Shown here: positions 1-59,254 of the stretch, in pieces
Layout of the letters: the number at the start of each line of letters is the position of its first letter
How positions within the stretch are numbered: position 1 is the stretch's first letter
IMG/VR virus record: IMGVR_UViG_3300023097_000063
Coordinates: 1-59,254 of that record
Strand: one strand, 5' to 3'
Source: a virus
DNA length: 59,254 nt
Position numbers and translations under genes: made by a program
The notes under the pieces: model-generated
What the model was told of the DNA's origin: nothing
What the model saw: the letters and a program-made list of their open reading frames with translations, nothing else
Database searches by the model: none

Positions 1-276
1 CGACCTGAGCCCCGACCTGAGCCCCGACCTGAGCCCCGACCTGAGCCCTGACCTGAGCCCTGACCTGAGCCCCGACCTGATCCCAGACCTGAGCCCCGAC
101 CTGATCCCTGACCTGATCCCAGACCTGAGCCCCGACCTGATCCCCGACCTGAGCCCAGACCTGAGCCCCGACCTGAGCCCAGACCTGATCCCTGACCTGA
201 GCCCCGACCTGAGCCCAGACCTGATCCCTGACCTGAGCCCCGACCTGAGCCCCGACCTGATCCCTGACCTGATCCC
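1..276. repeat. 12-bp tandem repeat, about 23 copies
   Basis: A 12-bp unit (GACCTGAGCCCC with variants GACCTGATCCCT and GACCTGAGCCCA) runs without interruption from the window edge to about position 276. Variation sits at two positions of the unit only, and each variant keeps an open frame on the minus strand. The repeat is therefore the coding sequence of the gene entered next, not a CRISPR or intergenic satellite. The number of copies beyond the edge is unknown. Confidence 0.95.
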
Positions 277-502
277 AGTGGTGGGTGAGGAGGGCGGCGC
301 CGTGTGCGCCGGCGTAGGGGCTGTTGAGCCAGATGTAGATACGGGGTGGGGTGAGGCCCGCGGCCTGGTAGGCGTTGCGGATGCCTGCTTCGGCTTTGGG
401 GCGGTCGGCGGGTTGGGTGGAGAGGCCGATGTTGAGCCACTTCTGCACGTGGCCGGTCATGGCGGCCTTCTGTGCGTCGGTGAGGTGTTCGATGCGGGCC
501 AA
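1..502 (-). CDS. DQV tetrapeptide-repeat protein, C-terminus cut by window edge
   Basis: The minus-strand frame starts at a TTG at 502-500, preceded by GAGGAG. It reads [20 protein letters not shown], then a conserved-looking domain ([19 protein letters not shown]) of about 75 residues. After HHWDQV it becomes a run of tetrapeptides of the form D/A-Q-V-R/G/W that continues off the left edge. Streptomyces genomes encode proteins of this layout, so host origin is plausible; that is inference from memory of the family. The function is unknown. The regular 4-residue period could form a helical or coiled stalk. The CAACGACC element lies just upstream. A shadow frame exists on the plus strand over 278-673. 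Confidence 0.8.
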
Positions 503-513
503 GGGATGCTCCT

Positions 514-528
514 CTGGTCGGGTCGTTG
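514..528 (-). promoter_or_regulatory. CAACGACC start-associated element
   Basis: The minus strand reads CAACGACCCGACCAG directly before the GAGGAG ribosome binding site of the DQV-repeat gene. A possible -10 box (TAGCGT) lies 7 nt upstream of it. This is one of twelve copies in the window; see the finding. Confidence 0.6.
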
Positions 529-570
529 GTCGGTTACGCTACCAGACAGTGTGGGTGGGTGGCTAGGGTG

Positions 571-735
571 TCACCGGCGGGAGGATGCGAATAGTCGCAT
601 GCCCCCGGAGCCGATCAGTACGCCTCCGAGGATGGCGGCCAGGATTTGGCTTCCGGGGGTGATGGCAACGTAGGTGGCGCAGATGATGCCGCAGACGACT
701 ACGGCGGTCCAGATCAAGTCCCGGCCGGTGATCAC
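571..735 (-). CDS. small membrane protein
   Basis: A 54-residue frame begins at GTG 735-733, whose GTGA overlaps the stop of the ATPase gene upstream. It contains two hydrophobic stretches ([18 protein letters not shown] and [15 protein letters not shown]) and ends in a basic tail (SSRR), so a two-pass inner-membrane protein is expected. It has no recognisable family. Translational coupling to the ATPase gene is the main reason to believe it. Confidence 0.6.
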
Positions 736-1814
736 TTGGACGGCTCCTGCGGGCCTGCGACGAACCGCTCCAGACGCTCAACTACGGCTTGAACCTCCGC
801 CACCGTCAGGTCGGCCGTCGACTTCACCTCGCGGCCGATCGTCTCCGAGATGTAGGCCACCCCGTGCTGCCGATCGGTGATGTCCGCTTCCTTGAACAGG
901 TCGAACATGCGCTGCTGCGGCGACACCACCGGCTTCCGGTCCGCCTCATCCGTCGACAGCGCCGGCATGTCGCGCACGTGCGCAGTGCCAGGATCGCACT
1001 TGAGCACGTCGAAGATGACCCTCTCCAGGGTGAGGCCCGGCACTGGGCGGGGCTTGTCCACGCCGGGCTGAACGCCGGCGTGGACGGAACGGGCGCCGAC
1101 GACGACGGGTGGGTGGTCGCGGGAGACGCGGACCCAGACGGTGGCGTCGTAGCCGAGGTTCTTCTGCCCTTCGACCTTGTATTCCTTCGACCCCTGGATC
1201 GGCCTTCCACCGCTGTCGAGGGCGGCGACCTCTTTCCCGCGGGCGGTCATGACCACGATGCCGGGGAATGTCATGAGCATGGTCATGAGGCGTCGGTGTT
1301 TGCCGTTGACCTCGTTCCAGATGTCCATCGAGATGTCCGGCTCTTCATCTGCTTTGACCGCGCGGCCTTTCTTGGCGAGGCGGCGGCGGGCCTTCATGTC
1401 GGCGATGCCTTTGAGCAGCTCCCACTCTGCGGACATGGAGTCGAAGACGAGGACGATGGGGGGTTCGCCTGCGGTGTGGGCGCGGGTGGCTTCGGCGCGG
1501 ACGGCTTCGACCTGGGCGTAGACGTCCGCCCAGCTGCCGTCGTGCTCGATGAGCATGTATTGGGCGCCGGGGATGGCTCCGTATTCGTCGCCTGCGCCTT
1601 CGCCTAGGTCGAGCCAGTAAGTGGTGCCTACGCGGGGGGAGGCGGTGAGTTCGGCGGCGGCCCAGCTTTTGCCTGCTTTTTCGCCGCCTTCGATGAGGAT
1701 GAGGGGCCAGGGGACGATGCCTGTGGGTTTGCGGGCGCGGATGGGTGAGGGCGGGGGTGTGGCCGGTTCGCCGGTGTGGCGGCGGGTGGCGAGCGCGTCG
1801 CGTGCGTTGGGCAC
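732..1814 (-). CDS. Sak4/RecA-like AAA ATPase
   Basis: This 360-residue protein carries a Walker A P-loop at about residues 43-50 (GGEKAGKS) and a Walker B strand (PIVLVFDSM) near residue 120. Basic, helical sequence follows, then a C-terminal tail with ADLTVAEVQAVVERL. The layout fits the single-domain RecA-like ATPases (Sak4 type) that actinophages use for single-strand annealing recombination or replication support. The role is inferred from the fold. The GTG start at 1814 is set by AAGGAG about 5 nt upstream and a CAACGACC element. It heads a short leftward operon with the small membrane gene. Confidence 0.8.
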   Translation of the reverse strand: MPNARDALATRRHTGEPATPPPSPIRARKPTGIVPWPLILIEGGEKAGKSWAAAELTASPRVGTTYWLDLGEGAGDEYGAIPGAQYMLIEHDGSWADVYAQVEAVRAEATRAHTAGEPPIVLVFDSMSAEWELLKGIADMKARRRLAKKGRAVKADEEPDISMDIWNEVNGKHRRLMTMLMTFPGIVVMTARGKEVAALDSGGRPIQGSKEYKVEGQKNLGYDATVWVRVSRDHPPVVVGARSVHAGVQPGVDKPRPVPGLTLERVIFDVLKCDPGTAHVRDMPALSTDEADRKPVVSPQQRMFDLFKEADITDRQHGVAYISETIGREVKSTADLTVAEVQAVVERLERFVAGPQEPSK

Positions 1815-1819
1815 TAGTT

Positions 1820-1850
1820 CTCCTTGGTCTGGTCGTTGTCGTGTGCGTTG
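1820..1850 (-). promoter_or_regulatory. promoter and CAACGACC element of the ATPase operon
   Basis: Read on the minus strand, a -10-like TAAACT (about 1852-1857) is followed by CAACGACCAGACCAAGGAG at 1838-1820, which merges into the ribosome binding site of the GTG start at 1814. No good -35 box is visible. Confidence 0.55.
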
Positions 1851-1875
1851 AGTTTACGGGGCAGGTATGACGGTT

Positions 1876-2355
1876 TCAGCCTTCGGGCATTCGCTCCGGT
1901 GTTCCGCTGACGGTGCGGCGAACCGCATCCTGGTCGAACATCCAGACTCGCGGCCGTTCGTCGTCTGCGTATCCGTGAAACCGCATCGACGTCTGAGAGA
2001 CCGCCAGAATGTCCCTCCGCTCGCACAGACGCCGGGGAGTCGTCCCGACCAGCTCGGCGAGCTTGAGGAGCTGGTCCCAGGTGGGGTAGAGCTGCCCTGC
2101 TTCCCACAGGTCCACGTCCGGCTCAGCCGCTCCGCAGGCTTCGTCTACTCCGGGCCCGAACAGCCCGGCTGCGTCAAGATTCATCGTGATCAGGTACGGC
2201 TGAAGCTGCCCGGCACGCCACAGCCGGTATGCGATCCGGTCTGAGGCGTGGCGGACGGTACGAGACTGGTTGCGTCTGGCTGTGGCCTGCCGGCGGCGAT
2301 GAAGTAGCTCGTCTTCGGTGAGGCGCTGTCCGGCCTTTCCCCAGACCCAGGTCAT
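1876..2355 (-). CDS. hypothetical protein with C-terminal helical motif
   Basis: This 159-residue, Arg-rich protein has the segment YPTWDQLLKLAELVGTTPRR near residues 88-107, which resembles a short helix-turn-helix or the conserved core of a small actinophage family. The N-terminus is basic (RRRQATARRNQSRT), compatible with nucleic acid binding. The ATG at 2355 lies 4 nt after the stop of the upstream gene with GAG close by, so it is probably co-transcribed. I do not recognise a function. Confidence 0.75.
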   Translation of the reverse strand: MTWVWGKAGQRLTEDELLHRRRQATARRNQSRTVRHASDRIAYRLWRAGQLQPYLITMNLDAAGLFGPGVDEACGAAEPDVDLWEAGQLYPTWDQLLKLAELVGTTPRRLCERRDILAVSQTSMRFHGYADDERPRVWMFDQDAVRRTVSGTPERMPEG

Positions 2356-2359
2356 TCGC

Positions 2360-2839
2360 TCATCGAATGTTCAGCGTGGCGACTTCTGCGGCAGCGTCGG
2401 CTGCGGCCTCCCGCTTCGCCGTGCTGTCCAGCCGCAGTGTCAGTGCCCCCGGCTTACCCCCGGGCCGGATCACGAGTCCCGGCACCAGCTCGCCGGTCTC
2501 TGGATCTACCACTCCGGTCTCGTCGGCAACGAGCCGGGAAACGATCGCTTCGACCGCCACCGCCCGGACCTGTTCGATGGTCTCCACCTGGTCGGGGTGG
2601 TGTACCTTCGCCCACTTCGTCAGGGCCCCGGGGTCGGCCACCTGGATCGTCGCCTTACTGACTGGGAGGACTGCGGTTCCCAGTCCGGGGATCGACCACG
2701 ACGGTGCGACGCCCTGGTCGGTGAACTCGGCGACCGCCTGGGCGGCGAGCTCGGCCCGCAGTTCCTTCGCTTTCGAAGAGGCGGCAGCGGAGATCGATTC
2801 CCAGCGGAGGATCTGTCGGACCATCTCGGCGCGGTTCAT
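2360..2839 (-). CDS. hypothetical protein, helical, nucleic-acid-metabolism neighbourhood
   Basis: I set the start at ATG 2839 because GGGAGA lies 6 nt upstream and this ATG overlaps the stop of the small gene before it; the open frame extends further but without a signal. The 159 residues hold a helical N-terminus rich in Ala and Glu (AAASSKAKELRAELAAQAVA), a middle with PSWSIPGLGTAVL, and a C-terminal TLRLDSTAKREAAADAAAEV. It has no catalytic motif and its function is unknown. It sits in the leftward run with the Sak4-like ATPase. Confidence 0.75.
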   Translation of the reverse strand: MNRAEMVRQILRWESISAAASSKAKELRAELAAQAVAEFTDQGVAPSWSIPGLGTAVLPVSKATIQVADPGALTKWAKVHHPDQVETIEQVRAVAVEAIVSRLVADETGVVDPETGELVPGLVIRPGGKPGALTLRLDSTAKREAAADAAAEVATLNIR

Positions 2840-2949
2840 GCGGCGTCTCCCTGCGGCACGGTGGCCGGTTCGTTCTGGGCAAAGTAGCGGCGGGCGAGCC
2901 ACGTGTCCCGGTTCGCATCCCAGCCGAGGACCGGTATCGGGCTACCCAC
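2836..2949 (-). CDS. small hypothetical protein (37 residues)
   Basis: A GTG at 2949 opens a short frame (VGSPIPVLGWDANRDTWLAR...) that ends at 2836, where its TGA overlaps the ATG of the next gene. It also overlaps the stop of the gene upstream by a few bases. The tight overlaps at both ends are the evidence. An upstream in-frame TGA rules out a longer version. Confidence 0.5.
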   Translation of the reverse strand: MGSPIPVLGWDANRDTWLARRYFAQNEPATVPQGDAA

Positions 2950-3274
2950 CGCCGCCGCCGTTCATGACGCAGGTAGTGCCGCCGTGACGGGGGATGATGA
3001 CGAAGTGACTGGCCTCGGTACACGCGTAGCAGCACAGGTCGGCGGGAGCCTCACAGTTGCGACCGTGGAGGTCGCAGCACGGGCGGGCGGCAGCCTCGAC
3101 AGCGGCAGCCAGATCGGTAGCGAGGACAGCAGCCTTGTCGAGCATCGCGACCTGGTGTTCGGCATAGGAACGGCCGAGTTCGGACCAGCCGCAGAAGCAG
3201 CCCCTGGAGTCCATGCGCTGGTGTGCGATGAGAACAGCTTCTGCGGTTGCCAGGACGCCCCTGGGAGTGATCAT
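2942..3274 (-). CDS. Cys-rich hypothetical protein
   Basis: This 110-residue protein has a helical first half (MITPRGVLATAEAVLIAHQR, then many Ala) and a cluster of cysteines (CFCGW near 27; CCDLHGRNCEAPADLCCYAC near 67-86) that could bind metal. It ends in a poly-Gly tail. The ATG at 3274 overlaps the previous stop by 4 bp. It has no known family. Confidence 0.7.
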   Translation of the reverse strand: MITPRGVLATAEAVLIAHQRMDSRGCFCGWSELGRSYAEHQVAMLDKAAVLATDLAAAVEAAARPCCDLHGRNCEAPADLCCYACTEASHFVIIPRHGGTTCVMNGGGGG

Positions 3275-3750
3275 GAAGCGTCGTCAGGGGTCAGGGACTG
3301 CTTGAGAATGTCAGGCGAAATCCCGAGGCGATGCAGAACTTCCTTGATCACTGCCTGGTCGTCCACGGCGGCCATCTCCGCCCGGAAGGCCTTAGCATCG
3401 TCGGCGAGCCGCCGCTGCAGGGACAGGTATTCGACGGCGGAGAGGCTGTTCGTCTCCACCTGACCGGCGCAGGCAACCGCGAGCCCCAGGGCCTCCTCGT
3501 ACCCGAACCGGTGCTTGGCGTTCCAGGCCTCGTCGCGTTCGCCCGGGCGGAGTTCGTAGTCCCAGCCGCCGTCGGTATTGAGGCACATCGCACGGTCGAC
3601 GACTGCGTACCGGTCGCCGCCCCGCCAGGCGACTTTCACCGAATAGGCGTGGTGGGCAGGGTCACCGACCGGGACGGCGGACACGGCGACTTCGGTGATG
3701 AGCGCGGTGATGCCGGCGGCGTGGGGTTGCTGGTCGAGGGGGAACTGCAT
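3271..3750 (-). CDS. hypothetical protein, first gene of leftward operon
   Basis: This 159-residue protein has a beta-rich first half (YSVKVAWRGGDRYAVVDRA, WDYELRPGERDE) and a helical second half (LSLQRRLADDAKAFRAEMAA). GAGAGAA precedes the ATG at 3750. A CAACGACC element and a TAGGGT -10-like box lie upstream, so it appears to lead the operon that runs to about 1876. The function is unknown. Confidence 0.8.
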   Translation of the reverse strand: MQFPLDQQPHAAGITALITEVAVSAVPVGDPAHHAYSVKVAWRGGDRYAVVDRAMCLNTDGGWDYELRPGERDEAWNAKHRFGYEEALGLAVACAGQVETNSLSAVEYLSLQRRLADDAKAFRAEMAAVDDQAVIKEVLHRLGISPDILKQSLTPDDAS

Positions 3751-3766
3751 GGGTTCTCTCTTTCAT

Positions 3767-3840
3767 GGTCGTTTCTGGGTCGTTGGGTTTCCACCCTACC
3801 CGCCGCCCCGGTACGCTGTGAAGCCAACGACCCCGACCAA
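3767..3840. promoter_or_regulatory. divergent promoter region with CAACGACC on both strands
   Basis: Leftward: TAGGGT at about 3793-3798 (minus strand), then CAACGACCCAGAAACGACC at 3785-3767, which holds a second AACGACC. Rightward: TACGCT at 3812-3817, then CAACGACCCCGACC from 3825. The two elements face away from each other and serve the operons that start at 3750 and 3852. Confidence 0.6.
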
Positions 3841-3851
3841 AAGGACCACGG

Positions 3852-4319
3852 ATGACGACCCTTACCCCCGAAACCCACACGATTCGCTTGCGTGACGGCA
3901 ACGAACTCGACATCCAAGGCACCCGCATCGGCCACGCCTCCTCCGCCGGCGACGACGAACCCCACACGAACCACCCCGGCGAGCCGTTCGGGATGCCCGG
4001 TACCCGGTGCCGGGCGTGCAGGTGGATCGAACTGTCGATCTACCTCGTCGATGCCGTCTACGGCGTGTACACCCCTGATACGGAGACCGCCGAGAACGAG
4101 ACCGCCGAGGCGCCGCAGGGCCGCTACCTGGTCCACAAGCTCGGCCAGTCGATCGTCCCGGGCGAGATCATCAAAGTGAATCTGTACTGGACCGACAAGG
4201 CCATCGACGTGGTCAAGTCGCTGCTGTATCAGGGGCGTCTCGACGGCGCGAACCGTCTCGTGGCCGCTCGTGCCGCGCAGAACGACCCGGAGATCTACAA
4301 GGCCCTCCAGGTCTGGTAG
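3852..4319 (+). CDS. hypothetical protein
   Basis: This 155-residue protein starts at an ATG with AAAGGA upstream and a CAACGACC element 12 nt further on. The N-terminus is beta-like (THTIRLRDGNELDIQG). A CRAC motif and the segment RWIELSIYLVDAVYGVYTPD lie in the middle, and the C-terminus is helical (GRLDGANRLVAARAAQND). It has no known family. It ends 1 bp from a convergent small gene. Confidence 0.8.
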   Translation: MTTLTPETHTIRLRDGNELDIQGTRIGHASSAGDDEPHTNHPGEPFGMPGTRCRACRWIELSIYLVDAVYGVYTPDTETAENETAEAPQGRYLVHKLGQSIVPGEIIKVNLYWTDKAIDVVKSLLYQGRLDGANRLVAARAAQNDPEIYKALQVW

Positions 4320-4493
4320 TCACCAGGGCCAGGCGGCGGCCATTCCGGCGAGGAGGCCGATGCTGGCTCCGGTGGCGAAGAACAGCACCCTGCCGATCAG
4401 CTTGTCCACGGCCTGGTCGCGGCGGTCGGCGGCGGCGATCCGGGCGGCGAGCTGGTGGAAGTCGTAGGCGTGGTTTCCGGTCAACGTCGTCAT
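4320..4493 (-). CDS. small membrane protein
   Basis: A 57-residue protein with a polar helical N-terminus (HQLAARIAAADRRDQAVDKL) and one transmembrane segment (VLFFATGASIGLLAGMAAAW). Its ATG at 4493 overlaps the TGA of the PadR-like gene by 4 bp, so the two are co-translated. Confidence 0.7.
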   Translation of the reverse strand: MTTLTGNHAYDFHQLAARIAAADRRDQAVDKLIGRVLFFATGASIGLLAGMAAAWPW

Positions 4494-4933
4494 GCTGTCC
4501 TGTTCCTCGTGTCGGCTTCGTCGGCGGCGGCCAGGAGTCGCCGGGCGTGGGCGCGGACCTCAGCCGCCGTGAAGATGATTCCCCCGTCGATGATGACGTA
4601 ACCGCTGCCGGGAAGGTGCTGGACCAGGCCTGTGAGGTCGGCGTCGGGGTTGAAGTCGTGGCCGCGGAGGAGCCGGATCAGATCGGCGGTGATCTCGGCG
4701 GCGAGGGTGTGGCCGGCATCGGTGAGCTGGTAGTAGGTGCGGGGAGGGCCGGTGCCGGCGGTCTGTTCGGTGCGGGTGATGTGGCCTGCGGTGGTGAGTT
4801 TGGCGAGGGTGGGGTAGAGGCCGGAGTTGGTGAGGCCGGTCTGGTCGAGGAGTTCGCGTCCGTAGAGGGGTGTGGGGTGGTTGTGGTGGAGGGTGTGGAG
4901 GATGCGGGCGGGGGCGAGGACGGTGAGGGTCAC
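4490..4933 (-). CDS. PadR-like winged-helix regulator
   Basis: Taking the GTG at 4933 gives 147 residues. They contain a winged-helix core (LYGRELLDQTGLTNSGLYPT, then LAKLTTAGHITRTE and the wing RTYYQLTDAGH), which matches PadR/MarR-type DNA-binding domains. A C-terminal helical part (TAAEVRAHARRLLAAADEAD) may dimerise. The GTG lies 6 nt after a TACCGT -10 box with a TTGCCG -35 box 17 nt further upstream, so the mRNA is probably leaderless. A longer frame back to 5206 exists but would run through the divergent promoter. It is likely to control the divergent gene at 5009 and itself. Confidence 0.75.
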   Translation of the reverse strand: MTLTVLAPARILHTLHHNHPTPLYGRELLDQTGLTNSGLYPTLAKLTTAGHITRTEQTAGTGPPRTYYQLTDAGHTLAAEITADLIRLLRGHDFNPDADLTGLVQHLPGSGYVIIDGGIIFTAAEVRAHARRLLAAADEADTRNRTA

Positions 4934-4939
4934 TCTGGC

Positions 4940-5003
4940 ACGGTAGCGTCGTTGACATACGTCGGCAAGTGGGGTTACCGTCAGGCCACAACGACCTGAG
5001 GAG
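4940..5003. promoter_or_regulatory. overlapping divergent promoters
   Basis: Rightward: TTGACA 4952-4957, 18-bp spacer, TACCGT 4976-4981, then CAACGACCTGAGGAG from 4989 up to the ATG at 5009. Leftward: TTGCCG (minus strand, 4968-4963), 17-bp spacer, TACCGT (4945-4940), then the GTG at 4933. The -35 boxes interleave, so one bound protein could block both promoters. Confidence 0.7.
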
Positions 5004-5008
5004 ATGGC

Positions 5009-5311
5009 ATGGACGAGATCACGATCGACGGCCAGTTCGGTGGTTCGCGGATCATGGTCAGCGGCCCCGACGACGACGGTGACCTGATGGTCGTGGTCGA
5101 GGACCGTGACGAGCGCGCTGACATCTACCTCAGCATGGAGAACGCGGCGTCTCTCATCGGCGCTCTGGCGGCGCGGCTGGCCGAGGCGGCGGGCCGGGCT
5201 GCTCACGTGAGTGCCGGCGTGTCCCAGGCGGTGCGTGAGCAGCAGAACGCGGCGGTGGAGAAGGTGCTCCAGGCCACGCGTGACGCCGCGGTCTCCGAGG
5301 CGTACCTGTAG
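5009..5311 (+). CDS. hypothetical protein
   Basis: A 100-residue acidic protein, beta-like in the first half (ITIDGQFGGSRIMVSGPDDD, DLMVVVEDRDERADIYLSM) and helical in the second (LIGALAARLAEAAGRAAHVS). AGGAGA precedes the ATG. It stands alone between the divergent promoter and a strong terminator. The function is unknown. Confidence 0.8.
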   Translation: MDEITIDGQFGGSRIMVSGPDDDGDLMVVVEDRDERADIYLSMENAASLIGALAARLAEAAGRAAHVSAGVSQAVREQQNAAVEKVLQATRDAAVSEAYL

Positions 5312-5341
5312 AGGCTTTGCTCAGTACATCCCCCTGGTGAG

Positions 5342-5374
5342 TGTGGGGAGCCCTCCAGCCCGGGGCTCCCCACA
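5342..5374 (+). terminator. rho-independent terminator
   Basis: TGTGGGGAGCC pairs with GGCTCCCCACA across a short loop and is followed by TTCCTTTT. It lies 30 bp after the stop of the preceding gene. Confidence 0.85.
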
Positions 5375-5391
5375 TTCCTTTTGTTGCGCCG

Positions 5392-5442
5392 TTGACATAC
5401 CGAGGTGTGGGGTCATAGACTCAACCCACAACGACCCAGACC
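5392..5442 (+). promoter_or_regulatory. sigma70-type promoter with CAACGACC element
   Basis: TTGACA at 5392-5397, an 18-bp spacer, TAGACT at 5416-5421, then CAACGACCCAGACC from 5429. The -35 context GTTGACATAC is identical to that of the promoter at 4952. Confidence 0.8.
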
Positions 5443-5459
5443 CCGCACCGGAGGCCCCC

Positions 5460-5891
5460 GTGAACGACCTGATCGAAGTCTCCCGCCCCTACGCCTTCGA
5501 CGCCGGCACCGGCACCTACGGCATCCGCGAGACCGTCGCCGGGATCCGTACCCGCCTCGGCCGCCCCGTCACGCAGACCCGCGTCTACTCGAAGACCGGC
5601 GTCGAGAAGACCAGCCCCGAGGGGGCGATGATCGGGCTCCTCAAGCGGGCGGTCGCGGACGACCGTCCGGTCACTCCCGTCGGCCGTGGCACCGGGATCT
5701 CCACTACGACCGCGACCGCGTGTGAGCGCCGCGGTCTGGGCCGGACCGTCTGCGGCGGGGCCAGGAAGTACCAGATCGTCGGGTTCCAGATCAATGACAA
5801 GGGCCGGGCCGCCCTCACCGCCCCGGCTGGGAAGCTGTCCGCGGGCGACGTCACCCGGGAGATCCTCGCCAGCCTGAAGAACGGGAGCTGA
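5460..5891 (+). CDS. hypothetical protein
   Basis: I set the start at GTG 5460, with GGAGG 5 nt upstream and the promoter ending near 5430; the longer open frame would cross the terminator. The 143 residues contain TYGIRETVAGIRTRLGRPV, a Thr/Gly-rich middle and a C-terminal helix (LSAGDVTREILASLKNGS). It is first in a rightward operon that runs to 6838. It has no recognised family. Confidence 0.75.
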   Translation: MNDLIEVSRPYAFDAGTGTYGIRETVAGIRTRLGRPVTQTRVYSKTGVEKTSPEGAMIGLLKRAVADDRPVTPVGRGTGISTTTATACERRGLGRTVCGGARKYQIVGFQINDKGRAALTAPAGKLSAGDVTREILASLKNGS

Positions 5892-5896
5892 ACCGT

Positions 5897-6067
5897 ATGC
5901 AGAAGCCGCCACCGGTCGAGGTGGGGATCATGCACCCCACCCCCGGCCAGAAGAAAACCCCCGCCAAGGCCATCGCCCCGCTCGCCGCCGCGATCGTCCT
6001 GTGCGTTCTCGTCGGGATGGTGTGCGTGACCATCCTCGGTGTCGTCTGGATGGTGACCGGTCGATGA
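5897..6067 (+). CDS. small membrane protein
   Basis: A 56-residue frame starting at ATG 5897: a Pro-rich N-terminus, then one long hydrophobic segment (IAPLAAAIVLCVLVGMVCVT and on to GVVWMV). Its TGA overlaps the next ATG (ATGA at 6064). Confidence 0.7.
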   Translation: MQKPPPVEVGIMHPTPGQKKTPAKAIAPLAAAIVLCVLVGMVCVTILGVVWMVTGR

Positions 6068-6408
6068 GCAGCATGCCGGAGCCGGTGGAGGGCTCGTACG
6101 TGATGGTGGGCGTGGCCCCCGACGAAACCGTCTACCTGCGTGACGACATCGACGCGGACGAGACGTGCCGGTGGATGCCCCTCACCGAGAACGGCACCAC
6201 CGCCGCCGACAGTTCCTGGGCGGACATCCTGGGCTTCGACGAGCCCATCCAGCGCCTGTGGCCCGGCATCGACCTGTGGGTCGGGGTGTACCGGCACCTG
6301 GACGACGCCCACAACGCCGGCCACAACCCGGACTTCGAGGCCGGTCTGGCGTTCGCCGCGGCCCTGTTCGCGGAGACGCTGGGGTTGGAGCGGCCGCCGT
6401 GGGCGTAG
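6064..6408 (+). CDS. hypothetical protein
   Basis: A 114-residue acidic protein starting at ATG 6064, which overlaps the upstream TGA; the frame is open further upstream but without support. It contains YVMVGVAPDETVYLRDDI and a C-terminal helix (FEAGLAFAAALFAETLG). The function is unknown. Confidence 0.75.
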   Translation: MSSMPEPVEGSYVMVGVAPDETVYLRDDIDADETCRWMPLTENGTTAADSSWADILGFDEPIQRLWPGIDLWVGVYRHLDDAHNAGHNPDFEAGLAFAAALFAETLGLERPPWA

Positions 6409-6542
6409 CGGACTGGGTGTGGTGGCAGTGGGCATCGGCTGCGTCGGTGGTCGGGATCATCTGGGGTGCGGGGGCGCTCGGGATCGGGATCGTGTTCGGC
6501 CGGATGGTGCGGCTGCGTGACGGAGAGGAAGGCCTGGAGTGA
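6399..6542 (+). CDS. small membrane protein
   Basis: A GTG at 6399, inside the end of the previous gene, opens 47 residues with a Trp-rich start (VADWVWWQWASAASVV) and a single transmembrane stretch (GIIWGAGALGIGIVFG). It ends overlapping the next GTG (GTGA). The organisation matches the other small membrane genes here. Confidence 0.65.
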   Translation: MGVADWVWWQWASAASVVGIIWGAGALGIGIVFGRMVRLRDGEEGLE

Positions 6543-6838
6543 CCGGCGCCCTGGACGATGCGTTCGCGGAGATGGTCTACCGCGAGATGACCGAATCGGT
6601 GACCAAGATGCTGAAGGCCGAGCTCGCGTTCGACGAGCTCCGCCGGCTGTACAAGACGCACCGGCAGTACGCGGGGCTGGATGAGGCGTCGCAGGAGACG
6701 CGTCACGCCGCGGATCCGCGTACGAAGCAGGCGATCGCGCAGTGTGCGTTCTTCCGCGAGCGCGCGTCGATGTTCGCGGCGGTGTACCAGGCGTGGGATG
6801 TCCGGCAGCAGCGTTCCGTTGAGCCTGGTCCGGAGTAG
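6539..6838 (+). CDS. hypothetical helical protein
   Basis: A 99-residue, largely helical protein (VYREMTESVTKMLKAELAFD, RHAADPRTKQAIAQCAFFRE). It starts at GTG 6539, overlapping the upstream stop by 4 bp, and is the last gene of the operon that begins at 5460. The function is unknown. Confidence 0.75.
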   Translation: MTGALDDAFAEMVYREMTESVTKMLKAELAFDELRRLYKTHRQYAGLDEASQETRHAADPRTKQAIAQCAFFRERASMFAAVYQAWDVRQQRSVEPGPE

Positions 6839-6851
6839 CACCATACGAAAA

Positions 6852-6892
6852 ATTGCTCAGGAAACTCACAGCAGTACGGGTTGGCTGAGCAA
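6852..6892. repeat. spaced inverted repeat, possible operator
   Basis: TTGCTCAG and CTGAGCAA form a perfect 8-bp inverted repeat 25 bp apart in the gap before the surface-protein gene. The half-site TTGCTCAG also occurs at about 5318. A TAGCGT -10-like box follows at about 6899. It could be an operator for the next gene. Confidence 0.4.
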
Positions 6893-6921
6893 AACCTGAT
6901 AGCGTCCCGCCCCGTCCCCCT

Positions 6922-6951
6922 GGGCCCGGCCATCCCCAAACGGCCGGGCCC
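6922..6951 (+). terminator. GC-rich hairpin
   Basis: GGGCCCGGCC and GGCCGGGCCC form a perfect 10-bp stem with a 10-nt loop. There is no T tract. Lying 25 bp before a start codon, it could also act in the leader of the surface-protein mRNA. Confidence 0.6.
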
Positions 6952-6975
6952 ACCCCATATTCAGGAAGAGACACG

Positions 6976-7986
6976 TTGAAGCCCCGACACATCGCCGTCC
7001 TCACCACGGCAGCCGCCCTCACCACCGGCATGCTCCTCACCCCACTCACGGCCACCGCGGGCACCGGCAACCGCACCTGCCCGCCCGTCACCCACAAGAA
7101 CACCGACGGCTGGACGACCGCCGCCGGCGGCATGGTCGCCCTGCACGCGTCGAAGGGGATCGTGCTGAAGACCGGGGCGTCGAACGACGACAAGGTCTCC
7201 TGGATCCAGTCCACCGGCGACGTCGGTGTGGACAAGCTGGGGCAGCTGGCCTACCAGACCGAGACCGTCACCGGGCACAACAACCAGGAGGCTCTTCCCG
7301 GGTACGTGCTGCGGGTCGACCTCAACGACGACGGCACGAATGACACCCACTTGATGTACGAGCCCTACTGGAACACGTCCACCGGGGCCGGCCTCTCCGG
7401 CAAGCCGAGTGGCTCGACGACTGTGTGGGACGTCGACGGCGGCGTGTTCTGGTCGTCGACGACGTTCGGTACCGCCCCGAACGAGGTGACGGCGGGTTCG
7501 GGTGGGCCGCCGTTCTACACCCTGACGCAGATCAAGGGCATGTTCCCGGCGGCGGTCGTGACCGGGTACGGGATCAACCTGGGCACGTACAACCAGAACG
7601 TGGCCGCCCGGGTGAACGATGTCCGGTTCGGGTGTGTGAAGCACGAGTGGCTGCCGGCGCCGGTCCAGCCGACCGGTACGCCGACCGGCACGGCCACGGG
7701 TACGCCTTCCGCGACGCCGACGGGGAGCCCGACGAAGTCTCCGACCGGGTCGCCGTCGGTGACGCCTTCTGGCACCAAGTCGCCCACGGCGAGCGCGTCT
7801 GTGACGCCGACCGGCTCGGTGTCGGCGTCGTCGGTGGTGATCGTTCCGGCGGGTAACGGCGGGGAGGCGCTGCCGGTGACGGGTTCCAAGCCGCTGGCGC
7901 TGGTGTGGGTGGGTCTGGGCCTGTTGGCGGCGGGTGTGGTGTTCGTGCTGGTGCTGCGGTCGCGGCGGACGAAGTTCACCGCCTGA
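6976..7986 (+). CDS. secreted LPXTG-anchored surface protein
   Basis: The TTG at 6976 has AGGAAGAG upstream. The 336 residues begin with a Sec signal peptide (KPRH, then AVLTTAAALTTGMLLTPLTA, cleavage likely after TATA-G). A mostly beta ectodomain follows, with two cysteines (about residues 35 and 217). Next comes a Thr/Ser/Pro linker from about 225 to 290. A complete sortase signal ends the protein: LPVTG at about 299-303, hydrophobic helix, then RSRR. In Gram-positive bacteria this layout means covalent attachment to peptidoglycan by sortase. It stands alone and its GC content matches its neighbours. A role in surface change or superinfection exclusion is inference. Confidence 0.85.
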   Translation: MKPRHIAVLTTAAALTTGMLLTPLTATAGTGNRTCPPVTHKNTDGWTTAAGGMVALHASKGIVLKTGASNDDKVSWIQSTGDVGVDKLGQLAYQTETVTGHNNQEALPGYVLRVDLNDDGTNDTHLMYEPYWNTSTGAGLSGKPSGSTTVWDVDGGVFWSSTTFGTAPNEVTAGSGGPPFYTLTQIKGMFPAAVVTGYGINLGTYNQNVAARVNDVRFGCVKHEWLPAPVQPTGTPTGTATGTPSATPTGSPTKSPTGSPSVTPSGTKSPTASASVTPTGSVSASSVVIVPAGNGGEALPVTGSKPLALVWVGLGLLAAGVVFVLVLRSRRTKFTA

Positions 7987-8079
7987 CGCCTGTTGATGTT
8001 GCGCGGGTGACTTAGGCCGTGTAGCGTCGGTGGTGAGGGTAGGGGTGAGGCCTGATCAGCCGAGCCGAAACGCCCTTTA

Positions 8080-8101
8080 CCAGGGTTGATCACCTGGTAG
8101 C
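8080..8101 (+). repeat. hairpin directly before the tRNA
   Basis: TACCAGG and CCTGGTA form a 7-bp stem around GTTGATCA and end at the first base of the tRNA. It could aid 5' processing or termination. The stretch 7987-8079 shows no gene. Confidence 0.4.
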
Positions 8102-8172
8102 GGTAGTAGCTCAGCGGATAGAGCGCCGGTCGCGTACCGGTTATGTCGGCGGTTCGAGTCCGTCCTACCGCA
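8100..8172 (+). tRNA. tRNA, probably Arg-like, anticodon uncertain
   Basis: A 73-nt cloverleaf: acceptor GCGGTAG pairs with CTACCGC, the D arm is GCTC/GAGC with loop AGCGGATA, and the T arm has TTCGAGT. The discriminator base is A and CCA is not encoded. The anticodon arm is irregular. The best fold, GCCGG/CCGGT with loop TCGCGTA, would give anticodon GCG and a C where U33 is expected. The D loop resembles actinobacterial tRNA-Arg. Identity should be treated as open. Confidence 0.75.
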
Positions 8173-8254
8173 CTCGTCCCTCTCCGGGACGTGGGTTGAT
8201 CGGAAGCAAGACGGCTGGAGCGTGTAGCCGCACGCAATGAAGGTCGGGACACCA

Positions 8255-8340
8255 GGGCCTGTAGCTCATCGGCAGAGCGCCGCGAACCACCCGTCCGGAC
8301 GGGCTCGCGGAGGTAGGCGGTTCGACTCCGCTCAGGCGCA
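8255..8340 (+). tRNA. tRNA-like gene with enlarged anticodon loop
   Basis: GGGCCTG opposes CAGGCGC (one mismatch) as acceptor stem. The D arm (GCTC, ATCGGCA, GAGC) and T arm (GGCGG, TTCGACT, CCGCT) are normal. The anticodon stem CCGCGA/TCGCGG encloses 19 nt instead of 7, including a perfect 14-nt palindrome (CCCGTCCGGACGGG). No standard anticodon can be placed, so this may be a decayed tRNA or a tRNA with an insertion at the anticodon. Confidence 0.5.
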
Positions 8341-8459
8341 CGACCGAAAGTGGTTCGTGGATGACACGCAGGTCGTACCGGAGGCACATGGAGCCGGACG
8401 CGCAGGAATCCGCCGAGAACGGCCTGAGAGCAGCCGTGACAGCCCGGAGAGACGGGCAG

Positions 8460-8519
8460 GTGGATGGTTTGGTATCTGATGCCGGGGCGTTCGGCCATCG
8501 TGGTCACCAGACCATCCAC
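8460..8519. repeat. long inverted repeat, structured RNA or operator
   Basis: GTGGATGGTTTGGT and ACCAGACCATCCAC are inverted copies (14 bp, one G-T pair) separated by about 32 bp. They lie between the tRNA pair and the next operon. The gap 8341-8621 has no convincing gene. The arm is too long for a simple terminator and lacks a T tract. Confidence 0.5.
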
Positions 8520-8552
8520 CACACCCCTTTCGACGGGACAGCAGCAAGTCAT

Positions 8553-8581
8553 GCCGGGCCCGTCTTGTCCACGGGCCCGGC
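8553..8581 (+). terminator. strong GC-rich hairpin
   Basis: GCCGGGCCCGT and ACGGGCCCGGC make a perfect 11-bp stem with a 7-nt loop (CTTGTCC). It ends 6 nt before the CAACGACC element of the next operon, so it may separate the tRNA transcript from that operon or overlap its promoter. Confidence 0.65.
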
Positions 8582-8586
8582 ACCCA

Positions 8587-8604
8587 CAACGACCCGACCT
8601 GACC
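8587..8604 (+). promoter_or_regulatory. CAACGACC start-associated element
   Basis: CAACGACCCGACCTGACC lies before TGAGGA and the GTG at 8622. No clear -10 box is visible because the hairpin occupies that place. It leads the rightward operon 8622-10358. Confidence 0.6.
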
Positions 8605-8621
8605 TGCGATAATGAGGAACC

Positions 8622-8795
8622 GTGCACACCATCCTCAACGCTCTTCTCCGCGCCCTCCTCTTCGTCTTCCCACCGCCCCCGCCACACCCGCCACAAGACG
8701 ACCTGATGGCGCTCGCGGACTGCCTCTACGACGACAACGCCACCATCCCCACCCACGACCTGCCCACCGCCGAGTTCCGAAAGGTCCTGCCGTGA
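8622..8795 (+). CDS. small hypothetical protein
   Basis: A GTG at 8622 (GAGGA upstream) opens 57 residues. A hydrophobic N-terminus (TILNALLRALLFVF) and a Pro/His stretch are followed by an acidic C-terminus (LADCLYDDNATIPTHDL). The TGA overlaps the next GTG by 4 bp. Too short to classify. Confidence 0.65.
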   Translation: MHTILNALLRALLFVFPPPPPHPPQDDLMALADCLYDDNATIPTHDLPTAEFRKVLP

Positions 8796-9058
8796 TCGTC
8801 CTGTTCCACGTGCTGGTGTTCGTGTTCACCGCCGTCCACCGCCTCCAGGCCGCCGCCGACACCGCCCGCACCGACCTGCGCGTCATCCAGGCCCAGCTCC
8901 ACCGGTGGGCGTACCCGAACCCGCTCCGCGCCGGCGACTACGTCTCCCGTCACCACCACTCGGACCGCAGCCGCCAGCTGCGCGCCTCGACGCTGCGGGC
9001 GTCGACCGTGCAGGCGTCCGCCGCCCCGTACTACGCGGTGTCCGGTGGTGGGCGGTGA
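8792..9058 (+). CDS. small membrane-anchored protein
   Basis: 88 residues from GTG 8792. The first 15 are hydrophobic (IVLFHVLVFVFTAVH). A helical, then Ser/Arg/His-rich cytoplasmic-type region follows. Start and stop both overlap neighbouring genes. The function is unknown. Confidence 0.65.
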   Translation: MIVLFHVLVFVFTAVHRLQAAADTARTDLRVIQAQLHRWAYPNPLRAGDYVSRHHHSDRSRQLRASTLRASTVQASAAPYYAVSGGGR

Positions 9059-9237
9059 GCTTCGACTGGGACGACAAGCTCCCGAACCCGCGTGAGCACG
9101 AGATCCGGCACCAGCGCCTGAACCGGGATGCGTTCACCGCGACCGTTCGTGGTGCAGCCGCCGGGTTGCTGCTCCTCGGTCTGCTGGCGGCGCCGCTGGT
9201 GTATGCGTCGCTGTCGTACGCGGAGCGTCTCCAGTGA
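9055..9237 (+). CDS. small membrane protein
   Basis: 60 residues from GTG 9055: a charged N-terminus (FDWDDKLPNPREHEIRHQR), then one transmembrane segment (GAAAGLLLLGLLAAPLVYAS). Coupled at both ends by GTGA overlaps. Confidence 0.7.
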   Translation: MSFDWDDKLPNPREHEIRHQRLNRDAFTATVRGAAAGLLLLGLLAAPLVYASLSYAERLQ

Positions 9238-9521
9238 GCCCCCGGCCGTCGGCCCTGCCCCTGGAGGCGCCGGTGGAGAGCATCGGGCATCTGGCCCTGG
9301 CGCTCGGCGGGATGGAGTCGTCGTTCACCGGCCAGCTGCTCCACCTGATCCCGAAGGGCGACCCGGTAAACCGGGCGCGGCTCGCGCTCGCGTTCCCGCG
9401 TGAGGTCGCCGCGTACGAGACGTGGATGGGCTTTCCGACCTGGCGTGGGTCGGAGAAACGGCCGCCGACCGTCGGAGAGCTGCTCACGGTCGTCGACAAG
9501 AACGGATGGGCCTGGGGATGA
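9234..9521 (+). CDS. hypothetical protein
   Basis: 95 residues from GTG 9234. Helical, with VESIGHLALALGGMESSFTG and FPREVAAYETWMGFPTWRGS. Part of the coupled operon. No known family. Confidence 0.7.
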   Translation: MSPRPSALPLEAPVESIGHLALALGGMESSFTGQLLHLIPKGDPVNRARLALAFPREVAAYETWMGFPTWRGSEKRPPTVGELLTVVDKNGWAWG

Positions 9522-9757
9522 GCGTCGTGCTGTACCTGGCCGTCGTGTACGTGTTCGGCGGGCTGGCGTGCGCGTTCACGGTCGCAGCATGGATGCTCGC
9601 TCACGCTGGCGGCGCGGGGTCTGAGGATGCGGAGACGCAGGCGGCGTGGGCGGAGGCTGATGCCGAGATCGCGGCCCAGGGCAGGCTGCTGGTGTTGGCG
9701 AAGGTCGCCGTGGGATGGCCGTGGTTCCTCGCGTCGACGGTGCGGGGTATGCGGTGA
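9518..9757 (+). CDS. membrane protein
   Basis: 79 residues from ATG 9518, chosen because it overlaps the upstream TGA. The first segment is transmembrane (VVLYLAVVYVFGGLACAFTV). A polar helix follows (EDAETQAAWAEADAEIA), then a second hydrophobic stretch (LAKVAVGWPWFLAS). Unknown function. Confidence 0.7.
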   Translation: MSVVLYLAVVYVFGGLACAFTVAAWMLAHAGGAGSEDAETQAAWAEADAEIAAQGRLLVLAKVAVGWPWFLASTVRGMR

Positions 9758-9993
9758 AGGTCCACGAGCTGTACACGCTGCTGGAGACCCACATCGGGTT
9801 CGGGCGTGGCGAAGATGACGTGTACGTGTACTTCGCTGACTGGGACGACATCGGCGGCCATGAGGGGCCGGTCGCCCCGCTGTTCGAATCGCATAACTGG
9901 GCGGTGACGGACATGAGCTGGACCGATGACCGGGACGCGTTCGTGACCCTGTCCATCGCACCCGAACCTGAGAGCAAGGAGACAACGACATGA
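9754..9993 (+). CDS. hypothetical acidic protein
   Basis: 79 residues from GTG 9754, which overlaps the upstream stop. It is acidic and beta-like (VYVYFADWDDIGGHEGPV, FVTLSIAPEPES). No known family. Confidence 0.7.
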   Translation: MKVHELYTLLETHIGFGRGEDDVYVYFADWDDIGGHEGPVAPLFESHNWAVTDMSWTDDRDAFVTLSIAPEPESKETTT

Positions 9994-10358
9994 TCGAGGA
10001 CACCAGCAAGCGCGACCCGCTCCTGAACATGGCCTTCCTGGCGAACCAGCCGGGTCGCGGGATCGAGGAGATGGAGGCGGCCGGTCAGGCGCAGCTCGTC
10101 AACTCGGCCATGATCCCCACCAAGCTGATCGGGTGCACCGAGGGAGACCTGATCGGAATCGGGTTCACGCTCGGCCCGCCGGACGCCACCGACCCCCTGT
10201 TCCGTCCCGCTGGACTCCCGGCCGGCTGGTCGCGGGAGGCGTCGGATCACGACATGTGGTCGTACCTGGTGGACGAGACCGGAACGCGCCGGTTCGGGAT
10301 GTTCTACAAGGCGGCGTTCTATGACCGGAGCGCGCACCTGCAGCCCTCCGAGGGCTGA
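9990..10358 (+). CDS. hypothetical protein
   Basis: 122 residues from ATG 9990 with AAGGAG well placed upstream. It contains LLNMAFLANQPGRGIEEMEA and a C-terminal mixed region (GTRRFGMFYKAAFYD). It ends the operon before a strong terminator. The ACAACGACATG at its start resembles the start-associated element, but the match is partial. Confidence 0.75.
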   Translation: MIEDTSKRDPLLNMAFLANQPGRGIEEMEAAGQAQLVNSAMIPTKLIGCTEGDLIGIGFTLGPPDATDPLFRPAGLPAGWSREASDHDMWSYLVDETGTRRFGMFYKAAFYDRSAHLQPSEG

Positions 10359-10408
10359 GCTTCCCACCCGCTTCGCACCACTTCACCTACTTCACCCCTT
10401 GTACCGCT

Positions 10409-10444
10409 GAGAGGCCCCGATCCCTGCACGGATCGGGGCCTCTC
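10409..10444. terminator. 15-bp perfect hairpin terminator
   Basis: GAGAGGCCCCGATCC and GGATCGGGGCCTCTC form a perfect 15-bp stem with a 6-nt loop. It closes the operon that ends at 10358. Confidence 0.8.
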
Positions 10445-10520
10445 CGTGCACCCCGGCCGGGAGTACGCTCCAGGCAAGAAAGGAGCAGGCGCGCGACTTT
10501 CTACGGGGGAGGGGGCAGGT

Positions 10521-10769
10521 TTGGAACGTCGTGGTCCCGGCAGGCCCCCCCACCCCGACCCAGGACGGTACGACCAGCGCACCTACACCCTCATCCACAC
10601 CTCCACGATCGGCATGTCCCGCACCGAACTCGCGGCCCTGGTGGGGGTGACGCCGGACAAGATGTATGCGGTGTTGTGCCGGCTGCGGTTGCAGGGGAGG
10701 ATCGAGCCGCCGTCGAACAACCGTTCGGCGGGCAGGTGGACTGCGGCTAGACCTCCGCGGGATGGGTAA
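10521..10769 (+). CDS. small winged-helix/HTH protein
   Basis: The frame is open from 10446. I prefer the TTG at 10521 because GGGAGGGGG lies 8-10 nt upstream. The 82 residues contain a helix-turn-helix (MSRTELAALVGVTPDKMYAV, then LCRLRLQGRI) and a basic tail. It probably binds DNA. A TACGCT -10-like box sits at about 10466. Confidence 0.6.
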   Translation: MERRGPGRPPHPDPGRYDQRTYTLIHTSTIGMSRTELAALVGVTPDKMYAVLCRLRLQGRIEPPSNNRSAGRWTAARPPRDG

Positions 10770-10814
10770 TACCGGCTATGTCGGGTGTTTCCCACGTGGA
10801 AGGGTTTGAGGATC

Positions 10815-11006
10815 ATGGCCGTCAAGAACGACAAGACCAGCAGCAGCGACAAGGACCAGAACGTCGAGAGCACCACCCCGGACCGCGGCGATGAGGTGTC
10901 GCCGGAGCAGCGCCTCGCGGAGACCGACCGTGGGCGTGAGACGGGTGACAACGGGCTGGGTGCGGCGATCGAGAACAGCCGCAGTGGGGGCCGTGACGAC
11001 TCCTGA
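10815..11006 (+). CDS. small disordered acidic protein
   Basis: 63 residues from ATG 10815 (GAGG upstream), made almost entirely of Asp, Glu, Ser, Thr and Lys (MAVKNDKTSSSDKDQNVEST). No fold is expected and the function is unknown. It has its own gap upstream and a large hairpin downstream. Confidence 0.6.
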   Translation: MAVKNDKTSSSDKDQNVESTTPDRGDEVSPEQRLAETDRGRETGDNGLGAAIENSRSGGRDDS

Positions 11007-11025
11007 CACAGGCTGTCGGGTGTGA

Positions 11026-11087
11026 GGGCCGCTGTTCCCCCTGCGCAGGTCCACGGGAAATGAACCGTGCGCTGGGGGCAGCGGCCC
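11026..11087. terminator. large multi-part hairpin
   Basis: GGGCCGCTG (11026-11034) pairs with CAGCGGCCC (11079-11087). Inside, CCCCC pairs with GGGGG and CACGG with CCGTG. A hairpin of about 60 nt results, just before the lysis genes. It could be a terminator or a control element in the lysis leader. Confidence 0.6.
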
Positions 11088-11120
11088 TCGGCATATCCAG
11101 ACGAAGGAGAGGAGCGGCGG

Positions 11121-12077
11121 ATGGCCACCTTGGCGACCGCGACCATGAGGTCCCTCGGGGCCCGATGGGTTGCGGCTATCGGCTCAGCGGAACTGTCCGG
11201 GATCGTCGGAGACGCAGCACATCAGACCGATCCTGGTAAGCACCTGTCCTGGAACGACAACGTCCGCCTGTTCGGGACGGGGGCGTGGCCGCTGCGGCAG
11301 GTGGCCGGCGACCGGAACCCGCCGAACAAGACGGCGGCGGCGGCGATCGACATCAAGATGAACGCCGTCGACATGAAACGGGTTCATAACCGGTTCATCG
11401 CGGTGTTCAACGCCCGGGCCCGGGATCCGCGGGCACGGTTCGTGACGGCCTTCAACGGCTACAACGGGACCGGGACGGCGCAGCGGTTCGATATGCAGAC
11501 CGGTGGGATCTCGTGGACGGACGACTCCCACAACTGGCATGAGCACGTCGAGGTCCCTTACGACCAGGTCGACAGTGTGCGCATGGTCGACGCGGTCATG
11601 TCGATCGTGGCCGGGGAGACCCTGGAGGCGTACGCGGCACGTACCGGCACCACCACGAGCACCGGCGGCGAGGACGCTTCCGGTGAGGAAGAGGTCCACA
11701 TGATCCCCATCCAGCTCCCCCGCGGCTTCGCGTTCGACGAGAAGGGCGGTCTCCTGGCCCGCGAGTACGCGATCAGCGTCCCGGTCGAACCGGCCGGGCA
11801 CGCCGGCAACCCGATCGTTGGGACGAAGAAGCTGTACCTGTCGTTCTCGTCCGACTTCAACGACAAGCCGATCCCGGTCCGGGTCGCGATCTGGAACGGC
11901 GCTGGCTGGACGGTGACGACGTTGCAGGTGAAGAAGGACGGCCGTAACGATGTGGCGGTCCCGCCGGTGAAGGGCCCGTCGGCGTACAACGTCAGCGTGG
12001 GCCGTGTGCGCCCGATGGCGACGACGGACGCAGCCGAGGCCACCTATCCGCTGTCCGTGCTCGTGACCGTCGCCTAG
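11121..12077 (+). CDS. endolysin, M15-type DD-peptidase-like
   Basis: AGGAGAGGAG precedes ATG 11121; 318 residues. Residues 30-145 carry the metal-peptidase pattern of VanY/M15 lysins: H34 and H41 (AAHQTDPGKHLSW), D77 (AAAAIDIK), and HNWHEHVEV at 138-146, where H140 and H142 would complete the zinc site. This domain cleaves peptidoglycan cross-links in the family. A Thr/Ser/Gly/Glu linker near 175-195 leads to a beta-rich C-terminal domain of about 120 residues, possibly for wall binding. The holin gene follows directly, which supports the lysis role. Confidence 0.8.
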   Translation: MATLATATMRSLGARWVAAIGSAELSGIVGDAAHQTDPGKHLSWNDNVRLFGTGAWPLRQVAGDRNPPNKTAAAAIDIKMNAVDMKRVHNRFIAVFNARARDPRARFVTAFNGYNGTGTAQRFDMQTGGISWTDDSHNWHEHVEVPYDQVDSVRMVDAVMSIVAGETLEAYAARTGTTTSTGGEDASGEEEVHMIPIQLPRGFAFDEKGGLLAREYAISVPVEPAGHAGNPIVGTKKLYLSFSSDFNDKPIPVRVAIWNGAGWTVTTLQVKKDGRNDVAVPPVKGPSAYNVSVGRVRPMATTDAAEATYPLSVLVTVA

Positions 12078-12086
12078 GAGGGTGTG

Positions 12087-12443
12087 ATGTCCGGAGGTCT
12101 GATATTCGGGCGGGAGCCTGCGACTCTCGCCGCCGCGTTCAAGGCCGCTGTCGCCTTGTTCGCGGCATTTTTTCTGCCCCTCAGCATCGAGCAACAGGGT
12201 GGGATCAACGCCTTGTTCGCCGCGGTCCTGGGCGTCGTCGTCGCGATGGCCGTGTCGGCGGAGAAGGCCCTGCCGCTGCTCCTCGGCCTGGTCGAGGCGG
12301 CCGTGTATCTCGGGGTGGCGTTCGGGTGGCAGGTGCCGGCTGACAGTCAGGCGCTGATCGTGGCGTTCACCGGGGCGGTGGTCGCGATCTGGACGCGGGA
12401 CAGGGTGACGGCGCCGATCGGCCCGGACGGAGCATGGCAGTGA
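12087..12443 (+). CDS. holin
   Basis: 118 residues from ATG 12087, with AGGAGG upstream (a GTG at 12084 is an alternative). There are about four hydrophobic segments (FKAAVALFAAFFLPLSI, INALFAAVLGVVVAMAV, ALPLLLGLVEAAVYLGVAFG, LIVAFTGAVVAIW) and a short polar tail. Size, membrane pattern and position after the endolysin gene make a holin the natural call. Confidence 0.75.
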   Translation: MSGGLIFGREPATLAAAFKAAVALFAAFFLPLSIEQQGGINALFAAVLGVVVAMAVSAEKALPLLLGLVEAAVYLGVAFGWQVPADSQALIVAFTGAVVAIWTRDRVTAPIGPDGAWQ

Positions 12444-12847
12444 AACTGGCCGGATGTGTGCTGATCAAGCACGGTGCGATGCTCCTGCTCCACCGGAACA
12501 CCGTGAAGCGTTGTCAGTGGGAGATCCCGGGCGGGAAGGTCGAAGACGGGGAAGCCCCGGTCGAGGCGGCGTTGCGGGAGCTGAAGGAGGAGACCGGCGT
12601 CTCGGCTCGGTCGCGGAGGCGGCTGGGTGGGCGTGAGTTCGTCGAGGACGGGCACACGCTGTCGTACGAGTGGTTCCTGGTCGAGGAGGAGTTTGTGGTT
12701 CCTCGGGTGCGGGAGCCGGAGACGTTCGACGGGTTCGGCTGGTTCACTCGCCGTGGTCTTGAGGGGTTGGAGGGTGCGTCTCCGAACCTGGTCAACTTCG
12801 TGGCTGCGGTAGGGGCCGGGGATGTGGTGGTGCCGTGGAGCGGGTGA
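12434..12847 (+). CDS. NUDIX hydrolase
   Basis: 137 residues from ATG 12434, overlapping the holin gene. A complete NUDIX box lies at residues 34-56 (G34, E40, R48-E49, E52-E53, G55). The N-terminal beta strands (LAGCVLIKHGAMLLLHRN) and IPGG are typical. The family hydrolyses nucleoside diphosphates linked to another group. In phages, roles in nucleotide-pool cleaning or removal of dNTP variants are known. The exact substrate cannot be read here. Its place in the lysis operon is unusual. Confidence 0.85.
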   Translation: MAVKLAGCVLIKHGAMLLLHRNTVKRCQWEIPGGKVEDGEAPVEAALRELKEETGVSARSRRRLGGREFVEDGHTLSYEWFLVEEEFVVPRVREPETFDGFGWFTRRGLEGLEGASPNLVNFVAAVGAGDVVVPWSG

Positions 12848-12876
12848 TCGTCGGCTAGATCGTCTCGTGGAATGAT

Positions 12877-12906
12877 GAAGGCCCGGCGCGTGAACGCCGG
12901 GCCTTC
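12877..12906 (+). terminator. rho-independent terminator of lysis operon
   Basis: GAAGGCCCGGCG and CGCCGGGCCTTC form a perfect 12-bp stem with a 6-nt loop, 30 bp after the NUDIX stop. Confidence 0.85.
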
Positions 12907-13027
12907 GATGCTCTACCGACCCCTCGACAAGGACGGCGCTCAGATGCCTATCGCTGAAAGGCTCCTGCGTGCAGTTTAACCATGCTCGGAGACGCCACTC
13001 AACCGTTCAAGCCCCTGCTAGCGCATC

Positions 13028-13360
13028 GTGAAAATCACGCATGCCGGGCGCCCTGATGGCGGCTACACCAAGATCCCCAATGCGTGGGTTCGCGACCCCA
13101 CGCTGTCTCTGCGCGGCTCACGGGTGCTCTTCTACCTCGCCTCCCACGCTGAGGGCTACGACCTGCCGGTGTCTCAGATGATCGCTGAGACCGGCCTGAG
13201 TCAGCGCACGATCAAGGCCGCGCTCCAGGATCTCGAAGACCACAAGCTGTTGCAGCGGCGGCAGGAACGCAATCCGGACGGCACCCACGGCGAAGTGACG
13301 TACATCGTTGGAACCGGGGTGCAGAATGTGCACCCCGGCGACGACCAGGACAAACAGTGA
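13028..13360 (+). CDS. HTH protein, replication-initiator-like
   Basis: 110 residues from GTG 13028, preceded by a locally AT-richer stretch. It opens with YTKIPNAWVRDPTLSLRG, then a helix-turn-helix (LPVSQMIAETGLSQRTIKAA) and LQDLEDHKLLQRRQ with a wing. This pattern is common in DNA-binding replication or plasmid-type proteins of actinobacteria. The C-terminus GVQNVHPGDDQDKQ is encoded by a palindrome that recurs in mirror image just after the gene. That supports a role tied to these sites, such as origin binding or autoregulation (inference). Confidence 0.75.
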   Translation: MKITHAGRPDGGYTKIPNAWVRDPTLSLRGSRVLFYLASHAEGYDLPVSQMIAETGLSQRTIKAALQDLEDHKLLQRRQERNPDGTHGEVTYIVGTGVQNVHPGDDQDKQ

Positions 13361-13406
13361 GTTTCCGCAGGTCGAGACCGGGGTGCACATTCTGCACCCC
13401 GGTCTC
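13314..13406. repeat. two mirrored palindromes at the 3' end of the HTH gene
   Basis: Copy 1: CCGGGGTGCA, loop GAATG, TGCACCCCGG (13314-13338), inside the coding end. Copy 2: GAGACCGGGGTGCA, loop CATTC, TGCACCCCGGTCTC (13374-13406), after the stop. Copy 2 is the exact reverse complement of copy 1 over the shared part, loop included. Copy 2 could also terminate transcription. Confidence 0.8.
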
Positions 13407-13706
13407 CTTACTTACTAAGAAGACCAAACATCAGAAGACCACCGGGGGGTGCCGCGCCCCCCGGAGCCCCCCAGGGCGGAACCCTTCGCTTCGCTACGGC
13501 TTCCACTGACAACCCGCTGCCGCCAGCTCCCGCGCGACCCGACCACCCCACTCGCCCCGCGTCTGGCGCCCACTGACCGCATGCGCGTGCGAAGACGACG
13601 CCCGACACCACCTCCCCCAAACAGCCCACCCCCGTTCGTACACTGACCCCCGAACAGCCGTCACGCGCACGCGTCAGATCCCCCGCCACAGGGAAGACTG
13701 GATGTT
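13407..13706. other. 300-bp non-coding gap with hairpin and direct repeat
   Basis: It starts with AGAAGACC twice, 14 bp apart, then a hairpin (CCGGGGGG, TGCCGCG, CCCCCCGG near 13441). GC-rich, Pro-coding-looking sequence follows with no supported start. I see no gene. The palindromes before it make this a candidate replication-origin or control region. Confidence 0.5.
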
Positions 13707-14108
13707 GTGATCTCACCGGTCGTCATCGTTCCCCGCCCCCGCCCGCGGGAGCTGGTCCTCGACCTCTGGTTCATGATCATCGCTGTGGCGTTCTTCTGCG
13801 GCGCCACCCCACCCTCCAGCATCGAAACCCAAATCCCCCACGCCTGGCGGTGGGCTTGGTATCTCCTCCTCTTCATCGGCGGCGCCGCCACCCTCTACTC
13901 CCACACCCGCCAACGATGGGACGACCGCCTCATCTGGGAACGCCACGGCTGCGTCGCCACCGCCGCCGGAAGTTTGATCTTCGCCGTCTGCGCATGGGGA
14001 TTCGCAGGCTCATCGGCTACGTTCGCAGCCGGGCTCATGACCGCCTGGACTCTCGCCTCCATCTGGCGGATCATCCAAATCCACAAGGACCTCTACCCGA
14101 GGCCCTAA
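13707..14108 (+). CDS. multi-pass membrane protein
   Basis: 133 residues from GTG 13707. Four hydrophobic segments (LWFMIIAVAFFCGA, WAWYLLLFIGGAATLYS, GSLIFAVCAWGFAGSS, FAAGLMTAWTLASIW) and a basic N-terminus (RPRPRE). Unknown function. It lies upstream of another membrane protein. Confidence 0.7.
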   Translation: MISPVVIVPRPRPRELVLDLWFMIIAVAFFCGATPPSSIETQIPHAWRWAWYLLLFIGGAATLYSHTRQRWDDRLIWERHGCVATAAGSLIFAVCAWGFAGSSATFAAGLMTAWTLASIWRIIQIHKDLYPRP

Positions 14109-14129
14109 CCGGGGGAAACGAGGCAGGCT

Positions 14130-14591
14130 GTGGACTTGTGGGCAATAGCCGCCATCACCCTCACCGCGGCCAACCCCGACCCCGCCGCCCCCTGGATCCC
14201 CCTCATCGCCGCCGTCATCGCCAGCCTCGGCCTCGGCGGCATCGCCGCATCCTGGCTCACCGCCCGCTACAACCGGCCCAAAGTGTCCGCCGACGCCGTC
14301 AAAGCCCTCACCGAGTCAGCCGTGGCCTTGGTCAACGAACTCCAGGAACGCGTCGGTGAGGCCGAGGTCGAAGCCCGCTCGGCGCGCCGGGAAGCCTCTG
14401 AGGCCCGCGACGAGCTCCGAACGGCACGCCGGCAGATACGGGAACTGGGCGACGAGGCAGAAGCCGTCACAGCGAAGCTCAGGGCGGTACGGCTGGCGTT
14501 GTCGGCGCCGGCGGTGACGATCCCCGGGCTGCGGGCGATGCTGGGTGTCGAGCCGCCGGCGGAGGGTGTGAACGGGTCTAGGCATGGGTGA
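14130..14591 (+). CDS. membrane-anchored coiled-coil protein
   Basis: 153 residues from GTG 14130. One or two N-terminal transmembrane helices (WIPLIAAVIASLGLGGIAAS) precede a long coiled coil (LVNELQERVGEAEVEARSAR and on to about 120). Phage holin-associated or spanin-like roles come to mind, but no motif decides. It ends at the terminator. Confidence 0.7.
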   Translation: MDLWAIAAITLTAANPDPAAPWIPLIAAVIASLGLGGIAASWLTARYNRPKVSADAVKALTESAVALVNELQERVGEAEVEARSARREASEARDELRTARRQIRELGDEAEAVTAKLRAVRLALSAPAVTIPGLRAMLGVEPPAEGVNGSRHG

Positions 14592-14616
14592 GGCCCGGCT
14601 GGTTAGGCCGGGCCTC
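14590..14616. terminator. bidirectional-type hairpin between convergent genes
   Basis: GAGGCCCGGC and GCCGGGCCTC, a 10-bp stem with a 7-nt loop, located at the convergence of the rightward 14130 gene and the leftward 14943 gene. Confidence 0.75.
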
Positions 14617-14670
14617 GTGGTATGCCGAAACGGTCCTGCCTGAGCGGTTCTACCTGTCCCTGGGCTGACG

Positions 14671-14943
14671 TTAGCCGGTGCTGGTGGTGGTGTCGAGGGT
14701 TTCGCCCGCCGGTGACGTGTCCTGGGCGGGCCTGGTGACGGGGCGGCCGATACGGCGGGGCCAGGTGACGATCCAGGCCTCGACGTCTGCGATGAGCCAC
14801 ACGTTGCCGAGGGTTAGCCGGTCGTAGGGGGGAGGGAAGTCGGGGCGCTGGGTGAGCTGGTTGACGCGGGCGCGGGAGACGCGCAGGTGCTGGGCGATCT
14901 CGGTGGTGCCCCAGAGGTGGCGGGGCTGGTCTGGTTCGGTCAT
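14671..14943 (-). CDS. AlpA/excisionase-like HTH protein
   Basis: I place the start at ATG 14943, which lies 7 nt after a TATGGT -10 box (leaderless mRNA expected). The 90 residues contain a MerR-type helix-turn-helix (LWGTTEIAQHLRVSRARVNQ) followed by the wing (PPPYDRLTLGNVWLIADVEA), as in AlpA-like regulators and recombination directionality factors. No integrase gene is present, so a transcription regulator is the safer reading. It faces the divergent gene at 15070 with interleaved promoters. Confidence 0.8.
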   Translation of the reverse strand: MTEPDQPRHLWGTTEIAQHLRVSRARVNQLTQRPDFPPPYDRLTLGNVWLIADVEAWIVTWPRRIGRPVTRPAQDTSPAGETLDTTTSTG

Positions 14944-14950
14944 GCACCCC

Positions 14951-14995
14951 ACCATAGATAAAGGGTTGCCAACCGTCAAGGGTTCGTGGTAGGCT
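14951..14995. promoter_or_regulatory. interleaved divergent promoters with AAGGGTT repeats
   Basis: Leftward: TTGACG (minus, 14979-14974), 17-bp spacer, TATGGT (14956-14951). Rightward: TTGCCA 14966-14971, 18-bp spacer, TAGGCT 14990-14995. AAGGGTT occurs twice (14961 and 14978), 17 bp apart, covering both -35 regions. This looks like a regulator-controlled switch. Confidence 0.7.
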
Positions 14996-15039
14996 GTGGG
15001 TACAGGGCGAGCGGCGCACCACACGGCAGCAGCCCCGCC

Positions 15040-15063
15040 CAAACGACCAGACCAGACCAGGAG
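15040..15063 (+). promoter_or_regulatory. CAAACGACC start-associated element
   Basis: CAAACGACCAGACCAGACC runs into AGGAG before the ATG at 15070. It is a variant with one extra A. ACCAG is repeated in tandem. It lies about 45 nt from the TAGGCT box, so the leader is longer than in the other copies. Confidence 0.55.
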
Positions 15064-15069
15064 CCTCCC

Positions 15070-15570
15070 ATGAACAAGGTCAGCCTCATCAAGACCATCA
15101 CCAAGCTCTACTTCCTCGGCGCCGTCACCGGCAGCGCAATGCACATCGTCCACGCCGCCGAGAAGACCGGTCTTACCGGTGCCGAGGCCTACGCCACCCC
15201 GTTCATGATCGACGGCCTCGCCATCGTCGGCCTGATCATGCGAGGCGAGGAGTTCTCCGCCAAGACCCGCCGCCTCGGCGCCTGGACCCAGGGCATCATG
15301 GGAATGTTTTCCCTCATCGCGAACGTCTACGCCGCCGAAAGCGCGGGCGGGGTCATGTTCGGTGTCGCGATCGTCTCCCTGTTCCTCGCCGCCGAGTACC
15401 TCTCCTCCAACATCGAGAGCGTCCAGGTCGACCTCACCGCCGCCGCCGCGAAGGCAGCGGCCGCCGCGAAGGCAGCCGAAGACGCGAAGCGCGCCGACCA
15501 GAACGCCAAGGCCCGCCAGCGCCGCGCCGCCAAGCGCGCCACCCCGGTCCGTAAGCTCAAAGCCGTCTGA
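15070..15570 (+). CDS. membrane protein, DUF2637-like pattern
   Basis: 166 residues from ATG 15070, with AGGAG upstream. Four hydrophobic segments include TKLYFLGAVTGSAMHIVHAA, FMIDGLAIVGLIMRG and FGVAIVSLFLAAEYLS. An Ala/Lys/Arg-rich coiled tail follows (AKAAEDAKRADQNAKARQRR). The membrane part resembles DUF2637-type proteins of actinobacterial mobile elements (from memory, moderate certainty). Regulated opposite the AlpA-like gene. Confidence 0.7.
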   Translation: MNKVSLIKTITKLYFLGAVTGSAMHIVHAAEKTGLTGAEAYATPFMIDGLAIVGLIMRGEEFSAKTRRLGAWTQGIMGMFSLIANVYAAESAGGVMFGVAIVSLFLAAEYLSSNIESVQVDLTAAAAKAAAAAKAAEDAKRADQNAKARQRRAAKRATPVRKLKAV

Positions 15571-15576
15571 CCCACC

Positions 15577-15615
15577 CACGCGAATGCCGGACCCCACCAC
15601 GGGGCCCGGCGTTCG
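15577..15615. terminator. terminator hairpin
   Basis: CGAATGCCGG opposes CCGGCGTTCG with inner CCCC/GGGG pairing. It sits between the rightward 15070 gene and the leftward thyX gene, so it may stop both. Confidence 0.75.
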
Positions 15616-15660
15616 TCGATCTCCGGCTATAACCCCTCGCCAAGCCTCACCGGCTGACTC

Positions 15661-16359
15661 CTACACCGTCCCGAACGGCTCGCTGGGGAAATCCTGGAAG
15701 ACGTGCGGTGCCAGGACCCGCAGCTCCTCCACGACCATCCCCGACCAGCGGCGGATCTCCGCATCCGCCGCCACATGCCACCGCCGCCGCAACACATCCC
15801 GCCACGCCCGCAGATTCCCCGACACCACAAACCGGGTCTCCGTCATGTTCGGCAGCACCGCACGGGCTGTCTCCCGCGCCTGCTTCCGCGGCACACCCTC
15901 CCGCTCCAGCTCGGCCACGAGCATCGCGTACACGTTCCTCGCCACCGTCCCGGCCTGGACCAGCTGCGCCGCCAACCCCGCCCGGCCAGCGAGCGCCGGG
16001 GGCACGACCATGCGTGCCTCGGACTCGTCCACGTACCGCTGCGACAGCACACTGAACGACAGATGCCGGTGCCTCTCCAGCTCCAGCAGCAGAGACCTCG
16101 ACACCCCCTCCACGTAGAACGTGGCGGTGGCGTGTTCGAGGACGGACTCGTGCTGCTGGGCGAGGATGTTGTTCAGGTAGCCGGCGTTCGACGCGGTGAG
16201 CGGGTTCGGCTTCTTCCATGACTGGTAGCAGGTGCGGCCGGCGAACTCTGCGAGAGCCTGGCCGCCGTCGGCGCCGTCCGCGGTCCAGCCGGTGAGCTTC
16301 TCAGCCAGGGCCGTGTCGAACGTGGTGTGGGCGATGAGGTGGATGGCAGGTTCGGCCAC
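15661..16359 (-). CDS. thyX: FAD-dependent thymidylate synthase ThyX
   Basis: 232 residues from GTG 16359, with GGGAG 7 nt upstream. The diagnostic ThyX signature RHRx7S is at R96-S106 (RHRHLSFSVLS), followed by QRYVD. Other family segments are HESVLEHATATFYVEGVSRS and ETRFVVSGNLRAWRDVL. The length is normal for ThyX. The enzyme makes dTMP from dUMP with FAD and methylenetetrahydrofolate, raising dTTP supply for phage DNA. It is the last gene of the leftward cassette, next to the sugar genes. Confidence 0.95.
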   Translation of the reverse strand: MAEPAIHLIAHTTFDTALAEKLTGWTADGADGGQALAEFAGRTCYQSWKKPNPLTASNAGYLNNILAQQHESVLEHATATFYVEGVSRSLLLELERHRHLSFSVLSQRYVDESEARMVVPPALAGRAGLAAQLVQAGTVARNVYAMLVAELEREGVPRKQARETARAVLPNMTETRFVVSGNLRAWRDVLRRRWHVAADAEIRRWSGMVVEELRVLAPHVFQDFPSEPFGTV

Positions 16360-16456
16360 AGAGCGCTCCCGGAGATGGTGTGGTGAGAGTCCCGGCTGGC
16401 TCGATCGCAACCGGGACTCTCACACTATCCATCGTCTCTGCCAGGAGATCGGATCG

Positions 16457-17101
16457 CTACAGGCTAGACCGCTCCGGGTCAGGCAAGGAAGGTGCGGGCG
16501 GGTCCCAGGTCGGGATCGGCGCGGTCGACGTGCTCATGCTGTGCTGGGGCGGGACCGGGGGTGCCGGGACCTGCGTCGACGGATCCACGACCGGCGGCGG
16601 AGACACCGGTCCAGCGGTAGGCGGCGGTGCGCCGGTGGACGGCGGCGGCACCACTACCGGCGAGTTCGTGGTGACCGGCGGCAATGACGGGCCACCGGTC
16701 AGAGGCGGTTGCGGTGACCCGGTCGGCGCTGGCGTGAACGGCACCCCGCCTGGTGTGGTCGGCGAGTTATGCGCACCACCCGGCGGCCCGTATGTTGCTG
16801 CCGGGGGGCCGTTCGTGCCGGCAGGGGGCGCGTACGGGGGATGCCATTCCGGCTCCTGAGGCAACTCCAGAGGCGACGGGACGACGACCAAAGGTGGAAG
16901 ACCTCCCCCACCACCCTGATCGCCGCCCCCCTCATCCTCCCGCGGGGCGGAGCCGAAGTCGGAGACCCAGCCCGGCTCGGCATGCCACCACGCGGACACC
17001 TCGTGCGCCGCGAACCCCACGATCGGGACGCCGAGGAGCACAATCGCCAGGAACACGAACAGCGGCCGCGGCCCGTTCTCGCCGAAAAACGCCAACGCCA
17101 C
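16457..17101 (-). CDS. membrane protein with long proline-rich tail
   Basis: 214 residues from GTG 17101. One N-terminal transmembrane helix (LFVFLAIVLLGVPIVGFAAH) is followed by an acidic, Gly-rich hinge and about 140 residues rich in Pro, Thr and Ser. No lipobox or sortase signal is visible. The disordered outside-type region suggests a surface or wall-spanning protein. Role unknown. Confidence 0.75.
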   Translation of the reverse strand: MALAFFGENGPRPLFVFLAIVLLGVPIVGFAAHEVSAWWHAEPGWVSDFGSAPREDEGGGDQGGGGGLPPLVVVPSPLELPQEPEWHPPYAPPAGTNGPPAATYGPPGGAHNSPTTPGGVPFTPAPTGSPQPPLTGGPSLPPVTTNSPVVVPPPSTGAPPPTAGPVSPPPVVDPSTQVPAPPVPPQHSMSTSTAPIPTWDPPAPSLPDPERSSL

Positions 17102-17122
17102 AGTTCTGTCCCCCGTATGGAC

Positions 17123-18232
17123 TTAGCCGACCCCCACGCCACGGCCCTGCAGCTGGTAAGCGTGTTCCCACGCGGACCACCACAGGCGGGCGTTCCCTGA
17201 GATCGTAAAGCGCTCCCGTACCGCCTGTCGCCCTGCCGCACCGAGTTCGAGACGCAACGCACTAGACCGCGTCAGCCGGCGCAGATGCTGATGCCACTGC
17301 TTCGGCGACTCAGCGATCAGGCCGCCGCCGGTCGCGGCGTAGAAGGCCCGGTATTCGTCCAGACCGGACGCCACCCACGGGATACCCAGCGCGCTGTACT
17401 CCAGGGCCTTCAGCCAGCTCTTCGACCGGTTGAAGGGGTTGTGCTGCAGCGGGGCGATCCCGACCCCGATCTCCGCCGCGAGCGTTCCCGCGTACTCGTC
17501 GATCGGGACCGGCCCCGTACAGCGCACCTGGCGGGCCTTCACCCCGAACTCGCGGGCGACTACCTCATCAGGGCCCGGTCCGACAATCCGCAGGAACTGT
17601 CCTGCAGTCGTGAACAGCCGGCCGATCGCGTCCCCGACGACCTGGGCGTCGTCCGGGTGGGTGAACACCGACCCCCCCCAGCCGACCTGGGCGGAATCCT
17701 CGTGGGGGACGTCGAGAAGGTGGTCGGGGGCGTAGTTCGGGATCAGGACCCCGCGGCCGTGAGAGGCGTACCGGTCCAGGAGGGGCTGGGTGGTTGCGGT
17801 GACGAGGGTGGCGGCGTCACAGGCACGCTGGCAGTGGTCCCAGTTGTACTCGGAAGAGAACCGCGGGTTGAACTTGTTCACGGCGATGTGCCGCGGGTGG
17901 ATCGCGGCGAGGTCGTCGTCCATTTCTACGACGACGGCGACGCCCTGGTCCCGGAGGATCTGCACGCTGTCCGCGAGGTACCGGTTGAGGGGGCGCTGGA
18001 AGACGACGACGTCGGTGTCTTCGGGAACGTGGACTTTCTGCGCCCGCCCGCCGACGATTTTCCCCGCCTGGTTGAGGCGCGCCCCGATGATCTCCGCCGA
18101 CAGGAACCCGGAAACCTCTGCCTCGGACACGACCTGAACGTTGTGGCCGGTCGCAGCGAGAGCCCGCGAAGGCCAGATCATCCGGTAGGCCCCGCAGCCG
18201 GTTTCGTCCGCGGGAAACACGTACACCTTCAC
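17123..18232 (-). CDS. GT4-like glycosyltransferase (GT-B fold)
   Basis: 369 residues from ATG 18232. It starts with MKVYVFPADETGCGAYRMIW and has the GT-B two-domain layout: EMDDDLAAIHPRH in the N-domain, then VGWGGSVFTHPDD, EIGVGIAPLQHNPFNRSKSW and LKALEYSALGIPWVAS. The last has the conserved E of retaining GT4 enzymes. It transfers a sugar from a nucleotide donor to an unknown acceptor. It is the most downstream transferase in the cassette and overlaps the preceding gene by 4 bp. Confidence 0.8.
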   Translation of the reverse strand: MKVYVFPADETGCGAYRMIWPSRALAATGHNVQVVSEAEVSGFLSAEIIGARLNQAGKIVGGRAQKVHVPEDTDVVVFQRPLNRYLADSVQILRDQGVAVVVEMDDDLAAIHPRHIAVNKFNPRFSSEYNWDHCQRACDAATLVTATTQPLLDRYASHGRGVLIPNYAPDHLLDVPHEDSAQVGWGGSVFTHPDDAQVVGDAIGRLFTTAGQFLRIVGPGPDEVVAREFGVKARQVRCTGPVPIDEYAGTLAAEIGVGIAPLQHNPFNRSKSWLKALEYSALGIPWVASGLDEYRAFYAATGGGLIAESPKQWHQHLRRLTRSSALRLELGAAGRQAVRERFTISGNARLWWSAWEHAYQLQGRGVGVG

Positions 18233-18855
18233 CAGTTACCGGCCTTTCCGCTCGTGTTGCCGGGAACGCCGGGGCGGCCGCGGCCGTGGTGCCGCCACAA
18301 CCACGAGCGGACGGGGACGTGGTGGAAGATCGCCCCCGCGTCGAGCATGCGCAGGTAGAAACCCCAGTCGTCGTATTCGCCTCCGGAGTGCGGGTCGGTC
18401 TTGTATGCGAACCCGCCGACCTCCTGCGCCAGCCCGGTCCGCACCAGCGAGGTCACGGGAAGCCACGACCGCTCCCGGAGCAGGTCGCCGTCGAACGGGA
18501 GCCCGAACCGGCCCCACTCCTCCCGCGGCGCCAGCTGCTGGGCGTTCTGGTCGATGACGAAACACCCGGAGTAGACGACGTCCGCACCCGATTCGCGTGC
18601 GCCGGCTTCGAGGACACGCAGGTGGTCGGGGAGCAGGACGTCATCATCATCCACGAACGCACTGAACTCGGTCACCGACTGCATGAGCCCGCGGGTGCGG
18701 GTGGCGGCGGACCCGGCGCGGGTGTTGTCGGTGGCGATGATGACGGCGTCGGCGCCGCGAGTCTGGGCATTGATCGAGCCGAGACACTGGACCAGATCCG
18801 CGAGCCGCGGCGGAATGTGCGGGACGACGACGGTGATCCCGGGCCCGGTCACCAC
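18229..18855 (-). CDS. GT2-like glycosyltransferase (GT-A fold)
   Basis: 208 residues from GTG 18855 (a second GTG at 18852 is equally possible); it overlaps the stop of the upstream transferase. Features: ITVVVPHIPPRLADLVQCLG, the donor-binding acidic motif AFVDDDDVLLPDHLRVLEAG, and GGEYDDWGFYLRMLDAG, typical of GT2 enzymes. The N-terminus closely echoes the next gene (IPPRL), so the pair probably arose by duplication. A longer open frame back to 19416 lacks support. Confidence 0.8.
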   Translation of the reverse strand: MVTGPGITVVVPHIPPRLADLVQCLGSINAQTRGADAVIIATDNTRAGSAATRTRGLMQSVTEFSAFVDDDDVLLPDHLRVLEAGARESGADVVYSGCFVIDQNAQQLAPREEWGRFGLPFDGDLLRERSWLPVTSLVRTGLAQEVGGFAYKTDPHSGGEYDDWGFYLRMLDAGAIFHHVPVRSWLWRHHGRGRPGVPGNTSGKAGNW

Positions 18856-19421
18856 CGCGACGCCAGACCGCTCGTATTCGCGTTGTGGACCTCGTACGTC
18901 CACAGGATCTCGGGGGTGTGGGCGAACACGGCGCCGGCTTTGACGCAGCCGAGGATGAACTCCCAGTCCTCCCCCGACCACTCCTGATGCGCCGGCTCCC
19001 GCTGGCCGAATCCGACCGACTTCGCCAGGTCGGTGCGGACGAGAACGGTCATGGTCGTATGGTGCGGGTTCGCCGGGTCCATCTGCCGGCCGCGGTGGCC
19101 GGGGAACACGTTGTTCCCGTCGAACCAGCCCCACAGGAAGTCGGCGCCGGTGTCGGCCTGGAGGCGGTGGAGGGTTTCGAGGTACGGGGGGTGTAAACGG
19201 TCGTCGTCGTCCAGGAACGCGACCCACGGCGTGGTGACGCCGTCCAGAGCGCGCTGCCGGGTCGCGGCCGCGCCTTGCTTGCACACGTCGGTCGCGATGG
19301 AGATCGCGGCGGCGGGCATCGTCTGGGCGGCGACGGACTGGAGGGCACGAGGGAGATACGTGTTGAGGCGGGGCGGAATTACCGGGATGACGATGGTGGT
19401 GTCGTCGGGGTGGCATGCCAT
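18849..19421 (-). CDS. GT2-like glycosyltransferase (GT-A fold)
   Basis: 190 residues from ATG 19421, with AGGA about 8 nt upstream (an ATG at 19439 is possible). Motifs: TIVIPVIPPRLNTYLPRALQ, WVAFLDDDDRLHPPYLETLH, and SGEDWEFILGCVKAGAVFAH. It uses a metal-bound nucleotide sugar in the known family. It is coupled to the 18229 paralogue. Confidence 0.8.
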   Translation of the reverse strand: MACHPDDTTIVIPVIPPRLNTYLPRALQSVAAQTMPAAAISIATDVCKQGAAATRQRALDGVTTPWVAFLDDDDRLHPPYLETLHRLQADTGADFLWGWFDGNNVFPGHRGRQMDPANPHHTTMTVLVRTDLAKSVGFGQREPAHQEWSGEDWEFILGCVKAGAVFAHTPEILWTYEVHNANTSGLASRW

Positions 19422-19462
19422 GCGCCCGATCCTAGACATCGGGCCGGGCGCACGGCCGCTGA

Positions 19463-19690
19463 TCAGTTGAGAAAGTCCTCTGCGCTGACACCGTCGATGG
19501 TCTGCTTGATGACGCTCTGCGCTGCGCCCTCGGAGGTGTACGGGCCGCCCGCCAGGGGAAGGCCACCGCCGTCGTAGTCGACCTCGATGCTCCATGTGCT
19601 GGCGGAGCCGATCGCATAGACGGACTTGCAGCGCTTCAGGTTGACGTAGTTGCCGTTGGCAAGCTTGATGAAGTCTGGCGTTGAACTCAT
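19463..19690 (-). CDS. small protein A of the sugar cassette
   Basis: 75 residues from ATG 19690 (AGGA upstream). Pattern: FIKLANGNYVNLKRCKSVYA, then a beta segment (WSIEVDYDGG), then a C-terminal helix (EGAAQSVIKQTI). It has the same length and layout as the protein at 21247, so the two look like distant paralogues. No function is known. Confidence 0.75.
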   Translation of the reverse strand: MSSTPDFIKLANGNYVNLKRCKSVYAIGSASTWSIEVDYDGGGLPLAGGPYTSEGAAQSVIKQTIDGVSAEDFLN

Positions 19691-19705
19691 AACGTAATCC
19701 TAGAT

Positions 19706-20623
19706 TCAGTCGCCATACCGGCGGAGGGCTTCGGCCACACCGTCTTCGATGCTGACCTGCGGCACGTACAGCTCGTGCATGCGGGCCGGATGACCCACCC
19801 TGCGGAAGACACCCATGGGCTTGTCCGCGAGGACGTTCACCCCCGGGTCGTAGCCCACCTGCCTCGCCGCTATACCGATCAGGTCGGCCATCGAAGTGCC
19901 CAGGCCGGTACACAGGTTGACCGGCTGGCGCTCATCGGCATCGACAACGGCAAGGGAGGCACGGACGACGTCGGTGATGTGGATCCAGTCCCGGATCTGA
20001 TCCTGGTCCCCCCACACGTCAAGCGGGTCCTGGCGCTGAGCGGCCCGGCCAACGATGGCAGGGAACGGGTAGTCGAGGTCCTGGGTGGCCCCGTACCCGG
20101 AGAACGGGCGGACGACGTGAACGCGGAGTCCTTCGTGGGCGGCCGCGGCGGCGAGGCGTTCGCCGGTGATTTTCGCCCACCCGTAGTTCGCGTCCGGCTG
20201 GCGCATGTCGGCCAGGTCGATGTAGTCCTCGCGGAGCTGCGTGCTGAAGCTGTGCCGGGTCTGCATGCTGACCGGGTACGCGGCGGAGGACGAGTAGTAC
20301 AGGACTGCCTTCTGGCCGGTGGCGAGCGCCCACCGGAACAGGGAGGCGTCGAGGAGGAGGTTTCCGGCGAGGGCCATCGGCTGGCCGTCGATCGTCGCGC
20401 GGCCGCCGACTGTGTACGCGCAGTGGACCACGAGGTCGAACTGGTGCGTGACGTCGCGGAAGAACTGCAGGGCGTCGATCTGGGAGTGTCTGTGCGCGGC
20501 CAGGCTTCCGTGTGCGCCCCGCAGGTCGATGCCATCTACCTCCCAGCCACGTGCGACGAGTTCGGCGGCGATGTGCCGGCCGACGAACCCGGAGCTGCCC
20601 GTGACGAGCGCGCTCGGGCTCAT
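19706..20623 (-). CDS. NAD-dependent sugar epimerase/dehydratase
   Basis: 305 residues from ATG 20623. The Rossmann motif GSSGFVGRHIAAEL lies at about residues 9-22, with IDLRGAHG binding the cofactor ribose. The YxxxK pair is in ANYGWAKITGERL, and YYSSSAAYP supplies the catalytic Ser. This is an extended SDR that acts on nucleotide sugars (UDP-glucose 4-epimerase-like). It would make a sugar donor for the nearby transferases. Its ATG overlaps the methyltransferase stop by 4 bp. Confidence 0.85.
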   Translation of the reverse strand: MSPSALVTGSSGFVGRHIAAELVARGWEVDGIDLRGAHGSLAAHRHSQIDALQFFRDVTHQFDLVVHCAYTVGGRATIDGQPMALAGNLLLDASLFRWALATGQKAVLYYSSSAAYPVSMQTRHSFSTQLREDYIDLADMRQPDANYGWAKITGERLAAAAAHEGLRVHVVRPFSGYGATQDLDYPFPAIVGRAAQRQDPLDVWGDQDQIRDWIHITDVVRASLAVVDADERQPVNLCTGLGTSMADLIGIAARQVGYDPGVNVLADKPMGVFRRVGHPARMHELYVPQVSIEDGVAEALRRYGD

Positions 20624-21240
20624 CGGACGGCCTCTGCGGCGACGACCTGGAACATGCCGACCCGTTCATGCCGGAGGATTTCCCACCCCGACGTGGTGAA
20701 CAGGTCCGCGTATCCGGCTTCGTCGAACGCCCACGCGTGCTCGGCGCAGTGGGAGTGGTCGGTTTCCGTGGCCGGCGACGACGCGACGACCGCACGGACC
20801 CCGGCCGCGTGGAGACGGCGGAGGACCGTCCACGGGTCAGCGACGTGTTCGAGGACCTCGGTCATCACGGCCAGCTCGGCGAGTTCGATGCCGTGGAAGG
20901 TGTCGCCGGTGGCGAACACGTCGGCGTAGCGGCCGTCAACGCCGCGTTCCGTCCAGCCTTGCTGGTTGGACGGCTGGAAGTCGTACCCCCACGCCTCGAT
21001 CTCTTCCCGCGGGTATCGGGCGAGGAGGGACAGGAGGCCACCGTCGCCGCAGCCGAGGTCGACGACGGTGAGGGCGCCGATGCTCGCGTGGTGCCGGTAC
21101 CAGGTGACCAGTTCGGCGGCCTTGTCGAGGCGTGGCCGGTGGACGCCTTGTTCGAGGTGGGGGGCGCGTTCCCGGTCGGCGTGGAATGCGGCGGTGGACA
21201 CGTGGGGGGTGTCGCCGTCGAAGAGTTTCCAGAACGTCAT
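20620..21240 (-). CDS. SAM-dependent methyltransferase
   Basis: 206 residues from ATG 21240. Class I motif I is VVDLGCGDGGLLSLLARYP, followed by AWGYDFQPSNQQG (acidic loop) and LAVMTEVLEHVADPW (motif IV region). It resembles sugar or small-molecule methyltransferases of the UbiE/class I type. In context it may methylate a sugar. It is similar to the enzyme at 21468 (both have GCGDG, AWGYD and TEVxEH). Confidence 0.85.
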   Translation of the reverse strand: MTFWKLFDGDTPHVSTAAFHADRERAPHLEQGVHRPRLDKAAELVTWYRHHASIGALTVVDLGCGDGGLLSLLARYPREEIEAWGYDFQPSNQQGWTERGVDGRYADVFATGDTFHGIELAELAVMTEVLEHVADPWTVLRRLHAAGVRAVVASSPATETDHSHCAEHAWAFDEAGYADLFTTSGWEILRHERVGMFQVVAAEAVR

Positions 21241-21246
21241 GCGGGG

Positions 21247-21471
21247 TCAGTCATCAAGGTCGACGGTGCCGAGGATGTTCTCGATCCGCTGCTTGAGGGT
21301 CTCGGCCTCCGGCTCCGTCATCGGCGTGTTAACGGCGAACTGCGCGACGGCGTCGTTGCCGGCGTTGTTCCCAATGACCTGGTAGCCGCCATCCGGGTTC
21401 ACACCGACGAAGAACGAGAGGATCTGGTTCACGTTGATCGCGTTGTCGTACTTGTCCCGAAGGAACATCAT
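21247..21471 (-). CDS. small protein B of the sugar cassette
   Basis: 74 residues from ATG 21471 (or the adjacent ATG at 21468, which has better spacing to GGAG). Pattern: FLRDKYDNAINVNQILSFFV, a beta segment, then EPEAETLKQRIENILG. It looks like a distant paralogue of the protein at 19463. Function unknown. Confidence 0.75.
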   Translation of the reverse strand: MMFLRDKYDNAINVNQILSFFVGVNPDGGYQVIGNNAGNDAVAQFAVNTPMTEPEAETLKQRIENILGTVDLDD

Positions 21472-22106
21472 GTCTCCTTGAACGCGGTGACTGCCTGGAA
21501 TCGTAGCGTCCGCCAGAGGGCTGTTCCGTGGTTGAACGGCTTCTCTGAGGCGCACTCGCGCTGATCGGCCACCGTCCACCCTGCCTCTTCGAACAGCTGC
21601 CGGTAACCGGGTAGGTCCCATGCCCATGCGTGTTGCTCGTAATGCCAGACGTCGTCCTCGGCGGACGGCGAGGTAGCGATGAGCCAGCCTGCCGGCAGGC
21701 TCCGCACGAAGGCGTGCGGGTCCAGCAGATGCTCGATGACCTCGGTGACGGTGACAAGCTGCCCGTATTCGAGCGGCTCCGCCAGGATGTCGGCTTGGCG
21801 TGCGTCCACTCCCACCCGGGCGGCCGCCGCCATGTTCCCGGTGCCGGCGTCGTAGCCCCATGCGCGCAGGCGCGGATGGCGGTCGCGTAAGAGCGCGAGG
21901 AAGCTGCCGTCGCCGCACCCGATGTCCGACACGGTGCTCAGCGCGGGTTCTTTGGCGATGAGGTCGGTGACGGCCTGGACGACCATGGCGAGGCGTTCGG
22001 CGTGGCCGATCTGGTCGTCGCCGGGCACCCACGGGTGAGCCTCGAAGAACGCGGTGGTGGTGAAATCGGGGATCGTGCCTTCGGGGAAGAGCCGCCATTC
22101 GGTCAT
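21468..22106 (-). CDS. SAM-dependent methyltransferase
   Basis: 212 residues from ATG 22106, overlapping the upstream stop. Motif I is VSDIGCGDGSFLALLRDRHP. RAWGYDAGTGNMAAAARVG follows, then LVTVTEVIEHLLDP. The C-terminus has HYEQHAWAWDLPGYRQLFEE, which closely parallels the 20620 enzyme. The substrate is unknown; a sugar or a glycan is suggested by the cassette. Confidence 0.85.
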   Translation of the reverse strand: MTEWRLFPEGTIPDFTTTAFFEAHPWVPGDDQIGHAERLAMVVQAVTDLIAKEPALSTVSDIGCGDGSFLALLRDRHPRLRAWGYDAGTGNMAAAARVGVDARQADILAEPLEYGQLVTVTEVIEHLLDPHAFVRSLPAGWLIATSPSAEDDVWHYEQHAWAWDLPGYRQLFEEAGWTVADQRECASEKPFNHGTALWRTLRFQAVTAFKET

Positions 22107-22780
22107 GCGGGCATCAGCTTCCGGAGTTGGTCGACGTCCGCGGTGAAGTCGTGGCGGTCGAACATGTGCTGATCGTGGCTGTACATGTCCGGGGCGTTGA
22201 CCCTCCGGTAGCCGTCGTCCCACTCGACTTTCCCCGACACCGGATGGAGGTGCTCGACGATCACGTCCGGGAGGTACCGGATCCGGCCGGTGTGGGTGCC
22301 GAGGGCGAGGACCCAGTTGTCCATGTACAGGTGCTTGAACTCCGGCGGTGACATGTGCCCCAGCACCCGGACGACATCGGAGGTGACGGCGAACTGGGTG
22401 GGGAGGTTCGGGCCTTGGATGAGGTCGTTGCCGTACACCCATCCCCAGCGCAGGTCCGCGAGCGCGGCGAGGTAGGCGGTGTCGAAGCCGAGGGTGCGTG
22501 GCCGGTGGTCGTCGCCCATGAACATGAGGTTGTCGGCCTGGTCGGCCGCCCAACCGGCGCCGCAGTTGAGGGCTTCGATCATGTTGGTGTGGGGGCCGTG
22601 CCGGAGGTGGAACCCGGCGTCCGCGGCCGCGGCGACGTAGGCGTCGAAGTCGGGGTCGTCGTCGTCGATGACGATCGTGACCGCGGTGTCCCCGGTGGTG
22701 GTGGCCTGGACGGCGTGGGCGATCTCCGCGACCGCGCGCGGCCGGCCACGGGTGGGGACAATGATCATGAGGTCGTTCAT
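22103..22780 (-). CDS. GT-A-type glycosyltransferase
   Basis: 225 residues from ATG 22780. Opening MIIVPTRGRPRAVAEIAHAV, a DDDD motif (TIVIDDDDPDFDAY), MFMGDDHRPRTLGFDTAYLA, and a C-terminal HLHPVSGKVEWDDGYRRVN. It is typical of phage-encoded GT-A enzymes found beside tail genes. Its ATG overlaps the stop of the minor tail gene, so it is expressed with the virion genes. Confidence 0.75.
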   Translation of the reverse strand: MNDLMIIVPTRGRPRAVAEIAHAVQATTTGDTAVTIVIDDDDPDFDAYVAAAADAGFHLRHGPHTNMIEALNCGAGWAADQADNLMFMGDDHRPRTLGFDTAYLAALADLRWGWVYGNDLIQGPNLPTQFAVTSDVVRVLGHMSPPEFKHLYMDNWVLALGTHTGRIRYLPDVIVEHLHPVSGKVEWDDGYRRVNAPDMYSHDQHMFDRHDFTADVDQLRKLMPA

Positions 22781-23496
22781 CAGGAGACCGCCTGTTGTGT
22801 GAGGGCGAGGGACGCGGTGGTGACGTTCACCGCTGAGCCCTGGGACTGTTTCGCCGCCAGCTGCACCCGCTGCCCCGCCACGAGCGGGGTCGTCCACACG
22901 CCGTACGCGTGCGGGCCCGAAGAGCCGGTCGTCGCTGATGACCCGGTCGCGGGCCGGTCGAACTCCCGATACTTGACCACCGTAGTTCCGGCTGAGTCGA
23001 GGATGTTGACCCGTGCGACCCGCAGGCCGCTCGTACCGGTCGCGAACTCCACCCACACCTCTGCGGTGTACAGGCCGTCTTCGGGGACGGTCATGTAGTC
23101 GTTTCCGCCGGTGAACATGGCCGCGTTGTCGAAGTCCTCGACTGGGAGGGCGATAGCGGTGCCGGTGACGCCGAACCCGGAGACGCCGGTGACGCCGGTC
23201 GGGATCGAGATCGTCGTCACCCGTGACGCTGCGGCGCCGGGCTGCAGGAGGGCCCGGTGTGCCGGCTCCCAGGCCCCGCCGCGGACGACGTACTTCTTGT
23301 CGTTGTCGTCGAGGAACGACTCTTCGCCGTCGACCACGGTGGTGTGGCGGGTGGTGCGGTCCGCGGCCGAGCTGTAGCGCAGGTTCACACGGGGTTCGAT
23401 GACACCGTTGTAGGCGGCCATCGCGCCGGGGAACGTGTCTCTCAGGTCAGTGGATAGGGGGAGGGGGACTCCTTGGTCGGGGCTGTTGGCAGGCAT
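22780..23496 (-). CDS. minor tail protein, C-terminal beta domain
   Basis: 238 residues from ATG 23496. The N-terminal half has RYSSAADRTTRHTTVVDGEE and the C-terminal half a jelly-roll-like pattern (YMTVPEDGLYTAEVWVEFA, GTTVVKYREFDRP, RVQLAAKQSQG), as in C1q-like receptor-binding or decoration domains. It is last of the minor tail genes, as expected for a tip or fibre protein. It is a candidate acceptor for the sugars made by the next genes (inference). Confidence 0.7.
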   Translation of the reverse strand: MPANSPDQGVPLPLSTDLRDTFPGAMAAYNGVIEPRVNLRYSSAADRTTRHTTVVDGEESFLDDNDKKYVVRGGAWEPAHRALLQPGAAASRVTTISIPTGVTGVSGFGVTGTAIALPVEDFDNAAMFTGGNDYMTVPEDGLYTAEVWVEFATGTSGLRVARVNILDSAGTTVVKYREFDRPATGSSATTGSSGPHAYGVWTTPLVAGQRVQLAAKQSQGSAVNVTTASLALTQQAVS

Positions 23497-23497
23497 G

Positions 23498-24358
23498 TCA
23501 GCTGACCCTCCATACGCGTACGTCGTCGACGAGGAAGCTTCCGGTGACGTTGACAGGGCTGTTGCTGGCCAAAGATCCGTAGTTGACGGTCACCCGGAAG
23601 CTGCTGTTCCCGGGTGGGACGCTCATGGGCCCGGTCGTCATCGGTACCCACCCGGACGATGATGATCCGAACGAGGTCGAGGCGCCTTCGAACGGGCTGG
23701 GCTGCCCGGTCGAGTTGAAGATCAGTTCTGTGTTGACGTACGCGCCTGGGCTGCCCTGGAAGATCGCCTGACGTACGAACATGCTGACCTGCCACGACTG
23801 GCCCGGCGAGCACGGCACCGACGGCGACAACATGAAGTAGCTGGCGGCCGCACCGGACGAGAGCGCGGTGATGACATAGTCGCCTTTCGCGACCTGCACG
23901 CCGTGGGGGATCGGGGTGGTATCCGACGAGACGGAGTTCGCGAACTCCATCGGGTCGACGGTCGCGCTGACCGAGGAAGACGTGTCAATGCTCCAGCCTT
24001 GGCCGATCGCCGTGCCGGGGGCGCCGTTCTCGAACGACCAGCGCGCCTGCGACCCGTCCGCGGCGACTCCGTCCGTGGGGAGGGCGCCGCCGATTCCCCG
24101 GGTCGACAGGGACCCGATCGCGATCCACTGCGACCCTTGCTTGATCAGGTAGGCGAGGTCCCCGATCTGCGGCCGGTACGACGACAGCGTAGGCACCTGA
24201 ATTCCCGGGGTGATCCCGATCAGGCCGGTCGTGGGCCAGTCCCCGATGCCGATCACCTCCCCCACCCCCGTCGACGGGGGAATCGCGGGGAGGGTCGGGA
24301 ACGGGTTCGTGATGACGTCTTCGAGCTCGACGTTGACGTCCTGCCCGCATTCACTCAC
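23498..24358 (-). CDS. minor tail protein, carbohydrate-binding-like C-terminus
   Basis: 286 residues from GTG 24358, which overlaps the upstream stop by 4 bp. The N-terminus (SECGQDVNVELEDVITNPFP) and GIQVPTLSSYRPQIGDLAYL suggest a tail-spike-type base. Residues 120-286 look like a CBM-type beta sandwich (WSFENGAPGTAIGQGWSIDT, WQVSMFVRQAIF, FRVTVNYG, FLVDDVRVWRVS). It may bind cell-wall glycan. Confidence 0.7.
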   Translation of the reverse strand: MSECGQDVNVELEDVITNPFPTLPAIPPSTGVGEVIGIGDWPTTGLIGITPGIQVPTLSSYRPQIGDLAYLIKQGSQWIAIGSLSTRGIGGALPTDGVAADGSQARWSFENGAPGTAIGQGWSIDTSSSVSATVDPMEFANSVSSDTTPIPHGVQVAKGDYVITALSSGAAASYFMLSPSVPCSPGQSWQVSMFVRQAIFQGSPGAYVNTELIFNSTGQPSPFEGASTSFGSSSSGWVPMTTGPMSVPPGNSSFRVTVNYGSLASNSPVNVTGSFLVDDVRVWRVS

Positions 24359-25422
24359 GACGCCAACTCCCTTGCCGCGATGCTCGTCTGGTCCAGGGCC
24401 AGGAGCGGATAGTCGACCGACTCGACCACCTGGGTGATCGTGGCCTCGTTGTAGACGGTGTCGAACACGTCCAGGGGATCGAGGAGCGGAAAGTGGGGGG
24501 TGGTGATCGTCCACGAGTGGACCATCGCCAGGGACTGGTTGAGGAGCCGCTGGGCAAAATCCGTTGCGGCCGGAATCGTACGGAGGGTGTCGTTGCGGAT
24601 GATGCAGTTCTGCTTCCCGAACGGCCCACCCCACCGGGTCGGGGAGCCCGGGTCAGTGTCGCGGACCGTGACCCGCATCGGGGTGACACCACGCACGATG
24701 CTCTCCGACACGACCGTGATCGAGTTCCGGACCACGCTCCGGGAGACGGTGTCGGTCGCCTCGCGGATCGTCCCGTCGACACCGTTGCGGATGGTGATCC
24801 CGGAGGCGATCGCGGTCCCCTTGTACGGGTTCGACGCGATCAGAAAGCTCCCGGTGCGGCTAGCCAGCCACACCGCGTTGATGCCCTTCGCGAGCTCGTC
24901 CAAAGCCGCACCACGGTCCTCCTCATAGTTCCCGGCGGTGGCTGCATCGTCGATGACACCCGGCCCGACTTCGACGACGAACGACGGATCGACGTCTTGG
25001 ATCATGGCGGTCATGACGTCGATCGTCGACTGGCCTTCCGCGACCGCCCACGGCACCTCGAACAGGGCGCGTGCGATGTCCGCACCCCGGTCCACGACGG
25101 ACAGGGTCACCGCGCCAGTCGTGCGATCGTTCTGGATCGCGTCGACCCTGCCAGTCATGACAGGCACCATTTCGATCGTGGGGATCCCCGTGCGGATCAT
25201 GACCACGTCCGACAGCGTCGACACTGACAGGCCCTCGTAGTAGTTACGCTCCATCGCGACGGTCCCGGTCCGGCCGACCTGGGCGTTGTAGGTGGCGGAG
25301 ACCATACCGCCGACGAACGGCAGCGGGGTGATGTCGGCGCCGCGGATGAGGAGGACGTCGGCGGTCATGCGGTGGGAGTGGGCGAGCGCGGCGATGAGCG
25401 CATCCGATGCCGGGTAGACCAT
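24355..25422 (-). CDS. minor tail protein
   Basis: 355 residues from ATG 25422, at the TGATG junction with the gene upstream. It contains LLIRGADITPLPFVGGMVSA, RVDAIQNDRTTGAVTLSVVD and FPLLDPLDVFDTVYNEATIT, a pattern shared with DUF5047-type minor tail proteins of actinophages (moderate certainty). It follows the distal-tail-like gene in the usual order. Confidence 0.75.
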   Translation of the reverse strand: MVYPASDALIAALAHSHRMTADVLLIRGADITPLPFVGGMVSATYNAQVGRTGTVAMERNYYEGLSVSTLSDVVMIRTGIPTIEMVPVMTGRVDAIQNDRTTGAVTLSVVDRGADIARALFEVPWAVAEGQSTIDVMTAMIQDVDPSFVVEVGPGVIDDAATAGNYEEDRGAALDELAKGINAVWLASRTGSFLIASNPYKGTAIASGITIRNGVDGTIREATDTVSRSVVRNSITVVSESIVRGVTPMRVTVRDTDPGSPTRWGGPFGKQNCIIRNDTLRTIPAATDFAQRLLNQSLAMVHSWTITTPHFPLLDPLDVFDTVYNEATITQVVESVDYPLLALDQTSIAARELAS

Positions 25423-25649
25423 CAGCGGTGTCCTCTGCAACAGCATGGCGCCCCGTTGCGGCCGCCGGGCGGTGGAGGCGGAGAAGGTAGCGCCGCGGAC
25501 GTGACGGTGGGGATGGCGGTGACACCGGCCGGGTTGAGCTTCTGCCCCCGCTCGACCGGCGCCGGACCCGGGGGTGGGCGAAGGAGACTCCAGACGACGG
25601 TACCGGCGACCCCTGCACCGATGAACATCCCGATCATCATGTCGATCAC
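25422..25649 (-). CDS. small membrane/proline-rich protein in tail operon
   Basis: 75 residues from GTG 25649, which overlaps the upstream stop; its own stop overlaps the next ATG. The N-terminus is hydrophobic (MMIGMFIGAGVAGTVVWSLL). A Pro-rich part with a CCC triplet follows (GGRNGAPCCCRGHR). The role in the tail is unknown. Confidence 0.65.
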   Translation of the reverse strand: MIDMMIGMFIGAGVAGTVVWSLLRPPPGPAPVERGQKLNPAGVTAIPTVTSAALPSPPPPPGGRNGAPCCCRGHR

Positions 25650-26482
25650 TGCTGGCCTTCGACCCACGTGCCGGTCGCAGCGCCCCAGGTCCCGGTGGTG
25701 TCTTCCCACCCGTATCCGTCGGGGGCGAGGAACGTCGACCCGACCGGAAACACACTTAACAGTGACAGGGGGGCCTCGACTGGGCCGTTCGTGACCCGGT
25801 ACGGCAGCTGCCACACCCGGTACGGCTTGAACATGTCGATACTCACCCTCGACATGGTCACGTCCCCGACCGCGATGTAGTCCAGGCCCGACGTCGTCAA
25901 ACCCCAACCGGTCTCTACCGGCAACTGCAGGACCAGGTCCACACCGTCCGCGAGGATCGTCTTCATCGCCGTGATGTCCGGCAATGCCAAAGACACGAAC
26001 ACGGCGATACCGGCCTCACCGCGACGCGGCTGCGCGACCGTGATCGGCACGACCCCGCCGTCAAGGTCGAACACCCCCGTAGCCGTGGCCAGGCCGACAT
26101 CACCGAACCCCTGAAAGAAGATCCCCGACACCGGATCACACGCCGACCCCAACCGGGGGCAGTCCTCCGCGAACTCGATGTCCCTCGACGGGTTCGTCGG
26201 ATCCCGCAACCATCCTGCCGCGCTGGCCGTGACAGCCACCTCCCCAGACGTGAGCACCACCGTGCCGCCGTCATCCTCGAGCTCGTACGAGACGGGGGTG
26301 GCGGCGGGCGCTTCGGTGTCGTAGACGACGATCCAACCCGCATCATCCCTGACCGGGAACCCACGGACCAGCGCCCTCCCGCCCGGGGTGATCCGGTACA
26401 GGGCCCACACATCCCCCGAGGTGGGGGTTTCCGCGACGACCTGCGCGGCCGTGCCGACGGACGTGGCGGTGAGTGAGGCCAT
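25646..26482 (-). CDS. distal-tail-like minor tail protein
   Basis: 278 residues from ATG 26482, overlapping the tape measure stop. It is beta-rich (AGWIVVYDTEAPAATPVSYE, GVDLVLQLPVETGWGLTTSG, DYIAVGDVTMSRVSIDM). By gene order after the tape measure and by fold-like pattern it corresponds to the distal tail/baseplate hub component of siphoviruses. Confidence 0.7.
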   Translation of the reverse strand: MASLTATSVGTAAQVVAETPTSGDVWALYRITPGGRALVRGFPVRDDAGWIVVYDTEAPAATPVSYELEDDGGTVVLTSGEVAVTASAAGWLRDPTNPSRDIEFAEDCPRLGSACDPVSGIFFQGFGDVGLATATGVFDLDGGVVPITVAQPRRGEAGIAVFVSLALPDITAMKTILADGVDLVLQLPVETGWGLTTSGLDYIAVGDVTMSRVSIDMFKPYRVWQLPYRVTNGPVEAPLSLLSVFPVGSTFLAPDGYGWEDTTGTWGAATGTWVEGQQ

Positions 26483-29400
26483 CAGACACTCCTCGGCTTG
26501 GCCAGGACCTTACGGGCCGTACGCCGCTGCGTGTCCTGCGCGGCGGTGGTGGCCAGCGCGGTGAACCGTTCGGTGCCGAACTGCGCCACGACCGTCACCG
26601 GCCCCATCGCCCGCTGCTCCGCATGACCACCCCTACCACCCGGCGCCGGCACCGCCGACTGAATCACATCAGCGACCTGCGTGACCGTCCTGCGCACATC
26701 GGGGAGCTCCGCCTCGAGGCCTTGGTCGGCGCCCTTCAGGAAGTTGACGCCGGCGGCTTTGGCGAGTTTCGACGGGGACGCGTTCCCGAGGGCCGAGTTG
26801 AAGAAATCGACGATTCCGGTGCCGATGTCCCGGACGTAGCCGAACAGGCGGGGGACCATCTCGCTGATGCCGTTGATGAACCCGGTGATCAGGTTCTTGC
26901 CGGCGGTGACCATCGACCCGGTGAGGTTCGAGAACAGGCCGGGTAGCTGCCCCAGGAGGGTGCCGATGTCGCGGAGTGCCTGCAGGAGGCCGCTGGTGAC
27001 GGTGCCGATGAACCTGCCGACGGCGGCGGCGGCCGCGCCGATCGCGTCGATCAGCCCCCGGAAACCGGAGACGATCGCGGCGACCGTGAGGGGCACGAGG
27101 TTGAGGGTGAACATCAGCGACTGGAAGACGATCTTCAACGCGCCGGACTCCGTCGCCCACTTCAAAATCGCGGTGACGGCCTCGAGGATGAGCACGATCA
27201 ACGGGGTCAGGATGGGCAACATCTCGGTGAACGCGACTACCAGGGCAAGCCACGATTCGACCAGCGGCGGCAGGAGCGGCACCAACGACGCGAACACCTG
27301 CAGCAGCAGCGGGGCCAGCGCAGTGGCGACCTCGAGCAGCGGCGGGATCAACGCCAGAAAAGCTTCGACGAGCTGCGGCAGGTAGGGGATAAGGGCGGTG
27401 AGGAGCTGGGTGCCGAACTCGAGGAACGCCCCGGTCATCTGAACGAACAGGTCGATGATCTGCGGAATGTACGGGATCAGCGCCTGCAGGGCGACGATCA
27501 GCTGCGCGGACAAGGCCTGCGCGAACTGGACCAGAACCGGAACCAGCTGCGTCAACAGGCCGAGGAGTTGCGGGGCGGCGGCCAGGAACGCCTGCGCGAT
27601 CGCCTGCGCCACCTGCAGAATGACCGGCACCAAAGGTGCGAACGCCTGTGCCAGGTCAAGGCCGAGCTGGACGAAGATCGGCAGCTCCGTCGCGATGAGC
27701 TGGGTGATGATCGGCAGGAACGTCTGCAACGCCTGCGTGAACGCGTCCGCGAACAGCGAGATCAGCGGGCCGAGCGTGACGGCCATGTTCGTCAGCGCCC
27801 CGGCCAGCGCCACCAGGACCGTCGTGGCCAGTTGCGCCAGCAACGGCAACAGCGGTGCGACAGCGGTCAGCAGAGCGGCGATCGCCTGACCGACCGGGAA
27901 CGCCGCCGGGATCAGGTTCGTCAGCGCGGCACCGACCGCCTCCAACACGGCCGTCAGCGCCGGCGCGAGCGCGACGATCAGATTCCCGAGGATCGTCGCG
28001 AGGGGCTGGAACACCACGGCGAGGGCGGCGATCGCCGGCGCCAACGATGCCAGCGGCGCACCCAGCGACGCGAGGGCGGGCCCGAGCGCCTGGACCACGG
28101 TGACGAGTGCGGGGCCGACAGCGATCGCGATCTCCGCGAACGCCCCCGCCAACGCCGGAAGCTGCGCGACGACGGCCTCGAGGACGGGGAAGAGGGCTTC
28201 GACGACCCGGTTGACCTCTTGGAAGAACCCGACCAAAGCTTCCTGCCCGGCGGTGGAGGACAGGAAGCCGTTGAGCTGGTCGAGGAGGATCGTGAAACCC
28301 GATCCGTTGATCGTCTCCGCTGCGGTGAAAATCGACTTCAGGATCCCGAACACGTCTGCCGCGACGGCCCCGAACGCCTTCAACACCTCGATCCCGTTCA
28401 GGATGATCTGCTCGAGCTGCCCCGACGCCGCCAGATCGGACACGTAGCCGGCGAACCGTGCGATCGCATCCCCGGCGCCCTCGGTGATGGAGGTGAGAAC
28501 GCGGGCGCCGACCTCGGCCACATCCACCAGGGCGGTGATCAGGGGTGCGAACGCAGGAGTGAAGTTGTCCAGGGTCGCCCGCGCGGACGTGAAGATCGAG
28601 GCGAGGTCGAGTTTCACCGACTCCTGCCGTAGGGCCTGCAGGGAGGCGACGACCTGCCGGTTGATGACCTCGGCCAGCCCGGCGAACCCGGCGGTCGCGA
28701 CCGGCAGCAGCTGCGTACCGGTCTGCCGGAGCTCCTCCGCGACCCCGGCGAGGAGGGCTTGCTGGACGGTGCGCTGCAACCCCTCGTACACAGTCTTCAG
28801 CTGCAGGAGGGCCTCGACGACCTCACGCCCGGCCGGGGCCAGCTTCGCCATCGCATCAGCGGCCTTGTCGACACCGGCGGCGGTGCGCTCCTGCGCGGCC
28901 GCGAAAGCCTCCTCCGCCGCGATCGCCGCACGCTTCGCCGTCGCCAGATTCCGCTGCGCCTGCGCCTGCCGCTCGAGCGCATCCTGGACCAGGTCGGACC
29001 CTTCGACGCCCTTCTTGTTCGCGTCGGCCTGCTCTTTGGCGAGTTTCTTGATCCGCTTCTGGATGTCATCCAGACGGTCGGCGGCGTTGTCGTAGGCGAG
29101 CTGTGCCCGCTCCAAATCCTGGGCGGTAGCCTTCCCGGACTTGACGTCGGCCTGGACGCGGCGGAGTTCAGCCTCGGCGTCGGTGAGGTCGAGGATCGCA
29201 CCGCGTTCGTCACGCCGGGCGTCGTCGATGTCCTCGGCCCGGTCTGCGATCTGGTCCGCGGCGGTCTGGCGGGCGTCGTTGACGGCTTCGGTGGCCTTGG
29301 CGAGGTCACGTTCGGAGTCGGCCACCCGCTGGTTCGCCTGGACCAGGGTCTCCTGCGCGGCCTTGACCCGGCGCCCGTACTCGGCGGCGGACTCGCCTGC

Positions 29401-30207
29401 GGCGCTCTGGGCGCCAACGACGGCTTTGAGGGCGTCACCGACCCCCATCAGCCCGATCTTGAACGTGGCGATGACCGCCGCGGCGGTAGCGAGCACCCCC
29501 GGGATGATGAGGGCAGCGCCGGCGGCGTTGGCGAGTTCGACGGCGAACGCGGCCAGGAGCGGGATGGTCTGGGCCGCGGCTGCGCCGATACCAGCGATGC
29601 CGGTGGCGGTGACGGCGAGCCCGGCGCCGTAGCCGCCGGACAGGATCCGTGACAGCGGGCCGTCACCGAACCCGGCGCCGATCCTGAGGAAGTTCTGGAG
29701 TGCGGACGTGACCGCTGCCAGGGGACCTTTCAGCCCCGCTTGGAAGGCGTTGCCGAAGTCAAGGCCCGATTGGTTCCCGTGCCTGCGGGCAGAGGCGCGG
29801 AAGGCGTTACCGAAGCTGTCTCCGGAGGCGCCGCCCTCGGAGACGAACCTGCCACGGCCGTCGCGGAGGCGCCCCTGGGCGTCCCGGGTGAACTGCTCCC
29901 CGAACTGTGCCCCCGCGGCCCCGCCGGCTTGCCCTGCTTCATCCTCGATACCGGGGAGGCCGTCTTTGACGAACTTGCCGCGGGAGTCGCGTAGACGGCC
30001 GTTGGCGTCTTTGACGAATCCGTCCCCGAACGCCTGCCCGGAACGTTCACCGGACTTCGCGAAGTCGTCTTCGACGCCTTTGAGGTTGTCGTTGATCGTC
30101 TTCTGAAAGTTTTTGGTGGCGTTGTCGGCCGACTTTTTCATGTCGGCGGGGAGGGTGTCGTCGTCTACGCGGAGTTCGACGTAGACGACGTCTACGGGTT
30201 GGGTCAC
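26482..30207 (-). CDS. tape measure protein
   Basis: 1241 residues from GTG 30207. The N-terminal region is helical with NATKNFQKTINDNLKGVEDD and imperfect repeats of about 30 residues (GRLRDSRGKFVKDG, GRLRDGRGRFVSEG). A coiled coil spans about 280-420. A very long hydrophobic helical array follows (residues about 540-1080, rich in A, L, V, F, I, P), then a C-terminus ending KPRSV. Length, composition and place after the frameshifted chaperone genes are decisive. It sets tail length and passes into the host envelope at infection. Confidence 0.95.
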   Translation of the reverse strand: MTQPVDVVYVELRVDDDTLPADMKKSADNATKNFQKTINDNLKGVEDDFAKSGERSGQAFGDGFVKDANGRLRDSRGKFVKDGLPGIEDEAGQAGGAAGAQFGEQFTRDAQGRLRDGRGRFVSEGGASGDSFGNAFRASARRHGNQSGLDFGNAFQAGLKGPLAAVTSALQNFLRIGAGFGDGPLSRILSGGYGAGLAVTATGIAGIGAAAAQTIPLLAAFAVELANAAGAALIIPGVLATAAAVIATFKIGLMGVGDALKAVVGAQSAAGESAAEYGRRVKAAQETLVQANQRVADSERDLAKATEAVNDARQTAADQIADRAEDIDDARRDERGAILDLTDAEAELRRVQADVKSGKATAQDLERAQLAYDNAADRLDDIQKRIKKLAKEQADANKKGVEGSDLVQDALERQAQAQRNLATAKRAAIAAEEAFAAAQERTAAGVDKAADAMAKLAPAGREVVEALLQLKTVYEGLQRTVQQALLAGVAEELRQTGTQLLPVATAGFAGLAEVINRQVVASLQALRQESVKLDLASIFTSARATLDNFTPAFAPLITALVDVAEVGARVLTSITEGAGDAIARFAGYVSDLAASGQLEQIILNGIEVLKAFGAVAADVFGILKSIFTAAETINGSGFTILLDQLNGFLSSTAGQEALVGFFQEVNRVVEALFPVLEAVVAQLPALAGAFAEIAIAVGPALVTVVQALGPALASLGAPLASLAPAIAALAVVFQPLATILGNLIVALAPALTAVLEAVGAALTNLIPAAFPVGQAIAALLTAVAPLLPLLAQLATTVLVALAGALTNMAVTLGPLISLFADAFTQALQTFLPIITQLIATELPIFVQLGLDLAQAFAPLVPVILQVAQAIAQAFLAAAPQLLGLLTQLVPVLVQFAQALSAQLIVALQALIPYIPQIIDLFVQMTGAFLEFGTQLLTALIPYLPQLVEAFLALIPPLLEVATALAPLLLQVFASLVPLLPPLVESWLALVVAFTEMLPILTPLIVLILEAVTAILKWATESGALKIVFQSLMFTLNLVPLTVAAIVSGFRGLIDAIGAAAAAVGRFIGTVTSGLLQALRDIGTLLGQLPGLFSNLTGSMVTAGKNLITGFINGISEMVPRLFGYVRDIGTGIVDFFNSALGNASPSKLAKAAGVNFLKGADQGLEAELPDVRRTVTQVADVIQSAVPAPGGRGGHAEQRAMGPVTVVAQFGTERFTALATTAAQDTQRRTARKVLAKPRSV

Positions 30208-30883
30208 TCGGTCCTCCGTCTACGTCCGGCGCCGAGTGCGACGGCGGCGGCGAAGCTGCTGTTCGAGGCGTCGTCGTCGCTGCCAAACCACGCCGGACGG
30301 TATGCGGTGGGCCCTGTGGGAGGCGCGTTGGTGGTGAGGAGGGTGGGCGTGGCGGAGAGGGTGCGGTTCGCGTCGGCCATGTCCTCCTCTTTCGTCAGGG
30401 TCAGGATCCAGTAGTGGACGAGGTCTAGGAAGTCTTCGACAGGGAGGTCGAGCGGGTGGACGCCCTGCGCTTGGGCTTGGCCGTTGAACCGGTGCCAGAC
30501 GTCGCGGCGGGCGACGAGTTCGAAGAGGTGGCGGGTGATTCCAAAGGGCGGCCCGAATGCACCTCGGACAGCCAGTGGAACACCTGCATGAACTGGCCGA
30601 GGTCGATCGGGTTCGCTGATCCCTTCGACATGCGCGCCTTGAACGTGGCGGCGGATTCGGGGAGGAGGAGTCCGTCGACGGCGGCTTTGATCGCGTCGAT
30701 TGCGCCGGCTACCTGTGCGGGGTCGTTCTGGTCGATGCCGGAGAACTTGCCGCCGAGGGTGACGAGTTCCTGCATGACTTCGACGGGGACGGTTTCGTAG
30801 GCGTCGAAGTCGTCGGGGGCGATGGTGAAGTAGACGCGTTTGCGGGTCTTGGAGAAGTCTTTGAACGCTACGGAATCTGCCAT
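30204..30883 (-). CDS. tail assembly chaperone, frameshifted G-T form
   Basis: Ribosomes that slip by -1 at 30542-30548 leave the G frame and continue in an open frame of about 113 residues (GITRHLFELVARRDVWHRFN, then VEDFLDLVHYWILTLTKEED) to the TGA at 30204, which overlaps the tape measure start. The extension has no start codon of its own. This is the standard G/GT arrangement of long-tailed phages, in which the long form guides tape measure and tail tube assembly. Confidence 0.85.
30425..30883 (-). CDS. tail assembly chaperone, short G form
   Basis: 152 residues from ATG 30883. It has VAFKDFSKTRKRVYFTIAPD, YETVPVEVMQELVTLGGKFS and FMQVFHWLSEVHSGRPLESP, then a Ser/Thr-rich tail that looks like out-of-frame reading beyond the slip site. 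It is the unshifted product of the chaperone pair. Confidence 0.85.
   Translation of the reverse strand: MADSVAFKDFSKTRKRVYFTIAPDDFDAYETVPVEVMQELVTLGGKFSGIDQNDPAQVAGAIDAIKAAVDGLLLPESAATFKARMSKGSANPIDLGQFMQVFHWLSEVHSGRPLESPATSSNSSPAATSGTGSTAKPKRRASTRSTSLSKTS
30542..30548 (-). promoter_or_regulatory. -1 ribosomal frameshift site CCCTTTG
   Basis: In the G frame the codons are CGC CCT TTG; sliding back one base gives CCC TTT, a perfect X-XXY-YYZ heptamer. The -1 frame is open from here to 30204. Confidence 0.8.
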
Positions 30884-30933
30884 GTGGGTGGTGTCGCTTT
30901 CCGGTGGGTGGTGATGTGGGCCCATCGTAGCTA

Positions 30934-31374
30934 TCAACGGGAGGTGCGTGCGGCTTCGAGTGCTGTGGTGAGGAAGTGGTTGGGTCGCATGCCGCGGGTG
31001 TAGCGGGCGTAGATGTAGCCGCCTGCGCCGCGCCAACGGAGGGCTTTGGCGCGGGTGGGGCGGATGAGGCGGCGTTTGGGCCCGTACAGGCCGGTGCCGT
31101 CGTGGACGTACCGGGCGTAGTGGACGTTGGAGCCGATGCGTACGGCGGGCCGTCCTCGGTAGGTGCGCAGGTCTACGGCGATCGACGACCGCAACCGGCC
31201 GGTGTCGATCCGGCGGGGTCCGGTCGGCCCGCCGCCGAGGTTGCGTTTCGCCTGCGACTGGACGCGGATACCGCGGCGTAACAGGTCACGGGCGAGGTTC
31301 CCGTTCGGGTTGTTGAGGGTGGCGTTGAGGAGGTTCCGGTTGAACCGGGAATTGGTGGTCGCCGTGATCCTCAC
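30934..31374 (-). CDS. HK97 gp10-like tail completion/connector protein
   Basis: 146 basic residues from ATG 31374. It contains LLRRGIRVQSQAKRNLGGGP, RIDTGRLRSSIAV, VRIGSNVHYARYVHDGTG and RPNHFLTTALEAA. The motif DTGRLRxSI with YARYVxxGT is the hallmark of the HK97 gp10 family, which joins head and tail. Position before the chaperones fits. Confidence 0.85.
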   Translation of the reverse strand: MRITATTNSRFNRNLLNATLNNPNGNLARDLLRRGIRVQSQAKRNLGGGPTGPRRIDTGRLRSSIAVDLRTYRGRPAVRIGSNVHYARYVHDGTGLYGPKRRLIRPTRAKALRWRGAGGYIYARYTRGMRPNHFLTTALEAARTSR

Positions 31375-31386
31375 CGCCGCGCCCCT

Positions 31387-31539
31387 CTACTTCTGCTTCG
31401 GGTCTGCGACGCCCGGGCAGGAGTGGGAGTAGGCGTTGACGTCGCGGGTCTTGCCGTCCTCCTTGAAGTTCTCCTCGACGTACTCGACCCAGGAGTGTGC
31501 GCGGTGGGGTGCGACGTTGGAGCAGGGTTTAGATGCCAT
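31387..31539 (-). CDS. small structural-operon protein
   Basis: 50 residues from ATG 31539: MASKPCSNVAPHRAHSWVEY, VEENFKEDGKTRDVNAYS, and a final HSCPGVADPKQK. Two Cys and two His could bind a metal. It lies between connector genes with conserved spacing. Unknown role. Confidence 0.65.
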   Translation of the reverse strand: MASKPCSNVAPHRAHSWVEYVEENFKEDGKTRDVNAYSHSCPGVADPKQK

Positions 31540-31583
31540 CCGCCAATCATCGCACCGGCAACGGCAGCAGTACGCTCGGCCAC

Positions 31584-31910
31584 ATGACGACTTTCCCCGC
31601 CGCCGCCGGCACCGCTGAGCACGCCCACCTGATCGCGGAGGGGCGTCACACGGACGTCCACGACGCCCTGCAGTGGCTGACCTACGCCCACCTTCCGGAG
31701 GTACTGCGCCGGTTCTCCAGGCCGTTCTATCAGGCTGCGGCGTCTCTGATCATGGAGGTACGGACGGACAGCCCCGAGCTGGTCACCGCGTTGCACAAGC
31801 TGATCGAAGCGAAGGACTCCGCCGTCCGCGCGGGCATCCGCCACGACACCGGACGTGCCGGTTCTGTTCCGCGCCCTCAGGCGGTCGTGGAGCCGCCGCA
31901 GCTGGGCTGA
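31584..31910 (+). CDS. hypothetical protein, rightward gene inside leftward virion operon
   Basis: 108 residues from ATG 31584, with TACGCT at 31571-31576 seven nt upstream, so the mRNA is probably leaderless; there is no ribosome binding site. The sequence is protein-like (VHDALQWLTYAHLPEVLRRF, YQAAASLIMEVRTDSPELVT, HKLIEAKDSAVRAGI) and resembles small proteins I associate with Streptomyces phages. It is transcribed against all genes within 15 kb on either side. Unknown function. Confidence 0.75.
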   Translation: MTTFPAAAGTAEHAHLIAEGRHTDVHDALQWLTYAHLPEVLRRFSRPFYQAAASLIMEVRTDSPELVTALHKLIEAKDSAVRAGIRHDTGRAGSVPRPQAVVEPPQLG

Positions 31911-31919
31911 CGTCTCTTT

Positions 31920-31944
31920 CTGCCAGGCTGGCAGCAGCTGGCAG
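31920..31944. terminator. short hairpin at convergence
   Basis: CTGCCAG pairs with CTGGCAG around an 11-nt loop, just after the rightward 31584 gene and before the end of the leftward connector gene. A weak terminator is plausible. Confidence 0.4.
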
Positions 31945-31955
31945 GAGACCGGCAC

Positions 31956-32471
31956 CTACAAGCCGATGATGAACGGGGTAGAGAAACCCCCACACGCACC
32001 CTCAGGCCCCACCGGCTGCGACGCGTTCACCACCGAGTTCAGAATCAGGTTCTCGTCTTCCATCGCACGCAACTCCGACGCGAGGACACACCTGACGACC
32101 TCCGTGTCGACCACAGCGATCCGGGCCGCCTCATACAGCTCCACAACCAACGGCGTCTCGCCGCGGTTGCCGACGGTCGGCTGGCAGCGGGCCAGATGCA
32201 GGTTGTAGTCCTGCATCGGCGACGTGGCGCACTGCCCCTGCGCATTCGACCGCAGAGCTGTTGACGAGATCTCCACCGGGAACTGGGCGTAATCGGCGCG
32301 CCGGCCCATCGACAGGGCGAGGATGCCGCAGTCGCAGTCGTCGAGGGCGATCTCACCCCATGTCACCCCGGCCCGGCCAGGCCTGCCGCCGGACAGCGGT
32401 TCGGCGGCGAGGGCGTCCGCGACCGCTTCGACCAGGCGGACGCCGAGGTTGTAGAAGTGCTCCGGATTCAT
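31956..32471 (-). CDS. head-tail connector protein
   Basis: 171 residues from ATG 32471. MNPEHFYNLGVRLVEAVADA, then DDCDCGILALSMGRRADYAQ, LVVELYEAARIAVVDTEV and VVNASQPVGPEGACGGFSTP. Gene order after the adaptor protein and before the gp10-like gene supports a neck protein. No sequence family is certain. Confidence 0.65.
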   Translation of the reverse strand: MNPEHFYNLGVRLVEAVADALAAEPLSGGRPGRAGVTWGEIALDDCDCGILALSMGRRADYAQFPVEISSTALRSNAQGQCATSPMQDYNLHLARCQPTVGNRGETPLVVELYEAARIAVVDTEVVRCVLASELRAMEDENLILNSVVNASQPVGPEGACGGFSTPFIIGL

Positions 32472-32473
32472 GG

Positions 32474-33706
32474 TCAGACCCCGACCGCACGGTACGACTG
32501 CGAGTTTCCGTCAAGGTCGTACACGGCGGACCGGGCCTGAAGCTTCGACGGGTTGAACAGCTTGATGAACCGGTCACTGTGGGGCAGGCCGACGAGCCCG
32601 GCGCCGAGGATCTCCGAATACTCGTTGAACGTCAGCGACACGCCCTGCCGGGTGATCTGCTGCACCCCGGCCGGGAGGGCGCAGGCGTCACCGGCCAACG
32701 AGCGGGCGATCTCACACGCGAGTTCCCCGACGGCGATCCGCCCGGTCATCGGGACCGGTTCGCCGTAGTCGGCGGTCACCGACCACGTCCCCACCTCCGT
32801 CGTCGGCAGGGTGAAGTTGTTGCAGGTCGGCCAGGCGCCGCCGTCGATCCGGACGAGCTTGCGGTAGTCGTGGACCTCGTACGCCGTCGGCGCCAGCACC
32901 TCCCCGTCGACCTTCACCTCGACCATCGCCGCGATCGGCCCGGGCAGGAGGGTCTCCTGGAGGACGGTGCAAGAGCATGAGCCGGCGCAGCCGCCGCAGC
33001 CGAGGTTGAACCACGTCCCGGCGATCCACGTCGGGTACGGGTACGAGCCGAACTCCCACCACCCGGCAGCCCGCGCCTGGTCGTCGACACAGGTAGAGCG
33101 GCAGGGGCGGAGCTGGACGCGGCACAGGCCGAAGCGCTGGGCGGTGAGCATCCACAGGATCTCCGACGCAGCCGTCAGGGCGGTCCCGGTCAACGACTGG
33201 GCTGCCGGGCTGAGGCCGACGGTGCAGGTGCCCCAGATCGGGTCCCAGTCGTCGCAGGGTCCTGGTGTGTACATGTCGTAAGGCTCCAGGGTCGCGACGT
33301 TGAGGGTGCCGGTTCCGGTGAAAGAGATCGTGGCACGCCGCACCACGCGCGCGGCCGCGAGGATCGTCCCCGACGTGGTGAAGGGGGTGAGGTCGGCTTG
33401 GGCGATGCGGACGGCGTTGGCGTTGATGTGGCCTTCGCCGTTGAAGACGATCTGGTTCGCGGGGATGACGTTCGCAGTGACGGTAAGCGTGCCGGTGCCC
33501 GTGAACGCGGTGCTTGCGGTGGCAACAGTTGTGGCGGCAACTGTGAGGGTGCCGGTGCCAGTGAACGCGGCCGCAGCGGTAGGGACGGTGACGGTGTTGA
33601 CGGTGAGCGTGCCCGCACCGGTGAACGTGGCCGCGCCGGTGACCGTGGCCCCGCTGGCGGTGTCGAGGGGGACCCGGTACAGGTAGGCGCCGAGAACACC
33701 CGACAC
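32474..33706 (-). CDS. head-to-tail adaptor with N-terminal FTGTGTLTV repeats
   Basis: 410 residues from GTG 33706. The first 150 residues hold four copies of a strand motif (FTGAGTLTV, FTGTGTLTV twice, FTGTGTLNV) spaced about 24-60 residues apart in Ala/Val/Thr-rich sequence. From MYTPGPCDDWDPIWGTCTVG on, the rest is a Cys-rich adaptor-like protein (RFGLCRVQLRPCRSTC, NLGCGGCAGSCSC, YRKLVRIDGGAWPTCNNF), which matches adaptor proteins in this position in actinophages. The N-terminal part looks like an added decoration domain, or a separate gene fused in frame. Confidence 0.7.
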   Translation of the reverse strand: MSGVLGAYLYRVPLDTASGATVTGAATFTGAGTLTVNTVTVPTAAAAFTGTGTLTVAATTVATASTAFTGTGTLTVTANVIPANQIVFNGEGHINANAVRIAQADLTPFTTSGTILAAARVVRRATISFTGTGTLNVATLEPYDMYTPGPCDDWDPIWGTCTVGLSPAAQSLTGTALTAASEILWMLTAQRFGLCRVQLRPCRSTCVDDQARAAGWWEFGSYPYPTWIAGTWFNLGCGGCAGSCSCTVLQETLLPGPIAAMVEVKVDGEVLAPTAYEVHDYRKLVRIDGGAWPTCNNFTLPTTEVGTWSVTADYGEPVPMTGRIAVGELACEIARSLAGDACALPAGVQQITRQGVSLTFNEYSEILGAGLVGLPHSDRFIKLFNPSKLQARSAVYDLDGNSQSYRAVGV

Positions 33707-33709
33707 AGG

Positions 33710-34039
33710 TCAGCCGACCTTATGCACAGACCACGGGAACGCCCGCGATGATCCGCCGACCTGGGTGAGAGTGAACGTCCCCCCATACGGCCACGAGTAC
33801 GGGATCGACCTTGTGATCGGCTCACCCAGACCCGACGGGAACACCATCAACGAGACCACCCGCTCCGTACCGGCGGTGAGGGCTTTCTCTTTCGCCCGCA
33901 GCTCGACGACCTCAACACCGACCAGGGCGTTGACGTCGACGATGAGGATGTACATGCCGGCGGTGGTGGGGGCGTAGAGGGTGTGTTCGGTGCTGGGGGT
34001 GGCGGTCTGGGTGCCGTCGGAGGCTACGGTGACAGTCAT
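33710..34039 (-). CDS. virion-associated hypothetical protein
   Basis: 109 residues from ATG 34039. Beta-rich: EHTLYAPTTAGMYILIVDVN, ELRAKEKALTAGTERVVSL, GGTFTLTQVGGSSRAFPWSV. It could be a tail-tube accessory or decoration protein. No family is known to me. Confidence 0.7.
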   Translation of the reverse strand: MTVTVASDGTQTATPSTEHTLYAPTTAGMYILIVDVNALVGVEVVELRAKEKALTAGTERVVSLMVFPSGLGEPITRSIPYSWPYGGTFTLTQVGGSSRAFPWSVHKVG

Positions 34040-34040
34040 T

Positions 34041-34829
34041 TCAGTCCAACCCCATCACAGATACGGCCGGTCCGACGCCCGGGTTAGCCGAACTGGATTG
34101 CCAGCGCGCGGCCAGACGAACACCTGCAGGCAGGTTCAAGAACATGCCCATGAACGGTGCATACATAGACGTCGAAGCCGTACGGAAGAGGGCATTGGGC
34201 ATGACCACGACCTCTGAACCTGCCGGTCCGACGCCGAGATCAACCAAGTTTTGGGTGAGGGTGCCGCTACTGGTGAACGACATCATCAGTTCACAGAACT
34301 TGATCGGATGGGTCGTTGCCGCAACCAATTCCGTCCAAACGCTTTTGGTATTTGACGCCAACGTTCCGGTGTACAGACCCGTACCCGCACTGGAACCCGT
34401 GACCGTTCCGTAATCGGTCGCTCTAGCGAACGTGGGCAGATTCGGCGCGTACTGCAATCCCAGTTCAACAGACGACGACGTCGAAGTGATGCTGTTTTGT
34501 ACGCGTATTGCGATGCGCGATCCAGCGGGGATGAATACCGGCAGCCAATGTTCCAGAGTGCCGTCGTTACGGCCAGCAGCCAGGTTGGGAACGATGACGC
34601 GCTCCGAGCCAGAACCGCCCACCCCGATATCGAACAGCATCGCATTGGTGCTGACCGCAACGCGCTGGCCGAACGTTATGCCATGCGTATCGTGCGAGGT
34701 CGACGCCACGAGCTCAGCCCAGGCACCCTTGACGTTCACCGCACCAGGGGTGACAGTGGTGGCGCTGCTTGTCGCAGTCGATGTGCCCGCGGTGAAGGCC
34801 ATACCGGTCTGCGAAATCGTCCAGAGCAC
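34041..34829 (-). CDS. virion-associated beta protein of different base composition
   Basis: 262 residues from GTG 34829 (GGGAGGGTGG upstream). It has two similar halves with STSHDTHGITFGQRVAVSTN and AATTHPIKFCELMMSFTSSG, and each half ends with a strand such as ERVIVPNLAAG or EVVVMPNALF. The halves look like an internal duplication of a beta domain, as in fibre or decoration proteins. Codon use is visibly more AT-rich than in its neighbours, with many A/T third positions, suggesting recent acquisition. Confidence 0.7.
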   Translation of the reverse strand: MLWTISQTGMAFTAGTSTATSSATTVTPGAVNVKGAWAELVASTSHDTHGITFGQRVAVSTNAMLFDIGVGGSGSERVIVPNLAAGRNDGTLEHWLPVFIPAGSRIAIRVQNSITSTSSSVELGLQYAPNLPTFARATDYGTVTGSSAGTGLYTGTLASNTKSVWTELVAATTHPIKFCELMMSFTSSGTLTQNLVDLGVGPAGSEVVVMPNALFRTASTSMYAPFMGMFLNLPAGVRLAARWQSSSANPGVGPAVSVMGLD

Positions 34830-34852
34830 CAGCCACCCTCCCCCCTTCGTTT

Positions 34853-35227
34853 CTAGGCGACGATGAAGTCGAGGTCACCGATCGGGATCTCCAGGCTGTC
34901 ACCCGGGTCGATCGTCTTCGTGTACGCCTTCCACAGCAGCCGCACCGGCGGGCCCGCGCTGTCCCACACCTCCAGGCCGGCGACGTCATCGCCGGTGAGG
35001 TTGTCGAACCGGATCAGCGCCGAGTTCGACACGGCACCACCCGACACGGATCCGAAGGTGATGGTCTCGCGCGTGTAGCCGCCGCCGGTGAACTCGGTCC
35101 CCGGCGTCGACTCCGTCGGCACCGTCGATGTCAGCGCCAGCTGCAGCGGCCCGGTGGGCTGGGTGGCGGCGTTGTCGAGGATGAAGTTGGCGACCAGGTC
35201 CTCGGCGTAATCGGTGAAGTCAGCCAT
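34853..35227 (-). CDS. virion-associated hypothetical protein
   Basis: 124 residues from ATG 35227. FTDYAEDLVANFILDNAATQ, then LQLALTSTVPTESTPGTEF and a C-terminal KTIDPGDSLEIPIGDLDFIV. The layout recalls small phage proteins often annotated as virion or tail fibre accessory. It is next to the major tail gene. Confidence 0.7.
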   Translation of the reverse strand: MADFTDYAEDLVANFILDNAATQPTGPLQLALTSTVPTESTPGTEFTGGGYTRETITFGSVSGGAVSNSALIRFDNLTGDDVAGLEVWDSAGPPVRLLWKAYTKTIDPGDSLEIPIGDLDFIVA

Positions 35228-35237
35228 GCTCCGCCGC

Positions 35238-35891
35238 CTACAGCGGGACCGCGCCGGCGGTCACTGCCGGCGGGGCGGTGGTCGTGATGTTGAACAGGAA
35301 GTGCGTGTTCGAGTCCGGGACGTTCGCGCCCAGCCACGTCGGGGTGACCTCCGCCAGCCACGTCTGCCCGATCGCCTTCGTCGTCGACGTCGTCGTGAAC
35401 TCCAGCGCCGCGTTCTCCACGGTGAAATCACCGATCTGCGAACCACCCACATTCGGGAACGCCCAGTACACGTACTGAACCTCACCCGCCGCGTTACACG
35501 CGTTGAAGCCGGCACCACGCTGCCACAGCTCCAGGCTGTACCTGGTGGACAGGGGGCCCTCACCGAAGGCGATACCCGTACCCGTCACCCCGGAGGTGAG
35601 GAGCTGCTCGCCGGTGACGAGCTCGATCGCGTCCGGGTCGATCACACACCAGTTGATGTCCAGGGACACGTTCTGGAGTTCGGGGTCGTCGGTCTCGTTG
35701 ACGCACAGCGCACCGTCGGCGCGCCGGACCTCGATCGTCTCCGGGTCCGTGTACGACGGGCTGGGGGCGACGGACACGAATCCGGCGGTGACGAGCTGCG
35801 AGCCCGTACCCGACACCGGATTACCGCACGTGTCCAGCGCGATCAGCCGAATCACAGTCCCCTTGATCGGGGAGATGGTCCGCACAGCCAT
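35238..35891 (-). CDS. major tail protein
   Basis: 217 residues from ATG 35891. VIRLIALDTCGNPVSGTGSQ, YTDPETIEVRRADGALCVN, LSTRYSLELWQRGAGFNACN and a C-terminal region ending in TTTAPPAVTAGAVPL. A beta-rich protein of this size between capsid and chaperone genes fits the tube protein of long-tailed phages. A C-terminal Ig-like extension is not evident. Confidence 0.75.
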   Translation of the reverse strand: MAVRTISPIKGTVIRLIALDTCGNPVSGTGSQLVTAGFVSVAPSPSYTDPETIEVRRADGALCVNETDDPELQNVSLDINWCVIDPDAIELVTGEQLLTSGVTGTGIAFGEGPLSTRYSLELWQRGAGFNACNAAGEVQYVYWAFPNVGGSQIGDFTVENAALEFTTTSTTKAIGQTWLAEVTPTWLGANVPDSNTHFLFNITTTAPPAVTAGAVPL

Positions 35892-35923
35892 CTAAGGGCC
35901 TCCTCAAAGGGTGATGTGACGTT

Positions 35924-36814
35924 TTAGCTGGTAGAAGCGTCTACCTGGACCGCCAAATGGCAGCAGTCCCAGGTCAGTAGATAGGGGCGGGCGGCCCTGG
36001 CGGTGACCGTGTCCACGGACCGGTTCAGGTTCGACGACGGCGGGAACACGGTGACGTCCCCCCGGTATCCCCACACCGGGCTCGTGGCGTACAGCCAGGC
36101 CGTCTCCAGAGCCGGGGCCGCACCGGCCGGGCTGGTGCCCTGGTAGCCGGCGCCCGGGACGACCCAGTTTCCGTTCGCGGTCCGCCACCGGACTCCGTCA
36201 CGGATCAGGAGACCGTCGCCGTGCAAATGGGTCATGATCTTCTGCGGTACGTGGATCCAGCCGACACCGCCGTAGCAGTCCCCGAGCGCCGACTCCAGAA
36301 TCCCGAGAGCGGTCTTGGGGTCGAGGCCGGAGCCGGTGACGACGACGGTCGCCGCGGTCTGCAGGGTCACGTTCCCGGACACGACGGCCGCGTCCTCCGC
36401 CAGGTGCGGGTAGACGACGGCGGGGTTGCCGGCGTAGTCGTCGGTGATCGCCCCGGTCCAGAACGCGTTCTCGACCTGCCAGCCCTCACTGCGGGTGAGG
36501 GCGTCCTCGGCCAGCTGGTTCGCCTTCGAGTAGAAGTCGACCGGCGCGCACGAGAACTGGGAGTAGACGTGGAAGCTGGTGGCGCCGCGCATGCTGCGGG
36601 ATTCGGTTTCTTGGAACCCGCCGGTCACCCCACCAGTGGCCGACGGGCCGCACACGTCCAGCGCGATCGTTTCCGCGCCGGAGCAGTCAGCGAGGTATTC
36701 GACGCCGGCGAGCCAGCGGCCGCCGTTGTCTGGTTGCCAGTCGACGTAGTCGAGGAGGCCGGTGGGGCGGCGTTCGGGGCGGGGCGGGTCTACGAGGGCA
36801 CGCGGCATCACCAT
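35924..36814 (-). CDS. capsid-adjacent structural protein
   Basis: 296 residues from ATG 36814 (AGAGG upstream). LLDYVDWQPDNGGRWLAGVE, QFSCAPVDFYSKANQLAEDA, ALGILESALGDCYGGVGWIH, then PSSNLNRSVDTVTARAARPY. It follows the capsid gene, where actinophages carry a conserved protein of about 300 residues of uncertain role (connector or head protein). It has no enzymatic motif. Confidence 0.7.
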   Translation of the reverse strand: MVMPRALVDPPRPERRPTGLLDYVDWQPDNGGRWLAGVEYLADCSGAETIALDVCGPSATGGVTGGFQETESRSMRGATSFHVYSQFSCAPVDFYSKANQLAEDALTRSEGWQVENAFWTGAITDDYAGNPAVVYPHLAEDAAVVSGNVTLQTAATVVVTGSGLDPKTALGILESALGDCYGGVGWIHVPQKIMTHLHGDGLLIRDGVRWRTANGNWVVPGAGYQGTSPAGAAPALETAWLYATSPVWGYRGDVTVFPPSSNLNRSVDTVTARAARPYLLTWDCCHLAVQVDASTS

Positions 36815-36898
36815 GTGCGTGTCCTCTCAAACCTGCGGTTCATGTAGACCCGTCCCCTTCCCTTTTCCCCAACCACCATCTTCACCAGCAGAAAGCTG

Positions 36899-38566
36899 TT
36901 ACAGCGCGCAGGCCGTGAGGTCCGCGGCGCCGGTGGTGCCGTCGGCGCAGATCGAGACGGTGTAGACGCGGGACTCGTGGCCGCGCATGCCGATCAGCCA
37001 GCACTCCTCGGTCCACGCCGCCGTGTAGTCGTTCGTCGCGTTCAGCGTGCTGTCACGGATGACGCCCAGGTCGAGGTTCAGGCCCTCGCCGAGGAAGAAC
37101 GTCCCCGGCGCGTAGATCATGAACTGGACGCTGGTCGGCCACGCGGTCAGGAACCCGGCCGTCGACGTACCCGGGGTCGAGGCCGACCGGACCTGCCAGT
37201 CGTCGACCCACTGGACCCGGACGTTACGGGCGTCGAACATGCGCAGCAGCCGCGACTCCGCGACGTCGAGCATGTCGACGCCGGTACGCCGCACCAGGTC
37301 GGAGATCATCATGTCGCGGACCCACGGCGGTAGGACCACTTCGAGAACGGCGTTGCGAGCCATGGCGAACCGGGCCCGGTAGTCGACAGCCGCGATCGAG
37401 ATCGCACCCATCAGCGGCGCGACCACACCAGCGGAGCCGGTCGTGAACGGCGTACCTGTCGCTGCGCTGGACGCGGTCGACAGGGCGACGAGCTGGGTGA
37501 TGCGCTTCGCGTTCATCTTGTGCGCGTGCGCCTTGTACAGCAGATCGATGTAGTTCGCGACCAGCTCCGGGTACGACTCCGTGATCAGGTTACCCGCGGT
37601 CAGGCAGATACCGTCACACGACAGCCGGCCCTCCATGAACGCCACACACGGGATCCGGCCGCACGTCTTCGTCCCCGACTGCCCGGTACCAGTCACGGCG
37701 GCCGCGTCCTGGGTCTCGGTCCACGACCACAGCGGCAGGCCTGAACCGGTCGGGATCGCCGCGAACCCGTCGATGACGTTCGCGTACGACGGCGACACCG
37801 GCCACTTCACACCACCGCGGGAGATACCGACCCTCGGCAGGTCCAGCATCCCCTCGGCGGAAGCGATGTTGAACAGGTCGTAGGTGATCTCCGACGGGGA
37901 GCACCAGCCACCCGCGGCGACGAGCGCCTCCGGGTTCGTGGCCTCATCGATGACCTGCGCCATCTGCTCCGGCTCGAACTCTCGGCCGACCATGTGCCGG
38001 AACGTCTTCCGCACCTGCGCCACATACGCGGCCGGGGCACCGTCCTGGAGAGCGCGGGCCTTGGCCTGCATGACCTCGACCAGACCCATCACACCGTCGA
38101 GCTGCGAACCGGTGGCGACACCCGGGACCTCGGCGGCCGCCAGGAGCACGGCGGGCTGCTGGGCGCGCGGCAGGTTCGGGGTCCGGGACTGCGCCTCCGC
38201 CAGGCTGTAGTTGAGCCGGCGCTCGGCCCGGATGTCCTCGACCTGCGCACCACCGGTCGGGCGGGCTGCGGCGACGACGGTCTCCTGCGGCACCTGCTCC
38301 GGAACGGCCGGCGGCGGCGGGGCGATACGGGTGGCGAGGGCCTGACGGGAAGCGGCGGCCGCGGTACGGCCGGCGCGCTCGGCGTCGAGGGTGGCGTAGG
38401 CGGCGTGGAAAGCGGCCACCTGGGCGGGGTCGGCGTTGTCGCCGGCGTCCAGGAGGGCCGCGGTCGCGGTCTCCAGGCCGGTCTCGAACCCGTCAAGGTC
38501 GGAGCTGGAAAGTGCGCGGAGGTGCCCTGTCAGGTCCTCCGGCAGCGTGTACGGCGCGTCGGCCAC
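36899..38566 (-). CDS. major capsid protein with N-terminal scaffold-like domain
   Basis: 555 residues from ATG 38566. The first 170 residues are helical and charged (SSDLDGFETGLETATAALLD, AAYATLDAERAGRTAAAASR), like an HK97 delta domain removed by the protease. The remaining 380 residues form the capsid part: NPEALVAAGGWCSPSEITYD, GGVKWPVSPSYANVIDGF, and FAMARNAVLEVVLPPWVRDM, then RVQWVDDWQVRSAS. The motif AGGWCSPSE is typical of siphovirus capsids in actinophages. Confidence 0.85.
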   Translation of the reverse strand: MADAPYTLPEDLTGHLRALSSSDLDGFETGLETATAALLDAGDNADPAQVAAFHAAYATLDAERAGRTAAAASRQALATRIAPPPPAVPEQVPQETVVAAARPTGGAQVEDIRAERRLNYSLAEAQSRTPNLPRAQQPAVLLAAAEVPGVATGSQLDGVMGLVEVMQAKARALQDGAPAAYVAQVRKTFRHMVGREFEPEQMAQVIDEATNPEALVAAGGWCSPSEITYDLFNIASAEGMLDLPRVGISRGGVKWPVSPSYANVIDGFAAIPTGSGLPLWSWTETQDAAAVTGTGQSGTKTCGRIPCVAFMEGRLSCDGICLTAGNLITESYPELVANYIDLLYKAHAHKMNAKRITQLVALSTASSAATGTPFTTGSAGVVAPLMGAISIAAVDYRARFAMARNAVLEVVLPPWVRDMMISDLVRRTGVDMLDVAESRLLRMFDARNVRVQWVDDWQVRSASTPGTSTAGFLTAWPTSVQFMIYAPGTFFLGEGLNLDLGVIRDSTLNATNDYTAAWTEECWLIGMRGHESRVYTVSICADGTTGAADLTACAL

Positions 38567-38687
38567 AGTGCACCCCTCTAGATCACGTCTCTGGTGAGGG
38601 TGAGGCTACCGCGTTTTGTCCAAACTTACGATTGAGGAAAATATGCCCTGACCAGCGCGTACGCGCGCAACGGCGGTGGGATGCGGT

Positions 38688-38719
38688 GAGGCCCCCGCCT
38701 TTGCAGAAGCGGGGGCCTC
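38688..38719. terminator. hairpin upstream of capsid gene
   Basis: GAGGCCCCCGC and GCGGGGGCCTC form a perfect 11-bp stem with a 10-nt loop. It can attenuate transcription between the small gene at 38977 and the capsid gene. Confidence 0.7.
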
Positions 38720-38870
38720 TTGTGGACTCGCAACCCCAGTGCCCGGACCAGCAAGCTCGGAGGATCAACCAACAGCAGAGAAGAAAGGAACGCGTCCACA
38801 CCCTCCCACCCCAGCCGCCACCGACACAACCCCCTGCAACAAGCTGCAACAGACCGGCACAGGACATGGA

Positions 38871-38906
38871 GAGGCCCCCGTCGCCTACGGGGGCGAAAGG
38901 GGCCTC
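38871..38906. terminator. second hairpin upstream of capsid gene
   Basis: GAGGCCCC pairs with GGGGCCTC. An alternative inner fold is CCCCCGT with ACGGGGG. It shares the GAGGCCCCCG arm with the hairpin at 38688. Confidence 0.55.
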
Positions 38907-38976
38907 AACGGGGGGTCATCCCATGCGGTCCAGGGGTATGGATGGCTGGACTGCGGGGCGTAACCTGCCCCGGACT

Positions 38977-39153
38977 CTAACCCACCGCAGGCGTGCTGTC
39001 AGCCTGCCCGCCACCAGCGTTCGCGATCGCCGCAGCCATCGACACCCGCCCCCGCTGCGCCGCCTCGGCACGCTCCTGCTGCTCACGCTCCACGAGGTCC
39101 TTCGACGTCACCGCCAAAGTCTTACGTACTCCACCACCGCACGCACACGGCAT
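38977..39153 (-). CDS. small structural-operon protein
   Basis: 58 residues from ATG 39153, with GGAG 5-6 nt upstream across the previous stop. MPCACGGGVRKTLAVTSKDL, then VEREQQERAEAAQRGRVSMA and a Gly/Ala tail. The CxC at the N-terminus and helical middle recall a small head-assembly or scaffold accessory. Unknown. Confidence 0.65.
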   Translation of the reverse strand: MPCACGGGVRKTLAVTSKDLVEREQQERAEAAQRGRVSMAAAIANAGGGQADSTPAVG

Positions 39154-39154
39154 G

Positions 39155-41146
39155 TCAGGCTCCAATCCTCTGCGCCAGCGCAGCACGCAGGCTGCCCGGG
39201 TCCCGGCCCAGCCGCCGCATCAGCGACATCCTGGCCACCCCACCATCCACCCCATCGACGGCCGGCGCAACATCCGCCGCCGTACCCTCCTCGAGCACCG
39301 GCGGGATCTCGGCCTCCTGGACGACACCCGCCGCGACCAGCGACAGCTGCTCCCCCGCGAACACACCCGCCCGCGCCCGCGGGACCGGGAAACCAGGCAC
39401 GTTCACCGCCAAGAACGCCACCAGGCGCAGCGATCCGGCGATCCGCCGCCAGTCACCCGACAGCTTCGCCCCCATCAGCTCCCGCACCTGCCCCGCCGAC
39501 ACCCCCGGCCGCAACGCACCAGCAACCCAGATGCCGTGCCCGTCGTTGCCTGTGGCGACGTCAGCGACGACGGCACCGGTGTTGTCGTAGTGCTCCATCG
39601 CCCCCCGCCACGACATACCGCTGGTGGGTGCGTGGCCGGTCCCGAGGGTGATCTGCCCGACCGCGACCCGCTCCCCACCCGCGCACAGAACCTCACCGAG
39701 GCGGTAGTAGTCGTGAGCGGACTCCTCCGGCGGCGACACGCACGTATCCCCGAACCCGGTGTGGCACGACCCCCACAGGGCACCATGCCCGAACACCCTG
39801 CCGTCGTCCGTCACCGTCAACCCGGTGGGTCCCTCGAGGTGCGGGTCGTCGAACCAGGATGCCTGCGGTGCGTCGGTGAGCTCGAGCGCCGCGGCGGTGA
39901 CCGCCGCCGGCTCCGGTGTGGCCGGGGAGAAGTCGGGTGGGGTGAGACCTGCGGCGCGGATGTGGGAGGCGAGGTGCTCGTAGGCCGAACGGAGCTCGAT
40001 CCGGGACAAACGTCCCGGGCGGGCGTTCAGGGCGTGGATGCCCGCGGAGCAGGCGGTCAGGTTCGGCAGTCCGGGGGTGCCGTCGGCGGTGGCGGTGTGG
40101 TGCAGGTACCGGCACTCACCCGTGTTCACCGTCCCGTCCGGGAGCTCCGGCGGCGTGTACGCGAAGAACTCCCGGGCCAGCGACGACGCCACAAGGGTGG
40201 ACGTGGCGGTCAGCTGCGAGAAGTGCACGGCAGGCTCCCACACCCCGCCCACGGCCGCGGCGACTAGGGCGTCACGCTGCGGGTCGGGGCCGGACAGGAT
40301 GAGCAGGTCGGGGCAGCGGATCTGACCCGACGCGACGAGCTCGTACAGCTCCTCGCGCTGCTCCCTGCCCAGCTGAACCTTCGCCTCGACGAACGCCGGA
40401 ATGTCGACCAGGGTCGTGGCCCGGATCCGGCCCTTATTGAAGATGATCAGTTCCGGCCGGACCCCGTCCGCGAACGACGTGCCGGCGGGGAAGACCAGGT
40501 CGACGTCAGCGTCGGAGATCTTGTCCACATCCACGCTGTTGCCGGAGGCGTAGCCGCGGGCCATCTTGTTCCGCACCCTGGCGCCATGCTCGTCGGCGAC
40601 GTCGAACGTGCCGTGACCCCAGATCTCGAACACACCAGGCTGGGAGGTGGGGCGGCGTTCGATGTCCTCGATGTTCCCGACCCGGACGGCGTTGTCGTGG
40701 CCGCCGGCGTCGACGGGGCACCAGCGCAGCGGGAGGGGGAGTTCGGGCCAGGTGAGGGAGTGGGCGGCGAAGAACCGGCCGTCTCCGGTGTCGATCCCTT
40801 CGACGGTGAGGATGCCGTGCCACTCCGCGGACAGCTCCTCCACCTCCGCCTCTTGCTCGAGCACGGGTGTGGTGAGGGTGTCGGTGGCCATGGTTTCGGT
40901 CTCCCCGCTGTGCTTGCCCCGGTCCTCGCCGGGCCAGTGCCCGTGGACCTCCCGGTAGTAGGTGGCGCACAGGCCGCCCGGGTCGTCGACGCCCTTCTCG
41001 GCGAGAAGGGTCTTGCACCGGTCCATCGACCCCTCGGCCTGCCAGTTGATCTCGACAGCCCCGGGGCCGGTCGTCCAGTAGCGGAGCAGGTCGTGGCCCT
41101 CACGACCTGGCGTACTCGTGTCTGCTTCCTTGGCCATTGCGGTCAT
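39155..41146 (-). CDS. prohead protease / capsid maturation protein
   Basis: 663 residues from ATG 41146 (AAGGTGG upstream, after the MuF stop). The N-terminal part includes GREGHDLLRYWTTGPGAVEI. Residues about 100-250 form the HK97-type protease region (LSAEWHGILTVEGIDTGDGR, PLRWCPVDAGG, FEIWGHGTFDV, YASGNSVDVDKI). The large C-terminal part has SWFDDPHLEGPTGLTVTDDG, HTGFGDTCVSPPEESAHDYY and GHGIWVAGALRPGV. It is longer than typical proteases. The location between MuF and capsid genes supports the role. Confidence 0.75.
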   Translation of the reverse strand: MTAMAKEADTSTPGREGHDLLRYWTTGPGAVEINWQAEGSMDRCKTLLAEKGVDDPGGLCATYYREVHGHWPGEDRGKHSGETETMATDTLTTPVLEQEAEVEELSAEWHGILTVEGIDTGDGRFFAAHSLTWPELPLPLRWCPVDAGGHDNAVRVGNIEDIERRPTSQPGVFEIWGHGTFDVADEHGARVRNKMARGYASGNSVDVDKISDADVDLVFPAGTSFADGVRPELIIFNKGRIRATTLVDIPAFVEAKVQLGREQREELYELVASGQIRCPDLLILSGPDPQRDALVAAAVGGVWEPAVHFSQLTATSTLVASSLAREFFAYTPPELPDGTVNTGECRYLHHTATADGTPGLPNLTACSAGIHALNARPGRLSRIELRSAYEHLASHIRAAGLTPPDFSPATPEPAAVTAAALELTDAPQASWFDDPHLEGPTGLTVTDDGRVFGHGALWGSCHTGFGDTCVSPPEESAHDYYRLGEVLCAGGERVAVGQITLGTGHAPTSGMSWRGAMEHYDNTGAVVADVATGNDGHGIWVAGALRPGVSAGQVRELMGAKLSGDWRRIAGSLRLVAFLAVNVPGFPVPRARAGVFAGEQLSLVAAGVVQEAEIPPVLEEGTAADVAPAVDGVDGGVARMSLMRRLGRDPGSLRAALAQRIGA

Positions 41147-41160
41147 GGGCCACCACCTTT

Positions 41161-42816
41161 CTAGGAGAGATCGTAAGCCGCGCGCCACGCCGCCGACCCC
41201 TTGCCGCCGGACGCGGTCAACTCACCGCTGTCCGCTACGAGGGTGTCGAGCATCCGCAGCATCGTCTGCACCCCGCGAGGAGTCAGCATGTCCGAATCCG
41301 TCGGCTGCCCGTCCCTAGGCTGCACGTTCAGGTAGAACGCGGGACGGCCCTTCATCGGACCGTCATCATCCGGGTAGTCGCCCTCGGCCAGATAGGCGTG
41401 CGCCTCGAGGTCTCCCCACCGCGTCCCGGAGATCTTGTCGTCGAACAGTTCGTAGGCGTCGTCCTCCGGGTTCAGGTCCTCCTGCGGGCCGCCTGCCGCT
41501 TCACGCCGGCGGACCTCACGGGCATCGGCGTTGTACCGCTTCAACACCTCCGGCAGACCCGCGGCCGCGCGCTCGAGCGCATCCCACAGAGCGGCGATAC
41601 CAGACTCATCGAGTTCGGCCGTCGACCCGACCGTAGGGACTTCGACCCGTTCGCCGGTCTCTTCGTCCTCGCTGTCCCGGGCCTGGTTGTCGCCGGTCCA
41701 CGCCTTCTTGTCCTCGCGGGCGACGCTGCCGATCCTCAGCCGCCTGCCCTGGGGGGTGTCGATGACCGCCATGACGAACGCACCCTCATCGGCGTTGACC
41801 GCACCGGAGGACAGGAGGCGTTCCCCGCCGCCGAGCTGGATACGCCCGGCCAGGCCGAGCTTGTCCCTAGCCGGGTCGGTGACGTCGTCCCCGCCGAACT
41901 CGTCCTGCGCCGGCACGCTCCCGTCGGGAAGCCTGCCGCGCTCGTCCACACCACCGGGGAAGCCGTCGGTCCACTTCCCGTCGCCGTCCCGCGGCTGGCC
42001 CGGGTCGAACCTGAACGTGGCGGTGGCGGCGACGATGGCCTCATCGTCGACGTCATAGGCGAGATCGCATCGGCAGTTGATCGCGAGGGCCGGGGGAAGG
42101 CGACGGTCACACGGGTACATGCCGGTACCCGGAGGATCGGTGAACACGAACTGGGCGGCGATCGGAACCCGCTTCCCGTCCATGTCGTGGTGTGCTTTCC
42201 GGGTGCGTTCGTCCTCGACCGCGAGCCATTCCTTGCGGCCGGTGAACCCCGCCGCGCTGATCATGTCGAACGTGGCCGCATGCGAAGCCCTAGCGACCTC
42301 CGTACGCGCGGCCGCTCGCGCCCGGAACTCGGTCATGTCGACCGCCCCCGACACGCGCGCCGCCAGCTGCTCGACACCGTCCCCGGCTTCGAACCCCTCT
42401 GTCAGCGCGGCCCGGGCGTTCTCCCACAGCTCCGTCGACAACCCCACCATGTGGTTCTCGGCGTGCGCCAGGGACTCGTAGGCGAGGTCACCGCCGCGGT
42501 GTGGTGCCTCCCAGTCGGGCCAGACGGCCTGGACCTGGGCGACGACGGTGTCGGACGCGTCGGTCCACGTCTGCCGCAGATACGGCATGATCTGAGAGTC
42601 GACGAAGACCCGCCACGCGGAGAAGACCCCTTGCAGCGCGGTCCACACTCGCGACCCCGGCAGGCCGGCGGCGGTGAGGGTGAGGGTGAGGGTGTTGTCG
42701 GCGGCCATCTCCGCGGTCACGGCCCGGGCCGTCTGCCGCATGCCGGCGGCGACGAGCTGCTCCGCGAACGCGATCCGTTCGTCGATCTCCGCCGCACTCA
42801 TGCCTGTGATCTTCAC
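41161..42816 (-). CDS. MuF-type head morphogenesis protein with C-terminal extension
   Basis: 551 residues from ATG 42816. The MuF core spans about 60-250: FRARAAARTEVARASHAATF, TGRKEWLAVEDERTRKAHHD, and the end motif PALAINCRCDLAY. After FDPGQPRDGDGKWTDGFPGG a further region of about 260 residues follows (GAFVMAVIDTPQGRRLRIGS, AALWDALERAAAGLPEVLKR, YLNVQPRDGQPTDSDMLTPR). MuF proteins often carry C-terminal effector domains; the identity of this one is unknown to me. Confidence 0.8.
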   Translation of the reverse strand: MKITGMSAAEIDERIAFAEQLVAAGMRQTARAVTAEMAADNTLTLTLTAAGLPGSRVWTALQGVFSAWRVFVDSQIMPYLRQTWTDASDTVVAQVQAVWPDWEAPHRGGDLAYESLAHAENHMVGLSTELWENARAALTEGFEAGDGVEQLAARVSGAVDMTEFRARAAARTEVARASHAATFDMISAAGFTGRKEWLAVEDERTRKAHHDMDGKRVPIAAQFVFTDPPGTGMYPCDRRLPPALAINCRCDLAYDVDDEAIVAATATFRFDPGQPRDGDGKWTDGFPGGVDERGRLPDGSVPAQDEFGGDDVTDPARDKLGLAGRIQLGGGERLLSSGAVNADEGAFVMAVIDTPQGRRLRIGSVAREDKKAWTGDNQARDSEDEETGERVEVPTVGSTAELDESGIAALWDALERAAAGLPEVLKRYNADAREVRRREAAGGPQEDLNPEDDAYELFDDKISGTRWGDLEAHAYLAEGDYPDDDGPMKGRPAFYLNVQPRDGQPTDSDMLTPRGVQTMLRMLDTLVADSGELTASGGKGSAAWRAAYDLS

Positions 42817-44390
42817 CGGGAGGCTCCCTCGAGAACGGCGAGCATGGTGTCGTCGTAGATCGACGCGGTCATCGTCTGATCCTCGACCGGCTGGTCCGGG
42901 CCCGCACCGGCCTGCGGATCATCCGCCTCATCGTCGCCCTCGCCCTCCGGCGCCTGCTCCTCAACCGCAGGAACCGTGGGGGCGGCCGCTTCGATCGGGA
43001 CCTTCTTACCCGACAGCAACGACACCACCTCGAGAGTCGTCGCATCGAACGCCCCGCCGGCGATGAACCGCTGCCGCAGGAGCATCTTCATCAGCTCGTC
43101 CGGGTCCGGGGCATCGGATTCGTCGAAGCCGGCTTCGCGGCGGGTGGCCTGGTCGTCGATGAGCATCTTGTCGTTGAGCTGCACACCACGTTCGGCAAGG
43201 TCCGGTTTGGCGGTGAGTTCGGACGGGTCGTACCAGATGAGGTAGCGGACGCCTTCTTCCGGTGCGATCTCGGCCGCGGCGAGCATCGGGTACAGGTAAC
43301 CCTCGGTCAGCCCATGGCAGATGATCTCCGCCGGTGGGCTGATGTGCTTCTTCACCCCCTCAGCGTCGAGGCCGGCGGCGTTCCAGTGGTTGGTGTCGCC
43401 GAGGCCGGTGACGACCTCCTGGGGCATGTCGACGGTCGCGGCGAGGCGCTGGATGGCCTTTTCGCGGTTGGTGAGGTCGGATTCGGGGACCTCGTTCGCG
43501 ACGATCAAGTGCCGGAATCGTTCGATGAATTCGGCTTTGACGCGCAGCGGGATGGGGATCGCGGCGGATGCGGTGCCCGGGTTTTTGATCGACTTCTGGG
43601 CGATGTCGATCAGCTGGGCGACGAACGGGTCGGGTGCGTCCTTGAACTCAGGGTTGACCGGGAACGTGACTTCTTCGGGGATGAGGAGGAAGCCGTTGGA
43701 GGCGAGGCGGGACAACAGCTGGGCGATGATCTTCCGGTTGTAGAAGTCGATCTCCCGCAGGTACACCAGACACGCCCGCGTCATCGACGTCGGCTGCCAC
43801 GCAAACCGCGGATCCGGATCCCAAATCCGCACGACCAGCGACTGGTCGGGGAGCATCTCCCACGTCTTCTCATCGACCCTAACCTCGAACCGCGGCCCGG
43901 ACCTGCCACGCGCGGCCGCCTTCGTCCGCACGTCGTCGTTCGAACGTACGTCCACCGACCGGCCGCCACCGTTCTTCGCGTCCCGGTCGAACATGACCAG
44001 ATTCGCCTCACCCGGCACGGCCAGCTGCAGGCCGAACTTCTTCATCAAAGCGGCCTGCCCGCCGACACCACCGGCGAGCTGGGCGACGATCTCCGCCACC
44101 GGGCCGTCGTCCAAATATTCGGGTTCGGACGAGTCCGGGGACATTTTCGCCGCCCGCAGGCGCACGCGAGAGAGGGCGTTGGCACGCCAGTTCACGGCGA
44201 ACCACAGCTCCCCGCCGGCCGTGTAGTACTGCCATGCTTCGGTCTGCCAGGCCTCGTTACGGATGATCGGCCTGGTGACGTCGTTGAGGACGCGTGCGGA
44301 GGCGACGACGGCGTTGTAGCCGGGTGCGGGGTCGGGCAGGTCCGGCGGCCTGCGTGTTGTTCGTGCTTGCCGCCCTGCGGACCTGCCCAT
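42813..44390 (-). CDS. portal protein
   Basis: 525 residues from ATG 44390. NEAWQTEAWQYYTAGGELWF, FAVNWRANALSRVRL, EANLVMFDRDAKNG, LVVRIWDPDPRFAWQPTSM, and TNREKAIQRLAATVDMPQEV followed by VTGLGDTNHWNA. These match siphovirus portals. The C-terminus is acidic. Overlap with MuF (4 bp) and the terminase upstream fit packaging gene order. Confidence 0.85.
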   Translation of the reverse strand: MGRSAGRQARTTRRPPDLPDPAPGYNAVVASARVLNDVTRPIIRNEAWQTEAWQYYTAGGELWFAVNWRANALSRVRLRAAKMSPDSSEPEYLDDGPVAEIVAQLAGGVGGQAALMKKFGLQLAVPGEANLVMFDRDAKNGGGRSVDVRSNDDVRTKAAARGRSGPRFEVRVDEKTWEMLPDQSLVVRIWDPDPRFAWQPTSMTRACLVYLREIDFYNRKIIAQLLSRLASNGFLLIPEEVTFPVNPEFKDAPDPFVAQLIDIAQKSIKNPGTASAAIPIPLRVKAEFIERFRHLIVANEVPESDLTNREKAIQRLAATVDMPQEVVTGLGDTNHWNAAGLDAEGVKKHISPPAEIICHGLTEGYLYPMLAAAEIAPEEGVRYLIWYDPSELTAKPDLAERGVQLNDKMLIDDQATRREAGFDESDAPDPDELMKMLLRQRFIAGGAFDATTLEVVSLLSGKKVPIEAAAPTVPAVEEQAPEGEGDDEADDPQAGAGPDQPVEDQTMTASIYDDTMLAVLEGASR

Positions 44391-44442
44391 ACGCCCACGA
44401 CCCTCACGTGTCCGGCCACGCCAGGGCCGCTACCCGCCGAGT

Positions 44443-44673
44443 CTAGGCTGCCGGGCTCTCGAGATGGGAGAGGAACGCGTTCCATGCCGCCGGGGACACC
44501 GCGAGCATCGGTGCCGTGTCCGGCTCCTTCGAGTCACGGATCATCACCGCGATCCCTTCGGGGCGGCCGACCTCGACGCACGTGTGCGACTCGCATCGGG
44601 AAGCCGGGCGGAACCGGGCGCCGACCTCCACACAGTTGATCTCGTACGAGCGGCTGCTCTTCTTCCAGGTCAT
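44443..44673 (-). CDS. DUF397 domain protein
   Basis: 76 residues from ATG 44673. MTWKKSSRSYEINCVEVGAR, then CVEVGRPEGIAVMIRDSKEP, and the end LAVSPAAWNAFLSHLES. This is the complete DUF397 pattern (W-KSS-S, NCVEV, RDSK, W-F). In Streptomyces such proteins are encoded beside WhiJ-type XRE regulators and affect development. No XRE partner is visible nearby. Coupled by overlap to the membrane gene upstream, so it is expressed with the packaging genes. Confidence 0.85.
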   Translation of the reverse strand: MTWKKSSRSYEINCVEVGARFRPASRCESHTCVEVGRPEGIAVMIRDSKEPDTAPMLAVSPAAWNAFLSHLESPAA

Positions 44674-45128
44674 TCGATCACTCCTCGGTCGCGCATGTCG
44701 GTGGCCGCGCGCATCATCGCAGCCCGGTACTCCGGCGGGGCGTCCAGCCACGGCATACCCGGCACGCCCTGCGCACGGACGGCTTCGTGGATCTCCGCCG
44801 CCATCTGCTCGATGCTCAGCGGGGGTTCTTTGGTGAGGTGCTTGTACAGGGGCGCACCGACCCCGCCGGTGATCGCGGAGGCGGTGAGGGCGGCGAGCGC
44901 CCATTGGAAGAGGGTGCCGTCGGTGAACAGCCACGCGAGGATCGCGAGCGGCCAGGTGATCCAGATGGAGGTGCACCACAGGCATTGGACGAGGTAGGCG
45001 GGCATGCTGTCGGGGTCGTAGGTGCGTGCGATCCAGTCCCGCACCGGCTCTGTAATCTTGTCTGCGGTGATCAGCCACGACAACCGGAACACCGCACCGA
45101 CGAACACGAACAGACTGATCCAGGCCAT
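44670..45128 (-). CDS. DUF1360-like membrane protein
   Basis: 152 residues from ATG 45128 (GTG at 45131 is an alternative). Hydrophobic segments ISLFVFVGAVFRLSWLI, WITWPLAILAWLF and LFQWALAALTASAITGGVG; CLWCTSIWITWP matches the CxWC signature of DUF1360 proteins, and LSWLITADKITEPVRDWI the usual N-terminal part. A cytoplasmic tail follows. The function of the family is unknown. Confidence 0.75.
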   Translation of the reverse strand: MAWISLFVFVGAVFRLSWLITADKITEPVRDWIARTYDPDSMPAYLVQCLWCTSIWITWPLAILAWLFTDGTLFQWALAALTASAITGGVGAPLYKHLTKEPPLSIEQMAAEIHEAVRAQGVPGMPWLDAPPEYRAAMMRAATDMRDRGVIE

Positions 45129-45349
45129 CACCGTTCCACCTCGACGCAGCCGAACTCCATACCGTTCACCTGGTCCGGGACCAGCGTGCAGTGCTCCAGG
45201 ATGATGTTGAGGTCTCTGGTGACGATGTCCAGGACGGCGGCGGTGATCGCCCTGGTTCGGGTCACCGATGTGCCGTCTCCCGCGTCGAGGGCTGCGCGGC
45301 GCACGTCGTCGGTGACGGTCAGCTGCGCCCGCAGGCTGCCTTCTCTCAC
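45128..45349 (-). CDS. small hypothetical protein
   Basis: 73 residues from GTG 45349, chosen for the GTGA overlap with the stop of the gene before; ATG 45355 and GTG 45373 are alternatives. LRAQLTVTDDVRRAALDAGD, then AITAAVLDIVTRDLNIILEH. Mixed alpha/beta. Unknown. Confidence 0.65.
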   Translation of the reverse strand: MREGSLRAQLTVTDDVRRAALDAGDGTSVTRTRAITAAVLDIVTRDLNIILEHCTLVPDQVNGMEFGCVEVER

Positions 45350-45579
45350 CTGCATCCGGTCACATCCGGACACGGGAGCGGCTCACCGTTCGCGTCCACG
45401 CCGCCGGGGAGCGCGGGAACACCGGCGGCGTCGAGGGCGACGGTGACGGCTGTCCAGACGCGGGCGTTCTCACGGACGGCGCGCTGGTTGTTGAGGTCGT
45501 AGCCGGCGGTGACGGCTGGGTGGGTGTGGAGGTGGGCGAGGACGGCCCGGTAGGCGTCCTGGCGGGGGCTGGTACTCAC
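45346..45579 (-). CDS. small hypothetical protein
   Basis: 77 residues from GTG 45579, overlapping the TAG of the gene upstream. Helical: QDAYRAVLAHLHTHPAVTAG, ARVWTAVTVALDAAGV, ending PLPCPDVTGCR with two Cys. Unknown. Confidence 0.65.
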   Translation of the reverse strand: MSTSPRQDAYRAVLAHLHTHPAVTAGYDLNNQRAVRENARVWTAVTVALDAAGVPALPGGVDANGEPLPCPDVTGCR

Positions 45580-45935
45580 TACCGTCCCGTCACGTTCGCG
45601 GCCGCGTAGCGGGCGATTCGGGTGTCGGGCGGGGCGTGGCCGGTCCGAACGGTGGTGGTGACGGTGTCGTAGGCGTCGGCGGCGTGGACGAGCTGCGAGG
45701 TGAGGTGCTGGTCGACGGGGCGGCCGGACTGCTCGGTGACGCGGACGATGTCGGCGACGCGGAGGAGGAGGTTCGCGGCCGCCCAGCGGCGCACGAGAGC
45801 GTCCTTCCGTACCGCGGCGGCCTGGACCTGGCCGGCGCGGACGGCGTTTTCGGTCTGGCATGCGCGGCAGTGGACGCCTGCGAGGTCTTGCATGGTGCAG
45901 GTGTGAACGGGGTTGATGGTGTGGGTGGGGGTCAT
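45579..45935 (-). CDS. hypothetical protein with CxxC and His motif
   Basis: 118 residues from ATG 45935 (AAAGG upstream). The N-terminus HTCTMQDLAGVHCRACQTEN holds three Cys and two His that could bind zinc. A helical body follows (AVRKDALVRRWAAANLLLRV). Unknown function. Confidence 0.7.
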   Translation of the reverse strand: MTPTHTINPVHTCTMQDLAGVHCRACQTENAVRAGQVQAAAVRKDALVRRWAAANLLLRVADIVRVTEQSGRPVDQHLTSQLVHAADAYDTVTTTVRTGHAPPDTRIARYAAANVTGR

Positions 45936-46207
45936 CGGGGTGCCTTTCTGCGGAGGAGACGCCACAGGTTGGTGAGCAGACTCGCTTGGGGCATGACCAT
46001 GATCCGCCGCCACAGGGTCCCGTTGTGGTGAATGTCGAGGGCGACACCGATCGGGAGATCGTTGATGGCGACGTAGAGGAGGATGGCTTCGTTGATCACA
46101 TGGTTGAGGTCGTCTTCGCTGGTGATGGACAGGGCGAGGAGTTCCGGGACGAGCGCCGGATGCGCCGCGAATGTGATCATCGCGGTTTCTTGTGGCTGGT
46201 CAGACAC
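45932..46207 (-). CDS. hypothetical protein
   Basis: 91 residues from GTG 46207 (internal ATG at 46180 possible). LVPELLALSITSEDDLNHVI, LLYVAINDLPIGVALDIHHN, and a basic C-terminus (RLLRRKAPR). Unknown. Confidence 0.65.
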   Translation of the reverse strand: MSDQPQETAMITFAAHPALVPELLALSITSEDDLNHVINEAILLYVAINDLPIGVALDIHHNGTLWRRIMVMPQASLLTNLWRLLRRKAPR

Positions 46208-46391
46208 GTTGTTGTTCCTCCCAGCGGGCGCGGTGGTAGTCGAGGGCGGCGGCGCGGCCTTCGGCGTTGACGGTAGACGCGAACAGCCAGCCGAGGCCGG
46301 TGAAGCCGGTGGTGATGGCGAGGGCGCCGAGGATGATGGCGAGGAGAGGATGCAACGTGCGGTCCAGGTTCGTAGGGTCGTTACCGGTCAT
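46200..46391 (-). CDS. small membrane protein
   Basis: 63 residues from ATG 46391. LHPLLAIILGALAITTGFTG is a transmembrane helix followed by GWLFAS; a polar tail of about 22 residues ends in WEEQQRV. It overlaps the next gene. Confidence 0.65.
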   Translation of the reverse strand: MTGNDPTNLDRTLHPLLAIILGALAITTGFTGLGWLFASTVNAEGRAAALDYHRARWEEQQRV

Positions 46392-46416
46392 TGTCGCACG
46401 CGCAACCACGCCCGGG

Positions 46417-47967
46417 CTACAGGAGTGAGCCGTCCATCTGTGCGAACAACGACCTCCCCGACCCGCCACTCTCACCCGGCGTCAATCCGGAGGTGAGGTC
46501 CGTCGCGAACGCCTGCGGCGCCGGCATCGACCCCTCCCAGTTCATATCCAGGAACGCCAGAAGGAGGGCGTCGGAGTGGTCGGGGGAGAACCCGAGACGT
46601 TCTCGGATCTTCTCTTTCCGCTCGACCTTGATCTTCCCGAAGCTGTCCATGATCTCGTAACGCGGCGTCGTCAACTCGTGGATCACATCGTCGTCGACGA
46701 CCCCCAGATCCCACGTGCCCAGCCGCGAGTATTCACGGCCGATCTCCCAATGCGCATACGCGCGCATGTTCAGGTACTTTTTCGCGAACCCGTCCGGGGG
46801 CCCGGCGCCGAAGTTGACCGGGACGACCTCCGCCCCATGCGTCGTCCCGTCCGTCGTCGGGTTATGCCGGGACGACAGCTCCCGCAGGCGGCCGTAGATC
46901 CCCCACCCGATCCCGATCACGTCGACCTTCACCCGGCGCACGCCCTGAACGGCCAAGAAGGAGGCGATCTGCCCGACGGTCGCCATCGGGTCCGGGTTCA
47001 CGAACTCCTCCACAAGCCCGGCCTTCCGGCCCTGCCGTAGCCGGCACACGGTCCGGTCACCGCCGCCGCCGACGTCGACCCCGCACTCGACGTCCCCGAC
47101 AGGGGGAAGTTCGACGCTGCGGCATTTGACCGCCCACGCGTAGGGCACGACGGCGTAGGGGTCTCCGATGTCGGGGAACTGGCCGAGGCACTTCGACTGG
47201 AAGAGTGCGCTGCCGTCTCCCCACTTCCTGCGCCGGTCCTCGACCCATTCGGGAGTGATCAAAGAGTCGGAGACGATCTTCGGGACGGGTTCGCCGGTGA
47301 AGTTCGGGGTGTGGCCGGCGGCGACGTGGATGACGTTCCACCCGGAGTTCGGTTTGCAGATGTCCCCGAACTCGGTGTTGCGGTCGTCGGGGTTCCCGAT
47401 CGCGAGGGCTTTACCACCCTCGTTCGTGATCATCGACGATGCGGCATGCCACATGACCGGGGCGACACCGCATGCCTCATCGATGAGGACCAGGAAATGC
47501 TCGGCGTGAAGGCCCTGAAAGGCGTGCTGGTTGTGGTCGGAGGGTTTCCGGCCGAACGCGACCATGTTCGAGCCGATCATCCACTCGGTCAGATTCATCC
47601 GCCCCGGCAGGCCGCCCTGCTGGTGGAACTTGTTCAATTCATGCCACAAGATCGCTTTCACCTGCGGGAATGTGGGGGCGGTGGAGACGACCCGGGCGGA
47701 GCCTGGCGGGTGTACGTCGATGAACCAGGCGATCGTGACCGCGGCGGAGAAGCTCTTCCCGACCTGGTGGCAGGAGTGGACGGCGGTCTGTTTGTTGTCC
47801 CGTACCGACTCGATGATCTCCCGCTGTTTGGACCACAGCCGGATGCCTAGCCGTTCCCATGCCCAGAGGGTGGGGTCGCGTCGGTAGCGGGCCATGGGCG
47901 GGTCGAGGAGGTCCGCGGCGAGGGCGAGGCTGCTCCGGGCGGCGGGCCTGGGGCGGAGGCGGGGCAT
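46417..47967 (-). CDS. terminase large subunit
   Basis: 516 residues from ATG 47967 (GGGG upstream; the open frame extends further). Walker A at about 65-72 (SCHQVGKS), then ARVVSTAPTFPQVKAILWHE and Walker B with catalytic acid (HFLVLIDEACGV), and coupling motif ALAIGNPDD. The C-terminal nuclease carries ECGVDVGGGGDRT, VKVDVIGIGWG and DHSDALLLAFLD acidic residues. It translocates and cuts DNA into proheads. It leads the virion operon. Confidence 0.92.
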   Translation of the reverse strand: MPRLRPRPAARSSLALAADLLDPPMARYRRDPTLWAWERLGIRLWSKQREIIESVRDNKQTAVHSCHQVGKSFSAAVTIAWFIDVHPPGSARVVSTAPTFPQVKAILWHELNKFHQQGGLPGRMNLTEWMIGSNMVAFGRKPSDHNQHAFQGLHAEHFLVLIDEACGVAPVMWHAASSMITNEGGKALAIGNPDDRNTEFGDICKPNSGWNVIHVAAGHTPNFTGEPVPKIVSDSLITPEWVEDRRRKWGDGSALFQSKCLGQFPDIGDPYAVVPYAWAVKCRSVELPPVGDVECGVDVGGGGDRTVCRLRQGRKAGLVEEFVNPDPMATVGQIASFLAVQGVRRVKVDVIGIGWGIYGRLRELSSRHNPTTDGTTHGAEVVPVNFGAGPPDGFAKKYLNMRAYAHWEIGREYSRLGTWDLGVVDDDVIHELTTPRYEIMDSFGKIKVERKEKIRERLGFSPDHSDALLLAFLDMNWEGSMPAPQAFATDLTSGLTPGESGGSGRSLFAQMDGSLL

Positions 47968-47984
47968 GATCCCCACGATAGGGC

Positions 47985-48018
47985 GGAGCCCCGAGACTCC
48001 GCTAAGTCTCGGGGCTCC
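47985..48018. terminator. 14-bp hairpin upstream of terminase
   Basis: GGAGCCCCGAGACT and AGTCTCGGGGCTCC form a perfect 14-bp stem with a 6-nt loop. It separates the terminase operon from the small genes at 48.2 kb. On the plus strand TGTTT follows. Confidence 0.75.
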
Positions 48019-48100
48019 TGTTTCCCCTGCCCGGTTCCAGTCGGTAGGGAGCTGGTGGTGCCTGCATGAGGGACTCCGCCAAGAGATCCGCTCACGCTTT

Positions 48101-48124
48101 CCCGCGGGATCAAGCACCCGCGGG
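48101..48124. repeat. 8-bp hairpin
   Basis: CCCGCGGG occurs twice (48101 and 48117), each self-complementary, 8 bp apart. A minor terminator or control site. The gap 48019-48167 otherwise holds nothing I can name. Confidence 0.35.
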
Positions 48125-48167
48125 GGAGGCCCGGCACCAGGCCCTCACCCCCTGTCAGAGGGGCGGT

Positions 48168-48269
48168 CTATGGGTGGAGGTCTTTCGCGTGGCCGGTGTT
48201 CGCCCGGTGGATGGCGAAGTCGACGGTGTCTTTGAAGTGGTCGCCGCATTCCGGGCAGGTGAACCCCAT
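48168..48269 (-). CDS. micro zinc-finger protein (33 residues)
   Basis: ATG 48269 with AAAGAGG upstream opens MGFTCPECGDHFKDTVDFAI followed by HRANTGHAKDLHP. CxxC, then H and a late HxxxxxH make a C2H2-type knuckle. It is too short for automatic gene calling. The clean ribosome binding site and finger pattern support it. Confidence 0.65.
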   Translation of the reverse strand: MGFTCPECGDHFKDTVDFAIHRANTGHAKDLHP

Positions 48270-48282
48270 GGGTGGACCTCTT

Positions 48283-48516
48283 TCAGTCGATCCAGCCGCG
48301 GCGGAGGGCGTACGCGACCGCGGCGGTGTTGTTGCGGAGGTTGTGCCGGGCTTGGAAGTTACCGCAATGCTCGCGGGCGGTACGGCCGGTGATACCCAGG
48401 CGTGCGCCGACCTGGACGAAGGTGTAGCCGTCGGCGAGTTCGGCGAGGACGTGCATTTCGCGGCGGGTCGCGGTTGTGCAGGGTTTGGGGCCTTTCAGCG
48501 GCGGGGGCGTCGCCAT
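48283..48516 (-). CDS. LuxR-type HTH protein
   Basis: 77 residues from ATG 48516 (GTG 48528 also possible). A GerE/LuxR-type helix-turn-helix: TRREMHVLAELADGYTFVQV, then GARLGITGRTAREHCGNFQ. It likely binds DNA and controls phage or host genes. It overlaps the preceding gene by about 20 bp. Confidence 0.75.
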   Translation of the reverse strand: MATPPPLKGPKPCTTATRREMHVLAELADGYTFVQVGARLGITGRTAREHCGNFQARHNLRNNTAAVAYALRRGWID

Positions 48517-48641
48517 GCCCTCCACCACCTGTTCGCGCGCGGCAGGGGGCGTCCGGGCGGGCCGGCGGTGAGAAGGATGGGGCGGCCGTCCCAGGAGACG
48601 CCGGCGGGCCAGTGCTCGATCTGCATTCCGGTCGGGATCAT
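48495..48641 (-). CDS. small hypothetical protein
   Basis: 48 residues from ATG 48641, preceded by AGGAG. MIPTGMQIEHWPAGVSWDGR, then PILLTAGPPGRP, and a very basic Trp/Arg tail (NRWWRAWRRPRR). Possibly nucleic-acid- or membrane-interacting. Supported by the ribosome binding site and start-associated element. Confidence 0.6.
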   Translation of the reverse strand: MIPTGMQIEHWPAGVSWDGRPILLTAGPPGRPLPRANRWWRAWRRPRR

Positions 48642-48877
48642 CGTTTCTCCTGGTCTTGGTCGTTGAGAGTGGCGGTGAGGTCGCGGTAGAGGGTGGTGGC
48701 GGTGTCGTAGACGTCGAGGAGGGCGGAGCGCTGCAGGACGATCTCGTCCAGGAGCTGGGGGAGGTCGTGGTGGATGAGGTGGTGGAGGTCGGGGGCGGGT
48801 GCGGCGAGGTGGGTGAGTTGGGCGCGGGCTGCGGCTAGGCGGCCGAGGATGTGGGTGATGTTGGCAGGGTGGGTCAT
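48638..48877 (-). CDS. hypothetical helical protein
   Basis: 79 residues from ATG 48877, overlapping the methyltransferase stop. Helical and His/Leu-rich: ITHILGRLAAARAQLTHLAA, LIHHDLPQLLDEIVLQRSAL, TLYRDLTATLND. Unknown. Confidence 0.7.
   Translation of the reverse strand: MTHPANITHILGRLAAARAQLTHLAAPAPDLHHLIHHDLPQLLDEIVLQRSALLDVYDTATTLYRDLTATLNDQDQEKR
48647..48665 (-). promoter_or_regulatory. CAACGACC element inside upstream gene end
   Basis: The minus strand reads CAACGACCAAGACCAGGAG. It overlaps the last codons (NDQDQE) of the 48638 gene and ends in the ribosome binding site of the 48641 start. The match to the other copies is close, but coding sequence may explain it. Confidence 0.45.
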
Positions 48878-50124
48878 GTGTGCTCTTCCAGGAACGCCCG
48901 AAACGTGGGCAGCGCACCGAGTGCGTATGTGGCGGCCTGCTGGACTACCCCGTTACCTGCGATCTTGATGGCGGCAGACCGGCCGACATGGTTCGTGATC
49001 CAGCCGGCGGGCAGCCCTACCAGCCACTCCGTGAACATCGGAGACAGGCGCGGCTGACCCTTCGTGCCCAACTCGGTCGGGGCGGGCGCGGGCAGACCGA
49101 ACGCCCGCTCCTGGCGGGCCACGGCCGCGGCGTACGACCCGAAATTCGGGTCGCAGACCGCACCGGGCAGCAGGAGATCGCCGTGGTTGTTGTTCTTGTT
49201 GCCGTTCGCGTTGGTGACGGTCGGAGTCGGGAGCATCGGAGCGACCGACACCAGCGACGGGCTACGGCGCCCGCGCTCGGACGGGCAGTCCCCGCGATCG
49301 GCGTCCGACGACTTCGGGGTCGGCAGCAGCGAGACCGCGGTACGCAGGTCCATTCCACCGCTGCCGTGCTCGCCAGGGCCAGCGGTGTCCGAGGTCCGCG
49401 GAGTCGGGAGGAACGCGCCGAGCAGGGTCGGGTTTCCGCGGCTGTATGTCGCAGAGACCCGATCGGCGTCGCCGGCCACGGGCGTCGGCAGGACGACACC
49501 GTCGGCGCCGCATGCGTCCGCGGGCATCTCCCATACGAGGCCGTCGCGGGCGAACCCGGCGGGTGGCCACTTCCCGGCTGAGGCGTGCGGCAGCCCGAAC
49601 AGCGCCCCGTCTGGCGGTCCGCATTCGGCGAGCGTCGCCGCGATGAAGACTCTGTGCCGGTGGTGGGCTGCCCCAACCTTGCACGCGCCGACCGTCGTCC
49701 ACGAGACGCGGTAGCCGGCCCCGGTCAGGTCGGCGAGCACCTGGCCGAAGACGCGCCCGTTCTCGATCGTCAGGATCCCCTGGACGTTCTCGCCAATGAA
49801 CAGGCGCGGGCGAAGGGTGAGGATCCCGTTGAAGACGTACGGCCACAGGTGCCGTTCGTCAGCCGATCCTCCGCGTTTCCCGGCTCCGGAGAACGGCTGG
49901 CAGGGCCAGCCGCCAGCAACGATGTCGACAGCGGCCAGGTCGGCCCAGCTGACAGTGGTCAGGTCTTCGTGGTTGGGCGTTCCCGGCCAGTGGGCGGCGA
50001 GGACCGCGGAAGCGGCTTCGTCCTTCTCGACGTGCCAGGTGTGCTCGACGGGGATCAGGGACTTGATGGCGAGGTCAAGCATCCCGGCGCCCGAGCATAG
50101 GGAACCGAGACGAACCGGGGTCAT
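48874..50124 (-). CDS. C5-cytosine DNA methyltransferase
   Basis: 416 residues from ATG 50124. Motif I LGSLCSGAGMLDLAI, catalytic PCQ at about 74-76 (GGWPCQPFSGAGKRGG), motif VI FIGENVQGIL, and motif VIII AHHRHRVFIAAT. The C-terminal NHVGRSAAIKIAGNGVVQQA is motif X. The central target-recognition part has LPTP three times or more, as in many actinophage enzymes. No restriction enzyme is next to it, so it probably protects phage DNA from host restriction. Its target site cannot be read. Confidence 0.9.
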   Translation of the reverse strand: MTPVRLGSLCSGAGMLDLAIKSLIPVEHTWHVEKDEAASAVLAAHWPGTPNHEDLTTVSWADLAAVDIVAGGWPCQPFSGAGKRGGSADERHLWPYVFNGILTLRPRLFIGENVQGILTIENGRVFGQVLADLTGAGYRVSWTTVGACKVGAAHHRHRVFIAATLAECGPPDGALFGLPHASAGKWPPAGFARDGLVWEMPADACGADGVVLPTPVAGDADRVSATYSRGNPTLLGAFLPTPRTSDTAGPGEHGSGGMDLRTAVSLLPTPKSSDADRGDCPSERGRRSPSLVSVAPMLPTPTVTNANGNKNNNHGDLLLPGAVCDPNFGSYAAAVARQERAFGLPAPAPTELGTKGQPRLSPMFTEWLVGLPAGWITNHVGRSAAIKIAGNGVVQQAATYALGALPTFRAFLEEHT

Positions 50125-50360
50125 CTGCGGATTCCGATCAGCTGGGCTGTGACGGCCATGGCGAGGCAGAGGGCGAGCATCCAGGTGGCGGTGTTGAGCA
50201 TGGTGTGGGAGGCGGTCCATGCGGCGATGAAGTCGAGGCGGCGGATGAGGCCGGGTGCGGGGGTGTAGTAGGGGGAGAGGGGGTCGGGGCAGCGTTGGTT
50301 GTCGTGGCCGCGTGCGGGGTGTCTGCAGGGGGCGTGGACGATTTTGGGTGTGGTCTTCAT
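50121..50360 (-). CDS. small membrane protein with Cys/His N-terminus
   Basis: 79 residues from ATG 50360 (GGGAGG upstream). APCRHPARGHDNQRCPDPLS could bind zinc; the C-terminal half is transmembrane (ATWMLALCLAMAVTAQLIGI). It leads the methyltransferase operon and carries the start-associated element. Confidence 0.7.
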   Translation of the reverse strand: MKTTPKIVHAPCRHPARGHDNQRCPDPLSPYYTPAPGLIRRLDFIAAWTASHTMLNTATWMLALCLAMAVTAQLIGIRR

Positions 50361-50371
50361 GAGACCTCCCG

Positions 50372-50389
50372 GGTCGGTTCGGGTCGTTG
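50372..50389 (-). promoter_or_regulatory. CAACGACC start-associated element
   Basis: CAACGACCCGAACCGACC upstream of the GGGAGG and ATG at 50360. TACCGT lies 5 nt further upstream (about 50395-50400) as a -10 candidate. Confidence 0.6.
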
Positions 50390-50396
50390 GGTTGAC

Positions 50397-50433
50397 GGTA
50401 CCCGACCTGTCAAGGGGTGACGGGTCGGGTACC
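50397..50433 (-). terminator. strong hairpin after the Cys-rich gene
   Basis: GGTACCCGACC and GGTCGGGTACC (11 bp) extended by GTCA/TGAC around AGGGG. It terminates the leftward unit ending at 50439 and overlaps the promoter of the next unit. Confidence 0.75.
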
Positions 50434-50438
50434 GGCCG

Positions 50439-51095
50439 CTAACTGTTGTTGATGTTGCGCCCGAGGTTGATCCACAGATCCGCGATCGCCGTCAACTGCT
50501 CGAACCGGATCCGCGCATCCGTATCCCCCGCGCCGGCGCTCGCGGCGAGAGCCATGTCCGCTGCTCGGATCGCCGCGGCGGCCTCCCGGGCGCACACGGC
50601 CGCCGTCAGCTCTTCCGTGACCTGCCCGGTGCTGGGGGTGGCGTCGTGGAGGATCTGGTACGGGTTGTGAGCGGGGCACGCCCAGGCGCCGCCCAACTCG
50701 AACTGCCCCCACCCGACTGGCATGAGCGGGTCGTTGTGGGTGTGGGTGAAGAACGCGGTGCAGGTGTCGATCGCGCAGCGGACGATCTGGGCGGCACCGT
50801 TGCGGTGTGGAGGGCAGCGCCAGCCGTCGGGTTCCTCGGTCCAGCCCTGCCGCATGGCGTCGATGGTGACGTCGCCGTACAGCTCTTCGGTGCTGTAGGA
50901 GAAGCCGTTGTTGCAGCCGAGGCTGGTGCAGCCGAGGGTGAGGGTGCGCGGGGTCTGGGCGTGGCCGGTGATGGGGAGGATGGTGGTGGCGTTTGGGTCG
51001 GACATGTGGGTTGGGTCGAGGGGGCCGTGACCGAACGGGTGGGTGGGGCAGGTGGTGTCGGAGATGAGGCAGGTGCACTCGCTGTGGGGGGTCAT
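50439..51095 (-). CDS. Cys/His-rich repeat protein
   Basis: 218 residues from ATG 51095. Two repeats of a candidate zinc unit: CTSLGCNNGFS followed by MRQGWTEEPDGWRCPPH, and CAIDTCTAFFT followed by GAWACPAH. The N-terminus has CTCLISDTTCPTHPFGHGP. The C-terminal third is helical (TEELTAAVCAREAAAAIRAA, RIRFEQLTAIADLWIN). The unit recurs in the proteins at 51787 and 51984. Nucleic acid or protein binding is possible. Confidence 0.75.
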   Translation of the reverse strand: MTPHSECTCLISDTTCPTHPFGHGPLDPTHMSDPNATTILPITGHAQTPRTLTLGCTSLGCNNGFSYSTEELYGDVTIDAMRQGWTEEPDGWRCPPHRNGAAQIVRCAIDTCTAFFTHTHNDPLMPVGWGQFELGGAWACPAHNPYQILHDATPSTGQVTEELTAAVCAREAAAAIRAADMALAASAGAGDTDARIRFEQLTAIADLWINLGRNINNS

Positions 51096-51304
51096 CGGAT
51101 GCTCGCCGCGTCGAACGCGAGGGCCACGTTCGACCACGCGTTCGCGACCTTGCAGTGCACGTCGATCGCGTCGGCCGACACGCCTCCTTCAGCGATCTGT
51201 GTGGTGATCACGTCCATCATGGCGAAGGCCTTGTCGGCGGCGTAGAGGGCGGCGGTGCTGGGGGTGAGGGCGCGGTTGACGCGTCCGATGGGTTGGTCGG
51301 TCAT
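51092..51304 (-). CDS. small helical protein
   Basis: 70 residues from ATG 51304 (AGGAG upstream). MTDQPIGRVNRALTPSTAAL, then AFAMMDVITTQIAEGGVSAD and VANAWSNVALAFDAA. It closely parallels the C-terminal third of the preceding protein in composition. The frame stays open upstream; see next entries. Confidence 0.75.
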   Translation of the reverse strand: MTDQPIGRVNRALTPSTAALYAADKAFAMMDVITTQIAEGGVSADAIDVHCKVANAWSNVALAFDAASIR

Positions 51305-51490
51305 GAGGGTTGCTCCTGTCTGTTCGGGTCGTTGGTATCGCCACGGTACACGTATGGGGGGTACGAGGCGGTTCCAGCATTCGGGTCCGTAGCCGGGGTG
51401 GCGTGGGTCGGGTGTGTGCCAGCGGCGGCATTTGCGGCAGCGGGCGCGGGGTGGGCTGGTGGGCGGGTCGAAGAGCGGGTCAGCGGTCAA
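51305..51490 (-). other. in-frame upstream ORF with DUF6011-like zinc motif
   Basis: The frame of the 51092 gene is open upstream to a TTG at 51490. It encodes about 62 residues including RARCRKCRRWHTPDPRHPGY and GPECWNRL, a CxxC...GxGPxC pattern like DUF6011 zinc domains. There is no stop between it and the ATG at 51304, so either a fused 132-residue protein or two starts exist. The start-associated element lies inside its last codons. Confidence 0.45.
51313..51334 (-). promoter_or_regulatory. CAACGACC start-associated element
   Basis: CAACGACCCGAACAGAC joins AGGAG before the ATG at 51304. A GATACC/TACCGT region lies upstream. It lies inside the open frame described above. Confidence 0.6.
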
Positions 51491-51737
51491 CAGGCGGTTC
51501 CACGACGCCGAGCAGTGCCTGTGTGGTGCCCGCCGGTGCGAAGCGGCCGGCCCAGCCGCCGCAGACGGGGCATCTGGCTTGGACGTCGTCCTTGTTGAAG
51601 GTGAGGACACCGGGGCATGGAAGCCCGTCTGGTTCTCGTGCGGTGTCGGAACAGGGGCGGGTCATGGCGGCCCAGGCGGCGATGATTTCGTCAGCGGTGT
51701 AGACGTGCTGACCTGGGGACTGATCGTTTTCGGTCAC
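51480..51737 (-). CDS. zinc-ribbon-like small protein
   Basis: 85 residues from GTG 51737 (AGGAG upstream). VYTADEIIAAWAAMTRPCSD, LPCPGVLTFNKDDVQARCPV and CGGWAGRFAPAG: the pattern C...C...CxxC looks like a zinc ribbon. Unknown function. Confidence 0.7.
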   Translation of the reverse strand: MTENDQSPGQHVYTADEIIAAWAAMTRPCSDTAREPDGLPCPGVLTFNKDDVQARCPVCGGWAGRFAPAGTTQALLGVVEPPVDR

Positions 51738-51739
51738 GT

Positions 51740-51790
51740 CTACTCCTGGGGTGCCGGGATTCTGGGGCCTGTATGACCGTTTTCGGTCAC
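51740..51790 (-). CDS. mini-ORF, possible leader peptide (16 residues)
   Basis: GTG 51790 overlaps the TGA of the 51787 gene exactly as real gene starts here do. It encodes VTENGHTGPRIPAPQE and stops, and 2 nt later GTG 51737 starts VTENDQ. The two starts share the 14-base sequence CGTTTTCGGTCACG (plus strand), a local duplication. It could be a translated leader or the remains of a duplicated start. Confidence 0.4.
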   Translation of the reverse strand: MTENGHTGPRIPAPQE

Positions 51791-51987
51791 GACCATTTGT
51801 TCTTGCCCTTCTTCTGCTCCGCCCGCAAACCCTCCGTCGCCGCCCGACACCCGGGGCAGTACCACTTCCCACCCTCGTACATCCACCCCTCCCGGCGCAG
51901 CGCCTGGTCGACGGGGCCGTGGCCGAACGGGTGCTCGTACGCCTGCGAGCACCCTGTGGTCTCGCAGGCGATCCGGGCGGCCCTCAC
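51787..51987 (-). CDS. small Cys-rich protein, CxxxGC family
   Basis: 66 residues from GTG 51987, overlapping the upstream stop. CETTGCSQAYEHPFGHGPVD, then ALRREGWMYEGGKWYCPGC, and a basic Lys-rich tail. It is one unit of the CxxxGC ... GW ... WxCPxC repeat found twice in the 50439 protein. Likely zinc-binding. Confidence 0.75.
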   Translation of the reverse strand: MRAARIACETTGCSQAYEHPFGHGPVDQALRREGWMYEGGKWYCPGCRAATEGLRAEQKKGKNKWS

Positions 51988-52214
51988 CCGCCCGCCCGGG
52001 TGGGGAGGATCTGCCGGCGGATCGCGGCGGCGTCGGCTTTGGTGGAGCAGTCGGTGCAGTACCAGCGCTTGTCGGCCCGGTAGGTCCAGGCCTGGTCGAG
52101 GAGGGCCTGGTCGAGGGTGTAGCCGTCGGTGAAGACGTGACGGTGGGAGACGGTGCAGCCGGCGGTGTGGCAGGTGATGGCGACGCTGTTCGGGTCGAGG
52201 CCGAGGGTTGTCAT
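51984..52214 (-). CDS. small Cys-rich protein, CxxxGC family
   Basis: 76 residues from ATG 52214. CHTAGCTVSHRHVFTDGYTL, ALLDQAWTYRADKRWYCTDC, then a helical tail (ADAAAIRRQILPTRAGG). Paralogue of the 51787 protein. Likely zinc-binding. Confidence 0.75.
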   Translation of the reverse strand: MTTLGLDPNSVAITCHTAGCTVSHRHVFTDGYTLDQALLDQAWTYRADKRWYCTDCSTKADAAAIRRQILPTRAGG

Positions 52215-52396
52215 GGGGTGTCTCCGCAGTGGTTGAGGTGGATGTTGACGGCTTGTTGGAGGAGGTCGTTGTCGATGATGAGGTCTTGCATGCCGTTGCG
52301 GGCGGGTGTGGGGGTGAGGATGCCGGTGAGGGCGATGGGGTGGCGGCAGTCGGGGCAGGTGAGCAGGTACGCGTACCGGCGGGTGAGTCCGGTCAT
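52211..52396 (-). CDS. small putative zinc-finger protein
   Basis: 61 residues from ATG 52396. YLLTCPDCRHPIALTG gives CxxC, and AVNIHLNHCGDTP gives HxxHC. A compact zinc finger is plausible. Overlaps genes on both sides. Confidence 0.7.
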   Translation of the reverse strand: MTGLTRRYAYLLTCPDCRHPIALTGILTPTPARNGMQDLIIDNDLLQQAVNIHLNHCGDTP

Positions 52397-53166
52397 GTGG
52401 TGTGGCCTTCGATGACGGTGGGGTTGCCGGTTTCAAGACTGCGGAGGTTCCGGCCGATGGCGGCGAGGATCGTCTGCTGGGTTTCGGGGGAGAGGTTGGT
52501 GTCGGCGAGTGCTTGTTGGGTGGCGGAGGCAAGGGCCCCGGCGTCGGCTTCGAGTTGGGCCATGAGGCGTTCGCCGAGTCCGGCGTCGATGGCCCATTTG
52601 GCGGCTTGGGTGAGGCGGGTGTGCCAGAGGATGTCGAGTTGGAGGATGGGGTGGGGGTGGGACTTGCCGTTCTTGTCTTCTTCCCAGGCGAGGAGCTGGC
52701 CGAGGGTGTGGGTTTCGAGGAGTTCGGCGAGTTCGACTTGGATGCCGTGGACTTTGCCGTTGGCGAAGGCGGTGGCGTCTTGGAGGGCGTCCCACGGGTC
52801 GCCGCCGTGTTTGGTGGCGAAGGCGTGGGCCATGATCCAGGCTCCTGTGGTGCGTCCGGGGGCGCGGTTTCCGCCGTGTGGTTTGCAGTATGCGACGCCG
52901 GGGTGGGGGGTGTCGAAGCCTTGGGTGCGCCAGCAGGTGGTGTCTTGGTTTTGGTAGCGGGTGGGGTGGTTGCAGGTGCGCCATTGGGGTTGGTGGTGGG
53001 TGTTGTGGATGGGGGGTTCTGGGTCGATCCATTGTTGGTCTGGGCTGTTGATGAGGGCGAATGGGCGGCTGGCGGTGAGGGAGCGTGCGAGGTGGACGGC
53101 TTGGCGTTGCCAGTGGGGGAGTTTGTGCAGGTGGGGCCAGGTGGGCATGGGGTTGAGTTGGATCAT
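52393..53166 (-). CDS. probable terminase small subunit or related DNA-binding protein
   Basis: 257 residues from ATG 53166. An N-terminal Trp/His-rich part, then CNHPTRYQNQDTTCWRTQGF and DTPHPGVAYCKPHGGNRAPG, the Cx..C...G..HPG..xCKxHGG motif often seen in small-terminase-like phage proteins. A helical region follows (VELAELLETHTLGQLLAWEE, RLTQAAKWAIDAGLGERLM). The assignment is inference from the motif. No other small terminase candidate is visible. Confidence 0.55.
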   Translation of the reverse strand: MIQLNPMPTWPHLHKLPHWQRQAVHLARSLTASRPFALINSPDQQWIDPEPPIHNTHHQPQWRTCNHPTRYQNQDTTCWRTQGFDTPHPGVAYCKPHGGNRAPGRTTGAWIMAHAFATKHGGDPWDALQDATAFANGKVHGIQVELAELLETHTLGQLLAWEEDKNGKSHPHPILQLDILWHTRLTQAAKWAIDAGLGERLMAQLEADAGALASATQQALADTNLSPETQQTILAAIGRNLRSLETGNPTVIEGHTT

Positions 53167-53226
53167 GTGGTGATACAGGCGCGCGGTTCTTTGTAGTGTA
53201 GGTGGGGGTGTGTGTACACCGTATAG
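53167..53226 (-). promoter_or_regulatory. short AT-richer gap, possible promoter
   Basis: It contains the palindrome GTGTACAC and, leftward, TACACT about 35 nt before the ATG at 53166. Rightward TATAGT is also present. The start-associated element is absent. The palindrome could be an operator. Confidence 0.4.
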
Positions 53227-53454
53227 TTACTGGCTGGTAGGGGTGTTGTGGCAGATGGTGAGGGTGATGGTGGCGTGGGGGTCGGGCCAGGTGTTCATCT
53301 CGGCGGTGGCGTCGTTGATGTTGGTGTAGTCGCGGCGGGTGGCGGGGGTGGTGTGGTGGGTGTGGATCTCGCCGGGTTCGATGTCGAGCCGGTAGTAGCG
53401 GGCGCCGTCGGGGATGGGCTGGCTGGTGGCGTCGTCGTAGAGCTTGAGGCTCAC
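53227..53454 (-). CDS. small hypothetical protein
   Basis: 75 residues from GTG 53454. MSLKLYDDATSQPIPDGARY, LDIEPGEIHTHHTTPATRRD, then HATITLTICHN. Beta-like with many Thr/His. Unknown. Confidence 0.65.
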   Translation of the reverse strand: MSLKLYDDATSQPIPDGARYYRLDIEPGEIHTHHTTPATRRDYTNINDATAEMNTWPDPHATITLTICHNTPTSQ

Positions 53455-53711
53455 GGGGTGCCTTTCTTGCGGGCGAGCGAGGCCGCGTTCTTATCACTTT
53501 TGGCGGTGGTGCAGGGGGTGCATCGGCAGCCGCAGCGGTAGCCGTATTCGGTGCCGTGGTAGCGGTGGTGGGGGTTGGCGGCCATGTCGCGCAGGTGGCG
53601 GGCCCGGCGGAGCTTCTCGTAGAGGCGGTTGGCTTCGCGGCAGGGGGCGCACCTGCATTTGTGGTTGATGTAGCAGCGGTTGGTGCCGTGGGGTGAGGGC
53701 ACGCCGGTCAT
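53451..53711 (-). CDS. CRCxxC twin-motif protein 1
   Basis: 86 residues from ATG 53711. Two copies of the motif HGTxxxYxxxCRCxxC: PHGTNRCYINHKCRCAPCRE and YHGTEYGYRCGCRCTPCTTA, joined by a helix (LYEKLRRARHLRDM). It is paralogous to the proteins at 54533 and 54820. Zinc-binding and possibly nucleic-acid-binding; function unknown. Confidence 0.75.
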   Translation of the reverse strand: MTGVPSPHGTNRCYINHKCRCAPCREANRLYEKLRRARHLRDMAANPHHRYHGTEYGYRCGCRCTPCTTAKSDKNAASLARKKGTP

Positions 53712-53899
53712 GGGGTGGGCTCCGGTCGGGTGGGTGGGCGTCCGCGGTGGGGGTTGGCGACGTGTTGTGGCCAGGGCCGGTCGGTGGTGGGTTTGCGCAT
53801 GCTGTAGCAGGGGCGGCCGGTGAGTGCCCCGCACATGTTGCAGTCGGCGAACGCCGTCCAGCTGGCCGGTGGGATGCCGGCTACTGGTGGCATGGGCAT
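53708..53899 (-). CDS. small zinc-motif protein
   Basis: 63 residues from ATG 53899. FADCNMCGALTGRPCYS then PWPQHVANPHRGRPP: the CxxCxAxxGxPC ... HPxR pattern is shared with small actinobacterial zinc proteins. It overlaps the next gene by about 20 bp, so the start may be later. Confidence 0.65.
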   Translation of the reverse strand: MPMPPVAGIPPASWTAFADCNMCGALTGRPCYSMRKPTTDRPWPQHVANPHRGRPPTRPEPTP

Positions 53900-54336
53900 T
53901 GGCAGGTGCGGTCGTTGCAGTGCTGGTGGCGGTTGAGGGTGCAGCCCCAGGAGTAGTCGGCGTCGGTGTCGCGGAGGGTGTCGAGGACGGCCTGTGCGAC
54001 GTTGCGCCAGGTGTTGAGGGTGTGGGCGGTGTAGCTGGCCGGGATGGTGGTGATGGCTGCGCGTTGGGGGTCGTGGTGGGCTGGTGGGGGTTCGAGGCCG
54101 GTGGCTTGGGCCCAGGTGTGGATGTCGCCGGTGCGGAGTCGGTCGTGGTGGTGGGCGTTGTAGGCGGCTTGGGCTGCGCGGGTGAGGACGTCGCCAGCGG
54201 GCGGGGTGGGGGCGGGGCCGGCTGTGGTGAAGGCGCCGCGACGGATGGTGAGTTCGGGGAGTGGGCCGAGGGCGTCGTAGGCGGCGAGGTAGGCGTCGTG
54301 GAGGACGTCCGCGGGGTGCTCTTCGTCGGTGGTCAT
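53881..54336 (-). CDS. hypothetical protein with Cys-rich end
   Basis: 151 residues from ATG 54336. A helical body (DVLHDAYLAAYDALGPLPEL, VLTRAAQAAYNAHHHDRL, NTWRNVAQAVLDTLRD), then RHQHCNDRTCQCPCHQ, a metal-binding tail often seen in actinophage proteins. Unknown. Confidence 0.7.
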   Translation of the reverse strand: MTTDEEHPADVLHDAYLAAYDALGPLPELTIRRGAFTTAGPAPTPPAGDVLTRAAQAAYNAHHHDRLRTGDIHTWAQATGLEPPPAHHDPQRAAITTIPASYTAHTLNTWRNVAQAVLDTLRDTDADYSWGCTLNRHQHCNDRTCQCPCHQ

Positions 54337-54536
54337 GGGCAGGCGCATTCGGTGCGGGCGGCTTCGAGCCGGTCGCAGGTCGTGCACGTTTGGCCGGTGT
54401 CGGTCCAGGGCTGGTCGGTGACGTCGGCGCCGCAGAGGGCGAGGTTCTCGTCGCAGCAGACGGTGTGGAGCAGATCGGCTGCGGCAGCGGCGGTTTGGAC
54501 GTGGGCGGCGTGTGGGGTGAGGGTGGCGGTGGTCAT
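54333..54536 (-). CDS. small zinc-ribbon-like protein
   Basis: 67 residues from ATG 54536. A helical start (HVQTAAAAADLLHTVCCDEN), then ALCGADVTDQPWTDTGQTCT and TCDRLEAARTECACP. C...C...CxxC suggests a zinc ribbon. Confidence 0.7.
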   Translation of the reverse strand: MTTATLTPHAAHVQTAAAAADLLHTVCCDENLALCGADVTDQPWTDTGQTCTTCDRLEAARTECACP

Positions 54537-54823
54537 CGGTTCTCCGTTTCTGCTGGTGGGTGGGTGACGTCGTTGAGGCAGAGGGTGCGGTTGGCGCGGC
54601 GCCGGCGGTCGTAGGCGGATTTGGTGGCGACGCAGGACTGGCAGCGGCAGCCGCAGTTGTAGCCGTGGAGGGTGGCGTGGGCGGGGTGGTCGGGGTTGGT
54701 GGCGAGTTGGGTGTGGATGCGGGCTTGGTAGGTGCGGTTGTGGTCGCGGACGGCTTGGCGGCAGTCGGGGCAGCGGCATTGGTAGTGGTTGTAGCCGTGG
54801 AGGGTGCCGTGTCGCCAGGTCAT
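54533..54823 (-). CDS. CRCxxC twin-motif protein 2
   Basis: 96 residues from ATG 54823. RHGTLHGYNHYQCRCPDCRQ and ATLHGYNCGCRCQSCVATKS are the two motif copies, linked by RTYQARIHTQLATNPDHPAH. Paralogue of 53451 and 54820. Confidence 0.75.
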   Translation of the reverse strand: MTWRHGTLHGYNHYQCRCPDCRQAVRDHNRTYQARIHTQLATNPDHPAHATLHGYNCGCRCQSCVATKSAYDRRRRANRTLCLNDVTHPPAETENR

Positions 54824-55077
54824 GAGGTGGCCTTGGGGGTGCCGCGGCGGGTGCGGGCGTTGTTGCGGCCGGTGAGGGAGCAGGGGTCGCAGCGGCAGCC
54901 GTCGAGGTAGGCGCCGATTTTGCCGTGGCGTGGGCTGTTGGGGTAGGCGAGGAGGCGTTGGAGGCTGCGTTGGCGGGTGAGGGTGGCGTATTTACGGCGG
55001 GCGTCCCGGCATTCGTTGCAGCGGCAGCGGTAGTTGTTGTAGCCGTTGGCGGTGCCGTGGGGGATGAGCCGGGTCAT
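54820..55077 (-). CDS. CRCxxC twin-motif protein 3
   Basis: 85 residues from ATG 55077. PHGTANGYNNYRCRCNECRD and HGKIGAYLDGCRCDPCSLTG, linked by RKYATLTRQRSLQRLLAYPN. It ends with a basic tail. Coupled to protein 2 by an ATGA overlap. Confidence 0.75.
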   Translation of the reverse strand: MTRLIPHGTANGYNNYRCRCNECRDARRKYATLTRQRSLQRLLAYPNSPRHGKIGAYLDGCRCDPCSLTGRNNARTRRGTPKATS

Positions 55078-55238
55078 GACCACCACCACCAGGCGAGGTC
55101 TGCTTGGTTGCTGGTGACGGTCATGAGGGTGAGGGTGGCGGTGATGGCGGTGAGGGTCCGGTCGCAGATGAGTTCGCAGATGGCGAGGATCCGGTCGTCG
55201 CGTGCCGGCGCCGGAGTCCTGGCGGGGCGGGGTGTCAT
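55074..55238 (-). CDS. small hydrophobic protein
   Basis: 54 residues from ATG 55238. A basic N-terminus (TPRPARTPAPARDDR), then a weakly hydrophobic helix (LTAITATLTLMTVTSNQ) and WWWWS at the end. Its stop overlaps the next ATG. A membrane-associated peptide is likely. Confidence 0.6.
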   Translation of the reverse strand: MTPRPARTPAPARDDRILAICELICDRTLTAITATLTLMTVTSNQADLAWWWWS

Positions 55239-55654
55239 CGGCGGCCTGTGATGTAGGTGCGGGTGGCGGCTTCGAGCTGGTCTCCGGCGGTGTCGTGGTC
55301 GCGTTCGTTTTGGATGGTGGCGTCGGGGCCGGTGAGGCGGTCGGCGGCTTCGATCCAGGTGACTGCGGCGTCGACGACGGGGGTCATGCGTGTCCAGTCG
55401 GCGCGGAGGGTGTCGGTGTCCATCTGTGTAACGACGAGTTCGCTGCCTTGGGCGAAGAGGTCGTCGGCGGCTTTGGTGCGTTCTTGGTGGAGTTCGGCTT
55501 GGAGGCTGGTGATGAGTGCGGCCTGTTCCTCGATGAGGTCGGCTCCGGCTCCGGCGACTCCGTTGTCGAGGTCTTGGAGCTGGTCGGCGATGAAGCCTGT
55601 GTCGAGGTTGCGGAGGCGTCGTGCGGTCTCGTGCCAGTCGAGTGGTGCGGTCAT
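55235..55654 (-). CDS. coiled-coil hypothetical protein
   Basis: 139 residues from ATG 55654. Helical throughout: WHETARRLRNLDTGFIADQL, EEQAALITSLQAELHQERTK, and VVDAAVTWIEAADRLTG. Unknown. Confidence 0.7.
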   Translation of the reverse strand: MTAPLDWHETARRLRNLDTGFIADQLQDLDNGVAGAGADLIEEQAALITSLQAELHQERTKAADDLFAQGSELVVTQMDTDTLRADWTRMTPVVDAAVTWIEAADRLTGPDATIQNERDHDTAGDQLEAATRTYITGRR

Positions 55655-55905
55655 GCCGGGTCTCCGTAGGTGAGGGAGCGGACGGCGGCCAGGGCGTGGC
55701 TGAGGGCGTGGTAGGCGTGTGCGCCTGCGTCGCCGGTGGAGTAGACGGGGCCGAGCGCGTTGTGGAGTTGGCCGGCGGCGGTGTGGACGGCTTCGAGGGC
55801 GGTGATATGGGTGGCTTGGCGGTGGAGGAGGTCGACGATGCGGTGTTTTTCGTCGGCGGTGAGGTTGGTGGTGCTGAGGCGGCGGTGGAGGTCTGCGGTG
55901 TCCAT
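55651..55905 (-). CDS. helical hypothetical protein
   Basis: 84 residues from ATG 55905. TADEKHRIVDLLHRQATHIT, ALEAVHTAAGQLHNAL, HAYHALSHALAAVRSLT. Unknown. Coupled on both sides. Confidence 0.7.
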   Translation of the reverse strand: MDTADLHRRLSTTNLTADEKHRIVDLLHRQATHITALEAVHTAAGQLHNALGPVYSTGDAGAHAYHALSHALAAVRSLTYGDPA

Positions 55906-56165
55906 CAGTCGTTGAATCTGCTTCGGTGGCGGTCAGTCCAGCCCTGCAGGGTGGGCTGACGGGTGGCCTCGGCGAGCGCGGACTGAAGCTCCGCGACCTG
56001 GGTGGCAGACAGCGCGACGGCGGTCAGGTCGCCGTACTTCCCGACGATCCCGATCCGGATGGCGCCGGGTTCGAGTTTGGCCAGGATCGGGTTGTCGCTG
56101 GCGGGGCCGATCAGGAGCTGGGCGCGGCCGAGGGTGGGGATTAGCCGGGTGTCGTCGTCGCTCAT
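55905..56165 (-). CDS. small alpha/beta hypothetical protein
   Basis: 86 residues from ATG 56165. GRAQLLIGPASDNPILAKLE, AIRIGIVGKYGDLTAVALSA, TQVAELQSALAEATRQ. A beta-beta-alpha order. Unknown. Confidence 0.7.
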   Translation of the reverse strand: MSDDDTRLIPTLGRAQLLIGPASDNPILAKLEPGAIRIGIVGKYGDLTAVALSATQVAELQSALAEATRQPTLQGWTDRHRSRFND

Positions 56166-56845
56166 CGGGTGGCCTCGGCGTGTCCGTCTTCGATCGGCCA
56201 GTCGTGGCCGGCGCTGGTGGGGGTGCAGCAGTCGGGGTTTTTGCACGGGTAGCCGGGCATGGTCCGGGTGGGGGTGTCGATGGCGGTCGCGGCGAGGTAG
56301 TCGCGGACGGCGGTGTTGAGGTGGGTGAGGCGTCGGGGGCCGAAGTTGTCGCGGTGCCAGGCGATGGCGGCGGCGATGAGGGGCTGCGCGGCGGCGTGCT
56401 GGTGGATGAGGTTGTCGCGGGTGGTGTGGAGGAGTTCCCGGACGCGGTTGCGGAGGCGCTCGATCTCCTCGTCGCGGTCTTCGATGACCTGGCTGAGCTT
56501 GTTGAGTTCGATGGCCTGGGCGGAGACCTGCGCGGCGAGGGACTTGTCGGTGGTCTGGGCGCGTTCGTTGTGGAGGAGGTTGCTGACGGTGGTGGCGATC
56601 TCGGCGATGTCGCGGACGGCCTGGGCGAGGTCGAGGTTGCGGGTTTCGCCGGTGTCAACGGTGGTGCGGAGGGTGGTGTTCTGCTGGTGGAGGCGGTGGT
56701 TGTCGGCGACGAGGGCTGTGAGGGTGTTCGCGATGTGGTCGAGGTCGGCGGTGTCGATGCGCTCGGGTTCGTCGAGTTTGGCGTAGGCGCGGAGGTGGCC
56801 TGCCCATTGTTCGGCGGTGTGGATGAGGTCGCGGGTGTTGGTCAC
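56162..56845 (-). CDS. long coiled-coil protein with terminal Cys motif
   Basis: 227 residues from GTG 56845 (AAAGGA upstream). Coiled coil across about 40-140 (HIANTLTALVADNHRLHQQN, QAIELNKLSQVIEDRDEEIE). The C-terminal PGYPCKNPDCCTPTSAGHDW may bind zinc. It leads the leftward unit with the start-associated element upstream. Unknown. Confidence 0.75.
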   Translation of the reverse strand: MTNTRDLIHTAEQWAGHLRAYAKLDEPERIDTADLDHIANTLTALVADNHRLHQQNTTLRTTVDTGETRNLDLAQAVRDIAEIATTVSNLLHNERAQTTDKSLAAQVSAQAIELNKLSQVIEDRDEEIERLRNRVRELLHTTRDNLIHQHAAAQPLIAAAIAWHRDNFGPRRLTHLNTAVRDYLAATAIDTPTRTMPGYPCKNPDCCTPTSAGHDWPIEDGHAEATR

Positions 56846-56853
56846 GCGTTTTA

Positions 56854-56872
56854 GTCCTTTCGCGGGTCGTTG
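56854..56872 (-). promoter_or_regulatory. CAACGACC start-associated element
   Basis: CAACGACCCGCGAAAGGAC before the GTG at 56845, with TACCCT 5 nt upstream of the element (about 56878-56883). The gap 56884-56986 is G-rich with no gene. Confidence 0.6.
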
Positions 56873-56986
56873 TGGTGAGGGTAGCGGGTCAGGTCACGTT
56901 TCCGCTAGGACCGTTTTAGAGGGGTTGGGGGGCGTGGGGGGTTAGTGGGGTGTGGGTTGAGGGGGTTGCGCGTCTCAGCGGCGCCC

Positions 56987-57139
56987 TCAGGCGGTCCAGA
57001 TGCGGTTGCAGCGTGTGCACCAGAACAGTTTCCCCATCCCGGTGTTGATCAGGTGGGATTTGATCCAGCTGTCGCCGGCCGCCCAGTCGTGGTGCATGCA
57101 GTTACGGCGGCGGCGGAGCCAGGCGATCGGGTTCTTCAC
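56987..57139 (-). CDS. small Cys/His protein
   Basis: 50 residues from GTG 57139, overlapping the exonuclease stop. VKNPIAWLRRRRNCMHHDWA, then GMGKLFWCTRCNRIWTA. C-x-HH and CxxC form a plausible zinc site. Confidence 0.65.
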   Translation of the reverse strand: MKNPIAWLRRRRNCMHHDWAAGDSWIKSHLINTGMGKLFWCTRCNRIWTA

Positions 57140-57717
57140 GACGTGAGGCCTTTCAGGTAGGCGTCGATGGCACGGTTGTGACGGGCGTCTTCGAGGGCGT
57201 TGTGGGCGCCTTCGCCCTGGTCGGGGACGGTCGCGCCGAGGCGGGTGGCTTCCTGCTTGAGGTCGTTGGTCCACATGGGGAAGCCTTCGGGCAGGTCGAT
57301 CATGCGGCCGAAGAGCTGGGCCAGGGCGACGTGGTCGTAGGCGCCGTACCAGGCCCACAGCTGCGGGTCGGGGGTCGCGGTGATGAACTCGCGGACGGCG
57401 TTGCGGATCATCCGGCCGGGCATGATCAGGTTGCTGGTCAGGTCGAGGCCGAAATAGCCACCGCCTGTGGACGACATGGAACCCGTGGGCAGCCGGTAGT
57501 TCTTCTTGCCACCGTGGTTGACGGTGAGGGGCAGGTGGGGGATGACGTTGGCCATGAGCCAGTCGTGGTGGCAGATCCGGCCGTAGAGCTCGGTGTCGGA
57601 TTGGATGGCCTCGTTGACGGCGTAGAGCTCGCGGCCGTCTTCGGCGACCATGCCGATCGAGATCAGCTCGATGGTGATTCCGTCTTCGAGGAACTCGGTG
57701 TCGTACCAGATTTTCAT
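57136..57717 (-). CDS. DEDD-type 3'-5' exonuclease
   Basis: 193 residues from ATG 57717. Exo I is WYDTEFLEDG (D6, E8), a middle acid lies in AWYGAYDHVALAQLFGRM, and HNALEDARHNRAID gives Exo III with His and Asp (DEDDh). This matches DnaQ/RNase H-fold exonucleases common in actinophages. It could trim RNA or DNA. It has no polymerase partner here. Confidence 0.85.
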   Translation of the reverse strand: MKIWYDTEFLEDGITIELISIGMVAEDGRELYAVNEAIQSDTELYGRICHHDWLMANVIPHLPLTVNHGGKKNYRLPTGSMSSTGGGYFGLDLTSNLIMPGRMIRNAVREFITATPDPQLWAWYGAYDHVALAQLFGRMIDLPEGFPMWTNDLKQEATRLGATVPDQGEGAHNALEDARHNRAIDAYLKGLTS

Positions 57718-57847
57718 GATGTCCTTTTTCTCCGCGTGTGCGGTCTGTGGTTGCGCTTCGGGCTTGAGTGGGTGGTCGGGATTGCGCGTTGGCCGGCTTC
57801 AGCGGTGGGTCGGGTCGTGCCGACGGAGTCGGTGCGAAAGGGGGGTC

Positions 57848-57869
57848 TAAGGGGGGTGGTCCCCCCTTA
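57848..57869. terminator. 9-bp G/C hairpin
   Basis: TAAGGGGGG and CCCCCCTTA with a 4-nt loop, in the gap between the exonuclease start and the HTH gene end. Confidence 0.6.
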
Positions 57870-57895
57870 CGTACTCCTCTTACTCCTTTACCCCC

Positions 57896-58004
57896 CGAAA
57901 AGTGTCGGGTGTGCGGGACGAAAAGTGTCGGGTGTGGTGGATCTTGCGCTCCCGTTGGACGTCGATGCGTTACCCGACGTTTTCCGTCGGGTGTGGTGGA
58001 TCTT
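57896..58004. repeat. direct repeats at the 3' end of an HTH gene
   Basis: CGAAAAGTGTCGGGTGTG occurs at 57896 and 57919. GTCGGGTGTGGTGGATCTT occurs at 57927 and 57986. ACCCGAC and GTCGGGT form a hairpin at about 57972-57992. The last copy lies inside the final codons of the HTH gene. The layout recalls iterons. Confidence 0.7.
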
Positions 58005-58350
58005 CAAACGGCTTCACCAGATGCAGCTGATATCGAGTCGTGTGATGGCCGCCCCGGCGGATCGCCCCGCGCCGTTCAAGTGAGATCGCCCCACGCTTAC
58101 GCAACTCGGCCACACCGCGTTCGACAGCCTTGGCATCGGCGGCCGTCAAGGGCGGCAGCCTGCCGAGGGCCTTCTCCGCGAGGTGGGCGTGCCCGAGCCC
58201 GAACCAGGGCTCAGGATCGGTGTCCATCGACTTAGCACACATGTAGATCAGAATCTTGAACGCGACACCGCCGAGGTCGCCGTACAGGTCGTAGGCGGCG
58301 AGCACGTTCCCGGCGCCCATCAGCCACATGCCGACGGGGTGTACGCACAT
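57970..58350 (-). CDS. HTH protein, replication-initiator-like
   Basis: I give the ATG start at 58350 (126 residues); a TTG at 58407 would add 19 residues. GAGNVLAAYDLYGDLGGVAF, then KILIYMCAKSMDTDPEPWFG, AHLAEKALGRLPPLTAADAK and VERGVAELRKRGAISLERRG form a winged-helix pattern like those of actinobacterial Rep-type or regulator proteins. The C-terminus (FEDPPHPTENVG) is encoded by a repeat. AAACGACTCTCAAG before the ATG partly resembles the start-associated element. Confidence 0.65.
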   Translation of the reverse strand: MCVHPVGMWLMGAGNVLAAYDLYGDLGGVAFKILIYMCAKSMDTDPEPWFGLGHAHLAEKALGRLPPLTAADAKAVERGVAELRKRGAISLERRGAIRRGGHHTTRYQLHLVKPFEDPPHPTENVG

Positions 58351-58563
58351 GCGTTCTTGAGAGTCGTTTCGGTACACTCGGCCACAGGTGCCGTCCTTAT
58401 CTGCCAAGGGCTGCGCTTAGGGCTCCGCCAGGTGTGTCCGCACCTGCCGGTCCCGTGTCCGCCGATACTAGCCCCCACAAGGTCAACGGCGTAGACGTCG
58501 AAACGGCCCCCACCACACCCCGTCAGGGCTGCGATGGGGGGCGTTCACACACCCGGGTACTCA

Positions 58564-58899
58564 CTACACGAGTACCCGCATGCCCAGATCCGGGCGTACG
58601 TGAGCGACGAGCTGCCATTGGGCTTCGATCCACCGCCGATCGGCCCAGGTCAACAGCCGATACGAAGTGGTGTCCATCTCCTCCGACCACGGCTCCCGGA
58701 CCAACCGACCGCCGTCGTACGGCACGAACGTCCGCTCCACGCGGAACCCCGGCGTGCCGCGGCCCTCCAGCCAGCGGTGGACGCGTTCCCGCTCCGCCTC
58801 GGTGAAGTCGTCTGGCATGGCCGCCGGGTTCACGCAAGCGCCGGCGTTCAGCTGGGCGACGACTACGTCTGTGAACGCGTCGACCCGATCCCGGTTCAT
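58564..58899 (-). CDS. hypothetical protein
   Basis: 111 residues from ATG 58899 (GTG 58920 is an alternative). VDAFTDVVVAQLNAGACVNP, FTEAERERVHRWLEGRGTPG, VERTFVPYDGGRLVREPWSE, and RRWIEAQWQLVAHV. Unknown. The gap 58408-58563 shows no gene. Confidence 0.7.
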   Translation of the reverse strand: MNRDRVDAFTDVVVAQLNAGACVNPAAMPDDFTEAERERVHRWLEGRGTPGFRVERTFVPYDGGRLVREPWSEEMDTTSYRLLTWADRRWIEAQWQLVAHVRPDLGMRVLV

Positions 58900-58978
58900 G
58901 CCGGGGGTACCGCCTCTCACGTACGGCCTAAAATGCCAGCCAGCCCCGCCGTACCGGTGGGCCGGGCGGCAGGGTCAC

Positions 58979-59011
58979 GGACCGGCCGGGAACAGAAGGC
59001 CCGGCCGGTCC
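58979..59011. terminator. 12-bp hairpin terminator
   Basis: GGACCGGCCGGG and CCCGGCCGGTCC form a perfect 12-bp stem with a 9-nt loop, right after the end of the last HTH gene. Confidence 0.75.
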
Positions 59012-59014
59012 GGG

Positions 59015-59218
59015 TCACCCAGCCCGCCTACGACCGCCCGCACCGTTCGGATCCAGCCCGAGCTTCCCCCGCACCCGCGACACCGACGACTGCGCCAACC
59101 CCATCCGCACACCAATCTGCCGGTCCGACAACCCCGCACCGTGCCAGAACCGGACCATCGCCTCCTGCTTCACCGGATCCCAATCCCCCTTCTTCCGCCC
59201 CGACCCCCCCCCCCCCAC
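59015..59218 (-). CDS. small HTH protein, start uncertain
   Basis: Up to 67 residues. A basic start (GRKKGDWDPVKQEAMVRFW), then a helix-turn-helix (GAGLSDRQIGVRMGLAQSSV, SRVRGKLGLDP). It probably binds DNA. The upstream part runs through a C/G homopolymer near the window edge, so the true start may differ or lie outside. Confidence 0.6.
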   Translation of the reverse strand: MGGGGSGRKKGDWDPVKQEAMVRFWHGAGLSDRQIGVRMGLAQSSVSRVRGKLGLDPNGAGGRRRAG

Positions 59219-59242
59219 CCACCCCCACCACCCCCCCTCCCC
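59203..59242. repeat. C-rich homopolymer at window edge
   Basis: A tract of about a dozen C residues is followed by CCACCC runs. It is unlike any other part of the window and may be an assembly artefact or a natural low-complexity end. Confidence 0.6.
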
Positions 59243-59254
59243 GCCCGCCGTCGC

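What the first reader, a model, noticed from the sequence alone, without database searches (positions are those of the whole stretch)
6976..7986. Phage gene for a sortase-anchored cell-wall protein
The protein has a signal peptide, a two-cysteine ectodomain, a Thr/Ser/Pro linker and a complete LPVTG-helix-RSRR signal. A phage product destined for covalent attachment to the host wall is unusual. It has its own hairpins, a spaced inverted repeat and a stand-alone position, as expected of a moron. Possible roles: superinfection exclusion, receptor masking, or change of host adhesion.
Basis: partly seen in the sequence, partly recalled or inferred. Interest (0 to 1): 0.75.

Follow-up and report, generated by a model that had tools for sequence, protein, structure and literature searches.

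The report
Phage protein stapled to host wall
This virus of soil actinobacteria carries a gene for a protein built to be secreted by the infected cell and covalently attached to its outer wall, and related wall-attached proteins turn up in several unrelated actinobacterial viruses, so these viruses probably remodel the surface of their host, perhaps to keep rival viruses out.

Summary
ORF 6976-7986 (336 aa, TTG start with a good ribosome-binding site) has a signal peptide, a two-cysteine ectodomain, a Thr/Ser/Pro stalk and LPVTG-hydrophobic-RSRRTKFTA, above NCBIfam's LPXTG cut-off. The window is a tailed-phage genome. The gene lies outside the virion block, next to tRNAs and upstream of the lysis genes.

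The ectodomain belongs to an unnamed family of secreted Micromonosporaceae proteins (24 of 355 genomes). In 21 chromosomal copies with inspected surroundings none has a sorting signal. All five phage-borne copies do: the window, two IMG/VR phages and two Micromonosporaceae prophages. Those five are not one clade, and genomes of this kind carry 5-10 sortase genes. A more distant relative sits in cultured Microbacterium phages (Megan, Teamocil, Gina, Nicole72) with LAQTG, the class E sortase motif, annotated only as 'hypothetical' or 'membrane protein'.

So actinophages repeatedly carry wall-anchored versions of a putative glycan-binding jelly-roll domain. Most likely use: altering the infected or lysogenic cell's surface to block competing phages. 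The anatomy is well supported; the function is inference. Prophage-encoded LPXTG proteins (SasX/SesI) are known, so I class this as a new variant of a known kind.

The parts
6976..7986 (+). Gene for the sortase-anchored protein (336 aa, TTG start, stop 7984-7986)
   Evidence: homologues
6963..6970 (+). Shine-Dalgarno AGGAAGAG, 5 nt before the TTG
   Evidence: read from sequence
6976..7059 (+). Signal peptide (residues 1-28, cleavage after A-T-A)
   Evidence: sequence; shared n/h/c-region in homologues
7060..7656 (+). Ectodomain (residues 29-227), predicted jelly-roll beta-sandwich; Cys35 (7078-7080) and Cys220 (7633-7635) invariant, likely a disulfide
7657..7869 (+). Thr/Ser/Pro-rich stalk (residues 228-298)
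7870..7884 (+). LPVTG sortase motif (residues 299-303)
7885..7983 (+). Hydrophobic segment and basic tail RSRRTKFTA
   Evidence: same tail style in Micromonosporaceae genomes
6921..6952 (+). Perfect 11-bp hairpin TGGGCCCGGCC/GGCCGGGCCCA in the leader (no T-run; function unknown)
6853..6892 (.). Spaced inverted repeat TTGCTCAG...CTGAGCAA, possible operator or second hairpin
8100..8173 (+). tRNA-Arg (anticodon GCG) immediately downstream (neighbour, not part of the gene)
12087..12443 (+). Holin; lysis region downstream on the same strand (context)

Best explanation
The gene is a phage accessory (moron-type) gene for a sortase substrate. In the infected (or, for relatives, lysogenic) Micromonosporaceae host the protein is exported by Sec, its LPVTG is cleaved by a host sortase, and the jelly-roll ectodomain is linked to peptidoglycan on a Thr/Ser/Pro stalk. 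The ectodomain belongs to a family that the hosts secrete in unanchored form; the phage versions have covalent wall attachment. The most likely job is to change the cell surface so that other phages adsorb or inject less well (superinfection exclusion or receptor masking by a wall-glycan-binding domain). Shown: gene anatomy, phage context, recurrence in unrelated phages, sorting signal in phage copies only. Inferred: host family, actual anchoring, glycan binding, exclusion. My confidence in the wall-anchored accessory protein is about 0.93; the figure below is for the whole statement including exclusion.
For: LPXTG model over cut-off. Phage backbone around it. Ectodomain homologues in 24 of 355 Micromonosporaceae genomes, best E 8e-25 to the window sequence alone, against 3 marginal hits in 397 genomes of the phylum. 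Tail RRxKFxA occurs in Micromonosporaceae LPxTG/LALTG-type proteins. Five of five phage-borne copies have the sorting signal. None of 21 chromosomal copies does, 12 of them in one shared chromosomal neighbourhood; Fisher p about 1.5e-5 if independent. Phage copies are not one clade (AU p = 0.007) and sit in genomes with different capsid/portal families. Sortases 5-10 per genome. Cultured Microbacterium phage relatives end in LAQTG, the class E signal of soil actinobacteria (PMC5148588). Fold hits, weak, include carbohydrate-binding module CBM11.
Against: No expression, localisation or phage-exclusion data. The fold model is low confidence (pLDDT 53) and its PDB matches are weak. No integrase was found in the window, so lysogeny, the usual setting for exclusion genes, is not shown here. 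Wall anchoring takes time, and a lytic phage may lyse the cell before coverage is useful. The 166-kb IMG/VR record (L091) had no terminase match, so its viral status rests on IMG/VR.
Confidence: 0.45

Rival explanations
1. Host-fitness or lysogenic-conversion adhesin: the anchored domain alters hyphal or spore adhesion, aggregation or nutrient-polymer binding of the carrier cell, as SasX is thought to do in staphylococcal colonisation, with no effect on other phages.
For: Prophage copies sit at the repressor/integrase end of their elements; chromosomal relatives are secreted host proteins; weak CBM-like fold hits; SasX/SesI precedent (PMC7285666).
Against: The window phage shows no sign of lysogeny in what I tested, and a purely lytic phage gains little from host adhesion.
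Confidence: 0.25
2. Late-acting lysis or release aid: coating the dying cell's wall prevents progeny from re-adsorbing to debris, or the domain weakens or marks the wall for lysis.
For: Gene lies about 4 kb upstream of the holin on the same strand; in Nicole72 and Megan the relative follows the lysin A region.
Against: In the two prophages the gene is at the early/immunity end, away from lysis genes; no enzyme-like motif.
Confidence: 0.15
3. Virion-associated protein (fibre or decoration) that only resembles an anchored protein.
For: Jelly-roll domains are common in virion fibres (general knowledge).
Against: Signal peptide plus complete sorting signal; separate from the structural block on the other strand; same anatomy in five phage-borne copies and LAQTG versions in Microbacterium phages.
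Confidence: 0.03
4. Passive cargo: a captured host gene with no function for the phage.
For: Host family has homologues.
Against: Recurs in several unrelated phages with conserved cysteines and always with the sorting signal that host copies lack; strong divergence without decay.
Confidence: 0.08

Closest known systems
SasX / SesI, LPXTG surface proteins of phi-SPbeta-like Staphylococcus prophages (PMC7285666)
   Same: Phage-borne gene with signal peptide and LPXTG motif, an accessory gene
   Different: No ectodomain homology tested or expected; SasX is a colonisation factor of a temperate phage in Firmicutes; here actinophages, including one without a detected integrase
CwpV, C. difficile wall protein giving superinfection-exclusion-like phage resistance (PMC4737114)
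   Same: A wall-displayed protein blocking phage DNA entry shows that the proposed function is possible
   Different: Host-encoded, held by CWB2 domains not sortase, repeat domain unrelated
Streptomyces chaplins anchored by class E sortase via LAXTG (PMC5148588)
   Same: Same anchoring route in Actinobacteria; the Microbacterium phage relatives carry LAQTG
   Different: Host developmental proteins, unrelated ectodomain
Secreted Micromonosporaceae proteins with the same domain (L033-L052)
   Same: Ectodomain 31-38% identical, same invariant cysteines
   Different: No stalk or sorting signal; chromosomal
Microbacterium phage Megan gp43, Nicole72 gp44, Teamocil and Gina gp86
   Same: Signal peptide, related domain (hhalign 96.3%, E 1.6e-9), TP-rich stalk, sorting signal
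   Different: LAQTG instead of LPVTG; extra region between domain and stalk; annotated hypothetical or membrane protein

Membership tests
LPXTG sortase substrates (TIGR01167) | N-terminal Sec signal peptide | tested here: met
   Sequence reading and alignment with secreted homologues, (no dedicated predictor available)
LPXTG sortase substrates (TIGR01167) | C-terminal LPXTG + hydrophobic segment + basic tail above curated cut-off | tested here: met
   17.2 and 22.1 bits against 15.9
LPXTG sortase substrates (TIGR01167) | Host encodes sortases | tested here: met
   5-10 PF04203 hits per genome in four Micromonosporaceae genomes; the host itself is inferred and the sortase class was not resolved
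LPXTG sortase substrates (TIGR01167) | Covalent linkage to peptidoglycan | not testable with these tools
   needs cell fractionation and mass spectrometry
LPXTG sortase substrates (Pfam PF00746) | Match to Gram_pos_anchor | tested here: not met
   No match in the window protein; in the control genomes the model rings only in two Firmicutes
Moron / lysogenic-conversion gene | Accessory position, not conserved in phage relatives | tested here: met
   Absent from nine records that share the capsid family, some of them fragments; found in unrelated phages
Moron / lysogenic-conversion gene | Own promoter and terminator | tested here: inconclusive
   Strong hairpin and inverted repeat upstream; no sigma-70-type promoter
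Moron / lysogenic-conversion gene | Carried by a temperate phage | tested here: inconclusive
   Two relatives are in prophages; window has no integrase match but may be incomplete
Superinfection exclusion protein | Blocks adsorption or DNA entry of other phages | not testable with these tools
   needs phage challenge assays
Carbohydrate-binding module (CBM11-like) | Confident fold match or ligand residues | tested here: inconclusive
   Model pLDDT 53; CBM11 E about 0.02, CIA30-type best at 4.5e-3

The most novel reading that the evidence does not exclude
Actinophages share an unrecognised surface-remodelling strategy: a domain that hosts secrete is carried by the phage on a stalk with a sorting signal matched to the host's sortases (LPVTG in Micromonosporaceae phages, LAQTG in Microbacterium phages), so that the infected cell's own sortase installs a viral barrier against competitors.
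Probability: 0.35. Interest if true: 0.78.

Novelty: new variant of a known kind. Interest (0 to 1): 0.58.

Why it matters
Phage-encoded sortase substrates are known mainly as prophage virulence factors of Firmicutes. Here the same trick recurs in unrelated actinophages, with the sorting signal present in phage copies and absent from host copies of the same domain. That gives a clean, testable hint that viruses use host sortases to rebuild the host surface. It also shows that phage genes annotated 'membrane protein' or 'hypothetical protein' should be rescanned for LAXTG and LPXTG signals.

Tried and rejected
Single-sequence searches of annotated phages, plasmids, IMG/VR and GTDB with the window protein found nothing; homologues appeared only by six-frame search of Micromonosporaceae genomes and then with profiles. 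The tail pattern was not found in IMG/VR. Anchor-only tblastn of phages found nothing, probably because of the low-complexity filter. PHROGs hits of the window protein cover only the low-complexity stalk and were rejected. Weak phylum hits L030 and L032 were rejected as marginal or in another frame. I considered and rejected that the phage copies form one lineage (with a long-branch caveat). A virion role was considered and rejected.

Full report
What the window is. The 59,254-bp window is a complete IMG/VR virus record. It carries a tailed-phage backbone on the minus strand: large terminase 46417-47976, portal 42813-44390, head genes, capsid 36899-38566, tail genes and tape measure 26482-30207. 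A holin and the lysis region lie on the plus strand at 11-12.4 kb. Portal and capsid are 30-39% identical to many actinophages. No close relative exists in the annotated phage set. No tyrosine or serine integrase was detected, though most small ORFs were not scanned and the record may be incomplete.

The observation. ORF 6976-7986 encodes 336 aa from TTG. AGGAAGAG precedes it by 5 nt. The parts are: a signal peptide ending A-T-A; an ectodomain with Cys35 and Cys220; a Thr/Ser/Pro stalk; LPVTG at 299; a hydrophobic segment; and RSRRTKFTA. NCBIfam TIGR01167 is exceeded (17.2 against 15.9 bits as a protein, 22.1 in the genome scan), while Pfam's Gram_pos_anchor is not matched. Among 356 six-frame ORFs of at least 100 aa it is the only one with an LPxTG-type signal. 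Upstream there is a perfect 11-bp hairpin ending 23 nt before the start codon and an 8-bp inverted repeat with 24 nt between; the leader folds better than shuffles (z = -3.3). The hairpin leaves no room for a promoter behind it, so it is either in the leader or a terminator that is read through; 'stand-alone' is therefore unproven.

Finding relatives. Searches with the protein alone failed everywhere. The tail motif RR(T/V)KF(T/V)A led to Micromonosporaceae genomes, for example SLPVTG...RRRRVKFTA in Planosporangium. Searching that family with the ectodomain gave 28 of 301 genomes at E <= 0.01, best 8e-25, and with a profile 24 of 355 at E <= 1e-5. A phylum-wide sample gave 3 marginal hits in 397. 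This points to a Micromonosporaceae host; four such genomes hold 5-10 sortases each. Sortase class was not resolved.

The pattern. The profile retrieved two IMG/VR phage relatives: L090 (52 kb, with terminase and portal) and L091 (166 kb). Two of the genome hits lie in prophages. G518 has a complete one with portal, capsid, tape measure, endolysin, holin, DnaB, SSB, repressor and integrase. G525 has a repressor-like gene, an anti-repressor, RecE and RecT. All four, like the window, have signal peptide, the two cysteines, a stalk and an LPxTG signal: LPVTG, LPVTG, LPLTG, LPLTG. On their own, TIGR01167 scores for these four vary around its cut-off: L088 is above as a protein, L091 is above in the genome scan but just below as a protein, the other two are below, so the claim rests on the aligned motif, hydrophobic segment and tail. 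By contrast, 21 other genomic copies with inspected surroundings lack any sorting signal; at least 12 share conserved chromosomal neighbours. The phage copies do not form one clade (three changes, AU p = 0.007), with the caveat that they are long branches. Capsid and portal families differ between the carriers, so the gene moves between unrelated phages or was acquired more than once. Direction of transfer between hosts and phages is not resolved.

Wider reach. A fold search of a low-confidence jelly-roll model (three sequences, pLDDT 53) had as best viral hit a 485-aa protein of Microbacterium phage Megan (E 7e-5). Independently, tblastn with the L090 protein touched Gina, Teamocil and Nicole72 (E 0.3-0.4). 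Profile comparison supports homology (96.3%, E 1.6e-9), and Megan gp43 (485 aa) is 81.5% identical to Nicole72 gp44. The members I translated (Megan, Teamocil, Nicole72) end in LAQTG + hydrophobic segment + RRR. LAXTG is the signal of class E sortases of soil actinobacteria (PMC5148588). Three further Microbacterium phage proteins (Jayden gp81, Rie18 gp58, Mercedes gp37) have LAQTG signals with a different N-terminal part. The records name them 'hypothetical protein' or 'membrane protein'. My paper searches found no description of sortase substrates in actinophages; the held library is open-access only.

How it most likely works. Export and sortase attachment follow from the signals and from sortases being present (inferred, strong). 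A jelly-roll with weak similarity to CBM11 and CIA30-type domains suggests glycan binding (weak). The phage-only sorting signal suggests that being fixed to the cell's own wall, not diffusing, is what helps the phage. That fits interference with later phages better than secretion of a public good. Exclusion by a wall protein has a host precedent in CwpV (PMC4737114), and phage-borne LPXTG proteins a precedent in SasX/SesI (PMC7285666). I put wall-anchored accessory protein at about 0.93, and exclusion or receptor masking as the main use at about 0.45.

Noticed in passing
L092:1111-1614 (G761, the 166-kb IMG/VR record of L091): A second, unrelated LPKTG-anchored small protein in the same virus record, lying among tRNA genes; scores over both the TIGR01167 and Pfam Gram_pos_anchor cut-offs.
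   Followed up: partly
L103:1907-3193, L104:1736-3364, L105:1811-3097: Microbacterium phage proteins Jayden gp81, Rie18 gp58 and Mercedes gp37 have signal peptides and LAQTG signals with a different ectodomain: further unannotated phage sortase substrates.
   Followed up: partly
window 8255-8340: Second tRNA-like gene found by Rfam (40.3 bits) but missed by ARAGORN; it has about 14 extra bases in the anticodon region.
   Followed up: no
window 8100-8173: Phage tRNA-Arg with anticodon GCG; from general knowledge bacteria usually read these codons with ACG (inosine).
   Followed up: no
window 17123-22780 (-): Glycosyltransferases, nucleotide-sugar epimerase and neighbouring genes form a sugar module; Teamocil also has a glycosyltransferase and UDP-glucose dehydrogenase close to its LAQTG gene.
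   Followed up: no
window 11067-12077 (+): Probable endolysin next to the holin with no Pfam or PHROGs match; HxxxD...HxH-like residues suggest an M15-type peptidase (from reading only).
   Followed up: no
L098:8140-8931 (G520): An unanchored homologue sits inside a gene run that looks like a Wadjet-type (SMC-like ATPase) defence operon; recognised by eye, not tested.
   Followed up: no
window 15661-16359 (-) and L091:11927-12757: ThyX/thymidylate synthase in both the window phage and the L091 phage.
   Followed up: no

Follow-up and report, generated by a model that had tools for sequence, protein, structure and literature searches.

The minus-strand gene run at 17123-22780 of the window, the 59,254-nucleotide stretch of viral DNA analyzed here, holds nine tightly packed genes that are best read, from their sequences, as a combinatorial, serotype-like locus that would place a methylated sugar on a virion protein, probably one of the tail. 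The run encodes three GT2/GT-A-like glycosyltransferases (GTs), one GT4-like GT of the GT-B fold, one sugar-nucleotide SDR, two class I methyltransferases that are paralogues of each other, and a pair of proteins of 74-75 aa. We consider it probable that these genes constitute the terminal variable part of a late tail operon and that their products make one methylated oligosaccharide and link it to a virion protein, with a distal tail protein as the likeliest acceptor. Methylated-sugar decoration of the virion had already been proposed in the initial annotation and is still the best reading, given the tail-end position, the swaps of sugar enzymes among relatives and the link to Actinoplanes phage phiAsp2. 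The mycobacteriophage setting proposed with it is not supported, as the closest named relatives are phages and prophages of Actinoplanes, Streptomyces, Arthrobacter and Frankia, with none in Mycobacterium. The window virus is a soil actinophage with no pointer to Mycobacterium, and a megablast search of the region against phage records returned zero matches.

Transcription of the cassette runs from 22780 down to 17123, at the end of a distal tail module that starts with the tape-measure protein (26482-30207, minus strand; PHROG tape measure, 5e-102). This module includes a minor tail protein (T24355; 24355-25518, minus strand) homologous to phiAsp2 pas30, the translation of which is annotated as verified by N-terminal sequencing. 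Directly upstream of the cassette lies the gene for a distal tail protein (22780-23496, minus strand) that is fibre-like, has a weak Pfam BclA_C-like C-terminus and is a candidate acceptor by position. The cassette starts at the stop codon of this last tail gene, where direct reading of the sequence places the overlapping ATG of GTA1. Five cassette junctions overlap by 4-7 nt (GTA1/MT1, MT1/S1, MT2/EPI, GT2b/GT2c and GT2c/GT4) and the other three have gaps of 6-23 nt, again as read directly. Every gene claimed for the cassette is present and open at its coordinates, which bears out the earlier description of an overlapping operon with two small proteins that runs straight on from the minor tail genes.

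Inspection of the four GTs, as claimed before, resolves two folds. GTA1 (22103-22780, 225 aa) is a GT2-like (GT-A) enzyme that matches a PHROG phage glycosyltransferase family at 1e-41, scores just below the cut-off for Pfam Glycos_transf_2 (GT2; 21 versus 23.3 bits) and is 36-39% identical to the N-terminus of phiAsp2 pas34 and to GTs of Streptomyces and Arthrobacter phages. GT2b (18849-19439, 196 aa; Glycos_transf_2 5e-09, PHROG 8e-39) and its paralogue GT2c (18229-18855, 208 aa; 5e-08 and 4e-30) are also GT-A enzymes by these matches and by alignment, with the motifs DDDD and NTSG..RW of GT2b invariant. The last gene of the run, GT4 (17123-18232, 369 aa), matches Pfam Glyco_trans_1_2 at 1e-07 and PHROG at 4e-34; a single-sequence search with the back-translated gene found nothing, and alignments were needed. 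Structure prediction, suggested earlier for the transferases, was run on GT4 and gave an AlphaFold model (pLDDT 92.6) that confirms a GT-B fold closest to GT4 enzymes. Its PDB matches include the methylmannose-polysaccharide (MMP) mannosyltransferase, PimA and MshA (Z about 25-26), such that the nearest solved structures are sugar, lipid and protein GTs. T4-type DNA glucosyltransferases are not among the listed matches, an absence that does not exclude them.

The remaining enzymes likewise agree with their earlier assignments as two class I methyltransferases and one NAD-dependent sugar epimerase. MT1 (21468-22106, 212 aa, motif DIGCGDGSF) and MT2 (20620-21240, 206 aa, motif DLGCGDGGL) are paralogous SAM-dependent enzymes of the Methyltransf_23 family (Pfam 9e-12 and 3e-09), membership that by itself does not specify a sugar as substrate. 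The GTs thus have adjacent methyltransferases, but these do not belong to the Methyltransf_24/TylF family of Che8 gp108, and a sugar as their substrate is putative. EPI (19706-20623, 305 aa; Pfam Epimerase 3e-36) is an NAD-dependent sugar-nucleotide epimerase/reductase (extended SDR) with intact GxxGxxG and S-Y-K motifs, which alignments relate to MoeE5, GalE-type enzymes and GDP-fucose synthase in the PDB. The catalytic Cys and His of GDP-L-fucose synthase serve 3,5-epimerization. When EPI is aligned with 7ll6, SSSAAYP stands in place of GSSCIYP and the second loop lacks the His, while S, Y and K are kept; the missing Cys and His rule out a standard GDP-L-fucose synthase. EPI would be either a 4-epimerase or a 4-ketoreductase.

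To compare gene order among relatives, as the initial annotation had also suggested, viral contigs were searched with T24355 alone, a cassette-independent probe picked without reference to the sugar genes, and the resulting 60 loci were reduced to 56 non-redundant lineages at 90% tail identity. Directly downstream of the tail gene, where the tail operon ends, 58 of the 60 loci and 54 of the 56 lineages have a homologous cassette. Finding the same arrangement again in many independent contigs puts it far above chance. Tape-measure homologues are found upstream of the cassettes in relatives, and homologues of the 22780-23496 protein occupy the same place in L034, L092, L095 and L129. At least two GTs are present in all 54 cassette lineages and a methyltransferase in 50, with 29 different gene contents overall. 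Enzymes swapped into the slot include C-methyltransferases (Methyltransf_13/14, with Methyltransf_14 at 1e-29 to 4e-44), UDP-glucose/GDP-mannose dehydrogenase, Methyltransf_24 and the TOD1-like GT TOD1_MUCI70; these alternative members are dedicated, unambiguous sugar-modifying enzymes. The correlation between tail and cassette distances (rho 0.37 for GT4 and 0.13 for GT2, the latter value mixing paralogues) suggests exchange of cassette genes. The cassette is absent from 51 of 54 loci that carry more distant relatives of the window's own tail protein. Related GTA1/GT2/GT4 genes also lie away from the tail, among tRNA/RNA-repair genes in Arthrobacter phage Atuin and among replication genes in Streptomyces phage SparkleGoddess, which makes the tail linkage lineage-specific. 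Atuin gp165/169/170 and Streptomyces phage Zuko gp4-5/106-108 include homologues of GT4 (36% and 27%, respectively) and GT2b (37% and 45%), with a GTA1 homologue (37%) in Atuin and an MT2 homologue (gp107) in Zuko. In contrast to the window, these genes are scattered and not behind tail genes.

A close described counterpart is phiAsp2, where pas33-pas35 stand in the same place after the homologous tail gene pas30. There the tail genes are followed by a GT2 (pas33), a fusion of GTA1 and Methyltransf_24 (pas34) and pas35; the N-terminus of pas34 is 39% identical to GTA1, and GT and methyltransferase are again partners, although fused. The phiAsp2 locus differs in having only three genes, Methyltransf_24 rather than Methyltransf_23, a GT25-like pas35 and no GT4 or epimerase, and in its annotation (DNA methyltransferase). 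pas33 and pas35 are homologous to Che8 gp108 and gp110 (27% and 32%), and because phiAsp2 carries these homologues of the Che8 GT/O-methyltransferase genes, the cassette is tied to published capsid and tail glycosylation genes. Virion proteins of Che8, Corndog and Myrna are reported to be glycosylated, with gp110/gp38 essential (PMC12363180). The window resembles loci of the Che8/Corndog type in having at least two phage GTs within a single operon. Che8 gp108-110 (Cluster F) similarly combine a GT2, a methyltransferase and further GTs, and the cassette GT2 profile hits the N-terminus of gp108 at 1e-08, gp108 being a fusion of a GT2 with an O-methyltransferase of the TylF-like type, which acts on a sugar (macrocin). 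However, the Che8 genes are at the right genome end, outside the tail operon, and GT and methyltransferase are fused. Corndog gp35-38 and their Cluster O relatives, represented by Wildflower, resemble the cassette in that GTs in tandem and an O-methyltransferase form a single run within the operon for virion structure; the Corndog enzymes are made in infected cells, are absent from the virion, and capsid peptides are scarce (PMC4351075). The Corndog run differs, with four genes between portal and protease, a Methyltransf_24/TylF-type methyltransferase, a GT25-like gp38 and no epimerase, as against the tail-end site, Methyltransf_23 enzymes, GT4, epimerase and strongly variable content among relatives seen for the window. 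No homologue of the essential GT25-like gp110/gp38 is present in the window cassette; Che8 gp109/gp110 and Wildflower gp35/36 match no cassette protein or profile, only phiAsp2 pas35 does, and the window and Che8 GTs are relatives at the superfamily level only.

Within the proposed pathway, EPI would convert a nucleotide sugar supplied by the host to another configuration, probably at C4. The first sugar would be transferred onto protein by at least one of the four GTs, the remaining GTs would extend the chain, and MT1 and MT2 would methylate the sugar(s). We infer one common glycan as the target of all cassette enzymes, a sugar as the methyl acceptor and a virion protein as the acceptor of the glycan. 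To our knowledge, experimental proof of phage virion glycosylation comes from only a few mycobacteriophages.

A variant of this virion reading would place the glycan on the major capsid and/or tail tube protein, with the tail-end site just convenient for late expression. Capsid and tail tube are the proteins reported as modified in Che8 and Corndog (PMC12363180), and the Corndog genes are near head genes while those of Che8 are at the far genome end, so that position does not dictate the acceptor. Set against this are the steady attachment to the distal tail gene across the 54 of 56 lineages and, as weak evidence, the putative capsid and tube proteins of the window, which show no obvious S/T-rich extension at the C-terminus; we regard a capsid or tube acceptor as possible, though on balance not the expected one. 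Glycosylation of phage DNA bases against nucleases is very unlikely. DNA glycosylation has been reported for phage GTs (Pyle 2024, as cited in PMC12619734), a C5-cytosine methylase at 48874-50220 could make the attachment site and ThyX is encoded just downstream of the cassette. However, 27 kb separate that methylase from the cassette, the proteins of the window that were scanned with Pfam include neither TET/JBP nor any other enzyme that makes a hydroxymethyl base, and TET was not found in 42 cassette-bearing records, a soft negative from a search run without a positive control. A conserved link with DNA-modifying genes, named at the outset as an observation that would speak against virion decoration, was tested for and none was found: of 47 cassette records, only 19 have a C5-methylase above cut-off and 3 have ThyX, and the conserved neighbor of the cassette is the tail, not replication. 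We give equally little credence to the idea that the enzymes change a wall glycan or glycolipid of the host while it is infected or lysogenic, preventing superinfection or the re-adsorption of progeny. Serotype conversion by phage genes is a familiar phenomenon in other phages, and the structures closest to GT4 include TarM, a GT of wall teichoic acid, along with the lipid mannosyltransferases PimA/PimB'. However, membrane segments are absent from every cassette protein (the highest hydropathy over 19 residues is 0.33-1.43), which disfavors this reading and leaves no Gtr-type flippase or membrane-bound polyprenol-phosphate GT (nor is there a Pfam match in the cassette to GtrA or GtrB), and the late tail-operon position fits virion assembly better than early exclusion.

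Returning to virion decoration, sugar-gene sets of this kind are known in mycobacteriophages, and here they occupy one fixed tail-operon slot with combinatorial content in dozens of soil actinophage lineages, in which methylation is nearly always part of the cassette. The slot resembles the variable surface-sugar loci of bacteria. This is an analogy only: O-antigen and capsule loci share conserved flanks and shuffled GT, methyltransferase and epimerase content, while the cassette has soluble enzymes and no polymerase, flippase or export genes. If the reading is true, particles in this phage group carry lineage-specific methylated glycans as a rule, the purpose of phage glycans in nature (adsorption, host range, defense) becomes testable, and the cassettes become a natural source of tools in the form of small, soluble GTs and methyltransferases for sugars. 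That the glycan varies because hosts or defenses recognize it, like a surface serotype, is speculative, and in soil phages escape from antibodies would be a side effect at most. A broader model, which we advance tentatively and consider rather doubtful as a whole, holds that tailed phages of soil actinobacteria use a fixed tail-end slot where recombination exchanges the genes for GTs, O-/C-methyltransferases and sugar-nucleotide enzymes, yielding a lineage-specific methylated tail-tip glycan selected by host recognition or anti-phage defenses, with the S2 family acting as a GT accessory.

The two small proteins are not claimed as one family, their alignment identity being just 12-25%. S1 (21247-21471, 74 aa) has no Pfam, PHROG or NCBIfam match and no phage homologue by tblastn. 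S2 (19463-19690, 75 aa) has no confident family match in profile searches and no phage homologue by tblastn, and its model (pLDDT 81), a small beta sheet plus helix, has only weak PH-domain-like matches in the PDB and none that is significant. The S2 homologues found all lie within other cassettes, beside GT2 genes.

Inspection of the 59,254-base IMG/VR virus contig (G+C 67.8%) reveals terminase, portal, head, major tail and tape-measure genes running leftward on the minus strand, with four distal tail genes after the tape measure that lead without interruption into the cassette at 17123-22780. GTA1, the first glycosyltransferase, begins with an ATG (22780) that overlaps the final tail gene's stop codon, and the cassette junctions are overlaps of 4-7 nt or spacers of 6-23 nt. 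The tail/cassette boundary shows no promoter-like and no convincing terminator-like site, though a promoter scan of the sigma-70 type carries little weight in an actinophage. Pfam, PHROG and NCBIfam calls identify three GT-A (GT2-like) and one GT-B glycosyltransferases, two Methyltransf_23 proteins (MT1, MT2) and one extended SDR epimerase (EPI), confirming the sugar, glycosyltransferase and methyltransferase genes adjoining tail genes described in the initial annotation. The DDDD motif is intact in GT2b, where it is invariant across eight aligned sequences, and likewise in GT2c; DxGCGDG is intact in both MT1 and MT2, as are TGSSGFVG and S...YGWAK in EPI. The GT4 structure model is confidently a GT-B enzyme whose nearest structures are methylmannose-polysaccharide mannosyltransferase, PimA, BshA and MshA (Z 25-26.5, rmsd 3.5-3.9, 314-330 residues aligned).

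Megablast of the cassette region against 50,697 phage records returned no relative. Profile searches with GT4 and GT2b recovered 160 viral loci, many of which share a common order: a pair of large tail proteins follows the tape measure, then come a fibre-like protein, a set of glycosyltransferase/methyltransferase/epimerase genes that differs between loci, one or often two GT2 genes and GT4, after which the genes lie on the opposite strand. Locus L044 (GTA1-MT-MT-EPI-GT2-x-GT4) is closest to the window in content, followed by L034, L121 and L103. Because these loci had been selected by the cassette itself, an independent search was performed using only the tail protein at 24355-25518 and its relatives as queries. 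For one branch of this family (A8), 60 loci with at least 5 kb downstream were counted; cassette homologues lie in an unbroken same-strand run in 54, and in 58 once short opposite-strand ORFs from the mechanical gene call are skipped. After collapse at 90% tail-protein identity, this gene-order comparison, suggested at annotation, places the cassette behind the tail gene in 54 of 56 lineages and finds it missing from L304 and L323. All 54 carry at least two glycosyltransferases and 50 a methyltransferase, in 29 different gene contents. Among loci of branch A7, to which the window's tail protein belongs, L170, L173 and L175 carry the cassette (L173 scored zero in the count only since a spurious minus-strand ORF interrupts the run), whereas 51 loci, mostly more distant, lack it. 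Being common in A8 but rare in A7, the tail-cassette linkage is strong but lineage-specific. What the window carries is one form of a tail-end locus that recurs with combinatorial gene content, which extends the earlier reading beyond a single phage cassette. The slots of L304 and L323 hold other unidentified genes of 270-350 aa behind the same tail genes, a natural cassette-less comparison.

Unlabelled slot genes of ~200-420 aa were classified by Pfam as GT2, Methyltransf_24, TOD1_MUCI70-like glycosyltransferase, Glyco_tranf_2_5, C-methyltransferases carrying Methyltransf_13 and Methyltransf_14 domains, dehydrogenases of the UDP-glucose/GDP-mannose type and more epimerases. Methyltransf_13/14 proteins are a family of nucleotide-sugar C-methyltransferases; the methyl group is therefore meant for sugar, at least in sister loci, and by analogy MT1 and MT2 likely methylate sugar. 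The ~75-aa protein S2 (19463-19690) has homologues in three other contigs (L121:11124-11345, L325:13708-13938, L262:16274-16492), each within a cassette beside GT2 genes, and none outside cassettes in a search of ~82,000 short reading frames from the collected loci. Its predicted fold, a small beta sheet plus helix, has no significant PDB match. The other small protein, S1, found no relative in Pfam, PHROG, NCBIfam or phage searches.

A bridge to known virion glycosylation is provided by Actinoplanes phage phiAsp2, whose gene series runs pas30, then pas33-pas34-pas35. Here pas30 is homologous to the tail protein used as probe, and its record states that N-terminal sequencing confirmed its translation; pas34 is a GTA1 homologue (39%) fused to a Methyltransf_24 domain, and pas35 and pas33 share 32% and 27% identity with mycobacteriophage Che8 gp110 and gp108, the latter a GT2 plus TylF-like O-methyltransferase. 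RefSeq and PHROGs call pas34 (L003:10001-11791) and PHROG 2675 a DNA methyltransferase; the Methyltransf_24 part is likely a sugar O-methyltransferase, and the label misleads annotation of that gene family. PMC12363180 describes Che8 gp110 and Corndog gp38 as essential for capsid glycosylation, and PMC11600133 states that in Cluster O an O-methyltransferase followed by three glycosyltransferases modifies capsid and tail tube. In Corndog, such enzymes are present in infected cells and were not found in virions, and capsid peptides were unexpectedly few (PMC4351075). A mode of action like that of the Che8/Corndog systems is proposed for the window's cassette, which is nevertheless not classed as one of them because a homologue of their essential glycosyltransferase is missing. 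The favoured reading at annotation, a methylated virion glycan as the predicted product, is supported in kind.

Whether the glycan acceptor is the capsid or tube rather than the tail is not settled by gene position, because Che8 glycosyltransferase genes lie at the genome end; we regard a capsid/tube acceptor as possible though not probable. The likelihood given to this variant overlaps with that of the best explanation, of which it is a part. Modification of DNA by the glycosyltransferases is improbable: the scanned window proteins include no Tet_JBP or hydroxymethylase family, Tet_JBP was not found in 42 cassette records (a search without positive control), and a C5-methylase above cut-off and ThyX occur in only 19 and 3 of 47 cassette records, respectively. 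The conserved link to DNA-modifying genes, named at annotation as evidence against a virion glycan, is therefore not seen. Host-surface modification by the cassette enzymes is similarly unlikely, as membrane segments are absent from all cassette proteins.

The window itself encodes a flavin-dependent thymidylate synthase, ThyX (15661-16410), which lies near the cassette and shares its strand, and a C5-cytosine methylase (48874-50220) whose Pfam match spans domain positions 2-164 of 324, the first half only. Upstream of the tape measure, a putative tail assembly protein (30425-31036) has a Ser/Thr/Pro/Lys-rich C-terminus, with Ser and Thr forming 47% of the final 40 residues. GT2b has its closest genome homologues in Frankia sp. 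AiPa1 (48%) and in two Streptomyces (37-38%), beyond which similarity falls to generic glycosyltransferases; the host is likely actinobacterial and non-mycobacterial. On the Frankia contig (L329) the homologue sits in a GT4-GT2 pair, and on the Streptomyces contigs (L330, L331) it lies a few kb from ORFs of 1,628-1,646 aa that look like prophage tail genes. Directly downstream of GT4, the protein at 16457-17101, with no homologue in related loci, combines one strong membrane segment with a long Pro/Thr/Ser-rich tail and could be a lysis or surface protein.
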